Source of the DNA: Terriglobia bacterium
GTDB lineage: Bacteria > Acidobacteriota > Terriglobia > Terriglobales > Acidobacteriaceae
Direction of reading: 5' to 3'
DNA: 64,000 nt
Assembly (NCBI GenBank): GCA_020073385.1
Contig: JAIQFH010000019.1
Location: 1-64,000 of the forward strand
The notes beneath the pieces are model-generated. The model was not told the origin of the DNA, ran no database searches, and worked only from the letters and a program-made list of their open reading frames with translations. Both the position numbers and the translations under genes were made by a program. Of this stretch, positions 1-64,000 are shown piece after piece; position 1 is the stretch's first letter; every line of letters starts with the position of its first letter.

Positions 1-209
1 GGCTTCAGCAGGTCATGTAACCAGGCGGCAGAAGTTCCTTCTTCAAAGGTTACCGATAAAGTTCCGCGTAGCCCAGCGACGAACTCTAGAATCGTGGCCG
101 CTTTGGTCTCCAGGATGCATTCCATGATCAGCTTGCCCGAACTCTCCATGACAGCAACTGAGATCGTTGCTTGGTGAACGTCCATGCCGATATACTTTTC
201 TTGACTCAT
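1..209 (-). CDS. IS110-family transposase (recombinase), N-terminal part only
   Basis: About 69 residues are readable from an ATG at 207-209, running off the left edge. The start Met-Ser-Gln-Glu-Lys-Tyr followed by Ile-Gly-Met-Asp-Val-His matches the beginning of the RuvC-like DEDD domain of IS110/IS1111 transposases; the Asp of GMDVH would be the first acidic catalytic residue. An AAAGGAG Shine-Dalgarno lies just upstream of the ATG. The C-terminal Tnp_20 region with the catalytic serine is outside the window, so I cannot tell whether the element is intact. IS110 enzymes are guided by a bridge RNA encoded in a non-coding end of the element. Confidence 0.8.
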   Translation of the reverse strand, partial: MSQEKYIGMDVHQATISVAVMESSGKLIMECILETKAATILEFVAGLRGTLSVTFEEGTSAAWLHDLLK

Positions 210-350
210 AAAGGCGCTCCTTTCGCTAGGTTGGTCGTGCGAACATTCTCAACCTACCGCAAAAGTGGGCGCCTTTTTATATTGCGTGTAATCGCCTGAT
301 AGCGACAGTTGTCCTAGAGTTTCAAGTCCGCCCGGCGTTTTGAGGGCGAT
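210..350 (-). other. Non-coding end of the IS110-type element with a long stem-loop before the transposase start
   Basis: Upstream of the transposase ATG an imperfect nested inverted repeat is visible. AAAGGCGC at 210-217 pairs with GCGCCTTT at 269-276, and inside it TAGGTTG pairs with CAACCTA around 226-256. In the transposase mRNA the outer stem ends directly at the ATG and the ribosome-binding site falls in an internal loop. This region is where IS110-group elements are known to encode the bridge RNA. I cannot fix the outer boundary of the element; position 350 is only the point before the neighbouring terminator. Confidence 0.4.
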
Positions 351-351
351 G

Positions 352-391
352 CGAAAGAAAAGCCGCCCAGACATTGGGCGGCTTTCTTTGT
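352..391 (-). terminator. Rho-independent terminator of the HAF-repeat gene
   Basis: A seven-base-pair GC stem, GCCGCCC with GGGCGGC around a seven-base loop, is followed on the minus strand by TTTTCTTT. It lies 18 bases after the stop codon of the HAF-repeat gene and separates it from the IS element. A-rich flanks could make it work in both directions. Confidence 0.75.
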
Positions 392-408
392 GCAGTGGTA
401 TTTGACGG

Positions 409-1710
409 TCAGCGGAGTTGCGCTGCTGCGGCGCAGCCTTGTGGGCAGGTGTCGGACCAATAGCCGCCGACAACCATTCTAAGGTTGTTGACCTTGTTCG
501 CCACTCCGACGTACCCCTTAAAGTCCAGCAATTGAGCGGAACTGGGACTTTTCGTGCTCCAGTAGGCAGGCAGAGGAGCGCCGTCCGCATCAACGCTAGT
601 GCCGACGATATCGCCCAGATCGTTGATCGACGCCGGGAAGCTGGAGTTGTCGGGGATTCCCGGTGGCGTACCCAGCACAGTCATCTTATAGTGCTGCCTG
701 TAGCGATCCGTCGGCTGCCAGAGCACGGGAACGCCCAAACTGAAGTCCGCATTCCAGATGTTGCCGACGATCTCTCCTTTCTCGTTAATCCCTCCTGCAT
801 ACGACTGGATGTAGTCGGCGTACTTGCGAGAAACGGGTACTTGAAGGATCTTCCAGCCTCCGCCGGGGATAGGATTCCAGACAAATCCCAATTGATTGCC
901 GCTGTCGTCAAATGCGAATCCAGTAATCTGTCGGAAGTCGTTGGCCGTCTCGGCTACCCAGTATGGAAACTGCTCATAGCCGCTTATCTCAAGTTGATGG
1001 ATATTCCAGGTTATGACCGGCTTGCCATGATCTTGAGCGACGAATGGTGTCCAGGACACGGGAAGCGCAGGGAGAGTGAAGTTGTCGATTGCGCCGCTCC
1101 AGCCAGTAATGATCGTACCGAGTCTGTTTACCCCCAGCGCATTGCTATGGTAATAGCCGAGATCTTCGAGCGCTCCTAGTTCCACGAGGCCGGATTTTGC
1201 TGTCCATGCGAAAGCACGAATGTAGTTATCTGCCCTGGGAGCGAGGCCTACAATCATGCCGGTGTTGGTGATCCCCGTGGCCCCAGTATCGGCAGTCTCA
1301 AAAGTATTCTGGTACGATTCACCGCCAAATGTGCCGAGATCGAACCAGTGCATCGCTCCCGGACCTAACAGTCGTATTCCGATTGGCCGGGTGTAGCCTC
1401 TGGGCGGGTCAAGATTGGCATCGTACCCCGCTGGAGTATCGCCCAAGCCAACGGCAACGTCCCAATCGTTGATGTCCCAAGTCTCGGCCCAGGTCCCGCT
1501 GGGGTATTTCCCCAAATCGTAGAATGTTGTTTTAACCACTGCGGCGGATTGGTTGGCCGTCGTTCGGCTTGAGTTCGGCGTTGCATGAGCCGGCCTATTA
1601 TGCAGGATGCCACTCTTCCCAAAACGCGGTACGTGAGCCCCCTGTTGTCCCCACGCGGAGGACACAAAGAATCCACACACGAGTAAGAAGAAAACCGTAA
1701 TGTGTTTCAT
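409..1710 (-). CDS. Exported HAF-repeat protein
   Basis: 433 residues. The N-terminus (MKHITVFFLLVCGFF, then SSAWG-QQG) is a clear Sec signal peptide. The body contains repeated units of the HAF type (extracellular repeat, HAF family), recognisable from phrases such as DLGTFGGES, GITNTGMIVG, ELGALEDLG, INEKGEIVGN and INDLGDIVGT, spaced at roughly 45-60 residues, which suggests a beta-propeller-like extracellular fold. The ATG at 1710 is preferred because GGAGG lies six bases upstream; a GTG one codon earlier would be too close. The gene is divergent from the winged-helix/TPR regulator across a 211-base gap, and a regulatory link is possible but not shown. Specific function is unknown. Confidence 0.8.
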   Translation of the reverse strand: MKHITVFFLLVCGFFVSSAWGQQGAHVPRFGKSGILHNRPAHATPNSSRTTANQSAAVVKTTFYDLGKYPSGTWAETWDINDWDVAVGLGDTPAGYDANLDPPRGYTRPIGIRLLGPGAMHWFDLGTFGGESYQNTFETADTGATGITNTGMIVGLAPRADNYIRAFAWTAKSGLVELGALEDLGYYHSNALGVNRLGTIITGWSGAIDNFTLPALPVSWTPFVAQDHGKPVITWNIHQLEISGYEQFPYWVAETANDFRQITGFAFDDSGNQLGFVWNPIPGGGWKILQVPVSRKYADYIQSYAGGINEKGEIVGNIWNADFSLGVPVLWQPTDRYRQHYKMTVLGTPPGIPDNSSFPASINDLGDIVGTSVDADGAPLPAYWSTKSPSSAQLLDFKGYVGVANKVNNLRMVVGGYWSDTCPQGCAAAAQLR

Positions 1711-1921
1711 CACTTACCTCCATCAAGTAAGTTTCACCTCCTGTCACCAGCCCTCTATCTCACGCTGGCAGTTGTATTCGCAATGGAGAACGTCTGTCGT
1801 TTGCATGAGGTTTGGATGGAGGGGCCCGAAGATGAGAAATGCAACATGCCTTCCGGTGTGCCGAAGTCACAGTATTCTCAACGGCTTTGTGCTACATTCT
1901 CAGGCTCGAGGGACGACACCC

Positions 1922-3781
1922 ATGCCTGCGTCGGTCCAATCCCCGCCACGACGACTGCGCTTCCGCAGTTTCGAGTTGGACCCTGCCTCCGGCGAACTCC
2001 ACCAGGACGGTCGTAAGGTCCCTCTTCCTCACAAAGCGTTTGAGTTGCTGCGTGCTTTAGCGGAGCATTCCGGCGAGGTGGTCACGCGGGAAGAGCTACG
2101 AGCCAAGCTGTGGTCGGCAAATACGTTCGTTGAGTTCGACGACGGGGTGAACCATGCTGTAAAGAATCTGCGACAGGCCCTGGGAGACTCGGCCGAGAAT
2201 CCGCAGTTCATTGAGACGTTGCCTCGCTACGGGTATCGCTTCCTCGCGGCCGTGGAAGCCGCGCCTACACTAGGGCCCGAGCCTGTGAGACGACGCCGAA
2301 GCACCATCACAGCCGTCGTTACGACCGTTGCTCTGCTGGCCGTGGTGGCGTTGCTTGTGTTCATACCGGACGGCTGGCGCGGTCGGTTCTCGAGCAACGC
2401 CAATGAGCCACCTATTCGCTCCCTGGCCGTGTTGCCGCTATCCAATCTATCTGGCGATCCGCAGCAGGATTACTTTGCCGACGGAATGACGGATGCCCTC
2501 ATCACCGACGTGGCCAAGATTCGCGGGCTGAAAGTGATCTCCCGGACTTCGGTGATGCAATTCAAAGACGTCAAGAGGCCGCTGCCGGAAGTTGCCCGAC
2601 GTCTCGGAGTGGATGGCATCATCGAAGGCTCCGTGCAACGTTCCGGTGGGCGAGTGCGGATCACTGCACAACTCATCCGCGCAGCCACCGATACTCACCT
2701 GTGGGCAGAAAGCTACGAAGGGGACACACGCGATGTCCTTGCTCTGCAAGAGGAAATCGCCAGAGATGTAGCGAAGAAAATCAAGGTAGCACTCACTCCA
2801 GAGGAGCAAATGCGCCTGGCGAGTGCCCGCTCCGTCAATCCCGAAGCCTACGAACTCTATCTGAAGGGCCGTTACGAATGGAATAAGCGGACGCAGGCAG
2901 GGCTCAAGAAGGGTCTGGAATACTTCCAGCAAGCCATCAACCTCGATCCCACCTATGCGCTGGCTTACTCCGGCATAGCAGACTCTTACACCATGCTCGC
3001 CAACAACCGTTTTGTTTCCGGCAGCGAGGTTTACTCCGGAGCGAAAGCAGCGGCGTTGAAGGCACTTGAACTGGATCAAAATTCGGCCGAGACGCACACT
3101 TCATTGGCCTATGTTTTGTTTTGTTATGAGTGGGATCCCGAAGCCGCGATGAAGGAACTCCGAACCGCGATCGAGTTGAACCCTAATTACGCGACTGCGC
3201 ACCACTGGTACGCCGTGATATTGGCCGAGATAGGCCAGAGCGAAGAGGCCATGCGCGAGATGGAGCAAGCGCGGAAGCTGGATCCCCTATCGGTCCGGAT
3301 TAGTGCGAACGTCGGACACCTGCTTTACCTCAGGCGTCAGTATGATCAAGCAATCCTTGAGACGCGCAAGGCATTGGAACTGGAACCGAACGACCGTATG
3401 ACACACGAGCGACTCGGCGAGACATATCTCCAGATGGGCATGTCGAAGGAAGCCCTTGCAGAGTACCGCCTCATAAGCAGCAGCGATGAGCCGGACCCGG
3501 GACTCGTCTGCGCCTACGCCGCCGCCGGCAATCGAAAGGAAGCCCTGAGAATACTCAGCTGGCTGAAGCAAAAATCGAAGCGCGAGTACATCGCACCGTA
3601 TTACATGATTCGCGCCTACACCGCTCTGGGTGAAAAGGACGAAGCGTTGGCGTGGCTGCAAAAGGGCGTCGAAACTTACTCCGGTGGTATGGACCGATTA
3701 AAGGTAGACCCCGCGTTCGACCCGCTGCGCGGCGACCCGCGCTTCCAGAAACTGCTGCGCCGCATGAATTTCCCGCAATAG
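1922..3781 (+). CDS. Membrane-anchored winged-helix transcription factor with TolB-like and TPR domains
   Basis: 619 residues from the ATG at 1922, which has GAGGG upstream; the open frame extends further 5' but with low-complexity, non-homologous sequence. Residues about 10-108 form an OmpR/CadC-type winged helix, ending in the typical FIETLPRYGYRFLA. A single membrane helix spans about 129-150. Residues about 165-290 resemble the TolB-like/FlgO-like domain (SLAVLPLSNLSGD, then YFADGMTDALITD) found in such regulators. From about residue 300 to the end there are TPR repeats. Proteins of this architecture are abundant in Acidobacteria and are thought to couple extracytoplasmic sensing to transcription. 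The natural target may be the divergent HAF-repeat gene, by position only. Confidence 0.85.
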   Translation: MPASVQSPPRRLRFRSFELDPASGELHQDGRKVPLPHKAFELLRALAEHSGEVVTREELRAKLWSANTFVEFDDGVNHAVKNLRQALGDSAENPQFIETLPRYGYRFLAAVEAAPTLGPEPVRRRRSTITAVVTTVALLAVVALLVFIPDGWRGRFSSNANEPPIRSLAVLPLSNLSGDPQQDYFADGMTDALITDVAKIRGLKVISRTSVMQFKDVKRPLPEVARRLGVDGIIEGSVQRSGGRVRITAQLIRAATDTHLWAESYEGDTRDVLALQEEIARDVAKKIKVALTPEEQMRLASARSVNPEAYELYLKGRYEWNKRTQAGLKKGLEYFQQAINLDPTYALAYSGIADSYTMLANNRFVSGSEVYSGAKAAALKALELDQNSAETHTSLAYVLFCYEWDPEAAMKELRTAIELNPNYATAHHWYAVILAEIGQSEEAMREMEQARKLDPLSVRISANVGHLLYLRRQYDQAILETRKALELEPNDRMTHERLGETYLQMGMSKEALAEYRLISSSDEPDPGLVCAYAAAGNRKEALRILSWLKQKSKREYIAPYYMIRAYTALGEKDEALAWLQKGVETYSGGMDRLKVDPAFDPLRGDPRFQKLLRRMNFPQ

Positions 3782-4205
3782 CCTTATCTCAATCCTTTTC
3801 CTGTCGAGGTGGGCAAAGAAAAAGGCAGACATCCCCGTCTTGAAACACCAACGCGGAGTACGCGAAACTGCCATAGCAGCATTCAGCCTACGGAGATTTC
3901 TGCGCTGGGGTTTGGAAGCGCGAAATCGTCATCAGGGAGGACGAATTTGCTGACGGTTCAATCTGGGAGTTCAAGGAACCTGCGGTTTGCGAAAAGAGAA
4001 GTGAACGTTGAGCGGCTGATTGTCGATAAATCCCCATAGCACTCAGAATCCTTCATTGACCCATCCGATGTCCCTCTTCCTGGGCGGACAGGGCCGAAAA
4101 CAGCGCAACGCTCCCCCGGGCCTGTGGTACAGTATTGCCCATTCACTTCAGGTCGGCCGTGGGGCCGGCTGCATCATGAGATTCCCCTTCGCCGAGGACT
4201 AACTG
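3782..4205. other. Intergenic region, no gene seen
   Basis: No convincing coding sequence. A possible extended -10 (TGTGGTACAGT) around 4123-4133 and a short hairpin (CGGCC with GGCCG near 4154-4166) precede the CBS gene and may belong to its promoter and leader. Confidence 0.4.
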
Positions 4206-4616
4206 ATGACGACTCTCCGCGAGCTGATAAAAGACCGCAGACTCTACTCCGTCGATGCCAACCGCACCGTGCTCGAAGCCGCGCGCTACATGCTGGAGCA
4301 CAATGTTGGCGCCCTGCCCGTTCTCCGCGACGGAAATCTTGCTGGCATCCTCTCCGAACGCGACATTATGAACCGCGTAGTCGCCGTCGGCCGCACGCCG
4401 GGCACCACCGCCGTTTCTGAAGTTATGACTGCGAACCCGCGCGCCGTCCCTGCCGACGAGAGCATCGAAGAGTGCCTCTTCATCATGCGTGAATTCGGAT
4501 TCCGTCATCTCCCCATCGTCGAAGGCAAGGAATTGAAAGGACTGGTTTCTCTGCGGGATGTTCTGATGCACCAGGCGGCCGAGATCGAAAAGCAGACGAG
4601 ACGAGCGGCATCGTAA
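4206..4616 (+). CDS. CBS-domain pair protein
   Basis: 136 residues consisting almost entirely of two CBS motifs. The first runs from about residue 6 to 60 (TVLEAARYMLEHNVGALPV and GILSERDIM), the second from about 70 to 125 (VMTANPRAVPADESIEEC and GLVSLRDVL). Such stand-alone tandem CBS (Bateman) modules bind adenosyl nucleotides and act as cytosolic energy-state sensors for partner proteins. The ATG is preceded by GAGGAC. No adjacent effector gene is evident, so the partner is unknown. Confidence 0.88.
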   Translation: MTTLRELIKDRRLYSVDANRTVLEAARYMLEHNVGALPVLRDGNLAGILSERDIMNRVVAVGRTPGTTAVSEVMTANPRAVPADESIEECLFIMREFGFRHLPIVEGKELKGLVSLRDVLMHQAAEIEKQTRRAAS

Positions 4617-4662
4617 ATCTTGGGTCTTACGTGTTGTAATCCATAACTTGTAATCCATAACA

Positions 4663-4779
4663 GTGTCATCCTGAGCCGCTTCTTTTGCGGCGAAGGACCT
4701 ATGAAACTTGCTGGCAGCACCGGCGCAGCGAGGGAGTTCATAGGTCCTTCGCGGCAAACAACGCCGCTCAGGATGACAC
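4663..4779. repeat. Imperfect inverted-repeat element (REP/MITE-like)
   Basis: The left arm reads GTGTCATCCTGAGCCGC, then GCGGCGAAGGACCTATGAA; the right arm is its reverse complement, TTCATAGGTCCTTCGCGGC, then GCCGCTCAGGATGACAC. The arms enclose about 30 bases. It lies between convergent genes and looks like a dispersed non-coding element; it could act as a transcription barrier. Confidence 0.75.
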
Positions 4780-4824
4780 CGTAAGAGGACTACACATTCC
4801 TAAAGGGCTCTAAGACCGCTTTCC

Positions 4825-5574
4825 TCACTCCCGCTTCCGCAGAATCGTCTCCCCCGGCTTCGGCGGCAGCCGGAACGGAAACTCGAAAATCTTTCCCGCC
4901 AGCGGCACGCGCAGGATGAACTCCTCCTGCTTCTTCCACCGGCTGATCCACTTGCTCTCGGTGCTGAACAGGACCCAGCCGCTGGCCTCGGTTTTCCCCG
5001 GGCTCAGCCTCGTCGGCCGCAGGCTGTTCTTGCCGATGAATTCCTGCAGCTCTGCCGAATCCTTCAGGAACGCCCGCACGAAAGCTTCTTTCTGTTCCTT
5101 CTGTTCCGGATGCTTCTCCACCTGCCGCGCGGTCTCATCGTTCAACGCGTCGGCATCGTTCTGCACTTTGTCGGAGAAGTCATCGGGATCGAGCGCGGTC
5201 TGCATCACCTGAAAATGTTTCATGAACTGCAGCGAGATATTTTCGGTGGCGACCTCGAGTGATGTCTGCCCGCGATATCGCACCGTCAGCAGCACCGCGA
5301 AGAACGGTTGGTGCCGCCGGTGCACCTTCTCGAGTTCCTGCGAATCGACCGCCATCACGATCCCGGCCTCGTCCGACCAGATCCCGTAGCGGTACTTCCC
5401 ATCGTCGTCGCGCGAAAAGGTGCAGCCGGGATTGCCCTCCGCCCAGCGCACCGCAGAAATCCTGTTCTTGTCTTTGCTGGAAGCGACCGCCGAATATGGC
5501 AGCAGGGAAGCGACCGCGATCATCAGCACCAGCAGCTTCGAAATCTGCCGCCTGAACGATCTTGGTAAGGTCAC
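4825..5574 (-). CDS. Exported protein of unknown function
   Basis: 249 residues from a GTG at 5572-5574, giving a good signal peptide (TLPRSFRRQISKLLVLMIA, then VASLLPYSAVA). An ATG at 5683-5685 is in frame, but the extra 37 residues are translated from a dispersed palindromic repeat and would give an implausibly long n-region; neither start has a clear ribosome-binding site. The mature protein has a charged central region rich in Lys, Glu and Asp (about 110-180) and a C-terminal part that may be a beta domain. It follows the Ig-like gene closely and is probably co-transcribed. I do not recognise the family. Confidence 0.65.
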   Translation of the reverse strand: MTLPRSFRRQISKLLVLMIAVASLLPYSAVASSKDKNRISAVRWAEGNPGCTFSRDDDGKYRYGIWSDEAGIVMAVDSQELEKVHRRHQPFFAVLLTVRYRGQTSLEVATENISLQFMKHFQVMQTALDPDDFSDKVQNDADALNDETARQVEKHPEQKEQKEAFVRAFLKDSAELQEFIGKNSLRPTRLSPGKTEASGWVLFSTESKWISRWKKQEEFILRVPLAGKIFEFPFRLPPKPGETILRKRE

Positions 5575-5670
5575 GGCTTCAGCGGTGCGGCTGGACAATG
5601 GTTTTGGGAAGGGCACGGCTTCAGCCGTGCCGCTTAGGCTCGCAAAAGAGACGGGCTTCAGCCCCTGAGG
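5575..5670. repeat. Cluster of short dispersed palindromic repeats
   Basis: Three related units are visible: CACGGCTTCAGCGGTGCGG, then GGCACGGCTTCAGCCGTGCC, then ACGGGCTTCAGCCCCTGAG. Each contains a perfect or near-perfect palindrome around GGCTTCAGCC. This is a REP-like family; here it abuts or enters the 5' end of a coding region. Confidence 0.65.
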
Positions 5671-5688
5671 TGCCGACCGGCTCATGGC

Positions 5689-6759
5689 TTACGGCGTTTT
5701 TGGCGGCGCCGTGACCGTCAAGCTGACGGTGGGCCCGGTGGTGGTGGTGCTGGTGTTACTCGAAACGACTCCGTTCGAATCAACGCCGACGATCGTGAAC
5801 GTATACGTGTTGGCCGGCGTTACCCCGTTCGGCGTCGTCGTGGATGGGTTGTTGCTCCCGCATCCCGGAATGAGAATGAAGGCTCCGCAGAGCACAAAAA
5901 GCGCCAGGATGCCCCACGCTCTTCTTCCAGGTTTCCCGCTCATTGCGGCGCCCAAGCCGACCAGTCCGAAAAGCGGTAAAGAAAACCAAAGACCCATGAC
6001 GTTGCGCGAACTATGGGCTCCGGTAGTGATCGGCCCAAACGTGCTGATGGTCAGCGTAGCGCTCGCGGGCGTCCCGGTCACTTTCAGGTTCTTGTCATTT
6101 TGTGGATAGGTGAACGAGCATACAGGAGCGATCGTCACCAGCGGACTGATGGACGCACATGCAAGCGTAATGCCCCCGCCCTGCGGCGTGGCATATCCGA
6201 AAATCGGATTCACCGTGACCAAGCCCTGGGCGCCGGTGCCGGCAGGCACGCTGGTGGGCGCCACCGCGCCAGTCACACTGAGGGTGTACTGCGGGGTCAC
6301 CGCGAGAACGGTGAGTGGAAGCGCCGGTGTTGTGTAAGTGGTGGTTGGCCCGGTTCCGGTGATCGTTATGTTGTAGGGCTGCGTGCTGGTATCGCTCTGG
6401 GTCGTCACCGTCGCGCTCGCGCTCGCCGGAGCCGTGACCGACGGCGGACTCACCGTACACACCGGCGGATCCGTCGCCGCCTGCTGCGAGGTGACCTGGC
6501 AGCTCAAATTGACCGTGCCGCTGAATCCGTTCACCGATCCCACCTGGATCAGCGACGACGAAACACCGCTTGGCGCAACTGCATCCGGATTAAACGAAGC
6601 GGGCGAGAGCGTGAATTCCGATGTTCCCCCCTGTGCCGCCGCCACCGGGGCGAAGGTGCAAGCAAGGGCAAAGGCTGCCGCCACCAGGCACAGCGTGGCG
6701 ATCCCACGGTGTCCAGCCAGAGATTTCAACTTGGATTCAATCCACTCGGATCTCAACAT
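5689..6759 (-). CDS. Exported Ig-like protein with C-terminal two-helix/Cys-Gly module
   Basis: 356 residues from the ATG at 6757-6759 (a TTG at 6775-6777 is an in-frame alternative; neither has a strong ribosome-binding site). A signal peptide ends at VAAAQG. Two Ser/Thr-rich Ig-like or fibronectin-like segments follow (about 45-230; for example NGFSGTVNLSC and TPQYTLSVTG). Near residues 245-300 come two hydrophobic helices separated by the basic turn GKPGRRAW, then LIPGCGS, then a short Thr-rich beta segment. The same C-terminal arrangement occurs in the neighbouring SBBP protein. Probably surface-associated; function unknown. Confidence 0.75.
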   Translation of the reverse strand: MLRSEWIESKLKSLAGHRGIATLCLVAAAFALACTFAPVAAAQGGTSEFTLSPASFNPDAVAPSGVSSSLIQVGSVNGFSGTVNLSCQVTSQQAATDPPVCTVSPPSVTAPASASATVTTQSDTSTQPYNITITGTGPTTTYTTPALPLTVLAVTPQYTLSVTGAVAPTSVPAGTGAQGLVTVNPIFGYATPQGGGITLACASISPLVTIAPVCSFTYPQNDKNLKVTGTPASATLTISTFGPITTGAHSSRNVMGLWFSLPLFGLVGLGAAMSGKPGRRAWGILALFVLCGAFILIPGCGSNNPSTTTPNGVTPANTYTFTIVGVDSNGVVSSNTSTTTTGPTVSLTVTAPPKTP

Positions 6760-6950
6760 GAACGGGTTCGGTTTCAACTAGCTTCGATTCCTGGGAATGC
6801 AAAAACGCTGCCCGCCACCCGGGCGGATCGTGCGTAGCGTGGTTCGAGGTCCCAAGGACAAGTCCGATCCCCTTGAAACCATGAACTTTGAATTCCCATA
6901 CTACCATTCCCGCCGTTGAATCGTTCGGATGGACCGCTGTGGAAATAGAA

Positions 6951-6978
6951 CGGCCGCCCCTGCCAGCAGGGGCGGCCG
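6951..6978 (-). terminator. Strong stem-loop terminator after the SBBP gene
   Basis: A perfect 12-base-pair stem (CGGCCGCCCCTG with CAGGGGCGGCCG) closes a four-base loop, followed on the minus strand by TTCTATTTC. It begins 13 bases past the stop codon of the SBBP gene. Confidence 0.75.
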
Positions 6979-6991
6979 CGTTGATTTGCTA

Positions 6992-9766
6992 TTAGTTGAC
7001 CTTCAGAGTGAGCGCAGCAGAATGGTTTACTCCACCTCCGGCGCCGTTCACGGTGATGTTGTAAGTGCCAGGAGTTGTATTGTTGCCACCGCCACCCCCT
7101 CCACCGCCACCACCGCCGCCACACGCTGGCAAGATCATGAGTCCGGCGAGCAGCAGTCCGAGCATTAGGAATCCGAAGAGCCTCCTCCTACGCCCGTTTA
7201 TTCCGGCGCCCAGCAGCGTGATGCCAAAGATCGGCAAGAACAGCGCTGCGAAAACCTGCGTTCGATGAGTAGTACCCGGCAGAGCAAGGCTTGCGCTGGA
7301 TGCGCCATTCGTCGCGATTGTCAGATTTGACGTCACCGCACTGCTTCCGGGCGTTACCGAAGCGCTAGTGAAGTGACAAACCGCCTTCGCTGGAAGACTT
7401 CCGCACGAGAGCGCGACCGCCTGCCCATAGCTGGAGTTGACCGACGATACCGTAACGGTGATCGTCGAGGTCGTCTGACCGCTGGTTGTGGAGATGCTGC
7501 TCGGAGAAACAGCCACCGAAAAGTCCGCCGGCGCCGCTCCTACTTTCGCGACAAAGCCATCCGATAAACCACCCGCGTCGGCAGTGCAGCAGGGAAGTGG
7601 CGATACGACCACAAAGCCTGTCGTGCTATTCGTGCCGCCCGCCATGTACGCGTTACTCGACGAATCCACCGCAACCGCGCCAATCGCTCCCTGAGTGGCG
7701 TCACCGGCGATGCTGTTCTCCGTGCCCGTGCCACCCATAAAACTGGAGTACACAACGAACCCGGTGTTGCTGAACTCTGTGATGAATGCGTCCACCGTCC
7801 CATTCAAGGTGCCCTGGAAAGGTGAACCGCTCACTGGAAAACCTGATGAAGACGTTCTACCCGTCACATAAGCATCGCCAAACGCATCCAGCGCAATACC
7901 GGCGCCCACTTCGTCCAGAGTGCCACCGTAGTACGTCGAGAAGACCAGCCCAGTGCCCGTCGCATTGAGCTTACTCACGAACACATCGTTCCCCCCTTTG
8001 TTGGTGGCCTGTGCAGCATTTGCAGTCGGAAAGTCCGTTGAGTTGGTATTTCCGGTGACATATGCTTCCCCGGCGCCGTCGACCGCAACGCCGAGCACCT
8101 GGTCCGACCCCGTTCCTCCAAGATAGGTAGAGTACGTGAGAGCCGATCCATCTGCCTTGACCTCAGTCACAAAAGAATCGCCAGCGCCTTTTCCAGCCGT
8201 CTGCAGCGCCCCGGTGGTAGTTGGGAAATCTGTCGATTGCGTGATGCCGCCCACGTAGACGTTGTTTGAACTGTCCAGAGCTAGCCCCGTGACCAGGTCG
8301 GCGTTCGCACCTCCCAAGTACGTCGAGAAGGTCAGCGCGGTTCCTGCCGCGTTGAGTTTGGCCACAAATCCATCCGTGGATCCGGCGTTCGAGGTTTGAA
8401 TTGCAGATGCCGGAAAGTTCGTCGAGTCCGTCTCGCCTCCGATGTAAGCGTTGCCCGAGTTGTCGACCGCGATAGCGTTGCCTGATTCTGTCCCCGTGCC
8501 TCCAATTTTCGTCACGTAATTTTCAGTACCAGCCGTGCTACCCAGGGAGGCGACGAACGCATCCTGTCCACCTGCTGGCCCCAGGGTTTTGGTAGCGGGG
8601 AATGCCGCCGATGAAGTGTTGCCCACCACATATACAGCAGTGCCGTTTACGGCGACGCCCAGGGCGGAATCAATGCCCGCTCCGGCAATCAATGTCGTGA
8701 AATCCAGCGTCGTTCCTGACGCACTTATCTTCGTGACGAACGCGTCGAAATTGCCGACGTTCGAGATGGTCCCGGTGTGCGCCGGGAAGTTGATCGAATT
8801 CATCTGCCCCGCGACATACATGTTTCCCGAACTGTCGACTGCGATGCCGAAGATCTCATCTTCCCCGCTTCCGCCCAGGTAGGTCGCATAGCTCAGGGCT
8901 GGATCAATCACCAACTCCCGGTCGTGGTCATAGTTGCCGAGTTGCAACGCCACTTCGTTGCCGGCTCTTAACTCGAACGCCGCTTCGACGATCTCCCGCT
9001 TGCCGTCCTTCTCCTGATACGCCACAGGCTTGTGCAGTACTACATCGCCTGCGGACGAGGCGAGCACCAGGTTGCCCCCAGCGTCAGTAGCGAGTTTCTG
9101 CGCGCCCTTGAAGCCCAAGCCAATCGTCTTCGGGTCAGCGCCGGGGCTTACAACGAAATCAAATTCCAGTTGCCGCTGCGCGCCGTGAAACACCATGTTT
9201 ACGCCGGGATAAACATCCCGATAGGAAACCGACGAGTACTGCTTTACGCCAGTGTGCCAATTCTTCGGATCGCTTCCGGCGTAGTAGTTAATGACTCCGG
9301 GAACTTCACTGCCGGCAGCGATTTCGGGCTTCACATTTCCGCCCACCAGCCGCATGTCGATGGCCGCGCTCTGCCTCTTCTCGGTTGGCTGCGAGTGCGC
9401 GCCCGCGGCACGCGACGGCTGCTGGTGCTTCGCCGAAGTGATCGCGATCACCGTGTCATTCGATGTGAGGAACACCGAATATCCATTCCCCCGCGCCGTG
9501 TACTTCACCTGCGGATCGGTCTGTCCCTGGTTTGCTTCGAACGCCAGCGGCAGGGCATCGAGGCTGGCGCGAATCCGTCCGCGCTGCTCGGCGCTGACCG
9601 TCGGCTCAGACTTGTTCGTGCTCTGATTCGTCTTCATTGCGCGCGCGTTCTTCGCACCCGAAGCGGAGAACAGAGCTGCGCCCCCGGCGACTGCGACCGT
9701 CAACACGGCGATGGCAGCAACCCACATGGAAGGCATCCGGAATTTGGCAACGGTAGGTTTCGACAC
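6992..9766 (-). CDS. Exported SBBP beta-propeller protein with C-terminal Cys-Gly module
   Basis: 924 residues from the GTG at 9764-9766, chosen because AGGAG lies six bases upstream. Domains in order: a signal or anchor helix (about 12-30); a region typical of SBBP-containing proteins (ANQGQTDPQVKYTARGNG at about 85-250); six to eight SBBP blades (about 270-690; recurrent STYLGG, then AVD and G-AYVTG phrases); an Ig-like segment (about 725-815); two membrane helices split by NGRRRRL; then ILPACG followed by a run of about twelve glycines and a short beta domain ending LTLKVN. A large cell-surface protein, possibly adhesive; the ligand is unknown. Confidence 0.88.
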   Translation of the reverse strand: MSKPTVAKFRMPSMWVAAIAVLTVAVAGGAALFSASGAKNARAMKTNQSTNKSEPTVSAEQRGRIRASLDALPLAFEANQGQTDPQVKYTARGNGYSVFLTSNDTVIAITSAKHQQPSRAAGAHSQPTEKRQSAAIDMRLVGGNVKPEIAAGSEVPGVINYYAGSDPKNWHTGVKQYSSVSYRDVYPGVNMVFHGAQRQLEFDFVVSPGADPKTIGLGFKGAQKLATDAGGNLVLASSAGDVVLHKPVAYQEKDGKREIVEAAFELRAGNEVALQLGNYDHDRELVIDPALSYATYLGGSGEDEIFGIAVDSSGNMYVAGQMNSINFPAHTGTISNVGNFDAFVTKISASGTTLDFTTLIAGAGIDSALGVAVNGTAVYVVGNTSSAAFPATKTLGPAGGQDAFVASLGSTAGTENYVTKIGGTGTESGNAIAVDNSGNAYIGGETDSTNFPASAIQTSNAGSTDGFVAKLNAAGTALTFSTYLGGANADLVTGLALDSSNNVYVGGITQSTDFPTTTGALQTAGKGAGDSFVTEVKADGSALTYSTYLGGTGSDQVLGVAVDGAGEAYVTGNTNSTDFPTANAAQATNKGGNDVFVSKLNATGTGLVFSTYYGGTLDEVGAGIALDAFGDAYVTGRTSSSGFPVSGSPFQGTLNGTVDAFITEFSNTGFVVYSSFMGGTGTENSIAGDATQGAIGAVAVDSSSNAYMAGGTNSTTGFVVVSPLPCCTADAGGLSDGFVAKVGAAPADFSVAVSPSSISTTSGQTTSTITVTVSSVNSSYGQAVALSCGSLPAKAVCHFTSASVTPGSSAVTSNLTIATNGASSASLALPGTTHRTQVFAALFLPIFGITLLGAGINGRRRRLFGFLMLGLLLAGLMILPACGGGGGGGGGGGGNNTTPGTYNITVNGAGGGVNHSAALTLKVN

Positions 9767-10184
9767 GACACTCTCCTGAAATGAACCCTTAGTCTCTTTT
9801 GCGGGGGATAGACTCGGCTGCAACGCAAAGAAATCCCGATGCGCGCCGATGCTCTGATGTCAGCAAGGTTCTTAGATTTTGAAGCTTAGGCGAAAGTATG
9901 GATGGGACCAAACGGCCTTGTCAATGAAACTTAGGTACCCTCTGTGTACCACATCTGGAGGAGTCCAAGATTGCAGGAGTCTGGTTTGCAGGAGTCTAGT
10001 GTAGTGCGTCAAACAGAAGGACTTTTATAAGCCGCGGGTTTCCCCCGTGATCCTCTGTGTCTTTTGTCGTTAAAGCCTTTGACCCCCTCGCCGGACACCA
10101 CGGATACGCGGATCGAGGCGCAATACTTAACGCTCACTACTTCCGACGCACTACACTAGGTCTGCGGCTTCCCGCTACGTGTCC
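9767..10184. other. Intergenic region upstream of the SBBP gene
   Basis: No gene seen. It should contain the SBBP promoter on the minus strand. A short direct repeat, TGCAGGAGTCTGGTT then TGCAGGAGTCTAGTG, lies at about 9972-10001. The GC-rich stretch near 10034-10051 (CGCGGGTTTCCCCCGTG) is weakly palindromic. Confidence 0.4.
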
Positions 10185-10778
10185 CTACGGCACCGTGACG
10201 ATTACCCCGGTGCACGGTTTCTGCCCTTGGCGGCGATAACTGTGTTGCACAGCCGAATCGAAATAGATCGCGTCCTCGGCCTCCAGATTGAATTCCTCAC
10301 TGCCAATCTTCATGGTTAACGTTCCCTTCAGCAAGTACAGCAGTTCCACCCCGGAATGCTGATGGGGCCTCAGTTTCTCCGGCGCAATGTCCTGGAATTC
10401 GGCGACAAATACGCTCATCTTTCGTTCGGTCGCCTTGTAGTCCAGGCACTCAAAAAGGTACGGCACCTCCTGCGTGCCGGGCCGCTCCGGAAACCGCACG
10501 CGATCCTCTTTCCGTACCACGCTCACCACCCTCCGCTTGCGCTCATCGGTGAAAAAATAGTCCAGTCCCACCGAGTACACCATCGCAATCCGTAACAGAG
10601 TCGGAAGCGTAGGGAACAACTTTCCTCTTTCCAGTTTGGATAACAGCGCCGCTGAAAGCCCCGTGTGCCTGCTGAGCTCGACCAACCCCATGCTCTTTCG
10701 CAGGCGCAACGTACGCAGCTTCTCGCCAATCGAATACCGTCCCAAGCCTTGCGAGACAGCGTCAGGAACCTGACTCAT
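10185..10778 (-). CDS. XRE-family regulator with C-terminal cupin domain
   Basis: 197 residues. Residues about 17-72 are a Cro/C1-type helix-turn-helix (SIGEKLRTLRLRKSMGLVE and LSRHTGLSAALLSKLERG). Residues about 115-195 form a cupin barrel with the motif HQHSGVELLYLLKG and a second motif around DAIYFDSAVQHSY. This is the architecture of PuuR/SutR-like regulators, where the cupin binds a small-molecule effector. It is monocistronic here and the target is unknown. Confidence 0.9.
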   Translation of the reverse strand: MSQVPDAVSQGLGRYSIGEKLRTLRLRKSMGLVELSRHTGLSAALLSKLERGKLFPTLPTLLRIAMVYSVGLDYFFTDERKRRVVSVVRKEDRVRFPERPGTQEVPYLFECLDYKATERKMSVFVAEFQDIAPEKLRPHQHSGVELLYLLKGTLTMKIGSEEFNLEAEDAIYFDSAVQHSYRRQGQKPCTGVIVTVP

Positions 10779-10899
10779 GGTTTCTTGATGATAAAACCGA
10801 TGTTCATTTTGGTAAAACGATTCCCAGCGCCTTGAGTCAAAATTTGGATCGAGTGGTTTCCGATTGGATGGGTACTCCGGTGTTTAGTTTTGAAAGGGT

Positions 10900-10952
10900 G
10901 CGGCTTTTTAGCCGCGCCGTCCAAGCGCCAGCGAAGACGCGCCTTTAGGCGC
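10900..10952. repeat. Pair of short GC-rich hairpins (dispersed repeat)
   Basis: GCGGC-TTTTTA-GCCGC at 10900-10915 and GCGCC-TTTA-GGCGC at 10939-10952 sit in the 319-base gap between the XRE-cupin and AsmA genes. Nothing else was seen in that gap. Confidence 0.55.
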
Positions 10953-11097
10953 TGAGGGCGGACCCGTCAAGTCCGAAATTGCTTTTCTCAAAGCCCCAGA
11001 GTCCCAAGGCCTCTCGGATGAGAGACCTCGAAACTCTGAAGCTTTGATCTGAAGTCTTGAAAGGTCGAAACTCGAAATCCGAAACTCGTAACTGCTC

Positions 11098-12735
11098 CTA
11101 TTTCGGCTGCGGTTTCTTCTTACCGAACAACCCGATCACGCTGTTGATCGGATTCTGCTGCTGCTGGTTGTTGTCCTTCCCCTGATTATTCAGATATCCC
11201 TGCAGCAGGCCGGTGGCGATTCCTTTCACGTCAGGCGTGAACTTCGGATTCGAGGTTGTCCCCGTGATTCCAAACGGAATCCCCGTGCCCTGCACATCAG
11301 CCCTCATCTTGAAGGCAAGTTCGTTCGTGGGGCTCACCGTGCCCGCGCCGGTGAGCACACCAATGGCAGGAATGGTGAGATTGACATTGTTCGCCTCAGT
11401 ACCGGCCGGCGACATTTTCACGTCGGAACTGAAGTTCTGAATCGTAGTGTCATTGCCCGTGTTCTTCCCGGAGAGGGCTGAGATGGCTGCGCCCATCTTT
11501 TCCCCGAGGTTGAAGTTCGCCAGTTGCGTATTCTCCATCTTCACCGACCCGGTACTAACCAGCTTGTCAACAGGCCCAGAACTCACCACGTTCACGATCA
11601 GGTCGCCGCCTTTCAAAGTTGCCTTCGGAGGTAATACCACTCCCACGGCGGGAAGCATGGCTTCCAGATCGTCCACCGGCATCTTGTCGCCCACCAGTTT
11701 CAGATTGACCGCCGTGACCTTGCCGTGCGCATCGTAGGTCCCGGTCAGATGCGCAACCGCCTGTCCCATGGATATGTCGCACTGCCGGATGACTCCATTT
11801 TCCCGAACCAGGTTATGTTCGATGGCGAACTTCACGTCGACCGGCCGTCCCGCCGGAGAACCCTTCTTCACGACCTGTAAATTAGTAGCTTTCAGCGTAC
11901 CAGTGATCTTGGCCGCATGACCGTCGGAAACGATGGAGCCATCGAGATCGGCAATGCCCGCAATTCCCGCCGCCGGATCGATAAATCCTGACGCCGCCAG
12001 ATTCATCTTCTGCACGCTGATCTTGGCGTTAAGCGGTGTGAGCGCTGCGTCTGTCGCGTTGATCGGTCCGGCGGTACCTGCCAGTTTCACCGTCCCCCCC
12101 GAGGGAGTGTTCGCCGACATCGTGAACGGGAACGACGAATTGAAAGAGAAGTTTTTAACCTCGATATTAACTTTGTCGTACACGTGTTGAGGCTCGCTCG
12201 AGTCAGCCTGCGAGACCGTCAGCTTGCCATTGTCTACGTTCAGCTTGGCCACCGACAGATTCGGATTGCCGCCGCCAACGCTCTTCTCCTGCGCTGTGTT
12301 CGGCGCAGCCTTCTCTGTCGTGTGGGCCGGCGCCGACGGATTCTTCCCGCCCAGGCTGGAGAAGTTCCACTTCTCCCCGTTCTCCGATTTCACCAGGTTG
12401 ATCTGAGGCTGATCCAGCGTCAGTTCGGTGATATTCAGGGTTCGCGAAAAAATCAGCGGGATCATATCGACCCCAACTTTGAACGACTTGGCCTGCACGA
12501 ACGCCGCCTTGCTGAACTGCGGATCGTCGGCGATCGAAATGTTGTCCGCCGTCACCCCACCCGACAGCAGCGACAGCGACAAGTTGCCGACCTTCACTTC
12601 CCGCCCCAGAGCATCGGTGAGTTCCGCCTCCAGCTTCGGACGGAAAGTGTTTGCGTCAATGAAAAAGGGAATTGCGATGGCGATGACAACCAGTACCGCG
12701 ATGACAATCGCGACAATCTTCAGGAATCTTTTCAT
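11098..12735 (-). CDS. AsmA-family protein
   Basis: 545 residues. One N-terminal membrane helix (residues about 4-26) is followed by the AsmA hallmark FIDANTFRPKLEAELTDALG and then a long series of beta-strands with repeated LxADNISIADDP- and LNITELTLDQPQI-type phrases, as in AsmA/YhjG proteins. Known AsmA-like proteins are large periplasmic, inner-membrane-anchored beta-groove proteins implicated in lipid transfer to the outer membrane. The C-terminus is Gln/Asn-rich and ends in a basic KKKPQPK. A perfect AGGAGG precedes the ATG. It follows the TPR gene by 71 bases and is probably in the same transcript. Confidence 0.9.
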   Translation of the reverse strand: MKRFLKIVAIVIAVLVVIAIAIPFFIDANTFRPKLEAELTDALGREVKVGNLSLSLLSGGVTADNISIADDPQFSKAAFVQAKSFKVGVDMIPLIFSRTLNITELTLDQPQINLVKSENGEKWNFSSLGGKNPSAPAHTTEKAAPNTAQEKSVGGGNPNLSVAKLNVDNGKLTVSQADSSEPQHVYDKVNIEVKNFSFNSSFPFTMSANTPSGGTVKLAGTAGPINATDAALTPLNAKISVQKMNLAASGFIDPAAGIAGIADLDGSIVSDGHAAKITGTLKATNLQVVKKGSPAGRPVDVKFAIEHNLVRENGVIRQCDISMGQAVAHLTGTYDAHGKVTAVNLKLVGDKMPVDDLEAMLPAVGVVLPPKATLKGGDLIVNVVSSGPVDKLVSTGSVKMENTQLANFNLGEKMGAAISALSGKNTGNDTTIQNFSSDVKMSPAGTEANNVNLTIPAIGVLTGAGTVSPTNELAFKMRADVQGTGIPFGITGTTSNPKFTPDVKGIATGLLQGYLNNQGKDNNQQQQNPINSVIGLFGKKKPQPK

Positions 12736-12806
12736 GATTTCTTACCTCCTATGGAAAAGGCGGTAGCAACCGAATTGAAGGAAGTTCGTGCGGCGAGGCA
12801 AGTGTA

Positions 12807-14006
12807 TCACTGCGGCTCCTGCATCAGTTCGGGAGAAGGCACGGAAACTTCCTTCTTTGGATTGGCGGCCGCCGCCATTTCTTTCTTGGCTTCCTCTTTT
12901 CGTCCCAGCCGGAGCAGCGCTTGCCCGCGAAGGTAGTGCGCCTCGGTCCGTTCCGGGTCCAGCTTTACCGCTTGATCGGTTTCGGTCAGAGCTGCCGCAT
13001 ACTTCTTCTGCCGTTGATAAATCTTTGCCAGCCCGAGATGAGAACTCACCAGCCGGGAATCTCGCGATATGGCCTCGCGATAACTTTTCTCGGCGTTGGT
13101 ATCGTCTTGCATCTGCCAATACACTTCGCCCAACTGGTCGTAGTTCAGCGCCAGGTCCGGCTCGATACTCACATCCTTGAGAAATTCCTCCCGCGCCTGG
13201 GAGTACTCCTGCTTTCTCAAATGCGCCACCCCCAGATTGAAATGGATGAATGCGAGCGTGGGATTGATTTTCGCCGCCGCCTCAAACTCCGCAATCGCCA
13301 TGTCATATTCCTCGCGATTGAGATGATATTTTCCGGCGAAGAGATGGTACTCAGCCGAGTCATTCCCGACTTTCAGCAGTTGCGCCGTCGCTCGGTCGTC
13401 CCAATCCGTATGGCCCGCCCGGTGCGCTGCATTGGCCAGCACGTACAGGTACGGCAGATTCTCCGATTCCTGCGCCCATAGCGGTTCCAACGTGGCTGCC
13501 GCATCACTCCAGCGCTCGGCGAAAAAATAGCAGAGGCCCAGCAGATACCTCGGCTGCACCGCCTCCGGTTGCTCCCGCACCACCGACTCGAAAGCCGGGA
13601 TCGCTTTCAGAAACTCATTCTGCCGGTAGTACGCCAGCCCGATATTCAGCCGGATGCCCGCCACCCCCGGCATCAATTCTTTCGCTTTGTGCAGAGCCTG
13701 CAGAGCCTTCGTCCACTGCTTGCCCCGCATGTATACGACGCCCAGATTCGCATAGGCAGGCCCAGCTTTCGGATCCAACTGCAGGACGTGACGAAAATCC
13801 GCCGCCGCTTCTTCCAGCCGGTTTTCCTTAAGGGCTTGTTCCCCATGCCGAAAAAACACTGCCGGATCCGCCGCCTTACCCTCTGCAGATCGTCCGCTGG
13901 ACACGCCTCCGGATGGGGTCTGCGCCGCGGTATCCGCGAGGGTGCCTGCCAGCGCAAGAAGCAAAACGCAACCGATCGATGTGATCCCAGTGCTTGACAC
14001 TCGCAT
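12807..14006 (-). CDS. Exported tetratricopeptide-repeat protein
   Basis: 399 residues from the ATG at 14004-14006, which places a signal peptide (ITSIGCVLLLALAGTLADT, cleavage near AAQ) at the N-terminus; the open frame extends 27 codons upstream without a signal-like sequence. Ten or so TPR units fill residues about 50-375 (for example AAADFRHVLQLDPKAGPAY, AIAEFEAAAKINPTLAFIH and SYREAISRDSRLVSSHLGL). Likely a periplasmic or outer-membrane scaffold. It is upstream of and probably co-transcribed with the AsmA-like gene, which hints at a shared envelope role. Confidence 0.85.
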   Translation of the reverse strand: MRVSSTGITSIGCVLLLALAGTLADTAAQTPSGGVSSGRSAEGKAADPAVFFRHGEQALKENRLEEAAADFRHVLQLDPKAGPAYANLGVVYMRGKQWTKALQALHKAKELMPGVAGIRLNIGLAYYRQNEFLKAIPAFESVVREQPEAVQPRYLLGLCYFFAERWSDAAATLEPLWAQESENLPYLYVLANAAHRAGHTDWDDRATAQLLKVGNDSAEYHLFAGKYHLNREEYDMAIAEFEAAAKINPTLAFIHFNLGVAHLRKQEYSQAREEFLKDVSIEPDLALNYDQLGEVYWQMQDDTNAEKSYREAISRDSRLVSSHLGLAKIYQRQKKYAAALTETDQAVKLDPERTEAHYLRGQALLRLGRKEEAKKEMAAAANPKKEVSVPSPELMQEPQ

Positions 14007-14144
14007 AACTCTCTGCTGTAGTGTCCGCCAGCGATCGCTTGAAATACAAGCGACGCGCTGATGATCGCGAGATAAGCTCGATCGCACAGAATAGCGGCTT
14101 GCGCGGCATTAACCTGAAACCTTGAAACGTTGAAACTCTGACTC

Positions 14145-15191
14145 ATGGTGACGATTCGTGATGTAGCCAAAGAAAGCGGATTTTCCTCGACCACGGTTTC
14201 TATTGTTCTGAACAACGCGCCGCTGGCGCGCTACATCCCTGCTGCCACCAAGAAGAGGATCGAGCGCGCCGCAGAGAAGCTCGGATACCGTCCCAACCAG
14301 TTTGCCCGCTCGCTGCGCAGCAAACGCAGCCACACCGTCGGCGTCATGGTTTTCGACATGACCGACCCGTTCTGCACCCTGATCCTTCGCGGCATCGAAA
14401 ACACTCTCTACCAGGCGTCCTATCTTCCGATCCTCACCGATGTGCACAACGAAGGCAGCCGCTTCGAACGCTACCTCGAGATGCTGCTCGACCGCCGCAT
14501 AGAAGCCCTGATCGTCGTCGCCAACTGGGTGTTCCTCGACATCAACCTTCTCGCCGATCTCGAAAAGAGCAGTATCCCTACCGCGATGATTGGCTGCGAA
14601 TTGAAAACCGATTCCATCAGTTCGGTCATCGTCGATAACGAGGTCGGCGGCCATCTCGCGCTCGAACATCTGCATGCCCTCGGCCACCGTAAGATCGCAA
14701 TCATTCGCGGCCCCAAGGCGCTCGTCGACAGCTCGCCTCGTTGGCGCGGCATTCGCAACTTCGCCAAAGAAGCCGATCTCGAACTCGACGCCCGTCTGAT
14801 CGTCGACATGCCCGAATCCAGCGATCCGATTTCCAGTTTCGAATCCGGCTACAAACTCACCGAGGAACTGCTTCGCCAGAAGCGTTCTTTCACAGCCATG
14901 CTGGCTTTCGACGACATGAGCGCGTTCGGCGCGATTCGCGCACTCAGCCGCGCCGGGATACGCGTGCCCGACCAATGCTCGGTCATCGGTTTCGATGACG
15001 TGGCCACGTCGGCCATCTACACCCCGTCGCTCACCACGGTGCGCCAGCCCATGGAAACCATGGGCGCGTCGGCCGTCGGCGTTGTGCTCGACGGTATTAA
15101 TGCCGTCCTAGAAAAGCGCGAGCCCACACCCAGCCACCGCAAGGTCGCTCCCGAGTTGGTCGTGCGCGAATCGACACGAAGACTGGTGTAG
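14145..15191 (+). CDS. LacI-family transcriptional regulator
   Basis: 348 residues. Residues 2-24 (TIRDVAKESGFSSTTVSIV) are the LacI helix-turn-helix and about 45-58 form the hinge region (YRPNQFARSLRSKRS). The remainder is a periplasmic-binding-protein-like sugar sensor (GVMVFDMTDPFC, then GCELKTDSISSVIVDN and QCSVIGFDDVATSA). It precedes a TonB-dependent receptor on the same strand and a LacI-type palindrome lies between them, so it probably controls receptor expression in response to a carbohydrate. Confidence 0.92.
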   Translation: MVTIRDVAKESGFSSTTVSIVLNNAPLARYIPAATKKRIERAAEKLGYRPNQFARSLRSKRSHTVGVMVFDMTDPFCTLILRGIENTLYQASYLPILTDVHNEGSRFERYLEMLLDRRIEALIVVANWVFLDINLLADLEKSSIPTAMIGCELKTDSISSVIVDNEVGGHLALEHLHALGHRKIAIIRGPKALVDSSPRWRGIRNFAKEADLELDARLIVDMPESSDPISSFESGYKLTEELLRQKRSFTAMLAFDDMSAFGAIRALSRAGIRVPDQCSVIGFDDVATSAIYTPSLTTVRQPMETMGASAVGVVLDGINAVLEKREPTPSHRKVAPELVVRESTRRLV

Positions 15192-15299
15192 CGTGTCGCT
15201 GCTTGTGGCGCCGCTGTGTCCCCGCCGGCTGTTGTGGAGGCGTCTCGCCCTGGCACGTGTAGAACTGATGAGCCCCGGCCTTCTATCAGAAACGCGACC

Positions 15300-15311
15300 G
15301 GAAACGTTTTC
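15300..15311. promoter_or_regulatory. LacI/CcpA-type operator with nearby -35 box
   Basis: GGAAACGTTTTC is a near-perfect palindrome with the central CG typical of LacI-family operators (one mismatched pair). It lies between the LacI gene and the TonB-receptor gene. A TTGACA hexamer at 15357-15362 could be the -35 of the receptor promoter; the -10 is not clear. The rest of the 340-base gap holds nothing else I recognise. Confidence 0.55.
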
Positions 15312-15531
15312 GAGCATGGATTGTTGCCTTTCAACACTTCGCTCATCGTTTTTTTCTTGACAGTACACGTCATGCAAACGCACTATTCATACGTTTTAAT
15401 AACCCCGTCCCGGGTCTCAATCCGCAGGGGAATCAGTGTCTGAACAAACGACCGAGCGCTCAAGCTCGAAAGTACGCAGCCGATCGAAACTGGCGCAGTG
15501 GGAAACCTGCGCAAATTGGGGAGCATTCACT

Positions 15532-18500
15532 ATGAAATCCTCTCGTGTTCTCTTGGGAACGTTGCTAGTCATGATGTTTTGCGCCGCTGGGTGGGCCCAG
15601 ACAACCGGCTCGATCACCGGCACAGTGAGGGATCCATCCGGCGCAGCCATCGTCGGAGCTACCGTCGTCGTTGCCAGTCCCGAGCGCGGTATCACCCGCG
15701 AGATGGCCACCAACTCCACGGGTGACTACAACCAGTCCGGCCTGCCTGCCGGCAACTACGACATCACGGTTACTGCGAGCGGATTCAAGAAGTACCAAGC
15801 CAGAGGCGTCAAGCTTGACGTCGCCGAGAAGGCCCGGGTAGACGTCAGCCTGGAGGTTGGAACGGCGGCTACGGAAGTCATCGTGGAGGGAACTGCTGTT
15901 GCTCAGGTGGAAACGCAGTCTTCCGACCTTTCTGGCACCGTGACCGGTAAGCAAATTACCCAACTTCAACTGAATAACCGCAACTACACGTCCCTGGTCA
16001 CACTCGTCCCGGGCGTAAGTAGCGCACCCGACGCTCCAGACGAGGCTGCGGTTGGTATCTCGAACATCTTCTACACCATCAACGGTGGCCGTACCGAGTA
16101 CAACAACTGGGAACTGGACGGCGGCGACAACATGGACAACGGCAGCAACAACACGCTGAACGTTTATCCCAGCCTTGACGCCATCGCCGAGTTCAAGGTG
16201 CTTACCTCCAACTATGGCGCTCAGTACGGCCGCAACGGTTCAGGCACCATCGAGGTCGAAACCAAATCCGGAACGAAAGCCTTCCACGGAAACGCCTACG
16301 AGTTCGTCCGCAATGATTTCTTCAACGCTCAGAACTATTTCGACGATCCGTCGCACGGCGGCACAGGAGTAACGACTCCCTACAAAAAGAACGATTTCGG
16401 ATACACACTTGGAGGCCCAGTCACCATCCCTGGCGTCTACAACAAGAACAAGGAGAAGACCTTCTTCTTCTGGTCTCAGGAGTGGCGGCGCGAACGTGCG
16501 CCGCAGACGTTCAATAATGTTGTGCCGTACAGTGCGGAGCGCACCGGCGACTTCAGCGATTTGTGTCTCCCAGAACCTACCTCGGATTGTCCCATCGATC
16601 CACGTACGGGCGCCTTTTTCGACGGCAGCCAAGGTCCGCTACCCATCGATCCAGTGGCGTCGGCGCTGTTGCCGCTGATCCCCGTTGGCACCGTAGATGC
16701 GCCTGGGGCATCAGCCTTTGTTGCCAATTCGACGCTTCCGACGAGTTGGCGTGAGGAGTTGTTCAAGATCGATCACAATCTCACGTCCCACAATCGCATC
16801 ACCTTCCGCTATATTCACGACTCCTGGAGCACAGTCGAAGGAACTCCAATTTGGACGGGTTCTTCGTTCCCAACGACGCAGACCTTCTTCAACGGACCGG
16901 GCGTGAGCATGGTGGCGCGTCTGACCAGCACAATTTCGCCGACCCTGTTGAACGAATTCGTCGCCAGCTATACCACGGATCACATCTCGTTCAAGTCGCA
17001 GGGTATTTTTGCCCAGCCGTCTGGCTTCACCATGGGTTACCTCTTCCCCAACGGTGGAGCCGGCAAATTACCCGCCATCACTCTGAGCGGCGGAATCTAC
17101 GACGGAATCTTCCAGGACCCTAGCGGCCTATGGCCCGAAGGCGCTTACAATTCCAACCCGACGTACACCTATCGGGACAACATGACGAAAATCGTCGGCC
17201 GTCACAATTTGCAGTTCGGCGCTTACCTGGCAGCCGCCCAGAAGAATGAGCTGAGCAGCCTGCAGGTGAACAGCTCTCTGACGTTTGACACCGGTAACTC
17301 AGTTGTTAGCAGCGGCAATGCCTTCGCGGACCTGCTTCTGGGGAACATCGCAAATTTCACACAAGGCAGCAACCAGATCAAGTTCTACAATCGCTACAAG
17401 ATCATCGAGCCCTATTTCCAGGATGATTGGAGAATCACCGATCGCCTCACCTTGAACCTGGGGCTGCGTATCAGCCTCATGGGGACCTACCGTGATCGCT
17501 ACAAGCACACCTACAATTGGGATCCCGCTGTTTACAGCGCGGCCGATGCGCCGGTGATTTGTCCGCCAAGCGGGGTTGGGCCCGACGGAGAGACTCCCTG
17601 CACGCCGGACGCGCTTGCCACCGACGCTTCGGGAGCGATCATCGGAAATCCGTACGACGGACTGGTTCAATGTGGCGTAGGGGGCGTTCCCGTAGGTTGC
17701 TCCAGTGGGCACCTCTTCAATCCCGCTCCGCGCGTCGGTTTCGCGTGGGATCCTTTTGGGAACGGCAGGACTGCCATCCGCGGTGGCTATGGCATCTTCT
17801 TCGAGCACACTAACGGAAACGAAGCCAACACCGAGGGTATGGAAGGTCAGTCGACGCCTTTGATTCAAACTGCGAGCCAAGACAACATCGCTGGCTATGC
17901 GAACATTGGCGGTGGAGCCCTAGCTCCCTCGTTCCCCTTCAGCTTCACTTCCATCCCCAAAAAGGTGGTCTGGCCCTACATGCAACAATGGCACTTGGAC
18001 GTGCAGCGCGAACTGCCCAGCAATATTGTGGCTTCTGTCTCCTACGTGGGCAGCAAGGGTACGCATCTCGGGCGGCAACGCGATTTGAACCAGTTGCATC
18101 CGACCCCCGCCTCGGAGAATCCATACAAACCGGGTGAGATAATCAATGGAATAGACCCCTCAACAAACCAGCCGCATGATGACTGCGGTACCTTCACCAC
18201 GCCGAGCGGCGTTGCCATTACTGGTCAGGCAGCCATAAATCTTCAGGTGGCCTGCGGCGCGGACGCGAACCCGTTCCGTCCCTACTATGGTCTCCGCAAC
18301 ATTACTCGCCTGGAGAGTGCAGCATCATCGATCTACAACGCCCTTCAGTTTTCGGCGCGCAAGACCGTTGGAACTCTGAGCCTCAGCTTGGCGTACACCT
18401 ATAGTCACTCGATCGATGACTCCTCGGATCGATATAACGGTGACTTCGTCAACTCTTACGATCCCTCGTCAGCCAGGGCAACTTCCAGCTTTGACCGCCG

Positions 18501-19053
18501 GCACGTGCTGAATATCAGTTACGTTTACGACCTGCCGTTCTTTAAGAAGCCCGGTCTGACCCACACGGCTCTGGGTGGCTGGCAGTGGTCGGGCATTGTT
18601 GCCTACTCCACCGGCAACCCGCTCAACGTCACCAACGGTACAGATATCGGCGATAACGCCGGCGTCGGTAATGGAGTGGGAACGGGCTCGTACCCTGATC
18701 TGGTTGGAAATCCGCGAGCGAACGTCCCGCCTCCCAGCCAGGTCACATCACCCGCGTACGCAGGCTACTTCTACAATCCTGCGGCTTACGCAGTGCCAAC
18801 AGGGCTCACTTTCGGAAACGTCGGCCGAAATTCGTTAGTCAATCCCAGCCGCACCAACTTTGACATGGCGCTGTTCAAGCATTTTGATATCCGGGAAAAC
18901 GCGGCTTTCGAGTTCCGATTCGAGGCTTTCAACGTCTTCAACCACACGCAGTGGAATCCTGGTTCAGGAAACTTTGGAGGCGGAGACTTCTTCCAGATCT
19001 CTTCCGCGCACATTCCTCGCATTCTGCAACTCGGCGCGAAGTTCATCTTCTAA
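15532..19053 (+). CDS. TonB-dependent receptor (Oar-like) with carboxypeptidase-regulatory-like domain
   Basis: 1173 residues from the ATG at 15532, which gives a clean signal peptide (MKSSRVLLGTLLVMMFCAA, then GWAQ) and has GGGGAG upstream. Residues about 25-110 form a carboxypeptidase-regulatory-like fold (GSITGTVRDPSGAAIVGATV). About 120-230 resemble a plug domain (NRNYTSLVTLVPGVSS and EFKVLTSNYGAQYGRNGSGT). The rest is a beta-barrel ending in LGAKFIF, an aromatic-terminated last strand. This is the large acidobacterial Oar/SusC-like class, which imports polymers or glycans across the outer membrane. The LacI gene upstream suggests a sugar-derived substrate. A strong terminator follows. 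Confidence 0.92.
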   Translation: MKSSRVLLGTLLVMMFCAAGWAQTTGSITGTVRDPSGAAIVGATVVVASPERGITREMATNSTGDYNQSGLPAGNYDITVTASGFKKYQARGVKLDVAEKARVDVSLEVGTAATEVIVEGTAVAQVETQSSDLSGTVTGKQITQLQLNNRNYTSLVTLVPGVSSAPDAPDEAAVGISNIFYTINGGRTEYNNWELDGGDNMDNGSNNTLNVYPSLDAIAEFKVLTSNYGAQYGRNGSGTIEVETKSGTKAFHGNAYEFVRNDFFNAQNYFDDPSHGGTGVTTPYKKNDFGYTLGGPVTIPGVYNKNKEKTFFFWSQEWRRERAPQTFNNVVPYSAERTGDFSDLCLPEPTSDCPIDPRTGAFFDGSQGPLPIDPVASALLPLIPVGTVDAPGASAFVANSTLPTSWREELFKIDHNLTSHNRITFRYIHDSWSTVEGTPIWTGSSFPTTQTFFNGPGVSMVARLTSTISPTLLNEFVASYTTDHISFKSQGIFAQPSGFTMGYLFPNGGAGKLPAITLSGGIYDGIFQDPSGLWPEGAYNSNPTYTYRDNMTKIVGRHNLQFGAYLAAAQKNELSSLQVNSSLTFDTGNSVVSSGNAFADLLLGNIANFTQGSNQIKFYNRYKIIEPYFQDDWRITDRLTLNLGLRISLMGTYRDRYKHTYNWDPAVYSAADAPVICPPSGVGPDGETPCTPDALATDASGAIIGNPYDGLVQCGVGGVPVGCSSGHLFNPAPRVGFAWDPFGNGRTAIRGGYGIFFEHTNGNEANTEGMEGQSTPLIQTASQDNIAGYANIGGGALAPSFPFSFTSIPKKVVWPYMQQWHLDVQRELPSNIVASVSYVGSKGTHLGRQRDLNQLHPTPASENPYKPGEIINGIDPSTNQPHDDCGTFTTPSGVAITGQAAINLQVACGADANPFRPYYGLRNITRLESAASSIYNALQFSARKTVGTLSLSLAYTYSHSIDDSSDRYNGDFVNSYDPSSARATSSFDRRHVLNISYVYDLPFFKKPGLTHTALGGWQWSGIVAYSTGNPLNVTNGTDIGDNAGVGNGVGTGSYPDLVGNPRANVPPPSQVTSPAYAGYFYNPAAYAVPTGLTFGNVGRNSLVNPSRTNFDMALFKHFDIRENAAFEFRFEAFNVFNHTQWNPGSGNFGGGDFFQISSAHIPRILQLGAKFIF

Positions 19054-19070
19054 CCGCCAAGACCGGAAGA

Positions 19071-19103
19071 AAACCCGGCCTCGCAAGAGGCCGGGTTTCT
19101 TTT
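19071..19103 (+). terminator. Rho-independent terminator of the TonB-receptor gene
   Basis: AAACCCGGCCTC pairs with GAGGCCGGGTTT around a GCAA tetraloop, followed by CTTTTTC, starting 18 bases after the stop codon. Confidence 0.92.
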
Positions 19104-19168
19104 TCCCGCGTCGATGACTGAAATGGCTAACGCGCGGTAGCTGCGTATGCAAAGGTGCATCCGCCCTT

Positions 19169-19501
19169 CTACGGATTCAGTTCAGTCCTCAGCCGCTTCG
19201 ATAGCTTCTCGATCTCTTTCAATTTCTGGATGGTGTCCTTCGGCAGCGTGCCTCGGCTGATATTGGCTACATCGGACGGAATGGTCTGAGCGGTGCGAGC
19301 CAGTTCGTCGGCATCCCGCTGCAGTTTCACTGGATCGACGCGGCGCTGCAACTTGCGCTCGTTCGGAGCCGTCTTCCCGTGATCCGGGTCCAGGGGCGGC
19401 GGCGGCGGGGGCACCCCAGGTATATAAACGTCCTTCATCTGAGCACCGGTGGAAAGCACGCAGACGAGCAGGATGGTCGATAGAAATGCGGGCTTGGTCA
19501 T
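19169..19501 (-). CDS. Small exported proline-rich protein
   Basis: 110 residues with a signal peptide (MTKPAFLSTILLVCVLSTG, then AQ), a short polyproline stretch (PGVPPPPPPLDPDHG at about 29-43), and a helical, charged C-terminal half (DADELARTAQTIPSD and IQKLKEIEKLSKRLRTEL). GGAGG lies seven bases before the ATG. Family and function unknown; likely periplasmic. Confidence 0.75.
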   Translation of the reverse strand: MTKPAFLSTILLVCVLSTGAQMKDVYIPGVPPPPPPLDPDHGKTAPNERKLQRRVDPVKLQRDADELARTAQTIPSDVANISRGTLPKDTIQKLKEIEKLSKRLRTELNP

Positions 19502-19748
19502 GGAGCGCCTCCGGACCGCAAAGGCGGATTTGTGGGTTCATTTTACTCTTGCCTGTCCCCCAGAAGGTTCGCGCGCCTGCGATGCTCGGCGTGCCCTGCA
19601 GCCGGTGATCAGATCGTTTTTCCACATCCCGATGTGACATCTGACCTTGCCTTCCACAGGAAGCATGAGCCATCATTATCGAGGCCGAGACGGTGCGGTG
19701 AGGGCGCATTCTGTCCCGTTCTGGAACTGCGCCACAAGGGAGTGCTGG

Positions 19749-19858
19749 CTAAGTTCTTTGATACGAAGATTTTGCCCGCAAGTGATTGTGCCCCACGATT
19801 TTATTCGGCATTTTCCGCTAACTCCTTGATGGCAAAGATTCAGGGGGGAGGGGTACCC
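19749..19858. repeat. Degenerate tandem units plus a G-rich/KpnI-like end
   Basis: Roughly 30-base units share CTAAGTTCTTTGAT-CGAAGATTTTGCC, then a diverged unit (CACGATTTTATTC), then CTAACTCCTTGATGGCAAAGATT, ending in GGGGGGAGGGGTACCC. There is no coding potential. The 427-base gap between the small secreted protein and the PLP enzyme otherwise appears empty. Confidence 0.45.
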
Positions 19859-19928
19859 ATCTGACTCGCATGCCAGTCCCATTTTGGGAGAGGCGCTCGC
19901 GAGATTTTTTTGAAGTAAGCGTCAACGG

Positions 19929-21143
19929 CTACGAGCGGGGACCCGATCCCACAGGGACTCTGACGCGGCTATTCACCGCTTCCAGCGCCCGCTCCAGATC
20001 CTCAATCTGATCTTCTACGGCTTCGATCCCAACCGACAGCCGAACCATCTGCTCCGTCACGCCCATCTGCGCCCGCTGCTCGGCCGAGATCATCGCATGT
20101 GAAGTCAGCACCGGGATCGAAACCAGCGACTCAACTCCACCCAAACTCGTTGCCAGTGTGAACAGTTTCATCGCCTCGCTTACCCGCCGCGCATCATCGC
20201 CCGAGCCATCAACCTCAAACGTCACCATGCCGCTGCCGCCCGACATCTGCTGGCGGGCAATCGCGTACTGCGGATGGCTTTTCAGAAACGGATAATGCAC
20301 ACGCCGCACCTTCGCGTGCTGCTCCAGGAATCCGGCTACGCGCAGCGCGTTGTCGTTCTGCCGCGCCACGCGCACCGCTAGTGTTTTCAATCCGCGGATC
20401 AGCAACCACGCCGCATGCGGATCCATGCAGTTACCCAGCGTTTTGCGACTCTCGCCAACTTGCTCGATCAAGTCGCGCCGCCCGCTGATCACTCCGCAAG
20501 TCAGGTCCGCGTGTCCACTCAGATATTTCGTGCCCGAATGCATAACCAGGTCAATTCCGTACTCCGCCGGATGCTGATTGATCGGCGTGCCAAAGGTGCT
20601 GTCGATCATGCTGATCAGCCCGTGCTGCCTGGCGAGCGCCGCCGTCTTCTCCATATCGACAATGCGCAGTGCCGGATTCGTCGGCGATTCCAGATACAAC
20701 AGCTTCGTATTGGGACGAATGGCTCGTGAATGCTGCTCGTATTCGGTCGTATCGACCAATGTGGTCTCGATCCCGAGTCTCGGCAGCCATTCGGAGAAGA
20801 ACTTCGTCACACCACCATAGAGGTCGCGCTGCGCGACGATGTGATCCCCTGCTTTCAGCAACGAAAGAATCGTCGTGGTGATCGCTCCCATTCCGGAGGC
20901 AAACACCAGCGCAGCCTCGGTGCCTTCCAGCGCTGTAACGGTCTGCTCGGCAAGCGTGATCGTCGGATTTCCCCAGCGCGTGTAGTAGCGGTCCGTCGTG
21001 GTTACGCGGATCTGTTCTTCGTTGTCGGCGACCTCGAATGTCGAGGTCTGATAGATCTCTGGCGCGACCGGCCCATTCTTCTTCTGCAGGTCCGACGCCC
21101 CGCGCACAGCCGCAGTCTCAGCACGACGCCTACGCTGTTTCAT
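19929..21143 (-). CDS. Cys/Met-metabolism PLP-dependent enzyme (cystathionine gamma-synthase/lyase family)
   Basis: 404 residues from the ATG at 21141-21143, preceded by GAGGAA; a TTG six codons upstream is unlikely. Fold-type-I PLP enzyme of the Cys_Met_Meta_PP family: YYTRWGNPTI (about 53-62), SGMGAI (83-88), DLYGG (107-111), and the Schiff-base lysine in SGTKYLSGHAD (Lys206). Members catalyse gamma- or beta-replacement or elimination on homoserine esters, cystathionine, homocysteine or methionine; the sequence does not let me choose between synthase and lyase. Transcribed away from the neighbouring SDR operon. Confidence 0.88.
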   Translation of the reverse strand: MKQRRRRAETAAVRGASDLQKKNGPVAPEIYQTSTFEVADNEEQIRVTTTDRYYTRWGNPTITLAEQTVTALEGTEAALVFASGMGAITTTILSLLKAGDHIVAQRDLYGGVTKFFSEWLPRLGIETTLVDTTEYEQHSRAIRPNTKLLYLESPTNPALRIVDMEKTAALARQHGLISMIDSTFGTPINQHPAEYGIDLVMHSGTKYLSGHADLTCGVISGRRDLIEQVGESRKTLGNCMDPHAAWLLIRGLKTLAVRVARQNDNALRVAGFLEQHAKVRRVHYPFLKSHPQYAIARQQMSGGSGMVTFEVDGSGDDARRVSEAMKLFTLATSLGGVESLVSIPVLTSHAMISAEQRAQMGVTEQMVRLSVGIEAVEDQIEDLERALEAVNSRVRVPVGSGPRS

Positions 21144-21293
21144 AGATTCCTCTGACGTCAAGACTAATGGCGTGATTCGAGCGCTGCAAGCAAAGCCTCT
21201 GTGAGCCTCTGCCTGCCCTGAGCGAAGTCGAAGGGTGTCCTCTGTGGTTCAAGCTTTTCCTGCCACCATTTATAATGCCAAATTCACTCCGCC

Positions 21294-22082
21294 ATGGACT
21301 TGGGGATCAAAGGTCGTGTAGCGCTGGTGGCGGCGTCCAGTCAGGGCATCGGACTGGCCACCGCCGAAGCGTTTGCCGCCGAAGGCTGCCGCGTCGCGAT
21401 GTGCGCCCGCAACGACCGCACACTGCAAGCCGCCGCTGAAAAGATTCGCAGGCAGCACTCGGCCGAAGTCTACGCCGAAGCCTTCGACGTGACTGATCCC
21501 GCAGCCGTGTCGCGCTTCGTCGCCGCGGTGGCAAGCAAGTTCGGCAGCGTCGATATCTGCGTGACCAATGCGGGCGGTCCGCCCGCCAAGGGATTCTTAA
21601 CCGCATTGCTCGAAGACTGGAAGAAGGCGATCGATGCCAACTTTCTGAGCAGCGTGTATTTCGCCCACGAAGTGATCCCGCACATGCAGCGCAAGAAGTG
21701 GGGACGCATCATTACGATCACGTCGATCACGACCAAGCAGCCGGTCACCGATCTGGTGCTGTCGAATGCTGTCCGCGCCGCCGTCGTCGGTCTGGTGAAG
21801 AGCCTGGCGAACGAGTTCGGGAAAGACGGAATCCTGGTCAATAACGTTGGTCCGGGATTCACCGCGACCGATCGATTGAAGGAGCTGGCGAAAGCCCGCG
21901 CTGCAACGACAGGTAAGTCGGAGCAAGAATTTCTCGATGCATGGGCCGCCGACGCTCCGGTGAAACGCTTAGGCGATCCTCGCGAAGTGGCGGAGACAAT
22001 TGTCTGGCTGGCATCGGAGCGCGCGTCCTACGTCACGGGGCAAACGGTGTTGGTCGACGGAGGAATGTATAAAGGGTTGTGA
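21294..22082 (+). CDS. SDR-superfamily protein with non-canonical active site
   Basis: 262 residues with a Rossmann fold resembling 3-oxoacyl-ACP reductases (ASSQGIGLATAEAFA at 14-28, TNAGGPP at 91-97, and a C-terminal SYVTGQTVLVDGGMYKG). The usual Tyr-x3-Lys pair is missing: aligning LSNAVRAAVVGLVKSLA to the FabG segment places Ser157 and Arg161 at those positions, while the catalytic Ser144 region (ITSI) is kept. This matches the atypical BKR-like SDR subgroup rather than true FabG. It heads the + strand amino-acid cluster; substrate unknown. Confidence 0.85.
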   Translation: MDLGIKGRVALVAASSQGIGLATAEAFAAEGCRVAMCARNDRTLQAAAEKIRRQHSAEVYAEAFDVTDPAAVSRFVAAVASKFGSVDICVTNAGGPPAKGFLTALLEDWKKAIDANFLSSVYFAHEVIPHMQRKKWGRIITITSITTKQPVTDLVLSNAVRAAVVGLVKSLANEFGKDGILVNNVGPGFTATDRLKELAKARAATTGKSEQEFLDAWAADAPVKRLGDPREVAETIVWLASERASYVTGQTVLVDGGMYKGL

Positions 22083-22083
22083 A

Positions 22084-22171
22084 GAGCAAAGAGCAATGAG
22101 CGATGAGCAGTGAGCAAGCCGGCTGGTTGCGCCGATTGCTCATAGCTCAATGCTCATAGCTCATTGCTCTA
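22084..22171. repeat. Inverted and direct repeats of GAGCAATGAGC type
   Basis: Left: AGAGCAATGAGC, GATGAGCAGTGAGC; right: GCTCATAGCTCAATGCTC, ATAGCTCATTGCTCT. The two sides pair into a long imperfect hairpin in the gap before the aminotransferase gene; an octamer-like TGAGCAAT/ATTGCTCA recurs. REP-like and non-coding. Confidence 0.6.
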
Positions 22172-22180
22172 GGGAGATTC

Positions 22181-23365
22181 ATGCGATCGATAGCATCACG
22201 AATGTCAGTTATGAGTGGCGAAGGCGCGCTGTCGGTCTTTGCGCGCGCCAAGGAGCTTGAGGCGCAGGGCCGCTCGATCATTCATCTTGAGCTTGGTGAA
22301 CCCGATTTCCATCCTGGACAGTCGGTGATCGATTCGGCCGCACGAGCGCTGGCCGAGGGAAAGGATCGCTATTGCAACGTGATCGGAGTTCCTGCATTGC
22401 GTCAGAAAATTGCCGCGTATCTGGCCCGCACGCGCAGCATTCAAGTCTTGCCGGACAACATTGTTATTGCTCCCGGATGCAAGATCGCGTTGTTCCAGTC
22501 CATGATGGCGCTGCTGGAACCGGGCGATGAAGTCCTTTACCCAAACCCCGGCTTCCCCGGATATCCGTCGATCTCGCTCGGTCTCGGAGCTGTCCCGGTA
22601 CCTTACACGCTCTCGGCGCGGAATCAACTTCAGCCCGATCCAGACGAAGTTGCTTCGAAGATCACTCGGCGGACGCGCATGCTGCTCACGAACTCTCCGG
22701 GCAATCCGACGGGAACCGTCTACACCGACGCCGTGCAACGCGCGCTCGCAGAACTCGCAGTGAAGCACGATTTGTGGGTGCTCTCGGACGAGATTTATGC
22801 GCGCATCATCTACGGCGGGGAATATCTCTCGATGCTGCGATATCCCGGCATGGCTGAGCGAACGCTGATCATCGACGGATTCTCGAAGAGCTTTGCCATG
22901 ACAGGATGGCGGCTCGGTTACACGGTCGCTCCGCCCGAAGTCGTACCCGCGCTGAGCCTGATGGTCGTCAACACCTACACATGTGTTGCGGAGTTCACGC
23001 AGTACGCGGCGATCGAAGCGCTTCGCGATCCCGAAGGCAACACTCCGCGCATGGTCGCGGAGTTCGCGCGCCGCCGTGATCAGTTCGCGCGCGATCTGAA
23101 TCGCGTTCCCGGTTTCCGCTGCCTGCCGCCTGACGGCGCGTTCTATGCGTGGGTCGAGATTACGGGAACCGGCATCAGTGCCGAGGAGCTTTGCCGCATT
23201 CTGCTCGAGGACGCCGGTGTCGCTGCAATTCCGGGTGCAGCCTTCGGTTCTTCCGGCAAAGACTTTATCCGCTTCTCGTTCGCATCGTCGATGGCGACAT
23301 TGCAGGAAGCGGTCGAGCGTATTCAGAAAGTCTCGTCGGCGTGGCAGGCAACTGCAGTTCGGTGA
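22181..23365 (+). CDS. Class I/II PLP aminotransferase
   Basis: 394 residues, fold-type-I aminotransferase of the AspC/AlaT type. Visible motifs: ELGEPDFHP (37-45), NSPGNPTGTVY (171-181, the Asn of the PLP pocket), LSDEIYARIIY (201-211), and the PLP lysine in DGFSKSFAMTGWRLGY (Lys236); a C-terminal FIRFSFA supplies the substrate-carboxylate arginine. Substrate preference cannot be read reliably. AGGGAG precedes the ATG. It is followed after 36 bases by the amidohydrolase and is probably part of one + strand transcription unit down to thrB. Confidence 0.88.
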   Translation: MRSIASRMSVMSGEGALSVFARAKELEAQGRSIIHLELGEPDFHPGQSVIDSAARALAEGKDRYCNVIGVPALRQKIAAYLARTRSIQVLPDNIVIAPGCKIALFQSMMALLEPGDEVLYPNPGFPGYPSISLGLGAVPVPYTLSARNQLQPDPDEVASKITRRTRMLLTNSPGNPTGTVYTDAVQRALAELAVKHDLWVLSDEIYARIIYGGEYLSMLRYPGMAERTLIIDGFSKSFAMTGWRLGYTVAPPEVVPALSLMVVNTYTCVAEFTQYAAIEALRDPEGNTPRMVAEFARRRDQFARDLNRVPGFRCLPPDGAFYAWVEITGTGISAEELCRILLEDAGVAAIPGAAFGSSGKDFIRFSFASSMATLQEAVERIQKVSSAWQATAVR

Positions 23366-23401
23366 GCAGTCCCAGATTCAAAGTTGGTTCGAGGGCATCC
23401 C

Positions 23402-24733
23402 ATGCGAGAAGGAATCCGGTTTCTTGTTGTCATCTTATTGTTCACTGGCTTATGTGCGGCGCAGGCTCGCCCCTTTCCGAGTGGAGATGTGCAGCAGATC
23501 TATCAACGTCTGCTTTCACAGATCGACAAGATCCAGGCCTTCGACCATCACGCGCACCCAGGTTACGCCGACGATCCGGATGTTGACGCCATGGCTGCTC
23601 CGCCGAATGCGAGCGAGGCGTTGCGCACGCGCGACGACAATCCTGAGTTGGCAGCGGCTGCCAAGGCGTTATTCGGATATCCGTACAACGATCTTTCCCC
23701 GGAGCACGCGAAATGGCTGCTGAACAAGAAGGCCGAGTTGAAGAAGCAGCTTTCCGGCACTGCTTACTTCAATTCGATTCTCGACAAGATCAACATCGAA
23801 TCCTCGGTGGCGAATCGCGCGATGATGCCCGACTATCTCGACGCCAAGCGCTTTCCCTGGGTATTTTTCGCCGATTCGTTCATGTGGCCGTTTAATAATG
23901 AGCGCGAAACTGGACGCAATCCTGATGAGGGAGTCTTCATTCCCTTGCAGGAGAAGATGCTTCATCGCTGGATGCAGCAAGTGAACGTCACAAAGCTCCC
24001 GGCGTCATTCGCCGATTATCTGAGCTTCATCAGTCGGGTGCTCGAAGATAATTCACGGCGCGGCGGCATTGCCATGAAGTTCGAGGTAGCCTATTTCCGA
24101 CCGATGTCGTTCAGCGATCCGACAAGCTCGCAGGCTGAGGACATCTATCGCCGCTTCATCACGGGCGGGATTCCAACGGAAAAAGAGTACCGCACGTTTC
24201 AGGATTACATCTTCCGTTACCTGGTGCAGGAAGGCGGTCGACTGCACTTGCCGGTGCACATTCACACGGCGATCGGCATCGGCGACTATTTCAATCTCTC
24301 GCAGAGCAACATCATGAGCCTGGAAAGCGTGCTGCGCGATCCGCGCTATGCGTCGACGACATTCGTGATGATTCATGGCGGATATCCGCTGGAGCGCGAG
24401 GCGATCTGGCTGGCGGCGATGAAGAACGTGTACCTGGATTCTTCGTTTGGCGAGTTAGCGCAGTATCCATCGGAGTTCAAACACACGTTGAAGATGTGGC
24501 TGGAAACTTTTCCCGACAAGATCACCTTTGGCACCGACTGTTTCCCGTACAATCAGGTCTTGGGTGCGGAGGAAAGTTACTGGCTGGGCGCGTATTCGTC
24601 GCGAATCGCCTTGGCCGCTGCGTTAGCGGAGATGGTGTCTGAGGGTGAAATCACCGAGTCGCGCGCGTTGGAATTGGCCCACGCTTACCTGCATGACACG
24701 GCGGTGAAGCTGTACAACGGAAGAGTTCACTGA
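23402..24733 (+). CDS. Exported amidohydrolase-family metalloenzyme
   Basis: 443 residues from the ATG at 23402 (GAGGG upstream), giving a signal peptide (MREGIRFLVVILLFTGLC, then AAQA). The metal-binding His-x-His is in FDHHAHPG (His50 and His52); further candidate ligands are in LHLPVHIHTAIG, MIHGGYP and the Asp of FGTDCFPY. This matches the amidohydrolase-related (TIM-barrel, COG2159-like) family, which hydrolyses or decarboxylates small molecules. Export is unusual for most of the family and suggests periplasmic action. Substrate unknown; the neighbours concern amino-acid metabolism. Confidence 0.82.
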   Translation: MREGIRFLVVILLFTGLCAAQARPFPSGDVQQIYQRLLSQIDKIQAFDHHAHPGYADDPDVDAMAAPPNASEALRTRDDNPELAAAAKALFGYPYNDLSPEHAKWLLNKKAELKKQLSGTAYFNSILDKINIESSVANRAMMPDYLDAKRFPWVFFADSFMWPFNNERETGRNPDEGVFIPLQEKMLHRWMQQVNVTKLPASFADYLSFISRVLEDNSRRGGIAMKFEVAYFRPMSFSDPTSSQAEDIYRRFITGGIPTEKEYRTFQDYIFRYLVQEGGRLHLPVHIHTAIGIGDYFNLSQSNIMSLESVLRDPRYASTTFVMIHGGYPLEREAIWLAAMKNVYLDSSFGELAQYPSEFKHTLKMWLETFPDKITFGTDCFPYNQVLGAEESYWLGAYSSRIALAAALAEMVSEGEITESRALELAHAYLHDTAVKLYNGRVH

Positions 24734-24746
24734 CAGGGACTTTAAT

Positions 24747-25037
24747 ATGGCGAAGGGATACTGGATCGCATTCTACCGCTCAGTTTCGAATCCGGCTGCG
24801 CTGGCGGAATATGCCAAATTGGCGACTCCCGCGATTCAGGCCGGAGGAGGACGATTCATCGCACGCGGGACTCCCTACCGAAGGTATGAAGCGGGACTGG
24901 ACCAACGGACCGTCGTGATCGAATTCGACAGTGTGCAAGCTGCCGTCGCCACTTATGAGGGTCCTGCATACCAGGCGGCTCTGAAGGTGCTGGGAAATTC
25001 TGCGGAACGGGACCTTCGCATAATGGAAGGCAGTTGA
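24747..25037 (+). CDS. DUF1330-family protein
   Basis: 96 residues, a single ferredoxin-like alpha/beta DUF1330 domain: MAKGYWIAFYRSVSNPAAL, then GGRFIARGTPYRRYE and RTVVIEFDSVQAAVATYEGP. The family is small, cytosolic and of unknown biochemical role. It starts 13 bases after the amidohydrolase stop codon and its own stop overlaps a possible TTG start of the cupin gene, so it lies within an operon. Confidence 0.85.
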   Translation: MAKGYWIAFYRSVSNPAALAEYAKLATPAIQAGGGRFIARGTPYRRYEAGLDQRTVVIEFDSVQAAVATYEGPAYQAALKVLGNSAERDLRIMEGS

Positions 25038-25072
25038 AGACTGTCGAAAGCCAGGCGCTACACAATAAGCTT

Positions 25073-25531
25073 ATGCCAAAATCGAAACCTAAATCCAAAT
25101 CAACGCCACTAGCAAAGGTGAAGTCCAATAAGCCCGCCAAGAGCGCGGTCGCAAAGCAGGCGGCCCCTTCCGCCGCACTGCAGTACATCCCGTGGCATAC
25201 GATTCCGCTCGAGGATCTCAATCCTCTGCTGCAAAGGCAGTTCGTGGTCGGTCAGGAGATCATGCTGGCGCGCGTCCTGCTAAAGAAAGGATGCATCGTC
25301 CCCGAGCACAGCCATCACAACGAGCAGTTGACGTACATTGTCGAAGGCGCGCTCAAGTTCTACATCGACGGCAAAGAAATCGTGGTCCATGCCGGAGAAG
25401 TGCTCTGCATCCCGTCGAATATGCCGCACAAGGCCGAGGCGCTGGAGGATACAGTCGACCTCGACGTGTTCGCTCCGCCGCGGGCCGACTGGATTAATAA
25501 GACCGACCAATACCTGCGGAGAGAGAAATAG
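25073..25531 (+). CDS. Cupin-domain protein
   Basis: 152 residues from the ATG at 25073; a TTG at 25034 overlapping the preceding stop is also possible and would add 13 residues. The first 40 residues are Lys/Ala/Ser-rich and probably disordered. A single cupin_2 barrel follows with metal-type ligands in PEHSHHNEQLTYIVEG and a second motif GEVLCIPSNMPHKAEA. Such proteins may act as sugar or amino-acid metabolite isomerases, dioxygenases or effectors; the sequence does not decide. Within the aminotransferase-to-thrB cluster. Confidence 0.82.
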   Translation: MPKSKPKSKSTPLAKVKSNKPAKSAVAKQAAPSAALQYIPWHTIPLEDLNPLLQRQFVVGQEIMLARVLLKKGCIVPEHSHHNEQLTYIVEGALKFYIDGKEIVVHAGEVLCIPSNMPHKAEALEDTVDLDVFAPPRADWINKTDQYLRREK

Positions 25532-25540
25532 ATCGCGCTC

Positions 25541-26896
25541 ATGTCATCGGTCTCCACTTCCACTCCGGGTTTGCGGCAAGAAAACTTCCGGTTTCGTTGC
25601 ATTGCTTGCGGAGATCTCAGTGATGCCGCGAGCCAGGACTTTCGCTGCGGTCATTGTGGAGACTTGCTTGAAATCACGTACCCCACTTGGAAAGAAACGA
25701 AGCCTGACGCGGCGAAGCTGAAGTCGACGTGGCAGAAGCGGCGCCTCTCGTCGAGCCCAGTAGATCTGAGCGGGGTTTGGCGGTACCGCGATTTGCTGCC
25801 AGCGCTCGATGACGAGCAGCAGGTCATCACTCTCAGGGAAGGGAATACTCCCCTTTATGAGTTGCCGCGGTGCGCGCGCATCACCGATGTGCCGCGCCTT
25901 TTTGCCAAGCATCAAGGAATGAATCCGACGGGATCGTTCAAAGATGCTGGAATGACCGTGGCTGCGACATTTGCCCGGCGCGCGGGATTCCGCTGGGTGG
26001 CGTGCGCATCAACGGGAAACACGTCGGCGTCGATGGCGGCCTATGCAGCGCGGGGAGGAATGCGAAGTTTGGTGCTGGTTCCGGAAGGGAAGATTTCCTG
26101 GAGCAAGCTTTCGCAGGCGCTTGATTACGGCGCGGTAACCTGCCAGTTGCGCACCGATTTCGACGGCTGCCTGAAGCTGCTGCAAGAACTGGTCCGAAAG
26201 GCGCCCGTCTACCAACTGAATTCGATTAATCCGTTTCGGCTGGAAGGGCAGAAGACTCTTGCGATCGAATTACTCGAGCAACTGGATTGGCAGGTGCCAG
26301 ACCACATCATTGTTCCAGGCGGCAATCTGGGGAATAGCTCCGCGATTGGCAAGGCCCTATTGGAAATGCGTGAGCTGAAATTGATTTCGCGCTTGCCGAA
26401 GCTGTCGGTCATCCAGGCGGAAGGGGCGAACGCGTTGGTGCGCACGCTTCGGGAAGCCGGCGGCAAACGCCTCATCAGCGTTCCCGCGGAAACCCGAGCG
26501 ACCGCGATCCGCATTGGTAATCCTGCTTCCTGGAAAAAGGCTGCGCATGTGCTCGAGACGACCGGTGGAGCGTGCGAGCAGGTTAGCGAGTTTGAGATTG
26601 CGCAGGCAAAGGCGGAGATCGGCGCTGAGGGGATCGGGTGCGAGCCCGCGTCGGCGGTCACTCTTGCTGGGCTTAAGAAACTGGTGAAGCAGGGTTTTGT
26701 GAAACGCGATGAGACGGTGGTGCTAGTGCTGACAGGGAATCTGTTGAAAGATCCGGAATTCACCATCGGTTTCCATCGCGGCGACATGTCTGGGTCAATA
26801 CAAGAAGCCGAAGCAGCAGCGCCATTGCGCCATCCCCCAATTGTTCTGGATGCTTCGCTGGACGCCGTGATGCGCACGCTAGAGCGATTCAACTGA
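25541..26896 (+). CDS. thrC: Threonine synthase
   Basis: 451 residues, a fold-type-II PLP enzyme converting O-phosphohomoserine to threonine. An N-terminal rubredoxin-like zinc ribbon (Cys20, Cys23, Cys36, Cys39) precedes the catalytic domain, as in the longer class of threonine synthases. The PLP lysine is Lys134 in NPTGSFKDAGMTVA; other motifs are ACASTGNTSASMAAYAA and the PLP-phosphate loop GGNLGNSS. It starts nine bases after the cupin stop. Homoserine kinase follows downstream; no homoserine dehydrogenase is in the window. Confidence 0.92.
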   Translation: MSSVSTSTPGLRQENFRFRCIACGDLSDAASQDFRCGHCGDLLEITYPTWKETKPDAAKLKSTWQKRRLSSSPVDLSGVWRYRDLLPALDDEQQVITLREGNTPLYELPRCARITDVPRLFAKHQGMNPTGSFKDAGMTVAATFARRAGFRWVACASTGNTSASMAAYAARGGMRSLVLVPEGKISWSKLSQALDYGAVTCQLRTDFDGCLKLLQELVRKAPVYQLNSINPFRLEGQKTLAIELLEQLDWQVPDHIIVPGGNLGNSSAIGKALLEMRELKLISRLPKLSVIQAEGANALVRTLREAGGKRLISVPAETRATAIRIGNPASWKKAAHVLETTGGACEQVSEFEIAQAKAEIGAEGIGCEPASAVTLAGLKKLVKQGFVKRDETVVLVLTGNLLKDPEFTIGFHRGDMSGSIQEAEAAAPLRHPPIVLDASLDAVMRTLERFN

Positions 26897-26934
26897 GTTG
26901 AGTGATACGGGGAGGGTAGTATCTCGCCTCACGC

Positions 26935-26984
26935 TGCGAGCGCAAGATGCGCTCGCCACGCCGGCGGGACGCCGGCGCTACTCT
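26935..26984. repeat. Dispersed GC-rich palindromic repeat
   Basis: The stretch CTGCGAGCGCAAGATGCGCT, then CGCCGGCGGGACGCCGGCGC is made of short palindromes (GCCGGC twice, GAGCGCAAGATGCGCTC as a hairpin). It fills the gap before thrB and explains why the open frame extends 13 codons upstream of the real start. Confidence 0.55.
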
Positions 26985-26985
26985 A

Positions 26986-27903
26986 ATGCAGAAAGTGCGA
27001 CAATCCAACTTCCGCATTGCGCTGCCTGCTACTTCGGCCAACCTTGGGCCAGCGTTTGATGCTGCGGCCCTGGCGATGGATTTCTACATCAGGATTGATG
27101 CGCGTCCAGCCGACGATTTTTCAATCGTGGCCAAGGGGCGCGATCAGGCGATCTGCGGCCAACTCGAGAATCACCTCATCCTCAATACTTATAAGGAAGT
27201 ACTTTCCGGTGCCGGGTGCAAGATCACGCCATTGTCACTTCGCATTGACAACGATATTCCGATCGGCAAGGGCTGCGGCTCTTCGGCGGCTGCACGGCTG
27301 GCGGGGATTGCTCTCGCGGTGCGCTTCGGGCGGCTCAAGTGGACTGACGCACATATTGTCGGCGAAGCCTCACGGCGCGAGCACCATCCCGACAACGCGT
27401 CGGCCTGCTGGATGGGAGGGCTGACTGTAGCGCGGATGTCTGGAGAGGCCGAGGCACAGGTCGCCGTCATCCGGCCAAAGGGGAAGTGGCCTTTGTTGCT
27501 GGCCATTCCGGATCAGCCGCTCTCAACGGAAGAAGCGCGCCGTGTGCTTCCGGCCCAGTATTCGCGCGCGGATGCTGTGACCAATGTGCAGAACTCGATG
27601 CTGCTGCTGGCCGCCTTCACCCAAGGTCGCCCCGATTTCCTCAGTGCTGCGCTCGATGATCGTATCCACCAGCCCTATCGCGCAGCCCTATGCCCGTTGC
27701 TGCCCTGCTTGCAGGAGTTGAAAGGGAAGGCCGGAGTCCTGGGAGCGGTGCTTAGCGGAGCGGGACCGTCCGTATTGGTGTTCCTCGATCCGCGCATGTC
27801 GATCTCACGAGCGCGTAAGCACATCAATACCCATATTGCCAATAAGGGTTTTACTGCAGAACTGCTCGAAACTTCCATTACTTCGCGTGGTGGGCGGCCC
27901 TAG
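26986..27903 (+). CDS. thrB: Homoserine kinase
   Basis: 305 residues from the ATG at 26986; an ATG 39 bases upstream would translate a dispersed repeat. GHMP-kinase family: N-terminal RIALPATSANLGPAFDAAALA, the ATP-binding motif PIGKGCGSSAA at about 92-102, and a C-terminal GVLGAVLSGAGPSVLVF. It phosphorylates homoserine, providing the substrate of the upstream threonine synthase. No clear terminator follows. Confidence 0.92.
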   Translation: MQKVRQSNFRIALPATSANLGPAFDAAALAMDFYIRIDARPADDFSIVAKGRDQAICGQLENHLILNTYKEVLSGAGCKITPLSLRIDNDIPIGKGCGSSAAARLAGIALAVRFGRLKWTDAHIVGEASRREHHPDNASACWMGGLTVARMSGEAEAQVAVIRPKGKWPLLLAIPDQPLSTEEARRVLPAQYSRADAVTNVQNSMLLLAAFTQGRPDFLSAALDDRIHQPYRAALCPLLPCLQELKGKAGVLGAVLSGAGPSVLVFLDPRMSISRARKHINTHIANKGFTAELLETSITSRGGRP

Positions 27904-28130
27904 CTCACCAAGATGTGTTTTCAAGTTTTGTTCCTGGCCTGAATGGGCCATTTACCCCAGGCATCCTGTGGAGTACGTTGAGACTTCCCCCCTGCGAACA
28001 ACTAATTTGCGCCGAAAGTGTTCTAAGAGTCGCGCATGTACGACCTAAGAACAGTGGGGCCTAGTAGTTCCGGCGGGCAGGGTGAGTAGTAATGACGGGA
28101 AGAAGGTTTCAACGAAGGAGGGGCCATCGT

Positions 28131-28316
28131 ATGTCGGGCAACGAACAGGTTCTTGTGGAGATGGAAACTTTCCTTCTAGCGATCGCCTCATACGCGGATC
28201 GTGTCGCCAGCGATCCGAAAGTCACGTTTGAAGAGCACCACGTCAGCCTCATGGGGCCCGTCAGCCGTGCCGCATGTGAGCCTTTGGCAAAAGCCGCTCG
28301 CGTTGGCTCGCGCTGA
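28131..28316 (+). CDS. Small protein of unknown function
   Basis: 61 residues. The start is set by a very strong AAGGAGGGG eight bases before the ATG. The sequence MSGNEQVLVEMETFLLAIA, then SYADRVASDPKVTFEEHHVSLM, is predicted helical and acidic; the last 20 residues look less conserved. I recall similar short proteins in acidobacterial genomes but no function. It is convergent with modA. Confidence 0.6.
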   Translation: MSGNEQVLVEMETFLLAIASYADRVASDPKVTFEEHHVSLMGPVSRAACEPLAKAARVGSR

Positions 28317-28327
28317 TCTTCAGCTCT

Positions 28328-29113
28328 TTAATTCTGGGGAAGAGTGAATCCGTACTTGCGGAGCACGTCAGACGCCTCCTTCGTTTTCAAATATCGCAGA
28401 AAATCTGCCGCTTCCTTCTTGTGTTGTGACCTGCTGAGGATTACAGCGCCCTGCTCCAACGGGGGATAATAGTCCGCAGGGACCACCCAGAACGTGCCCA
28501 TGCTCTTCACCGCGGGTGACAAGGCATGTGCGAGCGCGACAAATCCAGCTTGTGCATTTCCTGACTCGGCAAACTGAGCGGCCTGCGAGACGTTCTCGCC
28601 CGTCACGAACCGGTCTGCTAAACGATCGTAAAGTCCAGCATGTTTCAAAGCCGCGACTGCAGCGCGGCCGTAGGGCGCATGTTCAGGATTGGCAATTGCA
28701 ATCTTCTTGACCGAGCCGTCAAGGAGAGCCGCCATTCCCTGGCGTTCGAGATCGAGGGGCGAGTTGGCAGGAACCCAGAGAACCAGCTTACCCAAGGAGT
28801 ACTGGTAGAGGCTGGCGGCGTCGGCCTGGGCATCGGCGATCAAGCGCTTGGGATAATCCATGTCCGCCGAAAAAAATAGATCGAAGGGGGCTCCATTCTC
28901 GATTTGTTGAGTGAGCGCTCCGGATGCTCCGAAGGAAAGCTTGATCCGGATGCCGGACTTCTTTTCGTACTGCTCGGCAATGTCGTGGAGCGCAGGATTG
29001 AGGTCGGCCGCAGCCGCGACCAGCAACTCGCAGTCTGCTTTCTTTGGCTGGGACCACGACCAGGTTGAACTCAGGACAACACTGAGGATTGTCGTAACGC
29101 AAAACCGCTTCAT
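28328..29113 (-). CDS. modA: Molybdate-type ABC transporter substrate-binding protein
   Basis: 261 residues from the ATG at 29111-29113 (GGAGG nine bases upstream). A signal peptide (KRFCVTTILSVVLSSTWSW, then SQ) is followed by the ModA/WtpA-type periplasmic binding fold: LLVAAAADLNPALHDIAEQYEK, FGASGALTQQIENGAPFDLF, IANPEHAPYGRAA, and GNAQAGFVALAHA. The conserved Ser/Thr anion-binding positions typical of the family appear present. The permease (ModB) and ATPase (ModC) genes are not adjacent, so this is an orphan binding protein here. Confidence 0.88.
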   Translation of the reverse strand: MKRFCVTTILSVVLSSTWSWSQPKKADCELLVAAAADLNPALHDIAEQYEKKSGIRIKLSFGASGALTQQIENGAPFDLFFSADMDYPKRLIADAQADAASLYQYSLGKLVLWVPANSPLDLERQGMAALLDGSVKKIAIANPEHAPYGRAAVAALKHAGLYDRLADRFVTGENVSQAAQFAESGNAQAGFVALAHALSPAVKSMGTFWVVPADYYPPLEQGAVILSRSQHKKEAADFLRYLKTKEASDVLRKYGFTLPQN

Positions 29114-29290
29114 CAAGTTTAGCCTCCACCCTTCAGGCAGTCTTGCATTGGAATCGCGCGCGGTCTTTTTCTGATTGCTTAGTCAACACGGCCGGCTGCG
29201 CGTCTGAAAATAAACGACTTCTTGGCTTCGTTTTGCAAGAATAGTCACTGTTGGTTTCTTGCATATAGATATAGTTGTGGCATACATACT

Positions 29291-29303
29291 TATCTATAAG
29301 ATA
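29291..29303. promoter_or_regulatory. AT-rich palindrome upstream of modA (candidate operator)
   Basis: TATCT-ATA-AGATA is a perfect five-base inverted repeat inside a longer AT-rich tract of alternating TATA/GATA steps (about 29260-29310) in the otherwise GC-rich 615-base gap upstream of modA. It loosely recalls ModE boxes but is 180 bases from the start codon; assignment is inference. The rest of this gap has no gene apart from the decayed fragment at 29521-29672. Confidence 0.3.
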
Positions 29304-29520
29304 TATCGATTGCCAAAAGTAATCTATTCGCTCAGCCTGCCAAAGTCTTCGAGCTCTTAGGAACAGCATCGATGTGCTTTGTCTGGGCCGGGACTTTCCA
29401 GAAGACCGAAAAGTCCTGAAGCTGCTTGGGCAAATCGAGAAACAGAAGTCACTCCCCAGTCTTGCCATGGTCTAAGGTGCTAGCCTACTAAAATCGAGTT
29501 CCAAGACTTAAGGATACAGC

Positions 29521-29672
29521 GGCGCCCTGTGAGCCGTTGTTCGCAAACGGCGGAGGCGGTTGGTGGACCGCCGCCTCCGCCCACCACCTACCACATCACT
29601 GGGACCGGTACCTCCTCGGGAAAGCCCTCCGATGCCCGGCAGAGCACCACCCTGACACTCGTCGTAAACTAA
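29521..29672 (+). pseudogene. Decayed C-terminal fragment of a Cys-Gly-module surface protein
   Basis: In one + frame the end reads GGPPPPPTTYHITGTGTSS, then GKPSDARQSTTLTLVVN and a TAA stop at 29670-29672. This matches the terminal beta segment that follows the Gly-rich stretch of the SBBP protein (TTPGTYNIT, then ALTLKVN-stop). Just upstream the glycine-rich stretch is in a different frame (ANGGGG), so a frameshift separates the two. The rest of the gene is absent; probably a relic of a deleted surface-protein gene. Confidence 0.5.
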
Positions 29673-29728
29673 TAAGGTTTCTTGGGATACGATGATGCGG
29701 CCGTGGGCAATGCTCCAAGGCCGCCGAC

Positions 29729-30943
29729 ATGACCGATTCTCGCTACGACGTAATCATCATCGGTGGAGGCGTGGTCGGGCTCGGGGTCGCACTCGAAATC
29801 ACGCGACGTTTACCGCGCCAGAAGCTGTTGGTGGTGGAAAAAGAAGACAAGGTTGCCCGCCACCAGAGCGGCCATAACAGCGGCGTCATCCATTCAGGCG
29901 TCTACTACAAGCCAGGGTCGCTGAAGGCGCGTTTGTGCGTTTCGGGAGCCGCGGCGATGGTGGAGTTCTGCTGCGAACATGGGATTCCCCACAACGTCTG
30001 CGGCAAGGTGATCGTCGCCACTGGCGAAGACGAACTTCCGCGGCTGGAGGAACTACGCAAACGTGGCGAGGCGAACGGACTCACCGGGCTTCGCCTGATC
30101 GGTTCACAGGAATTGCGCGAGATAGAGCCGCACGCGAGCGGATTGCAGGCGCTAGTTGTTCCTTCCACAGGAGTCACCGATTACGCCTTGGTCTGCGAAA
30201 AGTACGCGCAATTGATCATGGCAAATGGAGGGACGGTTCGAACCTCTACTGCCGTCACGGGAATTAAGCGCTCCGAGCAGGAAATCGTAGTCGAGACGAC
30301 ACGGGGCGCGTTGGCGACGAGTTCGGTGATCAACTGCGCCGGCCTGTACAGCGATCGCATCGCGCGCATGGCAGGTGATGATCCGGGAATCATGATCGTT
30401 CCCTTTCGAGGAGAGTATTACGACCTCACTCCCGAACGCGCGTCGCTAGTGCGGGCGCTGATCTATCCGGTGCCGGACCCACGATTTCCGTTCCTGGGGG
30501 TGCACTTCACGCGCCGCATAACGGGAAGGGTAGACGCCGGACCTAATGCGGTGCTGGCCCTGGCGCGCGAAGGATACCGACACAGCGATATCAGCGCGCG
30601 CGATCTGGCGTCATCGATCTTGTTCCCCGGATTCTGGCGCATGGCCCGTAAGCACTGGCGCAACGGGCTGGGAGAATGGCATCGCTCGCTGTCAAAGCGG
30701 GCTTTTGTTCGAGCACTGCGGCGATTGCTGCCTGAAATCAACGAAAGCGATCTGGTACCGGGCGGGTCCGGGGTTCGGGCGCAGGCGCTCAAGCCCGATG
30801 GCGCCTTGGTTGATGACTTTCAGTTTGTGCCTTCCGGCAAGGTGCTGCACGTTCTCAACGTTCCCTCTCCAGCGGCGACGGCTTCCCTGATGATCGGCAA
30901 GACGATCGTAGACACTGCGGCCGCAAATCTCGGCCTAGCTTAG
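29729..30943 (+). CDS. lhgO: L-2-hydroxyglutarate oxidase
   Basis: 404 residues, FAD-dependent DAO-family enzyme. The dinucleotide-binding motif DVIIIGGGVVGLGVALEI is at 7-24, followed by the LhgO-typical ARHQSGHNSGVIHSGVYY. Further motifs are INCAGLYSDRIARMAG, IVPFRGEYYDL, YPVPDPRFPFLGVHFTRR and the C-terminal VLNVPSPAATASLMIG. It oxidises L-2-hydroxyglutarate to 2-oxoglutarate, passing electrons to the membrane quinone pool. AAGG lies before the ATG. A CGAGCAC-TTA-GTGCTCG hairpin follows the stop but lacks a U-tract. Confidence 0.92.
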   Translation: MTDSRYDVIIIGGGVVGLGVALEITRRLPRQKLLVVEKEDKVARHQSGHNSGVIHSGVYYKPGSLKARLCVSGAAAMVEFCCEHGIPHNVCGKVIVATGEDELPRLEELRKRGEANGLTGLRLIGSQELREIEPHASGLQALVVPSTGVTDYALVCEKYAQLIMANGGTVRTSTAVTGIKRSEQEIVVETTRGALATSSVINCAGLYSDRIARMAGDDPGIMIVPFRGEYYDLTPERASLVRALIYPVPDPRFPFLGVHFTRRITGRVDAGPNAVLALAREGYRHSDISARDLASSILFPGFWRMARKHWRNGLGEWHRSLSKRAFVRALRRLLPEINESDLVPGGSGVRAQALKPDGALVDDFQFVPSGKVLHVLNVPSPAATASLMIGKTIVDTAAANLGLA

Positions 30944-31081
30944 CGAGCACTTAGTGCTCGATTCCGTCCTAGAAGAAAATTCAATCAGTCGCAATCGAAA
31001 AGAAGGACGCGATCGTGCGTGAACGCATGCTAGCGTCATTGCAATAAGGATGGGTGATCGCTGTAGAGTCGGGAGTTTTAA

Positions 31082-31240
31082 ATGAGAACCTGTATGAACG
31101 CGAAGTGTGTCGCTTTCGGCCATATCGTATTTTCGGTCGCCACTCGCTGCCCACTATGCCGGTGGGACATACGCAGAATACTGCCGGCCAGCGAAATCCC
31201 TTCGTCAACCAAGCCTGCGGAGCAGCCCGCGACGAATTAA
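31082..31240 (+). CDS. Short zinc-ribbon protein
   Basis: 52 residues, read directly from the sequence: Met-Arg-Thr-Cys-Met-Asn-Ala-Lys-Cys, then VAFGHIVFSVATRCPLCRWD. The two Cys pairs (Cys4/Cys9 and CPLC) form a four-cysteine zinc-ribbon signature. GGGAG lies seven bases before the ATG and the frame closes at TAA. I recall similar short proteins in acidobacterial genomes. It ends 11 bases before the convergent deaminase gene. Function unknown, possibly nucleic-acid or protein binding. Confidence 0.6.
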   Translation: MRTCMNAKCVAFGHIVFSVATRCPLCRWDIRRILPASEIPSSTKPAEQPATN

Positions 31241-31251
31241 GCGCACCCTCT

Positions 31252-31692
31252 CTACTTGCCTATATCTTCATTCCACAAATCCGCGTGGTCGCGTATGAAA
31301 TCCCGCATCATCTGAATGCATGCGGGATCCTGCATGACTGTTAGATTCACGCCATGCTGGCGGAACAGTTCTTCCGCACCCAGGAAATTCTCATTCTCGC
31401 CGATGACCACTCGCGGAATCCTGTACAGCAAACTGGTTCCCGTGCACATCACGCAGGGACTTAGCGTACTGACCAGTGTCAACTGAGACCAGTCTCGCCG
31501 ACGGCCGGCATTTCGGATGCAGACGACTTCGGCATGCGCCGTCGGATCACCGCTCTGGACTCGCAAATTGTGGCCGCGGGCAAGAATTCGCCCTTGCGGA
31601 TCGGCCAAGACTGATCCGATTGGCAGGCCGCCCTCGTGTCGTCCGAGCCGGGCCTCCCCTAGGGCCGCCTGCAGTAGGGTTTGTAGATCCAT
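31252..31692 (-). CDS. Cytosine-deaminase-like (Fcy1-type) zinc deaminase
   Basis: 146 residues from the ATG at 31690-31692. Zinc deaminase motifs: THAEVVCI (His53, catalytic Glu55) and LSPCVMCTG (Cys80, Cys83). The flanking text closely resembles yeast-type cytosine deaminase: GLPIGSVL, GHNLRVQSG, STLSPCVMCTG, YRIPRVVIGENENFLG, and a C-terminal DLWNEDIG. It would convert cytosine (or a related base or nucleoside) to uracil in the cytosol. The open frame extends 28 codons upstream; the shorter start fits the family length. Confidence 0.82.
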   Translation of the reverse strand: MDLQTLLQAALGEARLGRHEGGLPIGSVLADPQGRILARGHNLRVQSGDPTAHAEVVCIRNAGRRRDWSQLTLVSTLSPCVMCTGTSLLYRIPRVVIGENENFLGAEELFRQHGVNLTVMQDPACIQMMRDFIRDHADLWNEDIGK

Positions 31693-31993
31693 ATCAATTG
31701 CACCCGCCTTCTCCGGGATATTGAAGTAATCAAAGATTTTGTTACTGCCGTACCAAGACCTGCCAAGCCCAGCCAAGGTAGTCTAATTCCCGGAAAGAAT
31801 CCCCCAAGAGTGCTATTCCCCTCCCTCGACAGTGTAATTGACCATGACTTGGGGGGAAGGCATTCTCAGAGGGCTACGTTCTGGGGTAAGTGTCAGAGGC
31901 TGACGAAGCCGCCTCGAGTCGGTGCGTTGAGTTCACGAACCGGGCCAATTGTTTCTGCAAGACGGGTGTCGAAGGACTGGGGGAAACCTAAGC
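31693..31993. other. Divergent promoter region between deaminase and Crp/Fnr regulator
   Basis: No gene seen. It contains C-rich and G-rich patches (TTCCCCTCCC near 31816 and TTGGGGGGAAGG near 31850) that can form an imperfect hairpin, and which resemble the leader before the multicopper-oxidase operon (CCCC-n-ACTGTG-n-TTGGGG). Confidence 0.35.
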
Positions 31994-32695
31994 GTGCTGA
32001 GCGAAAGAATCAAATCGGCCAAGCAGTTTGCGCTGTTTGCGGAAGTGGCTCCCGCCGAGCTTGAACATATCATCGGAGCTGCCCGCGAAAAACGTTTTGA
32101 CCGCAGAGAGACGATTTTCAGTGAAGGCGATCCTGTGCGTCATGTCACGATGGTGGTTTCCGGAATCGTGAAAGTGACGCAGATGGGGCTCAATGGCAAC
32201 GAAGTAATCCTGCGCCTGAATGCAGCCGGCGAAATCGTGGGCTCTTATCGCGTCTGCGTTAACTGTAGCCATTGCGCGACGGCACAAGCCGTTCAGCCGT
32301 GTGTCGCCCTGGTGTGGGATGCGGCAGTGTTTGAGAAACTGCTGGCGCGGATTCCGACGTTCCGCCGAAATACGGTACGGGCCCTCGAGGAGCGTCTGCT
32401 CGAGATGGAACAGCGATTCCGGGAAGTTTCCACGGAAAAAGTAGGGTCGCGGCTTAGCAGCGAACTGGTTCGCCTGTCCGATCGGCTGCGCCGCTGTACC
32501 GAGAACGGTCTTCTCGAGATCACGCTGTCGCGTGCGGAACTGGCGCAATTGACCGGGACCACGCTATTTACGGTGAGTCGGCTTCTCTGCCAGTGGCAGA
32601 CCCAAGGCATCGTCAGGGTTCGGCGGGAGTCAGTTCTGGTGCAGGACTTCGCTGCCCTGGCGCAGATTTCTCAGGCCGAAGAGCGCACCGCATAG
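31994..32695 (+). CDS. Crp/Fnr-family regulator with an internal four-cysteine cluster
   Basis: 233 residues from the GTG at 31994, preceded by GGGGGAA; a TTG at 31949 is in frame but less likely. Residues about 10-125 are a cyclic-nucleotide-binding-like beta-roll, a dimerisation helix follows (about 125-150), and about 160-225 is the Crp winged helix (LSRAELAQLTGTTLFTVSRL). Unusually, the beta-roll carries Cys88-x2-Cys91-x2-Cys94-x8-Cys103, which is absent from the second Crp/Fnr protein of the window. This could bind Fe-S, zinc or heme or act as a redox switch; position differs from the N-terminal cluster of classical FNR. Targets unknown. Confidence 0.87.
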   Translation: MLSERIKSAKQFALFAEVAPAELEHIIGAAREKRFDRRETIFSEGDPVRHVTMVVSGIVKVTQMGLNGNEVILRLNAAGEIVGSYRVCVNCSHCATAQAVQPCVALVWDAAVFEKLLARIPTFRRNTVRALEERLLEMEQRFREVSTEKVGSRLSSELVRLSDRLRRCTENGLLEITLSRAELAQLTGTTLFTVSRLLCQWQTQGIVRVRRESVLVQDFAALAQISQAEERTA

Positions 32696-32710
32696 ATCAG
32701 CAATACAGCC

Positions 32711-33110
32711 CAACAATCAAGCTGACAGGGACTCTGATTTAGAGTTCCCGTCGGCGTGTGTCCTGCCACAGCTCCCACATCAAAAGAGACATTAAGAGTT
32801 CTGCACTTGGGTGCCGATAGCGGGCATGCCGTAGGGGCACAGATCTGCGGTCAGGTCGGGACTTGGTTTTGTTCTGGGTGGGTTGAACGATTGTTATAGA
32901 TCAGGCACACAATCAACAATCAAGCTGGCAGAGAAGTCGGACGAGAGTTTGGGCCGGTGTGGGTCGTGAAACTGCCTACTCAGTCAAAAGCGCAGTTGAG
33001 AACTCCGTACTGGCTACCGATGGAGTGCATGCCATAGGGGCACGGGTCTGCGGTAGCCTCAGTAGGTCGTGGCTTGGCGCGTTCTGGTGGTTGAAGCGAT
33101 AACCTTTGTT
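32711..33110. repeat. Imperfect tandem duplication, period about 204 bases, at the 3' end of the secretin-like gene
   Basis: Both copies begin CAACAATCAAGCTG (32711 and 32915). They share GTTCTG/ACTCCG, GCATGCC-TAGGGGCAC, TCTGCGGT and GGTTGAA-CGAT stretches in the same order. The second copy contains the last 40 or so codons of the secretin-like gene; the first lies after its stop codon. Confidence 0.7.
32792..32893 (-). pseudogene. Decayed second copy of the secretin-like C-terminus
   Basis: Read on the minus strand it gives NPPRTKPSPDLTADLCPYG, then MPAIGTQVQNS and TAA. The real gene end reads QPPERAKPRPTEATADPCPYG, then MHSIGSQYGVLNCAFD. The shared CPYGM-x2-IG-x-Q signature shows common origin. 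One frameshift separates it from further homologous sequence upstream. Confidence 0.6.
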
Positions 33111-35034
33111 CGTCGGGCATAGCCTTGACTGGACGGACGAGAGTGGTCGTGGTGACAGCGCTGGGGATCTGTGCGGGTGCCGGCGTCTTGGACGGCTCGG
33201 GCTTCGGAGGCGCGGCAGGCGGAGTGACTGCCTTCTGTGGCGCGTTGCGATTCGGAGAGTTGGGCGACGCAGTCTGCTCCATGGTGTTCGGGACACGAGC
33301 TGGAGCATTCCTTCTTGGATCCGTGTGACCTACAGTGACTGAGGTGCCACGGCCGAGATCGACCACGCGCAAATTGTCGTCCGTCACCTCCTGTGCACGG
33401 ACGATGTGAGGAGTGATCGCGAATACGATTTCGTTTTCCTGCCTCTGCTTGTCTTCTTGTCCGAAGAGGTATTTCAGGATCGGTATCTTCGTCAGCCAGG
33501 GATATCCACTGAGCGAAGTCGTCTCCGTGTCTTCGAGGATGCCGCCAACCAGGTTGACTTCTCCATCGCGCAGACGGGTTTCATGCTCGATGCGGCGCTG
33601 TCCGATGATCGGCTGACTGATGCCGCCGATGTTCTGCGTTCCACTCACCGACGACACTTCCAAAGTCATCTTCAATGTGACTTCATGTTCCGAGTGGATA
33701 TGCGGCGTAATGTCGATATTTACGCCCACGTCGAGATACTGGAACTGGGTGTTGACCAGTGCGCTGACGCCGCCGCCACCCGCAGCGGCTCCGAAGGATC
33801 CGGTCGCCACCGGGACGCGGTCGCCAATCTTCAATGTCGCTTTTTCGTTGTCGAGCGCGCGGATCTCAGGATTCTGAATCAGTTTCGTATCGCTGTCGCT
33901 CATCAAGTACGTCATCGATGCGCCCGGAATACTCACCTGGAAATTCGTGGCATTCAGCGCGCCTAGAGAGTTGAGGGTGAACGATCCACCCGATCCAGAG
34001 CCGCCGCCACCGGTCGTGCCGGGTACCATCACGATATTGGCAGAGGTCGGCGGATTGACTCCGAGATTGCGAATGCGGCTGCGGCTGACTTGCAGCACGG
34101 CGATCTCGATGACTACCTCTGGCTTTGGCTTGTCGAGATCAGTGAGTAATTTCTGCGCGAGAACCATCTGGTCGGTTGTGCCGCGCAAGATCAGGGCATT
34201 CTGATTGGGAACCAGTTGGATGCGGTTGAGATCAAGAATGCTCTTGAGCGTAGCAGCGGCTTCCTGCAGTTCGGCGGGAGTGGAAACGTTCTTGAGGTAG
34301 AACGTTTTCATCACCGAATTCTCCATGTCTTTGCGTTTCGCCGTAGTATCTGCCGCGATCAGGATCGTGTTGCTGGAAACGGGCGTCCAAAAAGTTTTTG
34401 TCTGGAGCGCGACGGTGTTCAGTGCTTCGCGCAGAGTGACGTCGTTCAGTTCGACAGTGATCTTCGGTGGTTTGTAATCCTGATCGAACAGAACGTTGAT
34501 TCCGGCGAGGTGCGCAATGGTCTTATAGACCATGGTCGCGTTTTCCGTGAGACGCAGGCTGATGAGCGTGTTGGACAGCTGCTGCAACTCCACGGGACCA
34601 GCGGCTTCCTGGGCCATCTTGTCGAGAGGCAATTCTTTCTTGGGTGTCTCCTCGCCGGCGTGCGCTTGCTTCTTGATGATCTCTTCGGTGCGGTGTGCTT
34701 CGGTTTTGGCGGCAAAGTTTGTGGGATCGATTTCGAAGGCGCGCTGGAATTCGGCAACTGCCTCCTGGAGCTTGCCACTATCGCGCAGCGCCTGTGCCTT
34801 GGTGACGTGTTGCACAGCCGCATAAAACCGCATGCGCGTGAAAGACGTGAAGTATTTCGCATCTTTCGGCTTCAGCGAATGCGCCTGGCTATAGGCCTGG
34901 AAAGCCCCATCGTAGTCGTTCTTGCTTTCGGCCTGAACGCCTTTCTTGAACGCGGAACTCGCCTGATCCGCGTGAGCGGCCACAGTGAATGAAACCAGAA
35001 GAATGAGAGCTGCGAAAATTCGCGCACGTTTCAT
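32980..35034 (-). CDS. Secretin-like outer-membrane protein with TPR and STN-type N-terminal domains
   Basis: 684 residues. A signal peptide (KRARIFAALILLVSFTVAA, then HADQ) precedes TPR units (about 25-120), an STN/secretin N0-type domain (about 160-235: INVLFDQDYKPPKITVELN and TLREALNTVALQT), a secretin N1-like domain (about 245-320), and the secretin C-terminal domain (about 330-560) with VPVATGSF, GVNIDITPHIH, EVNLVGGILED, and LTKIPILKYLFGQ. The last 120 residues are Pro/Ala-rich and end in CPYGMHSIGSQYG, then VLNCAFD. Secretins form multimeric outer-membrane gates for type II secretion or type IV pili; no partner genes are adjacent. Confidence 0.88.
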   Translation of the reverse strand: MKRARIFAALILLVSFTVAAHADQASSAFKKGVQAESKNDYDGAFQAYSQAHSLKPKDAKYFTSFTRMRFYAAVQHVTKAQALRDSGKLQEAVAEFQRAFEIDPTNFAAKTEAHRTEEIIKKQAHAGEETPKKELPLDKMAQEAAGPVELQQLSNTLISLRLTENATMVYKTIAHLAGINVLFDQDYKPPKITVELNDVTLREALNTVALQTKTFWTPVSSNTILIAADTTAKRKDMENSVMKTFYLKNVSTPAELQEAAATLKSILDLNRIQLVPNQNALILRGTTDQMVLAQKLLTDLDKPKPEVVIEIAVLQVSRSRIRNLGVNPPTSANIVMVPGTTGGGGSGSGGSFTLNSLGALNATNFQVSIPGASMTYLMSDSDTKLIQNPEIRALDNEKATLKIGDRVPVATGSFGAAAGGGGVSALVNTQFQYLDVGVNIDITPHIHSEHEVTLKMTLEVSSVSGTQNIGGISQPIIGQRRIEHETRLRDGEVNLVGGILEDTETTSLSGYPWLTKIPILKYLFGQEDKQRQENEIVFAITPHIVRAQEVTDDNLRVVDLGRGTSVTVGHTDPRRNAPARVPNTMEQTASPNSPNRNAPQKAVTPPAAPPKPEPSKTPAPAQIPSAVTTTTLVRPVKAMPDEQRLSLQPPERAKPRPTEATADPCPYGMHSIGSQYGVLNCAFD

Positions 35035-35408
35035 GGTGTCCGTTTGTGTACGTCCAATTTAGGAATCGGATGAGGTCTCGTCGTGCATGCCGGGAACTCT
35101 GGGGTTCATCGCTTGCCGTGCCGAGACAACCTGGGGGAGCAATTTGATAGCACCCAACGAACCGGTTCAGCCGTGGGTACGCACAATGGTCATTCAGTGA
35201 TAAACCACGCCGGGGTCCTGGTATTTGCTCTGGAGCAAAGAAGAGACTCTTAATATTCGGCGCCCCGCTGGGCTTGTCGTGCGACCGAAGCAGGCGATCT
35301 GCGCGGCCTAGGTAACATATAAGGAATACTTCTTACGTATTTTACAACTCCTCGATTTCTTTACAAAACTTTACATTTGTATTTGCCTAACCGCAAAGAG
35401 TTACAAAT

Positions 35409-35476
35409 ACCCCCCTAGTACTGTGACGCCACGGGTTTTGGGGAACGCAATCCGTCTGAATCCCCCAAGTACGTGG
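35409..35476 (+). promoter_or_regulatory. Structured leader candidate upstream of the multicopper-oxidase operon
   Basis: ACCCCCCTAGTACTGTG is followed by CCAC-n5-TTGGGG, a loop of about 19 bases, and CCCCAA-n4-GTGG, which pair as a hairpin (35429-35432 with 35473-35476; 35438-35443 with 35463-35468). CCCCCTAGTACT and CCCCCAAGTACG are alternative pairing partners for the G-tract, so two conformations are possible. It lies about 115 bases before the start codon in a 555-base gap that also holds AT-rich promoter-like sequence (about 35320-35405) and no gene. Confidence 0.4.
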
Positions 35477-35589
35477 AAGATTGGGTTCATCTTCTCGTCA
35501 TCGGACGGCGCACAGACCCGCCCCCATAAAAAGCGTAGGTGCACTGGAGCGGAGACAAGTTTCCGCCCACGAAGGAGGCTGCAAAAGCC

Positions 35590-37464
35590 ATGAGAAATAC
35601 GTGTCGATACTGGTTGCCCATTTTTCTCCTAGGTTTCGCAACGGTGACTGTGAGTGCGCAGTCGTTCCGTGTGCAATGCCCGACGAGCACGATCACCCAC
35701 CCGGTAGCTGCAAACAACAATTCGGAGCCGGCTTACACCGGGTCCGGCGTTAACGGCGCCATCAAGTGTCAACAGATCTCCGGCGGTGATGGTTATTCGA
35801 CGATGGGCGACGGCACGCAGACATATATGTTCTCTTTCGGGCCGCTGTCCGGGATCGCGGATCTGGCGAATGGGCTGCCGGGCACTGAGTTTCCAAACGT
35901 ATTCAATGACCCGTACTCAGGCGCAAAAAGCCCGCAGCCCGGTGATCCGGCCACAACCGATGGGGTAAGCCCGGGATGCGGATTTGGCGCTCCTTGTGCC
36001 ACTGTTCCCTTTGCCTACAACGGCGCCATAGGACTGACCGCACGCGTGGTGGACACGGTCAACATTTACGAAGCCCACGAGGTCGGCACCACGGTGACGA
36101 TTGTGGCAAACGGGCCGTTTATTGTAAAAGCCGGCGACCAGGTGAAAATAGCCAACCTCGGCACCGGCTATGACGGCACCTGGACAGTTGCCGCCACCAA
36201 CATCGCAAACCCATTTCTGCCGAGTAACTACGCTTTCCAGTACACAGCCACGGCCACCGGGCTGGCGGAAGCGGTTGCGCCATTTGAGCAGCAGTTTGCG
36301 CCTACCGCCTCGACTCTTCCGGTAATCGATGGCCATGTCGATCCCCGGCCCATCATGGACGTCGCGGTAATGAACGGCAACATTCCGGCCCCGCTGATGG
36401 CGATTGATGAAGATGACGAATTCTTCCTCACGCTCACCAACGTGGGCATGATCATGCGGCCGGACTTGTTCGAGCAGCACACCGTCCACTTCCACGGCTA
36501 TCCCAACGCCTCCTCGTTCTACGACGGCGTGCCTGACGCCTCCGTGGCCATCAACATCGGTGGCAGCTTCACTTATTACTATCTCGCGCCGGACGCCGGT
36601 ACATACTTCTGGCATTGCCACATTACCCCGCCAGAGCACCTGCAGATGGGCATGGTGGGGCAGCTCTACGTGCGTCCCCGGCAGAACCGCGTACCCGCCG
36701 GCAGCAGCCTCTATACAGCCCTCCAGACACAAGAGAATGACCTGCGCATGGCTTGCAGACGACCCGTTGATGGCGGCACCCTAAGTGTTACCACCTATCC
36801 CGACATCCTGTGCAGCAATCCTGTGCCGGCCGTAAATACGAGCGCAGTTGCAGTTGAGACCGTATCGACCAACGCTGCCGTCACCAAGGGGTATGCCTAT
36901 AACGATGGCGACGGCTCGACCTACTACGACGTTGAGTATCCCATCCAGATCCACGGCTTCGACCCGACCTTCCACTTCGTTGGCATGACCTTTAACCCGG
37001 AAGGTTTTACTGAAATGAAGGACAAGTACTTCCTGCTGAACGGGCGCAGCTATCCCGACACCGTCACCCCCGGCCCCCTGGCTACCCAGTCGACCGACGG
37101 CGCCTTGCATTACTCGCAGCCGCTGCCTTCGATCATTAACATTCCGGCGGGGAAGAGAGCGCTGCTGCGCATTTCCGACCTGGATGTTACCGAATATCAA
37201 ACGTTGGCCTCACTTGGGATTCCAATGCAGGTTATCGCGCTCAATGCGAAGCTGCTGCGGGACCAGGAGGGAAACAACATGTATTACAACACCAACTCGA
37301 TCACGCTGGGCGGCGGCGAGTCGTTGGACGTGATCCTGGATGCGAGCGACACCACAAAGTATCCGTCGGGTAGCGTCTTCTATCTCTACACCCCCAACCT
37401 TGACCATTTGTCGAACGACGCGGAGAACTTCGGTGGGCTCATGACCGAGGTCCGCATTAACTAA
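35590..37464 (+). CDS. Multicopper-oxidase-like protein carrying the type 1 site (subunit A)
   Basis: 624 residues from the ATG at 35590 (AAGGAGG 11 bases upstream; in-frame starts further 5' would precede the ribosome-binding site). A signal peptide ends at TVSAQS. The copper motifs are His297-x2-His300-Phe-His302-Gly and, after DGVP and GTYFW, His342-Cys343-His344 with His350 and Met355. These give a complete type 1 set (His297, Cys343, His350, Met355) and four of the eight trinuclear histidines (300, 302, 342, 344). I see no second HxH pair, so the remaining four are missing. The rest is cupredoxin-like beta sequence ending GGLMTEVRIN. First gene of a tight three-gene operon. Confidence 0.85.
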   Translation: MRNTCRYWLPIFLLGFATVTVSAQSFRVQCPTSTITHPVAANNNSEPAYTGSGVNGAIKCQQISGGDGYSTMGDGTQTYMFSFGPLSGIADLANGLPGTEFPNVFNDPYSGAKSPQPGDPATTDGVSPGCGFGAPCATVPFAYNGAIGLTARVVDTVNIYEAHEVGTTVTIVANGPFIVKAGDQVKIANLGTGYDGTWTVAATNIANPFLPSNYAFQYTATATGLAEAVAPFEQQFAPTASTLPVIDGHVDPRPIMDVAVMNGNIPAPLMAIDEDDEFFLTLTNVGMIMRPDLFEQHTVHFHGYPNASSFYDGVPDASVAINIGGSFTYYYLAPDAGTYFWHCHITPPEHLQMGMVGQLYVRPRQNRVPAGSSLYTALQTQENDLRMACRRPVDGGTLSVTTYPDILCSNPVPAVNTSAVAVETVSTNAAVTKGYAYNDGDGSTYYDVEYPIQIHGFDPTFHFVGMTFNPEGFTEMKDKYFLLNGRSYPDTVTPGPLATQSTDGALHYSQPLPSIINIPAGKRALLRISDLDVTEYQTLASLGIPMQVIALNAKLLRDQEGNNMYYNTNSITLGGGESLDVILDASDTTKYPSGSVFYLYTPNLDHLSNDAENFGGLMTEVRIN

Positions 37465-37478
37465 CTAGGAGAGCAGCA

Positions 37479-39107
37479 ATGAGGGCGATGAACATGACAA
37501 ACACGATTTCGAAAACACAATTGCTCCTGGCGCTGACGGTGGCTCTAGCTCTGTTTCTGACGCCGGCGGCTTTCGCTGCGGCTCCTGGAATCACCGGTCC
37601 GACTTTCGACCTGACGGCGCAAGCCGCCTTCATCAGCCAGCCCGACGGGCAGTCGGTCTATTCCTGGGGTTACGGCTGCAACGGCGCGCCTACCGGTTAT
37701 GCCCCCTCGGCGATCGGCGGCACGTTTTGCAACACGATGCAGCTGCCTGGCCCCACGCTGATCGTCACGGAAGGAAGCGCGGTGACGGTAACGCTACACA
37801 ACAATCTCCCGGTCTCGGCCGGCAACACTTCCATTCTGTTTCCCGGCTTCAACGTGACGACGAGTGGCGGGGTGGCCGGGTTGCTCACGCGGGAAGCGGC
37901 GCCTGGCGGAACGGTGATCTACACCTTGACCGCCTCCTCAGTTACGCCGGGGACCCGCGCCTATTACAGCGGAACCCAAGGCGATCTGCAGGTCGAGATG
38001 GGCCTTTACGGCGCCATCATTGTGCTTCCGGCCGCTACCCCCGCCACCTGCACGTCCGGGGTTGCTGCTTCAAATGACGCGGCCAGGTCGCATTGGCTTG
38101 AATCTGATTTTCGGCTAGCGAAGGCCGCCTATAACAATCCGCAGGCCTGCTATGACCGCGAATACCTGTTCCAGTTCTCGGAGATGGATCCCGCCATTCA
38201 CCGCGCCGCGGAGGAGCAGGTCGCGATAGCCGCTCCGATCTGCGCGACTTCGGCTACGGCTCCGGGATGCAGTCTCAATGTTCCGACCGAGCCGTACCAT
38301 CCCGCGTACTTCATGATTAACGGCCGCTCGATGCCTGACAACATGGACCCCAACTACGCGGTCCAATATCCGCACCAGCCCTACAACGGCAATCCGCACA
38401 TGCACCCGGGTGAGTTGACATTGCTGCGCGTCATCGGCACGGGACGGTGGCAACATCCCTTCCACGAGCACGGCAACCACGTGCGCATCCTGGCGCGGGA
38501 TGGGAACTTGATTCTCACGCCCGATGGGAATGCTTTGGCCGGGCCACTGATGTTCACCACGACCACCACTCCTGGCCTTGCCATGGATGGGATCTTCTAC
38601 TGGACAGCCAAGGGCCTGAACTGGGATGCGTACGGTCACAATCCCGCGTCTACCGACCCCAGCGCCAAGCTTCCGTGCACTCCGGACGCCAACGGCTATA
38701 ACACGAGCGCTCCAAACGCCATCAACTACTACGAGTGGTGCCAAGACCACGACAAACCGCTGCAGGTCGCTCCCTTCGGCGATGTCGCGGGCGGCGGCCC
38801 GGCCACTCTGCCGGATCCGAACCTGTTCGCCAACGGCGCTTGGTTCGGCGGCAGTCCCTATCTTGGTCCGGATGCGACCACCCGCGCCACCTATGGCGCG
38901 TGCGACTCTACGGGCAATTGCAGCACTACCGGCACCACTCCACCTTCGGGCACGATTGCGAATAACCCCTCAACAGAGGCCGGTTTTGCCTTTATGTGGC
39001 ACTCGCACAACGAGCGCGAAATCACCACTAACAATATTTTCCCCGGCGGCATGCTCATGATGATGCTGGTTGATTCCCGGGAATTTCAGATTAACGAGTC
39101 GAACTAA
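37479..39107 (+). CDS. Multicopper-oxidase-like protein lacking the type 1 cysteine (subunit B)
   Basis: 542 residues, 14 bases after subunit A, with AGGAGAG before the ATG. Signal peptide up to AAFAAAPG. The N-terminal cupredoxin-like domain (DGQSVYSWGYGC and MGLYGAIIV) has no ligands. Copper motifs are HPFHEHGNH (His326, 329, 331) and, about 180 residues later, MWHSHNE (His508, Ser509, His510). His329, 331, 508 and 510 supply exactly the four trinuclear histidines absent from A. Ser509 replaces the type 1 cysteine. MofA/McoA-like Mn oxidases and two-domain laccases are the nearest families I can name. Likely a periplasmic partner of A. Confidence 0.85.
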   Translation: MRAMNMTNTISKTQLLLALTVALALFLTPAAFAAAPGITGPTFDLTAQAAFISQPDGQSVYSWGYGCNGAPTGYAPSAIGGTFCNTMQLPGPTLIVTEGSAVTVTLHNNLPVSAGNTSILFPGFNVTTSGGVAGLLTREAAPGGTVIYTLTASSVTPGTRAYYSGTQGDLQVEMGLYGAIIVLPAATPATCTSGVAASNDAARSHWLESDFRLAKAAYNNPQACYDREYLFQFSEMDPAIHRAAEEQVAIAAPICATSATAPGCSLNVPTEPYHPAYFMINGRSMPDNMDPNYAVQYPHQPYNGNPHMHPGELTLLRVIGTGRWQHPFHEHGNHVRILARDGNLILTPDGNALAGPLMFTTTTTPGLAMDGIFYWTAKGLNWDAYGHNPASTDPSAKLPCTPDANGYNTSAPNAINYYEWCQDHDKPLQVAPFGDVAGGGPATLPDPNLFANGAWFGGSPYLGPDATTRATYGACDSTGNCSTTGTTPPSGTIANNPSTEAGFAFMWHSHNEREITTNNIFPGGMLMMMLVDSREFQINESN

Positions 39108-39123
39108 CTGAGGAGAGAGAGCA

Positions 39124-42100
39124 ATGCGATTCAATCACCTAAGGTCCACTTTGAAGACAGCGGTACTGGTAACAACAGTTCTCCTCCTCGGAGCGGGTCT
39201 GGCTCTCGGTCAGGTGACCGTCCCCCTGAGCGCTGGGCCGAGCACAGCGCTCCTGCCCGACGGCTCCTCCGTGCCCATGTGGGGCTATAGCTGCGACGGC
39301 GGCGCGACCGCGAATTGCCGCGCGCTGAATCCTGCGTCCGTGGGGTGGTCGCCGGTTGTGATCACCGTTCCTACCGGACAAGCGCTGACCATCCACCTCA
39401 CCAACAATCTGAGTTTCGCAGGCGGAAATATTCCGACTTCGCTGACGATTGTGGGCCAGTTAGGCGGCGGCCTGGGAACACAGAGGACCACTACGTCGAG
39501 TCCCGACCACACCAACGCCCAGGGGGCAGTGACCTGGCCCATCGTCGATCCGACTACGTCGGGCACGCCGCCGGCCCAAGGGCCACGCGTGCAGTCGTTC
39601 TCGACGGAAGTGGCCGTCGGAACCCCAACGGATTTGACCTGGAGCAATCTCAGGCCCGGTACATATCTGTTGGAGTCCGGTACGCACCCGTCCATTCAGG
39701 GTCCCATGGGCCTGTACGGAATGGTGGTGGTCACCACTCCGCCAGCGACGGCGCTTTCGCCCTTCACGGCTTATCCCGGCGTGACTTACAACGCGGATGC
39801 ACAGTTGCTGTTCAGTGAAATCGACCCTGCCCAGAACCGCTACGTCGACGACGTAGTAAACACGGCTGGCTTCAGCGAGACCACGGTTTGGTCAGGCCAG
39901 GTCGGGACCTGTGGCGACGTAACTGTAACCGCCCCGCACATGCACACCTGCTATCCGCCGGCGGTGAACTACAAGCCGCTGTATTACCTTATCAACGGAG
40001 CCGCCTTCGACAAGACGCACGCCTTGGCCTCGGTATTCCCAACCTTCCCCTCTGCCGTGCTTTCCCCGACCGGTTCGGTTTTGGTGCGCCTGGTGAATGC
40101 TGGCCTGCGCATGCACGTACCTTCGATCGTCGGCTCGCAAACCGGAGCCCCAGCGGTCCCGGGATTCGGGTTGATTGCGGAAGATGGGAATCCCCTCCCT
40201 GGCGTGACCAGAGTACAGAGCGAAGTGTTCATGGCCGCGGGCAAGACCTACGATGTCAAGATCAATGTTCCTGCCGCGGGTGGAACAGCGCTACCTATCT
40301 TTGATCGTGAGTTGAGCCTGTCGGGCAACGCGGTCGCGCGCGACGCCGGTATGCTCGCCTACATCAGCGTTAACGGCGCAGGACTGCCAGCCGCGGGTGC
40401 AATCGGGGGCGCAGTAGCCAGAGATGACACCTACAACTCGGTGATTGCGGGCCAGACGTTCACGGTGTCGGACCCAGCCAAGGGTCTTATCGCGAACGAC
40501 ACGAATGTCTCCGGCGTTACGCTCGTGGGGACAGTCGCGGGCCTTACCGTTAACCCGAACGGGACATTTACCTACTCGGGCCCTCCAACTAGCTTTATGT
40601 ATTGCGCGAACGGCACTGTCACGGGAACGACATGCTCCTCTGGCATCACTGCCAGGGTGACCTTAGGCGCCGAGACTGCGGAGCTCCCCAGCGGCATTAC
40701 CTGCAACCCCTCCGCGTACACGTCGGCCATGGCCACGTACATCAACATCCCGGCCCCGGGCGTCTTGGCGGCTTGCAAAGACGCGGCGGGCTATCCTCTT
40801 AAGGTTGACTTGTTGAGCGTTACGGCGCCAGGTGTAACGATGCAGGCGAATGGCGGGTTCATTGCGACCAGCGCCTCAACGTCCTTTACCTTCCAGGCAC
40901 AGAACTCACAGGGGACAGACGGTGTGGCAACAACCGTGACCCTGACCTTCCCGGGAGCGAACGGCCCAGCGGTAACGCTTGTGGACGGCAAGACGCATAC
41001 CGCGCTTGCAAGCCAGGACTATCGCTGGATTATTGAGGAAGACCGCACGTTCTACGTCAACCCCAACTGCACAACGAACCCCCTGCCGGGTGGCTGCCCC
41101 ACGGTTACGACAGCCCCGCCCAGCCGTCCCGCAGTATTTGGGACAAATTTCCATACCAGCTACATGCCGCTAGTGGCGCAAGGATGTACCGGGAAAAATT
41201 CCTGCGAATCGGGCCAGTTTGTGCTTGATCCCGCCACCGGGAACCACGTGCCGGCGGTGTGCGACGCTGGCAACGGCGTCTGCAGACCTGATCCTACGGG
41301 CGACGGACAAGTAGCCGTAGATCCCACCCAAGTCCATCTGGACCCAACTAAGCGGTATTACATCTCGGTTCTGCCAGGCGATGCGGCCGATCCGTTCAAT
41401 GGAGCCGACATCGGCCACGGCATGGGCGGCGCTCCGATCGTCTATGACGCGACCGCGGGACATTGGGTAAACCCGGGCGTAACGCCAATCGTCGCGGGCG
41501 GCGTCAATGTGATCGTCGAGCCTACCCCACTGCAACCGGCCATGCTCTCAGTGTTTGTCTTCGAGGACGACTTCCCGCTGAACGGCGAGCAGGATGGCGG
41601 CGGCGGAATTGACGTATTGTCGCCCAACGAGCCCGGTTTGGGGGGCTTCCAAATCACCTTGTTTGACGATGCCGGCGGCACCGGTGACGCCACTGGCCAG
41701 CCCACCTACGACATGTTCAACATGCCGTTGTCCAACGCGTTGGCGGGAACGATCGATCCGGTCACCAAGCTTGATGCTTGCCCGGTTTCGAAGAACGCAA
41801 CGACCGGTGTAGACGGAGTTACCAGTCCAACCGGCATCACCGGCATGATCGTGACCTGCCCGAAATACGAAGCCGACGGAGTAACTCTATCCCCGTTAGC
41901 GGGCCATGCGATCGTGGCTAACCTGTATCCGGGACGTTACGGCGTGGTTGCGACCCCCGGAGCCGACCACATTGCCCAGGGCGAGGAGTGGCTGCAGACC
42001 AATACCCTGGACGGGCAGAAGGCCCACGATTCCTTCATGCGCGTCGGCGAACCGAGCTACTTCCAGGAGTATGGGCCGGCGGGATATCACGTTTCCATCG

Positions 42101-45100
42101 GCTTTGCTAACCCGAAGATCATCAACGACCGCTTGCCGATCCTATGTGCGGCCTCGGGCACCAACACGTGCTCGCATGCCGTAAAAGGCTTGGTAACGAC
42201 CGCACGCAATAGCCGCACGCCGGATGAGAGACTCTACGGCAGCGGCACGCGCGATAGCTTTTCGTTCACTCAGTGCTATATCAGCCTGGGCGATCCCGAC
42301 GGCCAGGACTTCGCCTTTACCAAGTGCAACCCGGATGGGACCTTCACCCTTCCGAAAGTTCCCGCTGGCGATTGGAGAGTGACCATCTTCGACCAGTGGA
42401 ACGATCAGATCGTGGACGGCATTTCGACGCCTGTCAGGATCGGCACTGGGGATACCGACATCAATATGGGAGAGGTTGCGGTTAACCAGTGGCAAGCCAA
42501 TATTTACACCTCAACCTTCTTTGACGCGAACCAAGATGGCGTTCGTCAAGACAACGAAACGGGGCTGGCGCTGGTGCCGACCAACATCCGCTTCCGCGAC
42601 GGCAGTTTCTCCAACTTTAACAACACTGACCTCGATGGAAACGCCGGCTTCAATGAGGTGTTCCCACTGTTCAGTTGGTATGTGATTGAAACGGATTCGA
42701 CCCGCTACAAGAACACGGGAACCCACGTGGTGTACGACGCGGGCGGCCCGGCCGACGGCTGCAGCGGCTCTACGGCACCGTGCGGAAACACCACCATTGC
42801 CGCCAACATGGCGAACACCTATGAAGACCCCACCGTAGCTCTGCCTCCTTCCCTACGGGTACCGGGCTCATATTACTGCGCCACAGGGGACTGCGGCGAT
42901 GCCCCGGTTCCGCTCCCCGCTGCGGCTACGAGCGGCCCGGGCGGCTCCACGGGCCGTGTTGATCCGCCTACGGCTAATTCGTATGGCTGGCAGGGCTTCG
43001 CAGGACAGAACTCGTTCCTGGAGTTCGGCAAGAAGCCCTTCGCACCCGGCGAGACTGGCGGCATCCATGGCCACGTCGTGTATTATTCGACGCGCCCCTT
43101 TGATGACCCGGCTTTGGATTTGCAGCTCAGTTGGACTCCTCTGGTTCCGCACGTTACCGTGAACCTTTACCAGGAGGGGACGGCCGCAGACGGAAGACCA
43201 TCCCTGCAATTGGTTGACACCACGCAGACCAGCAGTTGGGATGATTGGGCACAGGGATTCCGGTCCGACGGCGTTCCCAACATGAACTGCCCGGGCCAGA
43301 CAACCACCGATCCTTTCTTCTTCACGCTGCAAGATCAGCCGAACTACCTTGACTGGTACAACAACGTGTTGCACGGCACGGCGACGACCGCGACCGCGCT
43401 GCCGAACAATTCCCAGTTCAAGTGCTATGACGGCATGCACGCGTGGAACCAGTTGCAGCCTGCGCCTTACGACGGCAGGTACCAGTTCCCCAGCGTCACC
43501 GCCACGGATCCAACAACTGGCGTACCCACCGGGACGAATTGCACGATCTGCGCACCGAATACCGCCGCAGCTTCGACAGATTGGGATCGCAACCTTCCCA
43601 TGCTGCCGGCCGGCAAGTACGTAGTCGAAGTGGTTGTGCCGCCCGGCTACGAACTGGTGAAGGAAGAGGACAAGAACATCCTGATCGGCGACAATTACAT
43701 TGCGCCGGTGACCCAGGAGTTCGCAGGTTTGGGCAACGTCTTCATTCTGCCCGACCAGGCTGCGCTCGCCGAAATGTACAACCCCTACAATACCCAGAAC
43801 TCGACGACCAACATGGGCCTGCCGCGGCATGAGGGCGACACGGGAAGCGTCGAGAGCTACTGGCCGTGCGTGGGCCAGGCGCGCGTCGTTCCCGACTATC
43901 TGAGTATTTTCCCGCAAGCGCAGGAAGTCGCGCCGTTCGCCGGAGCGACTCGCAATCTGTGCGATCGCAAGGAGGTCACGCTGGAAGATCAGTCGTCAGT
44001 GCTGGCGAAGTTCTACGTATTCACTTCGACTCACGCTGCCTCCCACTACACCGGAATTATCACCGACGACTTCACCTCGGAATTCGATCCGTTCTCGCCC
44101 GACTTCGGAGAGAAATTCTCGCCGGCCAACCTGCCCGTGTCTCTTAAGGACTGGAACGCCAACGAAGTGGCCCGTGTCTATGCCGATCAGTTTGGCACCT
44201 ACAATGGCTTGAACTACTCGACTTGGGAAGTGAACCCGCCCAACCCGACCGGATATGCGCCCACCATGATGGTGGTGTGCATGAACGACCCAGGCACTGG
44301 GGCGACCCCGGATAATTTGTTCCAGCCAGGCTATAGCGATTTCTGCTATGAGCTGCCGTTCATGCCGGGACAAACCGGATACTTCGATACGCCGGTAATC
44401 CCCACCTCCGCATACTCGGAAGGCTACAACCATCCGGACTGCAACTACCCGGATGCTACGCCAGCGATCGCGAGTGTTACCAGTTCGGACATAGCCGGAC
44501 CTTGGGTGAGCGCGCCCGGTCACTCCCTTACCATCACCGCTCTAGGTGACGTGCAGGTGGACAACTATGGATATTCCGGGCCCGCGATTAATACGAGTAC
44601 CTTCAGCTGGGCTAAGCAGAAGGTTACCCGCCACTACGGTTTCGGGGCAAGTCAGGGAACCGGAAGTGTGACAATCGGCGGAGTAACGGCACCTGTGACA
44701 AGTTGGAGCGACACGCAGATCACTGTCACCGTTCCCGACAACGTGCCTGCATGTGCCATACAGCAACAGCGGCAATTTGGAGGCCCGAATCCCGCCAATC
44801 CCGAGCTCTGCGGCCAATTGCTCATTACGGCCGGCAATGGCAAACAATCCATTGACACCGTAACGGTCACCGTCGGAAACAGCCAGACCACCATTCCGAA
44901 GGTGTTGGCGGCTGGGCAAACGATTCAGTCGGCGATTGATGCCGCTAACCCGGGCGACATGATCATCATTCCTCCCGGCTCTTACAGCGAGATGGTGCTG
45001 ATGTGGAAGCCGGTCCGTCTGCAAGGCGTCGGAGCTGCTTCCAGCGTTATCAACGCAAACACCCAGCCTTCGGGACAACTGAAGCTGGATCCATGGCGTC

Positions 45101-48057
45101 GTCAGGTGGTGTGTCTGTTTGGGTTGGCGCTCAACGGCACGCCTATCAGCGCCACCAATCCGTACGATCCGACCCCTCCCGACCAGGGTGGGTTTACCTG
45201 CCCGGCCAATATGCAGCTCCAGGTCGATCGGTTACCGCTGGAAGCGGTGGTGGGCTGGGATGCCACCCTTAACGGCAACCTAGCGGAGTTCCTGCAAGAG
45301 CCAACCCTGATGGGAGCCTATGAAGGCGCAGCCATTACGGTTCTGGCGAAAGGTGTGAACTTCCACGGAGTCGATCCGTGGAGCGGAGCAGCCATCGCCG
45401 AGACGGGAGCGTTCCCGGACGGCACCACGCTGCTTACGGCCGGCAGTTGCGGGTCGAATGGGGTTGGCAATAAGAACCCGTTCCCAAGCAACTTCTGGTG
45501 CAACCCGTCCAGCATCGACGGCTTGGGCATTATGAACAGTTCCCAGGGCGGCGGTGGCATCAACGTGCACGGTTGGGGTCATAACATCCAAATTGCCAAC
45601 AACCGGATCCACAACAACGAGGGAACACTCTCAGGCGGTATTACGATTGGGCAAGGCGAACATCCTGGGCTGTATCTCGGGGGAGCAGTTGCGGGAGCCA
45701 CGAATGCGGCTCCGGGCTCCTGCCAGAACAGTGGCGTAGAGGGCCTTGCGCTGCCGTACTGCTTTGACATGAACGTGAACGTCCACAACAACAATATCTC
45801 GTTGAACTCTTCCGAGGGCGATGAGCTGTTCTCGTCGACGCCAGCGGGGGCGGGTGGTATCAGCTTCTGCACCGGCTCCGACTTCTACAAGTTCAACTTC
45901 AACTGGATCTGCGGGAACATGAGCACGGGAGACGGGGCGGGCATCGCTCACCTTGGGTTCTCGTACAACGGTGACATCGAGCACAACTCGATTCTGTTCA
46001 ACCAGAGCACCAACCCGACTATCGTGACCAATGGCGGCGGTCTCCTGGTCTACGCTGCTCCTGACGTTGATCCTACTTGCGGCCAAACGAACGACAAGGA
46101 TTGCGCGGCTCCTGGGTTGGGCGATGGCACCGGTCCTGGCTTGGTGATCAATGCCAACCTGCTGCTGGGCAACACGGCGGAAAGCGGCAGCGGCGGCGGT
46201 ATGCGCTTCCAAAACGTTAACGGAACGGAAGTGAGCACGTTCCCCACGACCCCGACGCGGTGGTACGAGGTCAGGGCTACCAACAACGTCATCACGAACA
46301 ACGTCGCTGGTCTGGATGGCGGTGGCGTGTCGTTGCAAGACTCGCTGGTAGTGGACTTCATCAACAATACAGTCGCTTCCAACGATTCCACCGCATCTGC
46401 GGGAATCCTGTTCAACACGCTGTTTGCTCCTTTGGGCAGCAGTTCGGGAACAAGTTGTACTACAAGCGGAGTCTCGGCCACTTCGAACTCGCAGTCGTGC
46501 CCGCAGGTCGCCGGTTTGGTGAGCGTTCCAAACAGCTCAGCCCTGACCTCGGCCTTGCCTGGGACGATCACTTGCCCCCTAGGCCATGGAACAGGGGGAA
46601 CGGGTGGTGGTGGCCGTAACAACGGCGCTTGCAAGCGCTTCTCCTTCCCGCTTATGTATAACGACGTGTTCTGGCAGAACCGTTCATTCTTCATCGGAGT
46701 GGGCGGCCTCGGAACGGGACAGCAGAATCAGCAGAATGTAGTCACGTTGTATGACTCATTCACCACGACGCCAGCGGAGACCCAGCCGCAAGTGGACGCC
46801 ACCACGGCGAATGGCAGCGGCACGATCATCACCGGTGGCGCTGGCGCCTGCGTCCTGCCTAATGCAGCTCCGAACTATTGGGACATCGGTGTGCGCGGCG
46901 ACAGCTCACCGACGACCCACGAAGGCAGCACGAATGCAACGCCGCTGTCCCCGTCGAACTCCGTGATTACGGCGGGTTACACCGGCAACCAAAACCAAAA
47001 TGGCAACCCGACCTTCGTCAGCCAATACTGCAACGGTTCGCGGGTGCCGCCAGAGCTTGGCACGATGGGCTATATCGTGAACCCGGGAACCAATGAAACC
47101 AACGCTCCTGTGCCCATCTTCAGTCTCACGCCATCGGCGACGGTGGACGAAGGCAACAACTGGATCAACATGAGATGGGGCCCTCTGGCACTGACGCACC
47201 CGGTGACCGGTACTGTGCTGGGCAACTACGCGCCAGCGACGGGTTCTTCGGCAATTAATAACGGGAGCTCGATTGCTGTGTCCAACGTCGCACCTCCGGC
47301 CACCGATTTCTTCGGGAATCCGAGGACGCCTCCGTATGATATCGGCGCGATCGAGACTGCGTCGGTCCTGAACCGTAGCGCAAGCGTAACACCTGGTTCG
47401 CTGAGCTTCGGCACCTGGGTGACAGGCAGTAACAGCACTACGCAGAACGTGACGGTGACCAATACGGGCAACGTTGCCTTAAACGGCGGCAGCTTCACCT
47501 TGGTCGGGGCCTTCTCGCGGGTCACTACCGGAGCATTCCCGGGCAACGCTCCGAATTGCACAGGGACGTTGGCGACAGGCGCTTCTTGTACCGTCAAGGT
47601 GCGGTTCTCGCCAACCGCGGCAACGGCCTTCAACGGATCGTTGACGGTTGCGTACACGGGGGCCACGGTCACGCCCGCATCAGTGACACTCACTGGCACG
47701 GGTGCAGTGACCTTGGCGTTCTCGGGACCGACTCCGTCTCTGGTCACGGGAGGCACTAACGCGCACTCAGGCACGATCACCGTTACGAACAATAGCGGTG
47801 CAACCATAACGCTCGCCTCCAATCCAACGGTTACCAGGGATTCGGGAGTGAGAACCTTCAGCATTGTTGCTCCCGCGTCGGGAACGCGATGCCTGTCGGG
47901 CTTGGCTGTGGCAAACGGAGCATCTTGCACGATCGGCGTGCAGTACGGCGCCGGCGCCAATGTTTCGGGTGCAACGGCACATGTGACGCTGACCGATACG
48001 ATGGCGGGAGCTCAAGGAACGGGAACCCAGATCAGTCCGGAGTTCAGCGCTAACTAG
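39124..48057 (+). CDS. Giant exported multidomain protein (2977 residues) of the multicopper-oxidase operon
   Basis: It starts 16 bases after subunit B with GAGGAGAG upstream. Signal peptide (LKTAVLVTTVLLLGAGLAL, then GQ). Approximate domains: copper-less cupredoxin-like pair related to the N-terminus of B (30-410; DGSSVPMWGYSC, MGLYGMVVV); cadherin/Big-type beta unit (430-510); SdrD B/Cna B-like units (805-890, 1060-1180) with an EF-hand-like loop DANQDGVRQDNE near 1136; further beta domains; a right-handed beta-helix with pectate-lyase-like repeats (1925-2650; TIQSAIDAANPGDMIIIPPGS, NNRIHNNEG); two ASH/choice-of-anchor-D-like domains at the end (2750-2977). Cys-rich for a secreted protein. 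Likely a surface scaffold. No C-terminal anchor is visible. Confidence 0.85.
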   Translation: MRFNHLRSTLKTAVLVTTVLLLGAGLALGQVTVPLSAGPSTALLPDGSSVPMWGYSCDGGATANCRALNPASVGWSPVVITVPTGQALTIHLTNNLSFAGGNIPTSLTIVGQLGGGLGTQRTTTSSPDHTNAQGAVTWPIVDPTTSGTPPAQGPRVQSFSTEVAVGTPTDLTWSNLRPGTYLLESGTHPSIQGPMGLYGMVVVTTPPATALSPFTAYPGVTYNADAQLLFSEIDPAQNRYVDDVVNTAGFSETTVWSGQVGTCGDVTVTAPHMHTCYPPAVNYKPLYYLINGAAFDKTHALASVFPTFPSAVLSPTGSVLVRLVNAGLRMHVPSIVGSQTGAPAVPGFGLIAEDGNPLPGVTRVQSEVFMAAGKTYDVKINVPAAGGTALPIFDRELSLSGNAVARDAGMLAYISVNGAGLPAAGAIGGAVARDDTYNSVIAGQTFTVSDPAKGLIANDTNVSGVTLVGTVAGLTVNPNGTFTYSGPPTSFMYCANGTVTGTTCSSGITARVTLGAETAELPSGITCNPSAYTSAMATYINIPAPGVLAACKDAAGYPLKVDLLSVTAPGVTMQANGGFIATSASTSFTFQAQNSQGTDGVATTVTLTFPGANGPAVTLVDGKTHTALASQDYRWIIEEDRTFYVNPNCTTNPLPGGCPTVTTAPPSRPAVFGTNFHTSYMPLVAQGCTGKNSCESGQFVLDPATGNHVPAVCDAGNGVCRPDPTGDGQVAVDPTQVHLDPTKRYYISVLPGDAADPFNGADIGHGMGGAPIVYDATAGHWVNPGVTPIVAGGVNVIVEPTPLQPAMLSVFVFEDDFPLNGEQDGGGGIDVLSPNEPGLGGFQITLFDDAGGTGDATGQPTYDMFNMPLSNALAGTIDPVTKLDACPVSKNATTGVDGVTSPTGITGMIVTCPKYEADGVTLSPLAGHAIVANLYPGRYGVVATPGADHIAQGEEWLQTNTLDGQKAHDSFMRVGEPSYFQEYGPAGYHVSIGFANPKIINDRLPILCAASGTNTCSHAVKGLVTTARNSRTPDERLYGSGTRDSFSFTQCYISLGDPDGQDFAFTKCNPDGTFTLPKVPAGDWRVTIFDQWNDQIVDGISTPVRIGTGDTDINMGEVAVNQWQANIYTSTFFDANQDGVRQDNETGLALVPTNIRFRDGSFSNFNNTDLDGNAGFNEVFPLFSWYVIETDSTRYKNTGTHVVYDAGGPADGCSGSTAPCGNTTIAANMANTYEDPTVALPPSLRVPGSYYCATGDCGDAPVPLPAAATSGPGGSTGRVDPPTANSYGWQGFAGQNSFLEFGKKPFAPGETGGIHGHVVYYSTRPFDDPALDLQLSWTPLVPHVTVNLYQEGTAADGRPSLQLVDTTQTSSWDDWAQGFRSDGVPNMNCPGQTTTDPFFFTLQDQPNYLDWYNNVLHGTATTATALPNNSQFKCYDGMHAWNQLQPAPYDGRYQFPSVTATDPTTGVPTGTNCTICAPNTAAASTDWDRNLPMLPAGKYVVEVVVPPGYELVKEEDKNILIGDNYIAPVTQEFAGLGNVFILPDQAALAEMYNPYNTQNSTTNMGLPRHEGDTGSVESYWPCVGQARVVPDYLSIFPQAQEVAPFAGATRNLCDRKEVTLEDQSSVLAKFYVFTSTHAASHYTGIITDDFTSEFDPFSPDFGEKFSPANLPVSLKDWNANEVARVYADQFGTYNGLNYSTWEVNPPNPTGYAPTMMVVCMNDPGTGATPDNLFQPGYSDFCYELPFMPGQTGYFDTPVIPTSAYSEGYNHPDCNYPDATPAIASVTSSDIAGPWVSAPGHSLTITALGDVQVDNYGYSGPAINTSTFSWAKQKVTRHYGFGASQGTGSVTIGGVTAPVTSWSDTQITVTVPDNVPACAIQQQRQFGGPNPANPELCGQLLITAGNGKQSIDTVTVTVGNSQTTIPKVLAAGQTIQSAIDAANPGDMIIIPPGSYSEMVLMWKPVRLQGVGAASSVINANTQPSGQLKLDPWRRQVVCLFGLALNGTPISATNPYDPTPPDQGGFTCPANMQLQVDRLPLEAVVGWDATLNGNLAEFLQEPTLMGAYEGAAITVLAKGVNFHGVDPWSGAAIAETGAFPDGTTLLTAGSCGSNGVGNKNPFPSNFWCNPSSIDGLGIMNSSQGGGGINVHGWGHNIQIANNRIHNNEGTLSGGITIGQGEHPGLYLGGAVAGATNAAPGSCQNSGVEGLALPYCFDMNVNVHNNNISLNSSEGDELFSSTPAGAGGISFCTGSDFYKFNFNWICGNMSTGDGAGIAHLGFSYNGDIEHNSILFNQSTNPTIVTNGGGLLVYAAPDVDPTCGQTNDKDCAAPGLGDGTGPGLVINANLLLGNTAESGSGGGMRFQNVNGTEVSTFPTTPTRWYEVRATNNVITNNVAGLDGGGVSLQDSLVVDFINNTVASNDSTASAGILFNTLFAPLGSSSGTSCTTSGVSATSNSQSCPQVAGLVSVPNSSALTSALPGTITCPLGHGTGGTGGGGRNNGACKRFSFPLMYNDVFWQNRSFFIGVGGLGTGQQNQQNVVTLYDSFTTTPAETQPQVDATTANGSGTIITGGAGACVLPNAAPNYWDIGVRGDSSPTTHEGSTNATPLSPSNSVITAGYTGNQNQNGNPTFVSQYCNGSRVPPELGTMGYIVNPGTNETNAPVPIFSLTPSATVDEGNNWINMRWGPLALTHPVTGTVLGNYAPATGSSAINNGSSIAVSNVAPPATDFFGNPRTPPYDIGAIETASVLNRSASVTPGSLSFGTWVTGSNSTTQNVTVTNTGNVALNGGSFTLVGAFSRVTTGAFPGNAPNCTGTLATGASCTVKVRFSPTAATAFNGSLTVAYTGATVTPASVTLTGTGAVTLAFSGPTPSLVTGGTNAHSGTITVTNNSGATITLASNPTVTRDSGVRTFSIVAPASGTRCLSGLAVANGASCTIGVQYGAGANVSGATAHVTLTDTMAGAQGTGTQISPEFSAN

Positions 48058-48174
48058 GGTGTATGGGGCGGCCAAACTGGTCGCCCCAAAATATCCGGCA
48101 GTATACGCGTTGATGTCGACTGCGAAGGGAACTTAGTGCAGTACAATATGTGGGCCAGACATTGTCTTGAACTC

Positions 48175-48208
48175 GAAACCACCCGCGAGACTCCTTGCGG
48201 GTGGTTTC
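48175..48208 (+). terminator. Terminator downstream of the giant gene
   Basis: GAAACCACCCGC pairs with GCGGGTGGTTTC around a ten-base loop, followed by GTCTTCC. A second hairpin (GGGGCGGCC with GGTCGCCCC at 48065-48087) sits seven bases after the stop codon. Together they probably end the three-gene transcript. The remaining part of this 347-base gap shows no gene. Confidence 0.65.
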
Positions 48209-48404
48209 GTCTTCCGAATCGTGCAACCCGCGGGCGCCGAATTCCCCCAAGAAGTCCAAGCAGGTGGCCAGGTTTAAACGATGCTGCTGTTCGCAGCCTG
48301 AGTGGGCGAGCAACATCTTCGTTGAGTCGCGGGCGGCGGAGGGCCAACCAGCACCGCCGCTTGCCTGACCAGAGACAGCGTGCAGTACATACAGGACCTA
48401 TGTC

Positions 48405-48971
48405 ATGGAGGCGAAAGTGCAAGGAACCACGCTGACAGGGACGTTCGAAATTGAAGAGGTAGCCGTCAACTCGCGGTGGAGAACCCTCGCTTCAAGCTGC
48501 TATAAGACGTCCGCCGCGAAGGTGAGAGGCTGCTGCCGCTGGTTCCTCTTGAGTCTGGCTGTGGTGGCGCTGATCGTCTGCTCGGGCGCGCCCGGCGTCG
48601 CTCAGGTGGGCACCGCGGCGAGCCCGGCAAAACCAATGCTTCACAGTCAGAGAAGCGCGCGGGCTATTGAGGACCGGGTCAAGGTATTCGCCAAGAATTT
48701 GGACCTCAACGAGGCGCAACAGGCTGCCGTGAAGAAGATCCTGGAGCAAAGGCAGCAGGAGACTGTGCGTATCCGGCTGGATCCGACGCTTATCGGAACC
48801 GCCAAGTTCGATCGGTTTCGCGCCCTGCAGGATAAGACTGTGGAACAGATCCGGGCCGTGCTCAACGAGGAGCAGAGGAAGAAATATGATCCGCTGGCCG
48901 TGCGAAGAATACAGCCGGCGCCGGGTCAGCGGAGTGTAGAGGATTGGATCAATGCCACCACTCCGCGGTAG
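48405..48971 (+). CDS. Exported Spy/CpxP-like helical protein
   Basis: 188 residues. A hydrophobic segment at about 46-62 (FLLSLAVVALIVCSGA, then PGVAQ) is a signal peptide with an unusually long n-region, so the true start may be a GTG at 48522. The mature part is helical: KNLDLNEAQQAAVKKILEQ, RDPTL-type spacing, and VLNEEQRKKYDPL, resembling the LTxxQ-type periplasmic chaperones or metal-responsive proteins (Spy, CpxP, ZraP). In an operon-like series leading to the Cus pump, a metal-stress role is plausible. Family assignment is tentative. Confidence 0.65.
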   Translation: MEAKVQGTTLTGTFEIEEVAVNSRWRTLASSCYKTSAAKVRGCCRWFLLSLAVVALIVCSGAPGVAQVGTAASPAKPMLHSQRSARAIEDRVKVFAKNLDLNEAQQAAVKKILEQRQQETVRIRLDPTLIGTAKFDRFRALQDKTVEQIRAVLNEEQRKKYDPLAVRRIQPAPGQRSVEDWINATTPR

Positions 48972-49106
48972 CGTCGGCTTCGCTTGCTCGCAAAGCCAAC
49001 TTACAGCCCTTCGATTTTAGACAATCGTTAGGTCACCCCTTTTTTTGTTCACAGAGGGGGCTTTGTGGTACAATTAAAACTCCTCCCTCGGTATAGCCCA
49101 AATCCC

Positions 49107-49625
49107 ATGATTCGTTCATTTTCGTGCACCCTCGTGCTTTGCGGCGCTCTGCTGGCGCAGAATGCTTCGCCGAGTCCCAGCAGCAAGCAATCCAGCTCCA
49201 CCACTCCGATGGCTGCGGCCAGCGCCAGGACTGCAGGCAATGTTAGATCAACCCACTACCATCCAGATCGTTTTGCCGGCCGCGCAGGGACCTATTACCG
49301 CGTGGTCTGGGGAGTCGATTCGCTGAGTGTGAAGTGGGCCGAGTCAGGCGAGATGATTCGTTTTACCTATCGGGTCATCGACACTGAGAGGGCTAAGACT
49401 CTCGGCGATAAGAGGCTGGAGCCGTCGCTGGTCGACGAGCGGGCGCGCGTGAAACTGGTCGTGCCAATGATGGACAAAGTGGGGAAATTGCGCCAGACCA
49501 GTCCACCCGAGGCGGGGAAGACTTACTGGATGTTGTTTTCGAACAAAGGTGGATATGTGAAGCGTGGGGACCGGGTGAATGTGGTGATCGGGAATTTCCA
49601 CGCCGATGGACTTGTGGTCGATTAG
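49107..49625 (+). CDS. Exported protein of unknown function in the metal cluster
   Basis: 172 residues from the ATG at 49107, giving a signal peptide (MIRSFSCTLVLCGALLAQ); the frame is open 14 codons further. A Ser/Thr-rich linker is followed by a beta domain with strongly patterned sequence: YYRVVWGVDSLSVKWAESG, IRFTYRVIDTERAKTLGDK, VKLVVPMMDKVGKLRQ, SYWM-like YWMLFSNKGGYVKRGDRVNV, and VIGNFHADGLVVD. I do not recognise a named family. Position between the multicopper oxidases and the RND pump suggests a periplasmic role in metal handling. Confidence 0.7.
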   Translation: MIRSFSCTLVLCGALLAQNASPSPSSKQSSSTTPMAAASARTAGNVRSTHYHPDRFAGRAGTYYRVVWGVDSLSVKWAESGEMIRFTYRVIDTERAKTLGDKRLEPSLVDERARVKLVVPMMDKVGKLRQTSPPEAGKTYWMLFSNKGGYVKRGDRVNVVIGNFHADGLVVD

Positions 49626-49694
49626 TTCTCCTCCTCCACGACCGAAGCTCGCAATTGGGGATTGGGTTCAAAAGCTCGAAAAAGGGGTGTGTTC

Positions 49695-50531
49695 ATGAAA
49701 ACGAAGCTTATTTCTTGCGCGGCGATGCTCTTTGCGTTTCTGCCGTCGTTGATGTCCGGGGCCGATACTTCAACCAAGGCGACGGCGCCGAGTTTGTCGG
49801 TTACGCAGATCGTAGAAAAGAACGTCACTGCGCGTGGAGGATTGGATCGTTGGCGTGCCTTGCAGACCTTGGAGATGAAGGGCAAGATGCAAGCCGGCGG
49901 CAATAAGCGGCCGACCATCCCGGTTCCGGGCACCAAGGTCGGGGGAGAGGTTCGCGCAGAGCGGCTAAAAGAGCAGGCACAGCTTCCATTTCTGATGGAC
50001 CTGGGCCGCGGGCGCAAACAGCGTCTCGAGATACAATTCAACGGCCAGACCGCGGTTCAGGTCTACGACGGTTCGCAAGGCTGGAAGATCCGGCCCTTCC
50101 TGAACCGTCATGAGGTCGAGAAATTCACCGCCGACGAATTGAAAGCGGCATCGCAGCAATCGGATCTTGATGGCCTGCTGATTGATTACGCGGCGAAGGG
50201 ATCCCAGGTCGAACTGGCTGGTGTCGATCAAGTGGAAGGTCGCAGCGCATACAACTTGAAAGTGACTGACAAGAACGGATATGCCCGCCATGTGTGGGTG
50301 GATGCCGACAGTTTTCTCGAGGTAAAGGTCGAAGGTGCGCCACGCCGTCTGGATGGCAAGTATCACCCGGTTGCAGTCTATCTTCGTAATTATCGCTCCG
50401 TGAACGGTCTGATGATGCCCTATCTGATGGAAACGACCGTCGAGGGAGTGAAGGACACTGAGAAGATCGAGATCGAAGAAGTCGTTTCGAATCCGAAGCT
50501 CGACGCTTCTAAATTCGCAATGCCGCGTTGA
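49695..50531 (+). CDS. Exported LolA-fold-like protein
   Basis: 278 residues from the ATG at 49695 (AAGGGG upstream). Signal peptide (MKTKLISCAAMLFAFLPSL, then MSGA). The body resembles outer-membrane lipoprotein-sorting (LolA/LolB/RseB-like) beta-sheets: NVTARGGLDRWRALQTLEMKG, RQRLEIQFNGQTAVQVYDG, QGWKIRPF, and a C-terminal EIEEVVSNPKLDASKFAMP. Such domains bind acyl chains or lipoproteins in the periplasm. Exact ligand unknown. It lies 69 bases after the preceding gene on the same strand. Confidence 0.72.
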   Translation: MKTKLISCAAMLFAFLPSLMSGADTSTKATAPSLSVTQIVEKNVTARGGLDRWRALQTLEMKGKMQAGGNKRPTIPVPGTKVGGEVRAERLKEQAQLPFLMDLGRGRKQRLEIQFNGQTAVQVYDGSQGWKIRPFLNRHEVEKFTADELKAASQQSDLDGLLIDYAAKGSQVELAGVDQVEGRSAYNLKVTDKNGYARHVWVDADSFLEVKVEGAPRRLDGKYHPVAVYLRNYRSVNGLMMPYLMETTVEGVKDTEKIEIEEVVSNPKLDASKFAMPR

Positions 50532-50660
50532 GCTTCACCCTCCCCCTTATTTTGGGCGCCGCAAAGCACGTTGGTGGCTGATCGCCGATTCCGACAGTGC
50601 TTTGGGCGTTCTTGCTGCTGATTCCAATTCGTGAAATCGCGATTGACACGGGAGTTTGAA

Positions 50661-51197
50661 ATGATGCTACGAAACAGCACCGTAATCCTTGTAGTTTTTG
50701 CCGCCGCTACTTCGTGGGGCCAGGCTTCCGCCGGTGTCCCAGCACATCGGCGCCAACCTGTAATTGCAACCAGCAATGCGGATGGTGCTGCGGCGGCCGC
50801 TCGCGCAAGAGTCGCTGCAAATCAGCAGATGGAGGAGATGGGGGCTACGCTCGCCAAGATGCACTCGCTGTTGAAGCAGATGCGCGCGAAGACTACCAGC
50901 AGCGCCAAGGACCCGATTGCCAAGGCCAATCTCGACATGTGGGCGCTGATGCTTGAACAACTCGACAAGCAGTATGAACAACTGAGTCTCGCCGCTCGCG
51001 CTCGCCAGGATCTCGAAGCACGCCGCGCCGCCCTTTATAAGCAGGCGGATCAGAAAGCCTCAGAGGCTGCCAAGGGCGCACGGGAAGCACAGAAGGCGGC
51101 CGTAGCAGAGGCTCCTCAAGCAGCACAGAGCGGATCGCAACCGGCGGCACCGGCTCCTCAAGCCGCACAGACGCCCGCGTCCTCGTCTCCAAACTAA
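50661..51197 (+). CDS. Exported coiled-coil protein of unknown function
   Basis: 178 residues from the ATG at 50661 (GGGAG seven bases upstream). A signal peptide (MLRNSTVILVVFAAATSW, then GQASA) is followed by long helices (about 45-140: NQQMEEMGATLAKMHSLLKQ and LEQLDKQYEQLSLAARARQ) and an Ala/Gln/Pro-rich tail. Directly upstream of the CusB-like gene (49 bases). Could be a periplasmic helper of the pump; no family recognised. Confidence 0.65.
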   Translation: MMLRNSTVILVVFAAATSWGQASAGVPAHRRQPVIATSNADGAAAAARARVAANQQMEEMGATLAKMHSLLKQMRAKTTSSAKDPIAKANLDMWALMLEQLDKQYEQLSLAARARQDLEARRAALYKQADQKASEAAKGAREAQKAAVAEAPQAAQSGSQPAAPAPQAAQTPASSSPN

Positions 51198-51246
51198 GTT
51201 GAAAGAAGCTCGGCGTATTGCAGTTCGGTGGTAGGGGCACAAAGCA

Positions 51247-52758
51247 ATGAAAAAAGTATTGAGTGGCATCCTGATTGGAACATTGATGCTTGTGTCGTAC
51301 TTCGTGGGAAGGAAGCATACCCAGCAATCAGGGTCATCAGCGGCGGCCGATGGTGGCCGCCGCGTGCTGTATTGGGTTGATCCGATGCATCCCGATTACA
51401 AATCGGATCATGCCGGAGTAGCCCCGGATTGCGGCATGCAACTAGAGCCTGTCTATGCGCAATCGATTGCCGCCTCCGGCAATGCCGCTGCGACGATACC
51501 AGCCGGCATGGTCGGGATCGACGCGGAGAAACAGCAGCTTTTCGGGATTCGGGTTTCCGCCGTCGAACGGTCAGCCGGGACTGAGAACGTACGTGTGCTT
51601 GGCCGCGTCCTTCCGGAAGACACGCGGGTCTTCCGGCTCAACGCCGGCATGGAAGGCTTTATCCGCCAGACGTTCAACGATTCTCCTGGAGAACTCGTTA
51701 AGAAGAATCAAAAACTGGCGACCTACTATGGTGGAGACATACTCGCCGTCGCTTCCGGATTCCTGGCGGCGACCGCCGGAGTACCCGGCGCTAACGGCAA
51801 AGATGGCTCGCGCACGGTGCCGTTTCCCGGAGCGGTATCGAAGCAGGGGTCGAGCAGCGTGCAAGGCTACACCGACCGCTTGCGCAATCTCGGGATGAGT
51901 GACGCGCAGATTCAGGAGATGGCCGAAACCCGGCTTCTTCCTGAGAGCATCGACATCGTTTCACCGGTCGATGGGTTTGTGCTCGTCCGGAACATCAGTC
52001 CGGGCCAGCATTTCGAGCACTCCACTGAGTTTTACCGGATTGCTGATTTGAGCCGGGTTTGGATCGTCGCCGATATCCTGGGAAACGAAGCACAGCATTT
52101 TCGTCCTGGAACGGCAGTTCGCATTCTGTTGTCGGGGCAGGGGAAGACTTTGACCGCGCGGGTGAGCAATGTGCTTCCCCAGGTGGATCCCGCTACGCGG
52201 ACGCTGAAGCTTCGCTTGGAAGCAGAGAATCCCGGCTTTGTTCTGCGGCCGGACATGTTCGCGGATGTGGAGTTGCCTATTCTGAGACCAGCGGGTCTGA
52301 CGGTTCCTGTCGACGCAGTCATTGATTCGGGTCGAGAGCAACGGGTCTTCGTCGAGCGGTCCAATGGTGTGTTTGAACCGCGCAATGTGGAAGTGGGATG
52401 GCGCGTTGGTGATCGCGTACAGATCGTAAAAGGATTAAGCGAAGGGGAGCGGGTTGTCAGCGCGGGAACCTTCCTGGTGGATTCAGAGAGCCGCCTGAAA
52501 TCGGTGGAATCGGCGCCGAAGGAACAGCCACAGCCAAAGCTTCTGCCAAAGTCCAACACGAGCACCGCCGTTAGTACAAACACGGTGAAAGATGCGGCCT
52601 GCGGCATGGCGATTGATCCAGCTAAAGCCGTCGCGGAGGGCCACACGATCAGCCGCGAAGGAGTCACGTACTATTTCTGCTCTGATCGTTGCAAGCGGAA
52701 ATTCAGTGAACAGCCCGACCATTATCTTGCTGCAAATCCTTCTGGGCCCCATTCATGA
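51247..52758 (+). CDS. cusB: Heavy-metal RND efflux periplasmic adaptor (CusB-like) with HMBD and YHS domains
   Basis: 503 residues. N-terminal membrane anchor (3-22); heavy-metal-binding domain at about 42-68 (YWVDPMHPDYKSDHAG and PDCGMQLEPVY); then the membrane-fusion-protein core with barrel-sandwich and beta-barrel regions (GRVLPEDTRVFRLNAGMEG, SPVDGFVLVRNISPGQHFE, PQVDPATRTLKLRLEAENP). The C-terminus adds a YHS metal-binding domain at about 446-497 (DAACGMAIDP and YYFCSDRCKRKF). It would link the inner-membrane pump to an outer-membrane channel and pass Cu(I)/Ag(I). The stop overlaps the cusA start (ATGA), so they are translationally coupled. Confidence 0.92.
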   Translation: MKKVLSGILIGTLMLVSYFVGRKHTQQSGSSAAADGGRRVLYWVDPMHPDYKSDHAGVAPDCGMQLEPVYAQSIAASGNAAATIPAGMVGIDAEKQQLFGIRVSAVERSAGTENVRVLGRVLPEDTRVFRLNAGMEGFIRQTFNDSPGELVKKNQKLATYYGGDILAVASGFLAATAGVPGANGKDGSRTVPFPGAVSKQGSSSVQGYTDRLRNLGMSDAQIQEMAETRLLPESIDIVSPVDGFVLVRNISPGQHFEHSTEFYRIADLSRVWIVADILGNEAQHFRPGTAVRILLSGQGKTLTARVSNVLPQVDPATRTLKLRLEAENPGFVLRPDMFADVELPILRPAGLTVPVDAVIDSGREQRVFVERSNGVFEPRNVEVGWRVGDRVQIVKGLSEGERVVSAGTFLVDSESRLKSVESAPKEQPQPKLLPKSNTSTAVSTNTVKDAACGMAIDPAKAVAEGHTISREGVTYYFCSDRCKRKFSEQPDHYLAANPSGPHS

Positions 52759-55700
52759 TTAACCGCATTATCGATTTCTCGGTGCAGCACAAGTTCATTG
52801 TGCTGGCCTGTGCAGCCTTGGCTTGCATTGGCGGTTGGTGGTCGATGCAAGCGTTGCCTCTCGACGCCATGCCGGACCTGAGCGAGACGCAAGTCATTAT
52901 TTACTCGCGCTGGGATCGCAGCCCCGACATCATCGAAGATCAAGTGACCTATCCGATCGTCACGGCGATGGTCGGCGCGCCCAAGGTCAAGACGGTGCGC
53001 GGAGTTTCTGATTTCGGTTATTCCTACGTCTACGTGATTTTCGAGGACGGAACCGATCTGTATTGGGCCCGCTCGAGAGCGCTCGAATATTTGTCTGGTG
53101 TGCAGTCGCACTTGCCCGAGGGTGTGAAGGCTGAGATTGGACCCGATGCGACCGCCCTCGGCTGGGTATATCAATACGCGCTGGTCGACACCTCCGGGAA
53201 GCACAGCCTCGCGGATCTGCGCACCTATCAAGATTGGTATTTACGGTATTACCTGCGCGCAGTGCCGGGCGTGGCTGAGGTTGCTCCTGTCGGCGGATAT
53301 ACGCGGCAGTTCCAGGTGAACGTCGATCCTAACCGGCTGCAAGCCTACGGCATACCAATTCGTCGAGTCGTGGAGGCGGTCCGCAGCGGCAATGAAGAAG
53401 TCGGCGGACGCCTGCTGGAGTTCGGCGGAACCGAGTACATGGTTCGAGGCCGCGGCTATGCCACGACACTCGAAGAATTTGGCAGCATCGTACTTGACGC
53501 AAGTACCGACGGAACTCCGATTCGCATCAAGGACGTGGGACAGGTCGTCGAAGGTCCGGAATTAAGGCGTGGTGTAGCGGACCTGGATGGAAAGGGCGAA
53601 GTTGTTTCCGGGATCATTGTCATGCGGAGTGGTGAGAACGCTCTGGCCGTGATCGACCGGGTGAAACAGAAGATCAGCGATGTAACACCTTCTCTTCCCG
53701 AAGGCGTAAAGATCGTGCCTGTTTATGATCGCTCGGAATTCATTCATCGCGCGATCAGCAACGTGAACTCCACAATCTTTCAAGTCATCGTCACCGTCGT
53801 GCTGATCATCCTGATCTTCCTCTGGCATTTTCCCAGCGCGGCAATTCCGATCGTCACCATGCCGGTGGTGGTGCTGGCATCGTTCATTCCTTTCCACTAT
53901 CTCGGGATAAGCGCCAACATCATGTCTCTCGCTGGCGTGGCGATTGCTTTTAGTGAGCTAGTGGATGCGTCGATTGTCGTTGTTGAGCAGACCCACAAGA
54001 AACTCGAGCTTTGGGAAAAGGGAGGACGGCGCGGGGATTACCGCGCGGTGATAATCGCTGCTGTCAAGGAAGTTGCCGGTCCGACGTTTTTTGCATTGCT
54101 GGTCATCGCGATCAGTTTCCTGCCTGTGCTGACGCTGGAGGCACAGGAAGGGCGCATGTTCAAGCCTCTCGCCTACACCAAGACGCTCGCGATGCTGATT
54201 GCGGCCGGTATGGCGATCACGCTCGACCCGGCACTGCGCCTTCTGCTCGCCCGCGTCGATCGTTTTGATTTCCGCCCGTCATGGCTCTGCCGGGTTGCAA
54301 ACGCCCTGCTCGTGGGAAAAATCCGTCGGGAAGAGGACCACCTGGTCAGCCGCTGGATGACCCGTATCTACGAGCCGGTTGTGCGCTGGACACTGCGCCG
54401 GAAATGGGCGGTGATCTCCGGCGCCGTGGCCTTGGTTGTGCTGGCCGTCCCGGTCTTCCTGAACCTGGGTTCTGAATTCATGCCGCCGCTTGATGAGGGC
54501 GTGATCCTGTACATGCCTTCGACCATGCCCGGCATCTCGATAAGTCAGGCGCAGCAACTGTTGCAGACTACCGACGGCATACTTGCGCGTTTTCCGGAAG
54601 TCGACCGGGTGCTGGGGAAGGCGGGCCGCGCGGAAACGTCGACGGATCCAGCACCACTCTCGATGCTGGAGACAGTGATCGTGCTCAAACCCCGGTCGGA
54701 GTGGCGGCACGTCGACACCTGGTACTCCTCTTGGTCACCTGAGTTCGTAAAGCCACTGTTGCGCCACGTCACGCCCGACACAATTTCATCCACGGAGCTT
54801 GTACGACTTCTGGATGAAAGCTTAAAGGTGCCGGGTGTAACAAATGCCTGGACGATGCCGGTCAGGGGCCGGATCGACATGCTGACGACTGGTATGCGAA
54901 CGCCCATTGGGCTAAAAATCTCCGGCGCAGACTTGGGCAAGATCGAGCAGATCGGATCTCGCGTCGAGACCATACTCGGTCGGGTGAAGGGCACTCGCGC
55001 AGTTTTTGCCGAGCGCACGGGCACCGGTTACTTTCTGGATTTCGAGTGGAATCGTGAGCGACTGGCGCGCTATGGATTGAGCATCGAAGACGCGCAACTC
55101 GCCGTGGAGAATGCGATCGGGGGCGAGGACGTCACTACTGCTGTTCGAGGGCGCGAACGCTACCCGGTCAACGTGCGATACATGAGAGACTTCCGCAGCG
55201 ATCTGGGATCTCTCCAGCGGGTCCTGGTTCCAGCAGGACAGCGGCAGATCGCTTTGGGCGAATTGGCCGAGATTCATGCCAGCACCGGTCCTGCGATGAT
55301 CCGCGACGAGAACGGAATGCTGACAGGCTATGTGTACATCGACCTCGCAGACCGTGATCCCGCTGGCTATATCGCCGAAGCCGGGGGCCTGCTGCGAGAC
55401 CAACTGAAACTTCAGCCCGGCTACGCTTTCTCGTGGGCGGGACAGTACGAAGCTATGACGCGCGTGAAGCATCGGCTGACCCGAATTATTCCCATCACTC
55501 TGGTGCTCGTGGTTTTTCTGCTGTACCTGAATACACGCTCGGCTGTGAAGACGATGATCATCCTGCTGGCGGTGCCGTTCTCCGCCGTGGGCGCGATCTT
55601 CTTTCTCTACCTGGCCGGCTACAACATGAGTGTGGGCGTCTGGGTAGGGCTGATCGCTTTGCTGGGCATCGACGCCGAGACCGGCGTATACATGCTTCTT

Positions 55701-56072
55701 TACCTTGACCTGGCTTACGAAGAAGCGATCCGACAGGGTCGTCTTCGTAATCCCGGGGATTTGACGGAAGCCATCGTACAGGGAGCCGCCAAGCGGTTGC
55801 GCCCCAAGTTCATGACCTTCGCCACGATGTGCGTGGGGTTGCTGCCCATCCTCTGGAGCACAGGCACCGGTTCCGAAGTCATGAAGCGAATCGCGGCCCC
55901 GATGGTCGGCGGGATCTTCACTTCTTTCCTACTCGAACTACTCGTCTACCCAGCCATCTATGCCGTGTGGCGGCAGCGGTCGATCACAAGCACGGTCGAG
56001 CCAGCCCTCATTGCAGCGCAAGAGGAGTCCGCTGAGCTGAGAGAAGGAAGCCTCGTCAGCCTGCAGCTCTAG
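52755..56072 (+). CDS. cusA: Heavy-metal efflux RND transporter (CusA-like)
   Basis: 1105 residues, inner-membrane proton-driven pump of the HME-RND family, somewhat longer than typical CusA. Visible features: N-terminal helix with IIDFSVQHKFIVLACAALA, LPLDAMPDLSETQVIIYS, the porter-domain GVSDFGYSYVYVIFEDGTD, the transmembrane acidic motif SELVDASIVVVEQTHKKLE near 398-416, PPLDEGVILYMPSTMPGIS, and the second transmembrane set MSVGVWVGLIALLGIDAET. Multiple methionines in the porter region are compatible with Cu(I)/Ag(I) export, but substrate is not proven. No CusC-type outer-membrane factor follows. Confidence 0.93.
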   Translation: MINRIIDFSVQHKFIVLACAALACIGGWWSMQALPLDAMPDLSETQVIIYSRWDRSPDIIEDQVTYPIVTAMVGAPKVKTVRGVSDFGYSYVYVIFEDGTDLYWARSRALEYLSGVQSHLPEGVKAEIGPDATALGWVYQYALVDTSGKHSLADLRTYQDWYLRYYLRAVPGVAEVAPVGGYTRQFQVNVDPNRLQAYGIPIRRVVEAVRSGNEEVGGRLLEFGGTEYMVRGRGYATTLEEFGSIVLDASTDGTPIRIKDVGQVVEGPELRRGVADLDGKGEVVSGIIVMRSGENALAVIDRVKQKISDVTPSLPEGVKIVPVYDRSEFIHRAISNVNSTIFQVIVTVVLIILIFLWHFPSAAIPIVTMPVVVLASFIPFHYLGISANIMSLAGVAIAFSELVDASIVVVEQTHKKLELWEKGGRRGDYRAVIIAAVKEVAGPTFFALLVIAISFLPVLTLEAQEGRMFKPLAYTKTLAMLIAAGMAITLDPALRLLLARVDRFDFRPSWLCRVANALLVGKIRREEDHLVSRWMTRIYEPVVRWTLRRKWAVISGAVALVVLAVPVFLNLGSEFMPPLDEGVILYMPSTMPGISISQAQQLLQTTDGILARFPEVDRVLGKAGRAETSTDPAPLSMLETVIVLKPRSEWRHVDTWYSSWSPEFVKPLLRHVTPDTISSTELVRLLDESLKVPGVTNAWTMPVRGRIDMLTTGMRTPIGLKISGADLGKIEQIGSRVETILGRVKGTRAVFAERTGTGYFLDFEWNRERLARYGLSIEDAQLAVENAIGGEDVTTAVRGRERYPVNVRYMRDFRSDLGSLQRVLVPAGQRQIALGELAEIHASTGPAMIRDENGMLTGYVYIDLADRDPAGYIAEAGGLLRDQLKLQPGYAFSWAGQYEAMTRVKHRLTRIIPITLVLVVFLLYLNTRSAVKTMIILLAVPFSAVGAIFFLYLAGYNMSVGVWVGLIALLGIDAETGVYMLLYLDLAYEEAIRQGRLRNPGDLTEAIVQGAAKRLRPKFMTFATMCVGLLPILWSTGTGSEVMKRIAAPMVGGIFTSFLLELLVYPAIYAVWRQRSITSTVEPALIAAQEESAELREGSLVSLQL

Positions 56073-56247
56073 CAATTGCTCAGTAGGGTTAATTTGGCTC
56101 GGCAACGGCCGGTATTCTACTGATTAGGAGTTCATGGATAAGGATATGGATAAGGATTAAGGATGTAGCCGTCGACTTCGGTGAGTTCCTTGAACTCGGG
56201 CCCAAATCGCGGCTCCACATTATTCTGCAATCGGCTCGATTGCCCGG

Positions 56248-56481
56248 CTATCTCGTGTGACCGTGATTGGACGCATGGCAGGCCGAGCAGAGCGTGATTA
56301 AGTTCTCTTCAGAGTCGTGACCCAAGCGACTGCGAAACTGTTGGTGGTGGACTTCCAAATTTGACATCGTGCCGCAGGACTGACATCGCCAGCCATCGCG
56401 GCGTAACACTTGTTGGCGCAGATTCTCGTAGGCGATGGGATCCAGCCGCAAACGCGGGGCCTTTGGGCGAATGTCGTTCAC
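56248..56481 (-). CDS. HNH endonuclease
   Basis: 77 residues from a GTG at 56479-56481 that overlaps the stop of the preceding gene (GTGA), implying translational coupling. HNH motif: RRDGWRCQSCGTMSNLEVHH, then QFRSRLGHDSEENLITLC and SACHASNHGH. Two CxxC pairs bind a structural zinc and the His-His/Asn/His set is the catalytic beta-beta-alpha-metal fold. Last gene of the minus-strand cassette. Phage-type HNH nucleases of this size act in packaging, homing or defence; the role here is unknown. Confidence 0.8.
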   Translation of the reverse strand: MNDIRPKAPRLRLDPIAYENLRQQVLRRDGWRCQSCGTMSNLEVHHQQFRSRLGHDSEENLITLCSACHASNHGHTR

Positions 56482-57176
56482 GATGCTTTTTCGCTGAGGT
56501 TGTCGAGGAACGCCCTCTTCTGTGCTTCGGGCAGGAAACGGAAGAACCGGGTCATCGAAAATAACAACGTCTCCGGATCCCCATTGTCCAGGTTGGCTCC
56601 CGCCAAGAAGTCCGCACAGATCATCTCCAGACAGTAGCCTCGCGATCGGTCGCAGCCCAGCATCAGCGCGGCCGTTTCGATCGCTTTCTCTATGACCGGC
56701 ATCTGGCTCTGGTACAGCTTGAAGTAGACAATCTCCCAAGGCTCCGTTTCCCGCCCTGTTAGTTCCCGCTCTACCTCCTTCTTAAAGTCCTCTTTCGGCA
56801 TCTGCCGGGCTTTGTGCAACCAGGTTGCACAATCGAAGTTCTGCCGGTCCCGCCTCGCGAGCTTGACCAGCTCGATCCCCTTCGCCCATCCCACTTCCTT
56901 CAGCTGTTTCCTCGCCTGCGGTGGCAAGTTTTCGTGGATCGACATCAGGTAGTACGCTTTCCTCCTCGATTCGGGAAATCGCCTCTCCAGAAATTCATCG
57001 AAACACTTCAAGTTTTCCAGCCGCCAGTACTGCCCCGCCCGCACCTCGCATAAATAGCGCGCAAGCTCGACGAATTTCGTATCTCGATCCGTCTCCTTCT
57101 GCTGTTCCCATGCCAGAATCTGGTCAATCTTACCCAGCACAAATACGGCGCGGCGGCGATTTAACTTCGGCGGCAT
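56478..57176 (-). CDS. Protein of unknown function in the recombination-like cassette
   Basis: 232 residues from the ATG at 57174-57176, ten bases after the nuclease gene. Basic N-terminus (PPKLNRRRAVFVLGKIDQI), then helical charged sequence: RYLCEVRAGQYWRLENLKC, FDEFLERRFPESRRKAYYL, GIELVKLARRDRQNFDCAT, and EVERELTGRETEPWEIVYF. No catalytic motif recognised. The mid-region (about 40-130, SRRKAYYLMSIHEN) is reminiscent of DNA-binding or ParB-like helical proteins of mobile elements, but this is weak. Co-operonic with the PD-(D/E)XK and HNH nucleases. Confidence 0.7.
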   Translation of the reverse strand: MPPKLNRRRAVFVLGKIDQILAWEQQKETDRDTKFVELARYLCEVRAGQYWRLENLKCFDEFLERRFPESRRKAYYLMSIHENLPPQARKQLKEVGWAKGIELVKLARRDRQNFDCATWLHKARQMPKEDFKKEVERELTGRETEPWEIVYFKLYQSQMPVIEKAIETAALMLGCDRSRGYCLEMICADFLAGANLDNGDPETLLFSMTRFFRFLPEAQKRAFLDNLSEKAS

Positions 57177-57186
57177 AGGCGGATAC

Positions 57187-57990
57187 TCAGTAACTAAGCT
57201 CGTCAAGCCAATCAAGACTCTCGGCTCCTGGACGCCGCACGACAGCGGCGTCAACCATTTCCTGTTTTCCAAGGCAAAGCCCTACATACGGACAGCTGCT
57301 GCAGGGATTCTGGGGAAAGCGGATGCCGCTGTGCGGCAGAAAGTCCGCCGACTCGATTCGCCGGATCGTGCCCTCCACCAGGCGGCCAAACTCCTCGCGC
57401 TGTTCGTCGGTGATCGTGGTACGCAGATACTGCACCTCGACGAGCCGTTTGCGGACGAAGACAACCTGCGCGACCTCAGCAATTCCTGTCATCCACGAAT
57501 AACAGACCAGCTGCGGATCCAGAGACAACAGTCCCTCTGGCTCTTCCGGGTATCGGCTCGAACTAGTCTTCCACTCGATTAGGCATCGCTTGTGGTCGAG
57601 TTTTCCAATGGCATCGATATAGGCGACGAAGTCGTTCTTGTTGCCCACGGGACGGGTGAACTTGATCTGAAGATTTCGTCGAGGCTGGGTGATCTGCACG
57701 CGACTGTCTTGGCAGAAGCGGGTCAGGAGCATGATTCCTTGCTGAAGCATGCGATCCCAGGAGTCTCCGTTCGAGTACTGCAGGCCTTCGCCCTGACAAG
57801 CAGACCACTCGGCGAACAGCACGGCTCCGGGATCTTCCCGGCGAAAGAGCGCACCCAAAGCCCGTTCGAAGGCGCGACCGAAGAGCATCGCCGCCCGCGT
57901 GTCCTTCTCCTTCCACCCATCAAGATAGCGATGCCGATAGCGGCGGGGGCATGTCAGGTATTGACTGATTTGGGTGTAGCTGTAAGTCAT
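57187..57990 (-). CDS. PD-(D/E)XK nuclease (RecB/Cas4/AddB-like)
   Basis: 267 residues. N-terminal SYTQISQYLTCPRRYRHRY is typical of the RecB/Cas4-like nuclease family. Catalytic candidates: Asp in YIDAIGKLDHKRC and Glu-x-Lys in CLIEWKTSS. The C-terminal NPCSSCPYVGLC with the N-terminal Cys forms a four-cysteine Fe-S cluster signature. Likely a 5'-3' exonuclease producing single strands for annealing. Its ATG overlaps the preceding stop (TGATG), so it is translationally coupled to the DUF669-like gene. Confidence 0.85.
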   Translation of the reverse strand: MTYSYTQISQYLTCPRRYRHRYLDGWKEKDTRAAMLFGRAFERALGALFRREDPGAVLFAEWSACQGEGLQYSNGDSWDRMLQQGIMLLTRFCQDSRVQITQPRRNLQIKFTRPVGNKNDFVAYIDAIGKLDHKRCLIEWKTSSSRYPEEPEGLLSLDPQLVCYSWMTGIAEVAQVVFVRKRLVEVQYLRTTITDEQREEFGRLVEGTIRRIESADFLPHSGIRFPQNPCSSCPYVGLCLGKQEMVDAAVVRRPGAESLDWLDELSY

Positions 57991-58418
57991 CAGGCCACCT
58001 GAGGGTTGTCCAGGTTTGCGGGGGAGAGCTCTTCCCAGCGACTAGCGGGAGCAAAGCCGTCAAGCCGGAGCAGGGAAGTGCCGTTAAAGACGATGTGGCT
58101 GATCTTGACCACGCCCTTCAGACCTACGAGCTGGGTTTCGTCCACTTCGTCGCGTCCGAGCAGTTCGGTGTCGTAGCCGAAATCGCGCAGAAACCAGTTG
58201 AGCTTCCACAACGCTTTCGGGTTGCAGTAGATACGGCTCGAAAGGACGTGGCCAGAAAACCGGCTTGGCTCTAGGATGACGAGAGTGAGCGTGTAGTAGG
58301 GCTTCTGTGCCTGCCGACGAAAGTAGACTCGTTGGACCCGAACCAGGAAAACGCCATCTGGTACCTGGTCGGCGGCACACCGATCGGCAGCGTGCAAGCC
58401 TGTGATCTGACGTTTCAT
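57990..58418 (-). CDS. DUF669-like, putative single-strand-binding protein
   Basis: 142 residues, predominantly beta with DGVFLVRVQRVYFRRQAQK, YYTLTLVILEPSRFSGHVL, YCNPKALWKLNWFLRDFGY, and a conserved LDGFAPAS near the end. The layout resembles DUF669-type OB-fold proteins that phages encode next to annealing proteins and exonucleases. Its start overlaps the upstream stop (ATGA) and its stop overlaps the downstream start. Function is inferred from family resemblance and neighbours. Confidence 0.6.
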   Translation of the reverse strand: MKRQITGLHAADRCAADQVPDGVFLVRVQRVYFRRQAQKPYYTLTLVILEPSRFSGHVLSSRIYCNPKALWKLNWFLRDFGYDTELLGRDEVDETQLVGLKGVVKISHIVFNGTSLLRLDGFAPASRWEELSPANLDNPQVA

Positions 58419-59185
58419 GCGGCGCCTTCTTTCTGGCCGAGATAACTGTTGAGCTGGCAGAGCAGGGCATTGCGGTCTTTCTCGGCCCAGTCGGCGAGGT
58501 GCTGGACGAAGTTCTCGACCTGTTCACGCGTGGCTTCCCGAAGCGTTTTCACCGCACAGAAATCAGTCGCGTAAGACTTGACCAGGTTCGGATCGAGCCG
58601 ATGCTGGCGAATGACTTGGCAGAGGCGATCGCGGACGGTATGGCTGCTGCCAGCATTTCCATTTGCAGGCTGCGGAGGCAATTTCCTCGATTCTTGCGAC
58701 GGCTGGAAAGACTCGGCAACGGATCCGATCTCTTCGACTGAGCAGATGCCAATGCCGTACGCCTTGCGCAGGGCGCGATTCACTGCGCGGGTCTCGGCCA
58801 CGCGCATCTCTGCACCGTGGACCAATGCCGAGACATTGGACGGTTCGGCATCTCCATATCCGACGAGGCCTTTGCAGGCTCGTGACTTGTAAGCAGTGGC
58901 TTCAAAAGCCCAGCGCTGGGCCGCAGAGTCAGAGAATCCCGGAATGACTCGAACATGAATACCCGCACAGTGTTTGCGCCGCGCCAATCGGATGAGGCCA
59001 GTGTGAGTTACATACCATTTACCGTTGAGAAGAAGAAGGTCTCCGAGTAGCACCGAAAACCGGAATGATCTTGTCAGCTCTTTCAGAACTCGGATGTGCC
59101 AAAGTCCGACTCCCGCACCCCACAACCTTTTTGCGAACTTGCAATTGTGCGCTTCAGACGCTTCATCATGAATAGGAGATTTCAT
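58415..59185 (-). CDS. Putative single-strand annealing (Rad52/RecT-like) protein
   Basis: 256 residues from the ATG at 59183-59185, with GAGG upstream; the frame is open 41 codons further without a ribosome-binding site. The core reads WYVTHTGLIRLARRKHCAG, WAFEATAYKSRACKGLVGY, and EMRVAETRAVNRALRKAYG, then IGICSVEEIG. The conserved AETRAVNRALRK helix and preceding beta-sheet recall Rad52/ERF/Sak annealing proteins; this is inference. The C-terminal 90 residues (after a Gln/Pro-rich linker) form a separate helical domain. First gene of the coupled cassette; a palindromic operator lies just upstream. Confidence 0.55.
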   Translation of the reverse strand: MKSPIHDEASEAHNCKFAKRLWGAGVGLWHIRVLKELTRSFRFSVLLGDLLLLNGKWYVTHTGLIRLARRKHCAGIHVRVIPGFSDSAAQRWAFEATAYKSRACKGLVGYGDAEPSNVSALVHGAEMRVAETRAVNRALRKAYGIGICSVEEIGSVAESFQPSQESRKLPPQPANGNAGSSHTVRDRLCQVIRQHRLDPNLVKSYATDFCAVKTLREATREQVENFVQHLADWAEKDRNALLCQLNSYLGQKEGAA

Positions 59186-59207
59186 ATTCTGACCTCGTCT
59201 TGGATAT

Positions 59208-59229
59208 GTCATAATGATATCGTTACGAC
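59208..59229. promoter_or_regulatory. 22-base near-palindromic operator before the recombination cassette
   Basis: GTCATAATGAT and ATCGTTACGAC form an inverted repeat with nine of eleven pairs matching, centred on ATATC, 23 bases upstream of the annealing-protein start and 24 bases downstream of the ribbon-helix-helix gene stop. The flanks are AT-rich. A likely site for the adjacent ribbon-helix-helix protein. Confidence 0.5.
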
Positions 59230-59252
59230 ATCGATATTTCAATAAAAAAAAT

Positions 59253-59450
59253 CTACCGGTCGCGCTTTGCCACAATCTGTTCGGCTGCAACGATTGCAGC
59301 GTTAGCAACGAAACTGCTTATACTTCTTCGCTCCAGGTCGGCTGCCCTATCGACGAGTTTCCTCTCTGACTGCGTGAAGTAGACCAGGATCTTTTTGTTC
59401 AGCGTCTGTTGTGACCGGCGTCGAGACTTCGAGATAGCCCCCTTCTTCAT
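59253..59450 (-). CDS. Ribbon-helix-helix DNA-binding protein
   Basis: 65 residues from the ATG at 59448-59450 (a GTG at 59463-59465 is in frame; neither has a strong ribosome-binding site). A basic N-terminus (KKGAISKSRRRSQQTLNKK) leads into a strand ILVYFTQ and two helices SERKLVDRAADLERRSIS and SFVANAAIVAAEQIV, the DUF1778/CopG-like fold seen in antitoxins and plasmid or phage repressors. Likely autoregulator of the cassette downstream, or a truncated antitoxin; no toxin is adjacent on this strand. Confidence 0.65.
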   Translation of the reverse strand: MKKGAISKSRRRSQQTLNKKILVYFTQSERKLVDRAADLERRSISSFVANAAIVAAEQIVAKRDR

Positions 59451-59509
59451 GGCGAAATGGTACACCGAAGAAATGGCGAACCGTAGTGTCGTGGAGGATT
59501 CCGTTTTTT

Positions 59510-59905
59510 ATGGGAAAGATCCCGACGTACAATAGCGCTGCCGTGAAGTTCGGCAGCGCCGCGCCCGACACCAGCGGCTTGCGTCACAAATGCTCCAGGG
59601 ACTTGGAACCGGTGGGCACGTTGGAGGAGGTTCTGGTTGAGAAGATTGCTCATGAATACTGGCGGCTCGGTGTAGCAGCTTGGCATGAAACGGAGGAACG
59701 TTCACAAGCCAACCCATTTAAGCGCACGTCGATCGACCGCATCATTCGGGATCAGACAACGATCAATCGCCAATTCTTTCAGGCCATGAACCAATTGGAG
59801 AGATTACAACGACTCCGCAAAGGAGAGAACGTCCCAGCGCCGTTGACTCTGCAGGTGTCGCACGACGCGCCGACGATCCCCGATCAAGAAAACTCAGAAT
59901 GCTGA
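59510..59905 (+). CDS. Protein of unknown function, probably truncated
   Basis: 131 residues from the ATG at 59510. The second half reads LEPVGTLEEVLVEKIAHEY, WRL, then QFFQAMNQLERLQRLRKGE and NVPAPLTLQVSH. I recall these phrases from a common acidobacterial family whose longer members begin with a conserved N-terminal domain that is lacking here, so this looks like an internally deleted or 5'-truncated copy. A second fragment of its 3' end occurs at 60703-60796. Confidence 0.5.
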   Translation: MGKIPTYNSAAVKFGSAAPDTSGLRHKCSRDLEPVGTLEEVLVEKIAHEYWRLGVAAWHETEERSQANPFKRTSIDRIIRDQTTINRQFFQAMNQLERLQRLRKGENVPAPLTLQVSHDAPTIPDQENSEC

Positions 59906-59987
59906 GTGCGCTTTGCCGGGGATCCTGGCCGAAGTAAGCCACAACGACGTCCACACGGATACGGCGCCCGCCTCGCTCGCGTTGCTC

Positions 59988-60455
59988 TCAATTCTCAGGG
60001 TTGCTGTTTTTCAGGTTCCGCTTCAGGTCCTTCAGGTCACTGGCACGGCCTAAAGCGCGTTTGTTCTTCTCGAGATCAACCTTGGAAATGAATTGCACCG
60101 GAACGCCAAAAAAGGTAGTGGGGACTCTGTTCTTCCAGGCCTCGACAAACTCAACTCCAGTGATTTCTGTCAAGATGTCAATTCGCACCGGAGCAATTCC
60201 AATCTGGTAGACGACTTGTTTCTCTCTGAACGTTTCGGCAGTGATCCCATCATTGTCCAAGGGAGCACCAAACTTCTTGAGCGCTTCAATAAGCCGAAGG
60301 GAGTTTGATGCCGAACTATGCACCCACACGTCGAGATCTTTCGTGTAACGCGGTTCGCCATATTTCATGACGGCGAAACCGCCGACAATCAAGTACTCAA
60401 CTTCAAGCTCGTTTAAGAGTTGTAGCAGTTCTTTGTAGTCCGGGCTTTCTGCCAT
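59988..60455 (-). CDS. Nucleotidyltransferase-fold protein (toxin-antitoxin type)
   Basis: 155 residues. The motif VGGFAVMKYGEPRYTKDLD, then VWV contains the GG and Asp-x-Asp (KDLDVWV) of the nucleotidyltransferase fold; RIDILTEI supplies the third acidic position. Similar proteins are AbiEii/MNT-like components of toxin-antitoxin systems. The start lies inside the 3' end of the upstream small gene (53-base overlap), a usual arrangement for such pairs. The basic C-terminus KRALGRASDLKDLKRNLKN is family-typical. Confidence 0.78.
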   Translation of the reverse strand: MAESPDYKELLQLLNELEVEYLIVGGFAVMKYGEPRYTKDLDVWVHSSASNSLRLIEALKKFGAPLDNDGITAETFREKQVVYQIGIAPVRIDILTEITGVEFVEAWKNRVPTTFFGVPVQFISKVDLEKNKRALGRASDLKDLKRNLKNSNPEN

Positions 60456-60609
60456 GGTTGGTTTCCTCCGCTAGTTCCACCATTTCCCATGCGGCGGCAA
60501 AGATGGCTTCATCCCCCTGCTCCTGCCAAAACTCGATGTCGAATGAACGATCCGGAAAACCATCCTGCACCAGTCGTGTTTTCCATCTTGAATTCTGAGG
60601 AATGCCCAT
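60403..60609 (-). CDS. Small partner protein of the nucleotidyltransferase
   Basis: 68 residues from the ATG at 60607-60609, overlapping the nucleotidyltransferase gene by 53 bases. MGIPQNSRWKTRLVQDGFP, then DRSFDIEFWQEQGDEAIFA and AAWEMVELAEE resembles short proteins that commonly precede MNT/AbiEii-like genes. No ribosome-binding site is obvious. Likely the other half of a toxin-antitoxin-like pair; which is toxin is not decidable from sequence. Confidence 0.6.
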   Translation of the reverse strand: MGIPQNSRWKTRLVQDGFPDRSFDIEFWQEQGDEAIFAAAWEMVELAEETNHGRKPGLQRTATTLKRA

Positions 60610-60702
60610 TGCCCCTCCGAGTCCTGCTTTTGACGTCATCAGCATATCAGCTTTGAACGGCCGTATTTGTGGGCCGTGCGAGCAGCGTTCCCGCGTCTTC
60701 CA

Positions 60703-60796
60703 TGCTGCCCGGAAAGAGAATGTGCCGGCGCGGCTGAACCTGCAGAAGTCGCACGACCCGGTAACAGTCTCCGATCAGGAGAACTCCGAAGGATAA
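60703..60796 (+). pseudogene. 3'-end fragment homologous to the gene at 59510-59905
   Basis: RKENVPARLNLQKSHDPVT, then VSDQENSEG and TAA matches RKGENVPAPLTLQVSHDAP, then TIPDQENSEC and TGA of the upstream gene, and the homology continues ten bases past the stop (AAGTGCGCT/GAGTGCGCT). No 5' part is present. Confidence 0.6.
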
Positions 60797-60861
60797 GTGC
60801 GCTTGGGCAACCCGAAGGTCCCCAGTCGATGGAATGACTTCGGGGATTTGCTCGCGACTAT

Positions 60862-61077
60862 TCAGTTTCTGCGCGCACAACCGATGACCTTCTGAAAGTC
60901 CTGATCAAGAGTGGAAACCGACACGTTCTTAGCCACGGCGGTGGCGGCGATCAGACAGTCGACAAGATGAGCTTTATCCCCTTGACGCTTCATCGTGAGT
61001 AATAGTTGTTCGCTTAGTGAATAGCTATAAGCTATAACAAGAGATTTAGATTTTACGAAACGAAGCCAAGAACCCCC
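60862..61077 (-). pseudogene. C-terminal fragment of a PIN-domain (VapC-like) toxin
   Basis: On the minus strand an ATG at 60991-60993 opens MKRQGDKAHLVDCLIAATA, then VAKNVSVSTLDQDFQKVIG and TGA. DxLIAATA and the Asp of TLDQDF are the third and fourth acidic positions of PIN-domain RNases. The frame is open back to 61077, but no N-terminal PIN half with the first Asp is present, so the gene is truncated. No VapB-type partner was found. Confidence 0.55.
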
Positions 61078-61146
61078 TTAGTTTCAAGTGGATAGATTTT
61101 CACAAAATGCACATCGTGGGTATAAAGGAAAGGATCGGATTCGCTT

Positions 61147-61390
61147 TGTTGGTGTGACGATGCTCGGGCGCAACCGTCCCGTCGGCGGACATCGAAGTCG
61201 GAATGACGCCGCGACACGGTCCGAGCTCTTTCTCACCCGCCGCTTTCGCTCGGGAACGGCGGATCTTCTACTGATTGTTTGGAGTGTTGGTGTGACGATG
61301 ATCGGCTGCAGGGGCGGTCGTCCCGTCCGCGGCGGAAGCCGGAATGACGCCGCCACATGGGCCGAGCTCTTTCTCGCCCGGAGCTTTCGG
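61147..61390. repeat. Imperfect tandem duplication, period about 139 bases, at the 3' end of the secreted-protein gene
   Basis: Copies start GTTGGTGTGACGATG at 61147 and 61286. Each contains CGTCCCGTC-GCGG, CGGAATGACGCCGC and GAGCTCTTTCTC-CCCG in the same order. The right copy includes the last 40 codons of the gene on the minus strand; the left copy is beyond its stop and still reads AAGEKELGPCRGVIP, then ADGTVAPEHRHTNKAN in the matching frame. Confidence 0.65.
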
Positions 61391-61765
61391 CCGGCGCTGA
61401 TCCACTTCAGCTTGGCACTTGTTAAACGCTTTGAGTTCATTGACAGGAATCAGTTGTGCCAAGGCCCTGTCGGTGTCGGCATGAATCTGCTCAATCTTGT
61501 CGTGTTTCTGTTGGGCTGATGTCGAGGGCTCCGAGCAAACCTGGGCGATCCGCGTTTTCTGCTGATCTTCTAGTTTCCAGCGCCGGTTCACCATATCAGG
61601 AGTCATCCCGGCCTGCTTCCAACAAGGAACCTGAACCCGTGAGCGATGTGGGACAGGCTGGTCCGCAGCGGGTTCGGTCGGGGCAGCTTCGGTCGATTGG
61701 GCAAATACGGGTACTCCCAGCGCCAAGAACAGCAGCACAATCGAGCTATTTCGTTGAACCGGCAT
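61268..61765 (-). CDS. Exported cysteine-containing helical protein
   Basis: 165 residues from the ATG at 61763-61765 with GAGGAG and a further AGGAG upstream. A signal peptide (RNSSIVLLFLALGVPVFAQ) precedes a Pro-rich linker and a helical domain with four cysteines: PCWKQAGMTPDMVNRRWKL, RIAQVCSEPSTSAQQKHDK, FNKCQAEVDQRRP, and LGPCGG. The spacing suggests two disulphides. I recall similar exported proteins in acidobacteria. It is 29 bases downstream of the Crp/Fnr gene and probably co-transcribed. Confidence 0.7.
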   Translation of the reverse strand: MPVQRNSSIVLLFLALGVPVFAQSTEAAPTEPAADQPVPHRSRVQVPCWKQAGMTPDMVNRRWKLEDQQKTRIAQVCSEPSTSAQQKHDKIEQIHADTDRALAQLIPVNELKAFNKCQAEVDQRRPKAPGEKELGPCGGVIPASAADGTTAPAADHRHTNTPNNQ

Positions 61766-61794
61766 TCTCCTCAACTCCTGTATGCAATCGTAGT

Positions 61795-62595
61795 CTACTC
61801 TTCGCGGGACAGCTCTTGCAGAGCCGGCACGTCATGCACCAATACCACTTCGCGTCTCGCGCTTACTATTCCCTGTGCCTCCCATTGGCAAAGCAGACGG
61901 CTGACGGTGAACAACGTCGTGCCAGTCAATTGGGCCAGTTCCCGCCGCGATAGGGCGATCTCAACGCAATCCTCGATTCGCTTTCCGACTTGGCCCACTA
62001 GCCGAACCAGAAGATTGCTCAGCCGCGACGACACTTTTTCCGTGGAGACTTCCCGATACCGAACCTCCAATTCGTTCAGGTGGCGTTCGAGAATGCTCGC
62101 GATGTTTCGCCGCAGTAGGGGAAAACGATCCACCAACCTCTCGAAGGCGTCCATTTCCCATACCAAGGCAAGCGAGGGCTGCACGGCGTAAGTCGTATAC
62201 AAGTGGTTCGCCCGGGCTTGATTGCCCAACTTGCCGAGCAGATCTCCCGGCCCGTTCAGCCGCAGAATGACTTCCTGTCCCTGAGCTTTGCCCTGGGTGA
62301 TCTTCATGCAACCGGACAGCAAAAGAGCGACCCGGGTTGCAGGACTTCCTTCGGAAAAGATCGTGGAATGGCGCTGGAACTGCACTTCCTGCGCATCCAC
62401 TACGATGGCAGCGCAATCGGACCCCGGAATCTCCGAGAAAGCCTCGAAGCGTTGCACCGAATCCAATCGCCGTTTCAGGATGCTGTTGAACCCCGGCACG
62501 GCCGCACGATCCTGAATTCCCGAGGTGGCGGATACATGCCGGACGACTCGATCTGCGGAAGGGAATACTGCTCCCACCAGCGCAGCTTGACCCAT
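61795..62595 (-). CDS. Crp/Fnr-family transcriptional regulator
   Basis: 266 residues with GGGGGAG six bases before the ATG. An N-terminal extension of about 40 residues precedes the cyclic-nucleotide-binding-like barrel (about 45-165) and the winged helix (about 190-250), which contains SRRELAQLTGTTLFTVSRL, nearly identical to the Crp/Fnr protein at 31994. It lacks that protein's cysteine cluster. The shared REVSTEKV-x-SRLS-x2-LVRL linker shows the two are close paralogues. Confidence 0.9.
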   Translation of the reverse strand: MGQAALVGAVFPSADRVVRHVSATSGIQDRAAVPGFNSILKRRLDSVQRFEAFSEIPGSDCAAIVVDAQEVQFQRHSTIFSEGSPATRVALLLSGCMKITQGKAQGQEVILRLNGPGDLLGKLGNQARANHLYTTYAVQPSLALVWEMDAFERLVDRFPLLRRNIASILERHLNELEVRYREVSTEKVSSRLSNLLVRLVGQVGKRIEDCVEIALSRRELAQLTGTTLFTVSRLLCQWEAQGIVSARREVVLVHDVPALQELSREE

Positions 62596-63078
62596 GTTTT
62601 ACTCCCCCTGTCGGACTCGCAGAGAATTCGTAGTTCTCTGTCTGGTGCTACGGCAACCTGCTTGCAATAGCTTCGCTTGGGATACGAAGCCGCCTGGAAC
62701 CTGCAAAGTGTTGGGGGACTGGATACGAAAAGGCTTGCGGGAGAAAAAGACTCGGCACTGATACCTCGAACCGATCGGCCTGAGAGCACTGCCATAACAT
62801 GACGCCGATCAATCGCGGCGAAAAGTCCAAGAGTGTCATCCTACCCCACCGCCAATGCCGGGAAAAGTGGCTAAGCCCCGAGCTACATCCAGTCATGACT
62901 GCCAAAGTGTTCAGGAGAGACCGAGAGCCTTAGACTCCCACATCGCCTGAGCTTGTAGTTGTTCAGACCGCGAGCGGGGAAGGGGGACTCGCGGATAAAT
63001 GAAAAATAATGGCAGGCCTGGGGCAAATACGGACCCAAGGCAATCCCACAGTCGCTCTACGATGCCCCATCCGGCAGG

Positions 63079-63118
63079 GGGCCTCTTTGCGCTAGAGCAA
63101 AGAGAGGCCTGTTTTTTT
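63079..63118 (+). terminator. Strong + strand terminator without an upstream coding sequence
   Basis: GGCCTCTTTGC pairs with GCAAAGAGAGGCC (one bulge) around a GCTAGA-type loop and is followed by TGTTTTTTT. The minus-strand reading has no T-run. The only + strand sequence upstream is non-coding, so it terminates a small RNA or attenuates the transcript entering the STN-domain gene 190 bases downstream. Confidence 0.8.
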
Positions 63119-63203
63119 ACATCATAAAAAAGACTTTTTGACTGGCGGGCATTTGATCTTCAGCAAATTGGCAGGCGGCATTCGCTGCTAAAAGGAAGTA
63201 GTC

Positions 63204-63235
63204 GGGGTGCAGGGAACGTGCTAGACTAGCACCCC
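63204..63235. promoter_or_regulatory. Palindromic hairpin before the STN-domain gene
   Basis: GGGGTGC pairs with GCACCCC, and inside lies GTGCTAGACTAGCAC, a seven-base perfect palindrome. The two alternatives are mutually exclusive. Could be an operator or part of the leader RNA. Confidence 0.4.
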
Positions 63236-63306
63236 AATGCGGCTCTGGGGGAGCCGTGGTTCCTGCGGCTGTGGCGCGCTTCCGAGCCGCGAGAGGGGTC
63301 AAAGGG

Positions 63307-64000
63307 GTGGCCGAAGTTCTTCGTTCCGGGTTCGTGAACTGGCTTGCTTGCCGTCGAGGGACTTTCCGGCCCAAGTCTGCTGCGCTTCTCCTCGTGCTAG
63401 GATCGAGCCTTCTCGTCCAAGGTATTTCTGTATCTGGTCAATCCGCGCGGCCTCCACAAACCAAGAAAACACCCCCATCCGGTGCGAATCCGCCTGCCGC
63501 TGAAGCCACACCTCCTGCCCCGGCGCCAGCTCCGGCACCGGTTGTGCTTCCTCCCGAACAGACTCCTGCCCATGCGCCCGTCATTGCCTGGGATGGGCAG
63601 TTCCTTACGGTCGATGCCGAGAACTCCTCGCTCTCCGATGTTTTGCTCGGAATTCGATCTCGAACTGGCGCTTCTATTGAGATGCCCGCGAGCACGAGTC
63701 GGGAGCGAATTGCCGTCCACCTCGGGCCCGCGCCGATTCGCGAGGTGCTCTCTTCGCTGTTGTATGGAACCAATTTTAATTACGTAATCCAGTCCGCTGA
63801 AGACGATGACGCCGCTGTAGGAAAAGTGATTCTGACGGCGCGAGATGGCGATCAGAGTAGTGACGCCGCGGCGAGCGATACCGTGGCCGGCGACGGTCGA
63901 ACCAATCCTAAGATAAGGCTCATGCCCGGCTATGCCGCGCCCGGCAAGCGCGATTTCGAGGTGGCTCATTCCAACGCTGTCGACGACAATGCGTCGACGG
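63307..64000 (+). CDS. Exported protein with a secretin/TonB short N-terminal domain (runs off the window)
   Basis: About 231 residues are visible in a frame open to the right edge. The GTG at 63307 (GAGAGGGG nine bases upstream) is preferred over one at 63334. A basic n-region and a hydrophobic core (SAALLLVLGSSLLVQGISV) form a signal peptide, then a long Pro/Ala linker (PPSGANPPAAEATPPAPAP). At about residues 95-180 is an STN domain: FLTVDAENSSLSDVLLGIR, TGASIEMPAS, IREVLSSLLYGTNFNYVIQ. The downstream part is acidic and low in complexity. STN domains sit at the start of secretins and TonB receptors; the full protein is needed to decide. Confidence 0.7.
   Translation, partial: MAEVLRSGFVNWLACRRGTFRPKSAALLLVLGSSLLVQGISVSGQSARPPQTKKTPPSGANPPAAEATPPAPAPAPAPVVLPPEQTPAHAPVIAWDGQFLTVDAENSSLSDVLLGIRSRTGASIEMPASTSRERIAVHLGPAPIREVLSSLLYGTNFNYVIQSAEDDDAAVGKVILTARDGDQSSDAAASDTVAGDGRTNPKIRLMPGYAAPGKRDFEVAHSNAVDDNAST

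Follow-up and report, generated by a model that had tools for sequence, protein, structure and literature searches.

We propose, with a probability of roughly 70%, that three neighbouring genes of a soil bacterium (A, B and C) in the window, the whole 64,000-nucleotide stretch of DNA that was analysed, encode an extracellular A:B:C heterotrimer with one copper site, located where domain 1 of A meets domain 2 of B. A and B probably work only together, and their neighbour C most likely completes a three-part ring. The putative complex offers eight trinuclear histidines and one type 1 (T1) set, as a functional multicopper oxidase requires. If this holds true, formation of the oxidase cluster depends on the encounter of two distinct gene products, and this would explain why gene-by-gene annotation reads the pair as two ordinary multicopper oxidases.

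The copper ligands are divided between two adjacent genes

Subunit A (624 aa) is encoded at positions 35590..37464 of the forward strand, on which all features described here lie, and was delineated, like subunit B, from the list of open reading frames (ORFs) and from domain and alignment analysis. Its start is the ATG at 35590, where a signal-peptide-like stretch begins and just ahead of which lies AAGGAGG; the frame stays open further upstream, to a GTG at 35539. The N-terminus is occupied by a family-specific insert. Domain 1 (approximately residues 245-375) holds the T1 copper site and four trinuclear histidines. The HTVHFH motif (36478..36495) contributes H297 to the T1 site and H300 and H302 to the trinuclear cluster. 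In the sequence and the A alignment, HCHITPPEHLQMGM (36613..36654) comprises H342-C343-H344, H350 and M355, with C343, H350 and M355 completing the T1 set (H297, C343, H350 and M355) and H342 and H344 completing the trinuclear set (H300, H302, H342 and H344). Domain 2 of A (approximately residues 430-624) is devoid of ligands. In subunit B (542 aa, 37479..39107), which is preceded by an AGGAG ribosome site (37467..37471), it is the domain 1 motif that is eroded, and domain 2 provides the other four trinuclear histidines (H329, H331, H508 and H510). These map, in the sequence and the B alignment, to HPFHEH (38454..38471), which contains H326, H329 and H331, the last two being trinuclear ligands, and to H508-S509-H510 (39000..39008), in which Ser509 occupies the position of the T1 cysteine.

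The first-pass annotation had all 14 residue identities and numbers in A and B right, as well as the ends of both ORFs, and its statement that the two genes jointly supply eight trinuclear histidines and one T1 set is verified in the sequence. Neither gene looks complete alone, as it had also claimed, because the missing motifs are eroded at aligned columns: domain 2 of A has no ligands at the columns that hold them in domain 2 of B, and the reverse is true of domain 1. A second HxH pair completing the cluster of A, which would have spoken against a split site, was not found; one odd string, an extra HTTHLHA close to the C-terminus, occurs in A of locus L057. Could A and B nevertheless be two ordinary, self-sufficient multicopper oxidases? 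Pfam gives the label Cu-oxidase to both, and the available part of PMC12016527 ascribes canonical motifs to two of three such proteins (Slit_1817 and Slit_1818). However, neither A nor B has four HxH motifs, B is deprived of the T1 cysteine, and the columns where the absent motifs should lie are eroded. Two full oxidases are thus contradicted by the sequence, and we regard this reading as barely credible.

The ligand split is conserved across phyla

We gathered 80 loci from many phyla, in which A was found in 79 and B in 80. The A ligand set is complete in 78 of the 79 loci, the only miss (L063) being an A cut by the contig end, and the B ligand set is complete in 79 of 80 loci; the exception is L116, where a short, probably frameshifted ORF stops before HSH. 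All 79 complete B proteins carry serine at the cysteine position, so that the substitution pointed out in the window is a constant feature. Among 13 aligned Acidobacteriota A proteins, no variation is seen at the HxxHxH histidines, HCH, the Met or the second T1 His (13/13), nor at HPxHxH and HSH among 12 aligned B proteins. This invariance, together with the completeness of the sets across the 80 loci, indicates that the ligand pattern is not due to chance. Weak A-profile matches in genomes G147 and G077, with no neighbouring B, and B-profile matches in G334, G553 and G740, which are other oxidases, were left out of the counts. In B of L039, the residue after HSH is Ala, otherwise Gly, and the B ORF of L083 contains an unrelated HCH string inside a loop.

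These data also bear on the idea that A and B act independently and share no common cluster. On this view, A would transfer electrons through its T1 copper and possess a second site that is half formed, and B would be chaperone-like or bind copper. Each does hold half of the cluster ligands, and A also matches NirK-type D1 domains in sequence searches. By contrast, the two families preserve all of their eight trinuclear histidines from phylum to phylum, for which a lone half-site would not account, and the predicted A-B docking, described below, is confident. We consider independent roles for A and B very improbable.

A and B are neighbours yet separate genes throughout the phyla sampled. Single-chain A-B homologues, which the first-pass annotation had proposed to look for, did not materialize: none of 79 loci has A and B in a single reading frame. 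When the L071 read-through spanning A-B-C was used as query in a database search, 143 of 7995 scored candidates matched, and 120 of these were listed. Two apparent fusions were noted among 360 proteins, P0329 (A-B) and P0241 (B-C), and both were rejected as frameshift artefacts because, as judged by eye, each changes frame near the junction and re-enters at the next signal peptide. No genuine A-B or B-C fusion was seen in the loci and proteins examined.

A, B and C carry three copies of one two-domain unit

One two-domain unit occurs in three diverged copies, namely A, B and roughly the first 430 residues of C: their first domains are mutually homologous, their second domains likewise, and first and second domains do not match each other. 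The closest solved relatives, in sequence and in fold, are type C two-domain oxidases (3g5w and 2zwn). Two-domain fold matches extend over 272 residues for B and 267 for A, and C profile positions 68-333 align to 31-276 of 2zwn; the 3g5w matches to domain 2 of B are weak when taken singly (i-Evalue 0.027 and 78). The likeness to two-domain laccases and the first-domain location of the T1 site, both put forward at the outset, were well judged and correspond to the type C layout.

Structure prediction placed the linked A-B chain confidently in a single arrangement (pTM 0.84), in which the linker may favour contact. Superposition on 6vow shows domain 1 of A and B fitting one oxidase chain over 376 residues at 2.7 Å. 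In one list of 50 matches, 6vow was the only low-rmsd match spanning A and B, and the 50 matches listed for the A-B model included none of this kind; the further Thermus laccase entries 6wcn and 9cpm reached a TM of just 0.47-0.50, and matches at TM 0.68 had an rmsd of 13 Å across all aligned columns. These lists are filled by two-domain chains and say little on families absent from them. Gene adjacency, the A-B prediction and the 6vow superposition together provide computational backing for the previously suggested A/B heteromer, with its putative interface cluster. With the linked A-B-C chain, pTM was 0.63 and C was not confidently placed, so that the position of C in the ring is one that we infer. 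Foldseek comparison of A-B-C with six-domain ceruloplasmin, factor V/VIII and MnxG aligned all domains, at TM 0.20-0.27 and rmsd ~19-23 Å, and the match thus falls short of demonstrating a ceruloplasmin-like ring.

C links a ligand-free copy to a giant surface-type protein

The A-B partnership first proposed is supported, but the third, ligand-free two-domain copy in C and the giant protein had been overlooked. Gene C is preceded by a GAGGAG ribosome site (39110..39115). Profile and alignment analysis identifies its N-terminal part (residues 1-431, 39124..40416) as the third two-domain copy, with no copper ligands, and the remainder (40417..48057) is a giant extracellular-type protein with weak SdrD_B and choice-of-anchor domains. 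The two-domain part of C is its own separate gene in loci L042-L046 and L048, and elsewhere relatives of the giant protein lie upstream of A, joined to A (in 11 of 79 loci) or joined to C; the giant-protein count omits L066, where the sole match is another ORF, located downstream, that carries nine CxxCH motifs. A motif scan of the 80 loci for SCO1 and cytochromes detected CxxCH proteins in 30 and SCO1 in one, the scan being too crude for SCO1. Pfam analysis of chosen ORFs of six loci (L057, L070, L071, L080, L091 and L122) revealed SCO1/SenC in L122 and subtilase in L071, L091 and L122.

The oxidase might consist of A and B only, either paired as a dimer or arranged in a ring (for example A:B:B), C being a surface anchor or an unrelated giant-protein partner. 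Every ligand sits in A and B, the A-B chain is predicted confidently and the A-B-C chain is not, and conservation is lowest in C (median identity 45%, versus 57-60% for the others), so that a separate anchoring role fits too. However, C shares the two-domain unit and is the gene directly after in 79 of the 79 loci where this is visible, and an A:B pair would leave open interfaces that trimers of the type C class close, as described in the accessible part of PMC13151041. We judge an oxidase made without C unlikely, albeit worth keeping in view, and favour the A:B:C heterotrimer.

Proposed assembly and mechanism

In the favoured A:B:C assembly, A, B and the N-terminal region of C would form a heterotrimeric ring outside the cell, in 1:1:1 stoichiometry, replacing the ancestral type C homotrimer. 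Copper would be kept at one of the three D1/D2 interfaces only, with domain 1 of A giving the T1 copper and four trinuclear histidines, and domain 2 of B the remaining four; the eroded domain 2 of A, domain 1 of B and both domains of C would be purely structural, and the subunit order round the ring would differ from the gene order. Substrate electrons would be taken up by the T1 copper of A and relayed through HCH 342-344 to the trinuclear cluster between A and B, where O2 would be reduced to water. Joined to an adhesin/beta-helix-like protein of ~2500 residues, C would fasten the enzyme to the cell surface or to a mineral. The electron donor may be a metal or mineral, and Fe(II) minerals appear to be the best lead, given the published expression of the probable Sideroxydans orthologues: these are higher on magnetite in this iron oxidiser (PMC12016527, available part), which makes the complex a candidate mineral-facing oxidase of soil, sediment and groundwater bacteria. 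Judging by record titles, many hosts belong to groups with anaerobes, and O2 reduction there calls for explanation. We lean modestly towards the full picture of a widespread extracellular A:B:C oxidase with a two-gene copper cluster and two dead interfaces, tethered by the giant protein, acting on metal minerals, and intermediate between homotrimer and six-domain enzymes on a type C rather than a ceruloplasmin or MnxG basis.

Comparison with known systems

In Sideroxydans lithotrophicus ES-1, the accessible parts of PMC12016527 and PMC5566968 describe at Slit_1812-1818 three cupredoxin proteins, then SCO1/SenC and a cytochrome, the motif-less cupredoxin protein being the larger one, with adhesin and polysaccharide-lyase-like parts. 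This trio matches that of the window, where the motif-less member is likewise the giant, and A, B and the C-giant of G803 (probably strain ES-1) are 62, 52 and 39% identical to their window counterparts. In the available text of PMC12016527, the ES-1 proteins are uncharacterised cupredoxins, two of them "canonical", and neither a split site nor a complex is mentioned there. OmpB of Geobacter sulfurreducens and MofA of Leptothrix are big oxidases that lie outside the cell and are associated with metal oxides, and mofC-like cytochrome and copper chaperone genes lie near oxidases of this type (PMC5566968, in part). The same source calls the three ES-1 proteins non-homologous to OmpB and MofA.

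Type C enzymes form trimers in which the D1 of one chain and the D2 of another share the cluster, according to the parts consulted of PMC13151041 and PMC3192119, and their T1 site (3g5w from Nitrosomonas europaea; 2zwn, a metagenome laccase) lies in the first domain, as in A. In that class, one gene yields three identical subunits and three sites, whereas here three genes hold the ligands of one site. The four HxH motifs found on one type C chain are split between A and B, with none in C, and the complex would thus be type C-like in its working, yet no plain member of the class. Six-domain oxidases (MnxG, 9bxa; ceruloplasmin; algal Fox1) consist of three two-domain units with one trinuclear site left and the others eroded, as outlined in the available portion of PMC3600357. 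Three units and one remaining trinuclear site are found here too, but on three chains instead of one, A and B being joined into such a chain in 0 of 79 loci. MnxG was a low-TM match only, and the same portion of PMC3600357 places the T1 site of MnxG-like proteins in domain 2, a second domain, whereas it lies in a first domain here. The published schemes it presents trace six-domain oxidases (ceruloplasmin, clotting factors V/VIII and MnxG) back to an ancestor with several sites, through duplication and the loss of copper sites. Duplication and site loss without fusion seem to have occurred in living bacteria, which could open that stage to purification and testing, and the trio may represent a step between three-copy oxidases and big single-chain ones such as human ceruloplasmin.

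Copper ligands are divided between adjacent genes

The + strand carries three consecutive genes in head-to-tail order: A at 35590-37464 encodes 624 aa, B at 37479-39107 encodes 542 aa and C at 39124-48057 encodes 2977 aa. Gaps of 14 and 16 bases separate them, and each has a Shine-Dalgarno sequence ahead of its start codon and, by eye, a signal-peptide-like N-terminal stretch. Pfam places Cu-oxidase_3 at A 257-365 and B 88-185, and Cu-oxidase_2 at A 238-364 and, below the cut-off, at B 271-343; the Pfam search of C returned no copper-oxidase family. Residues about 152-244 of A form an insert, which is strongly variable even among close relatives and which A proteins from the other group of Acidobacteriota lack.

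Re-reading of A and B confirmed every ligand residue named in the first-pass annotation. The motifs 'HTVHFHG' and 'HCHITPPEHLQMGM' of A align with the first cupredoxin domain (D1) of the two-domain oxidase 3g5w. Following established motif rules, we take H297, C343, H350 and M355 to be the type 1 (T1) copper set, and H300, H302, H342 and H344 to be trinuclear ligands. D312, the Asp of 'YDGVP', whose aligned column is invariant in 13/13, is presumably equivalent to the proton-relay Asp of Fet3p. The family profile of B aligns its HxxHxHG and HSH motifs with the second domain (D2) of 3g5w; each match is weak by itself (i-Evalue 0.027 and 78), but the two are correctly ordered and in register. 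The position of B H326 is a His in 3g5w too. As predicted from this alignment, H329, H331, H508 and H510 of B are the remaining four trinuclear histidines. In the aligned consensus of the domain families, the T1/cluster motif is kept solely in D1 of A, and HPxHxH solely in D2 of B.

The flanking genes were also inspected. Directly upstream of A and divergent from it, a TPR-secretin fusion gene (32980-35034, - strand; Pfam Secretin and Secretin_N) could serve export of large extracellular proteins. Downstream of C, four predicted secreted ORFs of 188, 186, 289 and 188 aa (48405-51197, + strand) gave no Pfam match at 0.001; they are followed by genes for a CusB-like fusion, which includes heavy-metal-binding and YHS domains, and for an AcrB-family pump (51247-56072, + strand), likely a copper/heavy-metal efflux pair.

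Gene C begins with a third two-domain copy

Residues 1-331 of C are about 24-26% identical to B. In six loci from other acidobacterial families (L042-L046 and L048), this region forms an ORF of its own (341-644 aa) immediately downstream of B. Relatives of the remainder of C, a giant extracellular-type protein, are found upstream of A in the L042-L048 group or, in L048, as a fusion with A. We compared profiles of 78 A, 80 B and 77 C sequences, each split at the domain boundary. D1 matched D1 (A-B 99.2%, A-C 98.3%, B-C 100%) and D2 matched D2 (A-B 98.5%, A-C 98.3%, B-C 99.5%), whereas all D1-D2 cross pairs stayed at or below 15.2%. Since each domain matches its counterpart without cross-matching, these profiles indicate that the three proteins share a single two-domain ancestor. 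Pairwise distances over 75 shared loci are correlated (r = 0.70 for A-B, 0.68 for B-C and 0.61 for A-C), which is expected for co-inherited genes and is no proof of contact.

The trio is conserved across phyla

A scan found 427 relatives of B, and the best 80 loci were compared. According to record titles, they come from Acidobacteria, Desulfobacterota-type Deltaproteobacteria, Hydrogenedentes, Planctomycetes, Nitrospirae, Verrucomicrobia, Myxococcales, Betaproteobacteria, Gammaproteobacteria and others. Throughout these best 80 of 427, the order is A-B-C on a single strand, with A found in 79, B in all 80 and C in 79; the two missing genes, A of L055 and C of L099, lie past contig ends. B and C are at most 400 bases apart in 79/79, and A and B at most 200 in 76/79, the exceptions being over-extended ORF starts in L073 and L113 and a 493-base gap in L114. 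A giant relative is present in 71/80 loci, 70 times upstream of B (11 of these fused to A) and once fused to C (L111); in the other nine, a contig ends no more than 2.8 kb from the trio. Where Pfam gives the giants any domain, it is SdrD_B, beta-helix or polysaccharide-lyase-type.

Some loci have a subtilase gene after C (L122, 13815-18435; L091, 4743-7007; L071, 12627-14297), the L122 stretch also encoding a SCO1/SenC protein and another of 557 aa that contains a single CxxCH; the A-B-C system may thus include a protease as well as functions in copper loading and electron transfer. Among B relatives, P0333 (749 aa) and P0344 (899 aa) have all B motifs with long inserts between them; others reach 668-743 aa, and P0285 (668 aa) carries the source name 'manganese oxidase'.

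Linkage was also followed in evenly drawn genome samples that included the centre genome. In Acidobacteriota, the phylum to which the window belongs, A matched in 14/199 genomes at 1e-10; 12 are true A, followed by B and C in 11, and in G136 the contig stops at A. The phylum of L071 (a Desulfobulbus record) gave B-profile matches in 9/148 genomes at 1e-20, and A is directly upstream of B in all 8 true ones. In the phylum of L122 (a Rhodoferax record), 4/398 genomes matched, and both true ones (G209, the centre, and G603) have A-B-C. Six of 100 genomes matched at 1e-40 in the family of L091 (a Sideroxydans record); the two examined, G803 and G822, have A, B and C-giant, with HPFHFHG and HPFHEHA in B. 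In G803, A (528 aa), B (527 aa) and C-giant (2879 aa) are 62%, 52% and 39% identical to those of the window, and ORFs of 280, 212 and 535 aa follow, the last with one CxxCH. Two A-B-C sets occur in G073. The window's own genome also holds a second, diverged set (contig C63, 11492-23658; L036), with B about 76-80%, the C N-terminal part about 68% and the A core 83-88% identical, and with C again fused to a giant protein.

A and B probably assemble with C into a heterotrimer

A chain joining A and B of L080 (846 aa; 53 rows, 25 paired) was modelled at pLDDT 84.4 and pTM 0.84, with linker 408-441 below pLDDT 50; two rigid halves free to move against each other would probably score far lower. This model matches Thermus laccase entries 2xu9 and 6w2k at TM 0.68 of their length, with an rmsd of 13 A over all aligned columns, and Thermus laccase 6wcn, 9cpm, the remaining listed laccases and three-domain oxidases at TM 0.40-0.52. 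We read A.D1 as occupying, in the model, the laccase domain 1 place against B.D2. The A-B-C chain of L071 (1179 aa, 34 rows) reached pLDDT 76.4 and pTM 0.63; in this model, 376 residues from A and B superpose at 2.7 A on 6vow, an oxidase of 409 residues, against about 250-290 for most two-domain matches. Alignments of six-domain proteins cover the full length of the A-B-C model at TM only 0.20-0.27, which counts against taking a ring as demonstrated.

In two-domain oxidases, the cluster is reported to form from residues of two protomers, type C having T1 in the N-terminal domain (PMC13151041), and a homotrimer with interface clusters is likewise described (PMC3192119). A homotrimer of A or of B would hold half-clusters only. 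An A:B:C ring would have three D1/D2 interfaces, with ligands on both sides at A.D1/B.D2 only. As a two-domain unit like A and B, and the product of the next gene, C would be the most economical candidate for the third place. The A/B heteromer with an interface cluster proposed at first pass is thus supported computationally, and extended to a probable A:B:C heterotrimer with a single interface copper site. The leading candidates for the electron donor are Fe(II) minerals; Mn(II), Cu(I) or organics are possible.

Comparison with known systems

Sideroxydans lithotrophicus ES-1 is reported to carry three tandem multicopper oxidase (MCO) genes, accompanied by a mofC-like gene and one for a copper chaperone (PMC5566968). 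Expression of its cluster Slit_1812-1818 is higher in late cultures on magnetite than in those on Fe(II)-citrate; canonical MCO motifs are reported for Slit_1817 and Slit_1818, and the larger Slit_1816 is described as lacking them and having adhesin and polysaccharide-lyase-like domains (PMC12016527). Similar clusters are listed there for Paraburkholderia, Ralstonia, Anaeromyxobacter and Steroidobacteraceae, and the words 'trinuclear' and 'heterotrimer' are absent from its main text. In the searchable literature, which mostly excludes subscription journals and preprints, a search for heteromeric, heterotrimeric or split MCOs found no split cluster; the papers that use 'heterodimeric laccase' deal mostly with fungi, and oligomeric ascomycete laccases are also described. 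MnxG expression is reported to require MnxE and MnxF, the MCO being encoded by mnxG alone (PMC5622069). In six-domain MnxG-like proteins, the cluster lies between domains 2 and 3 and, unlike in the A-B-C trio, T1 is in domain 2 (PMC3600357).
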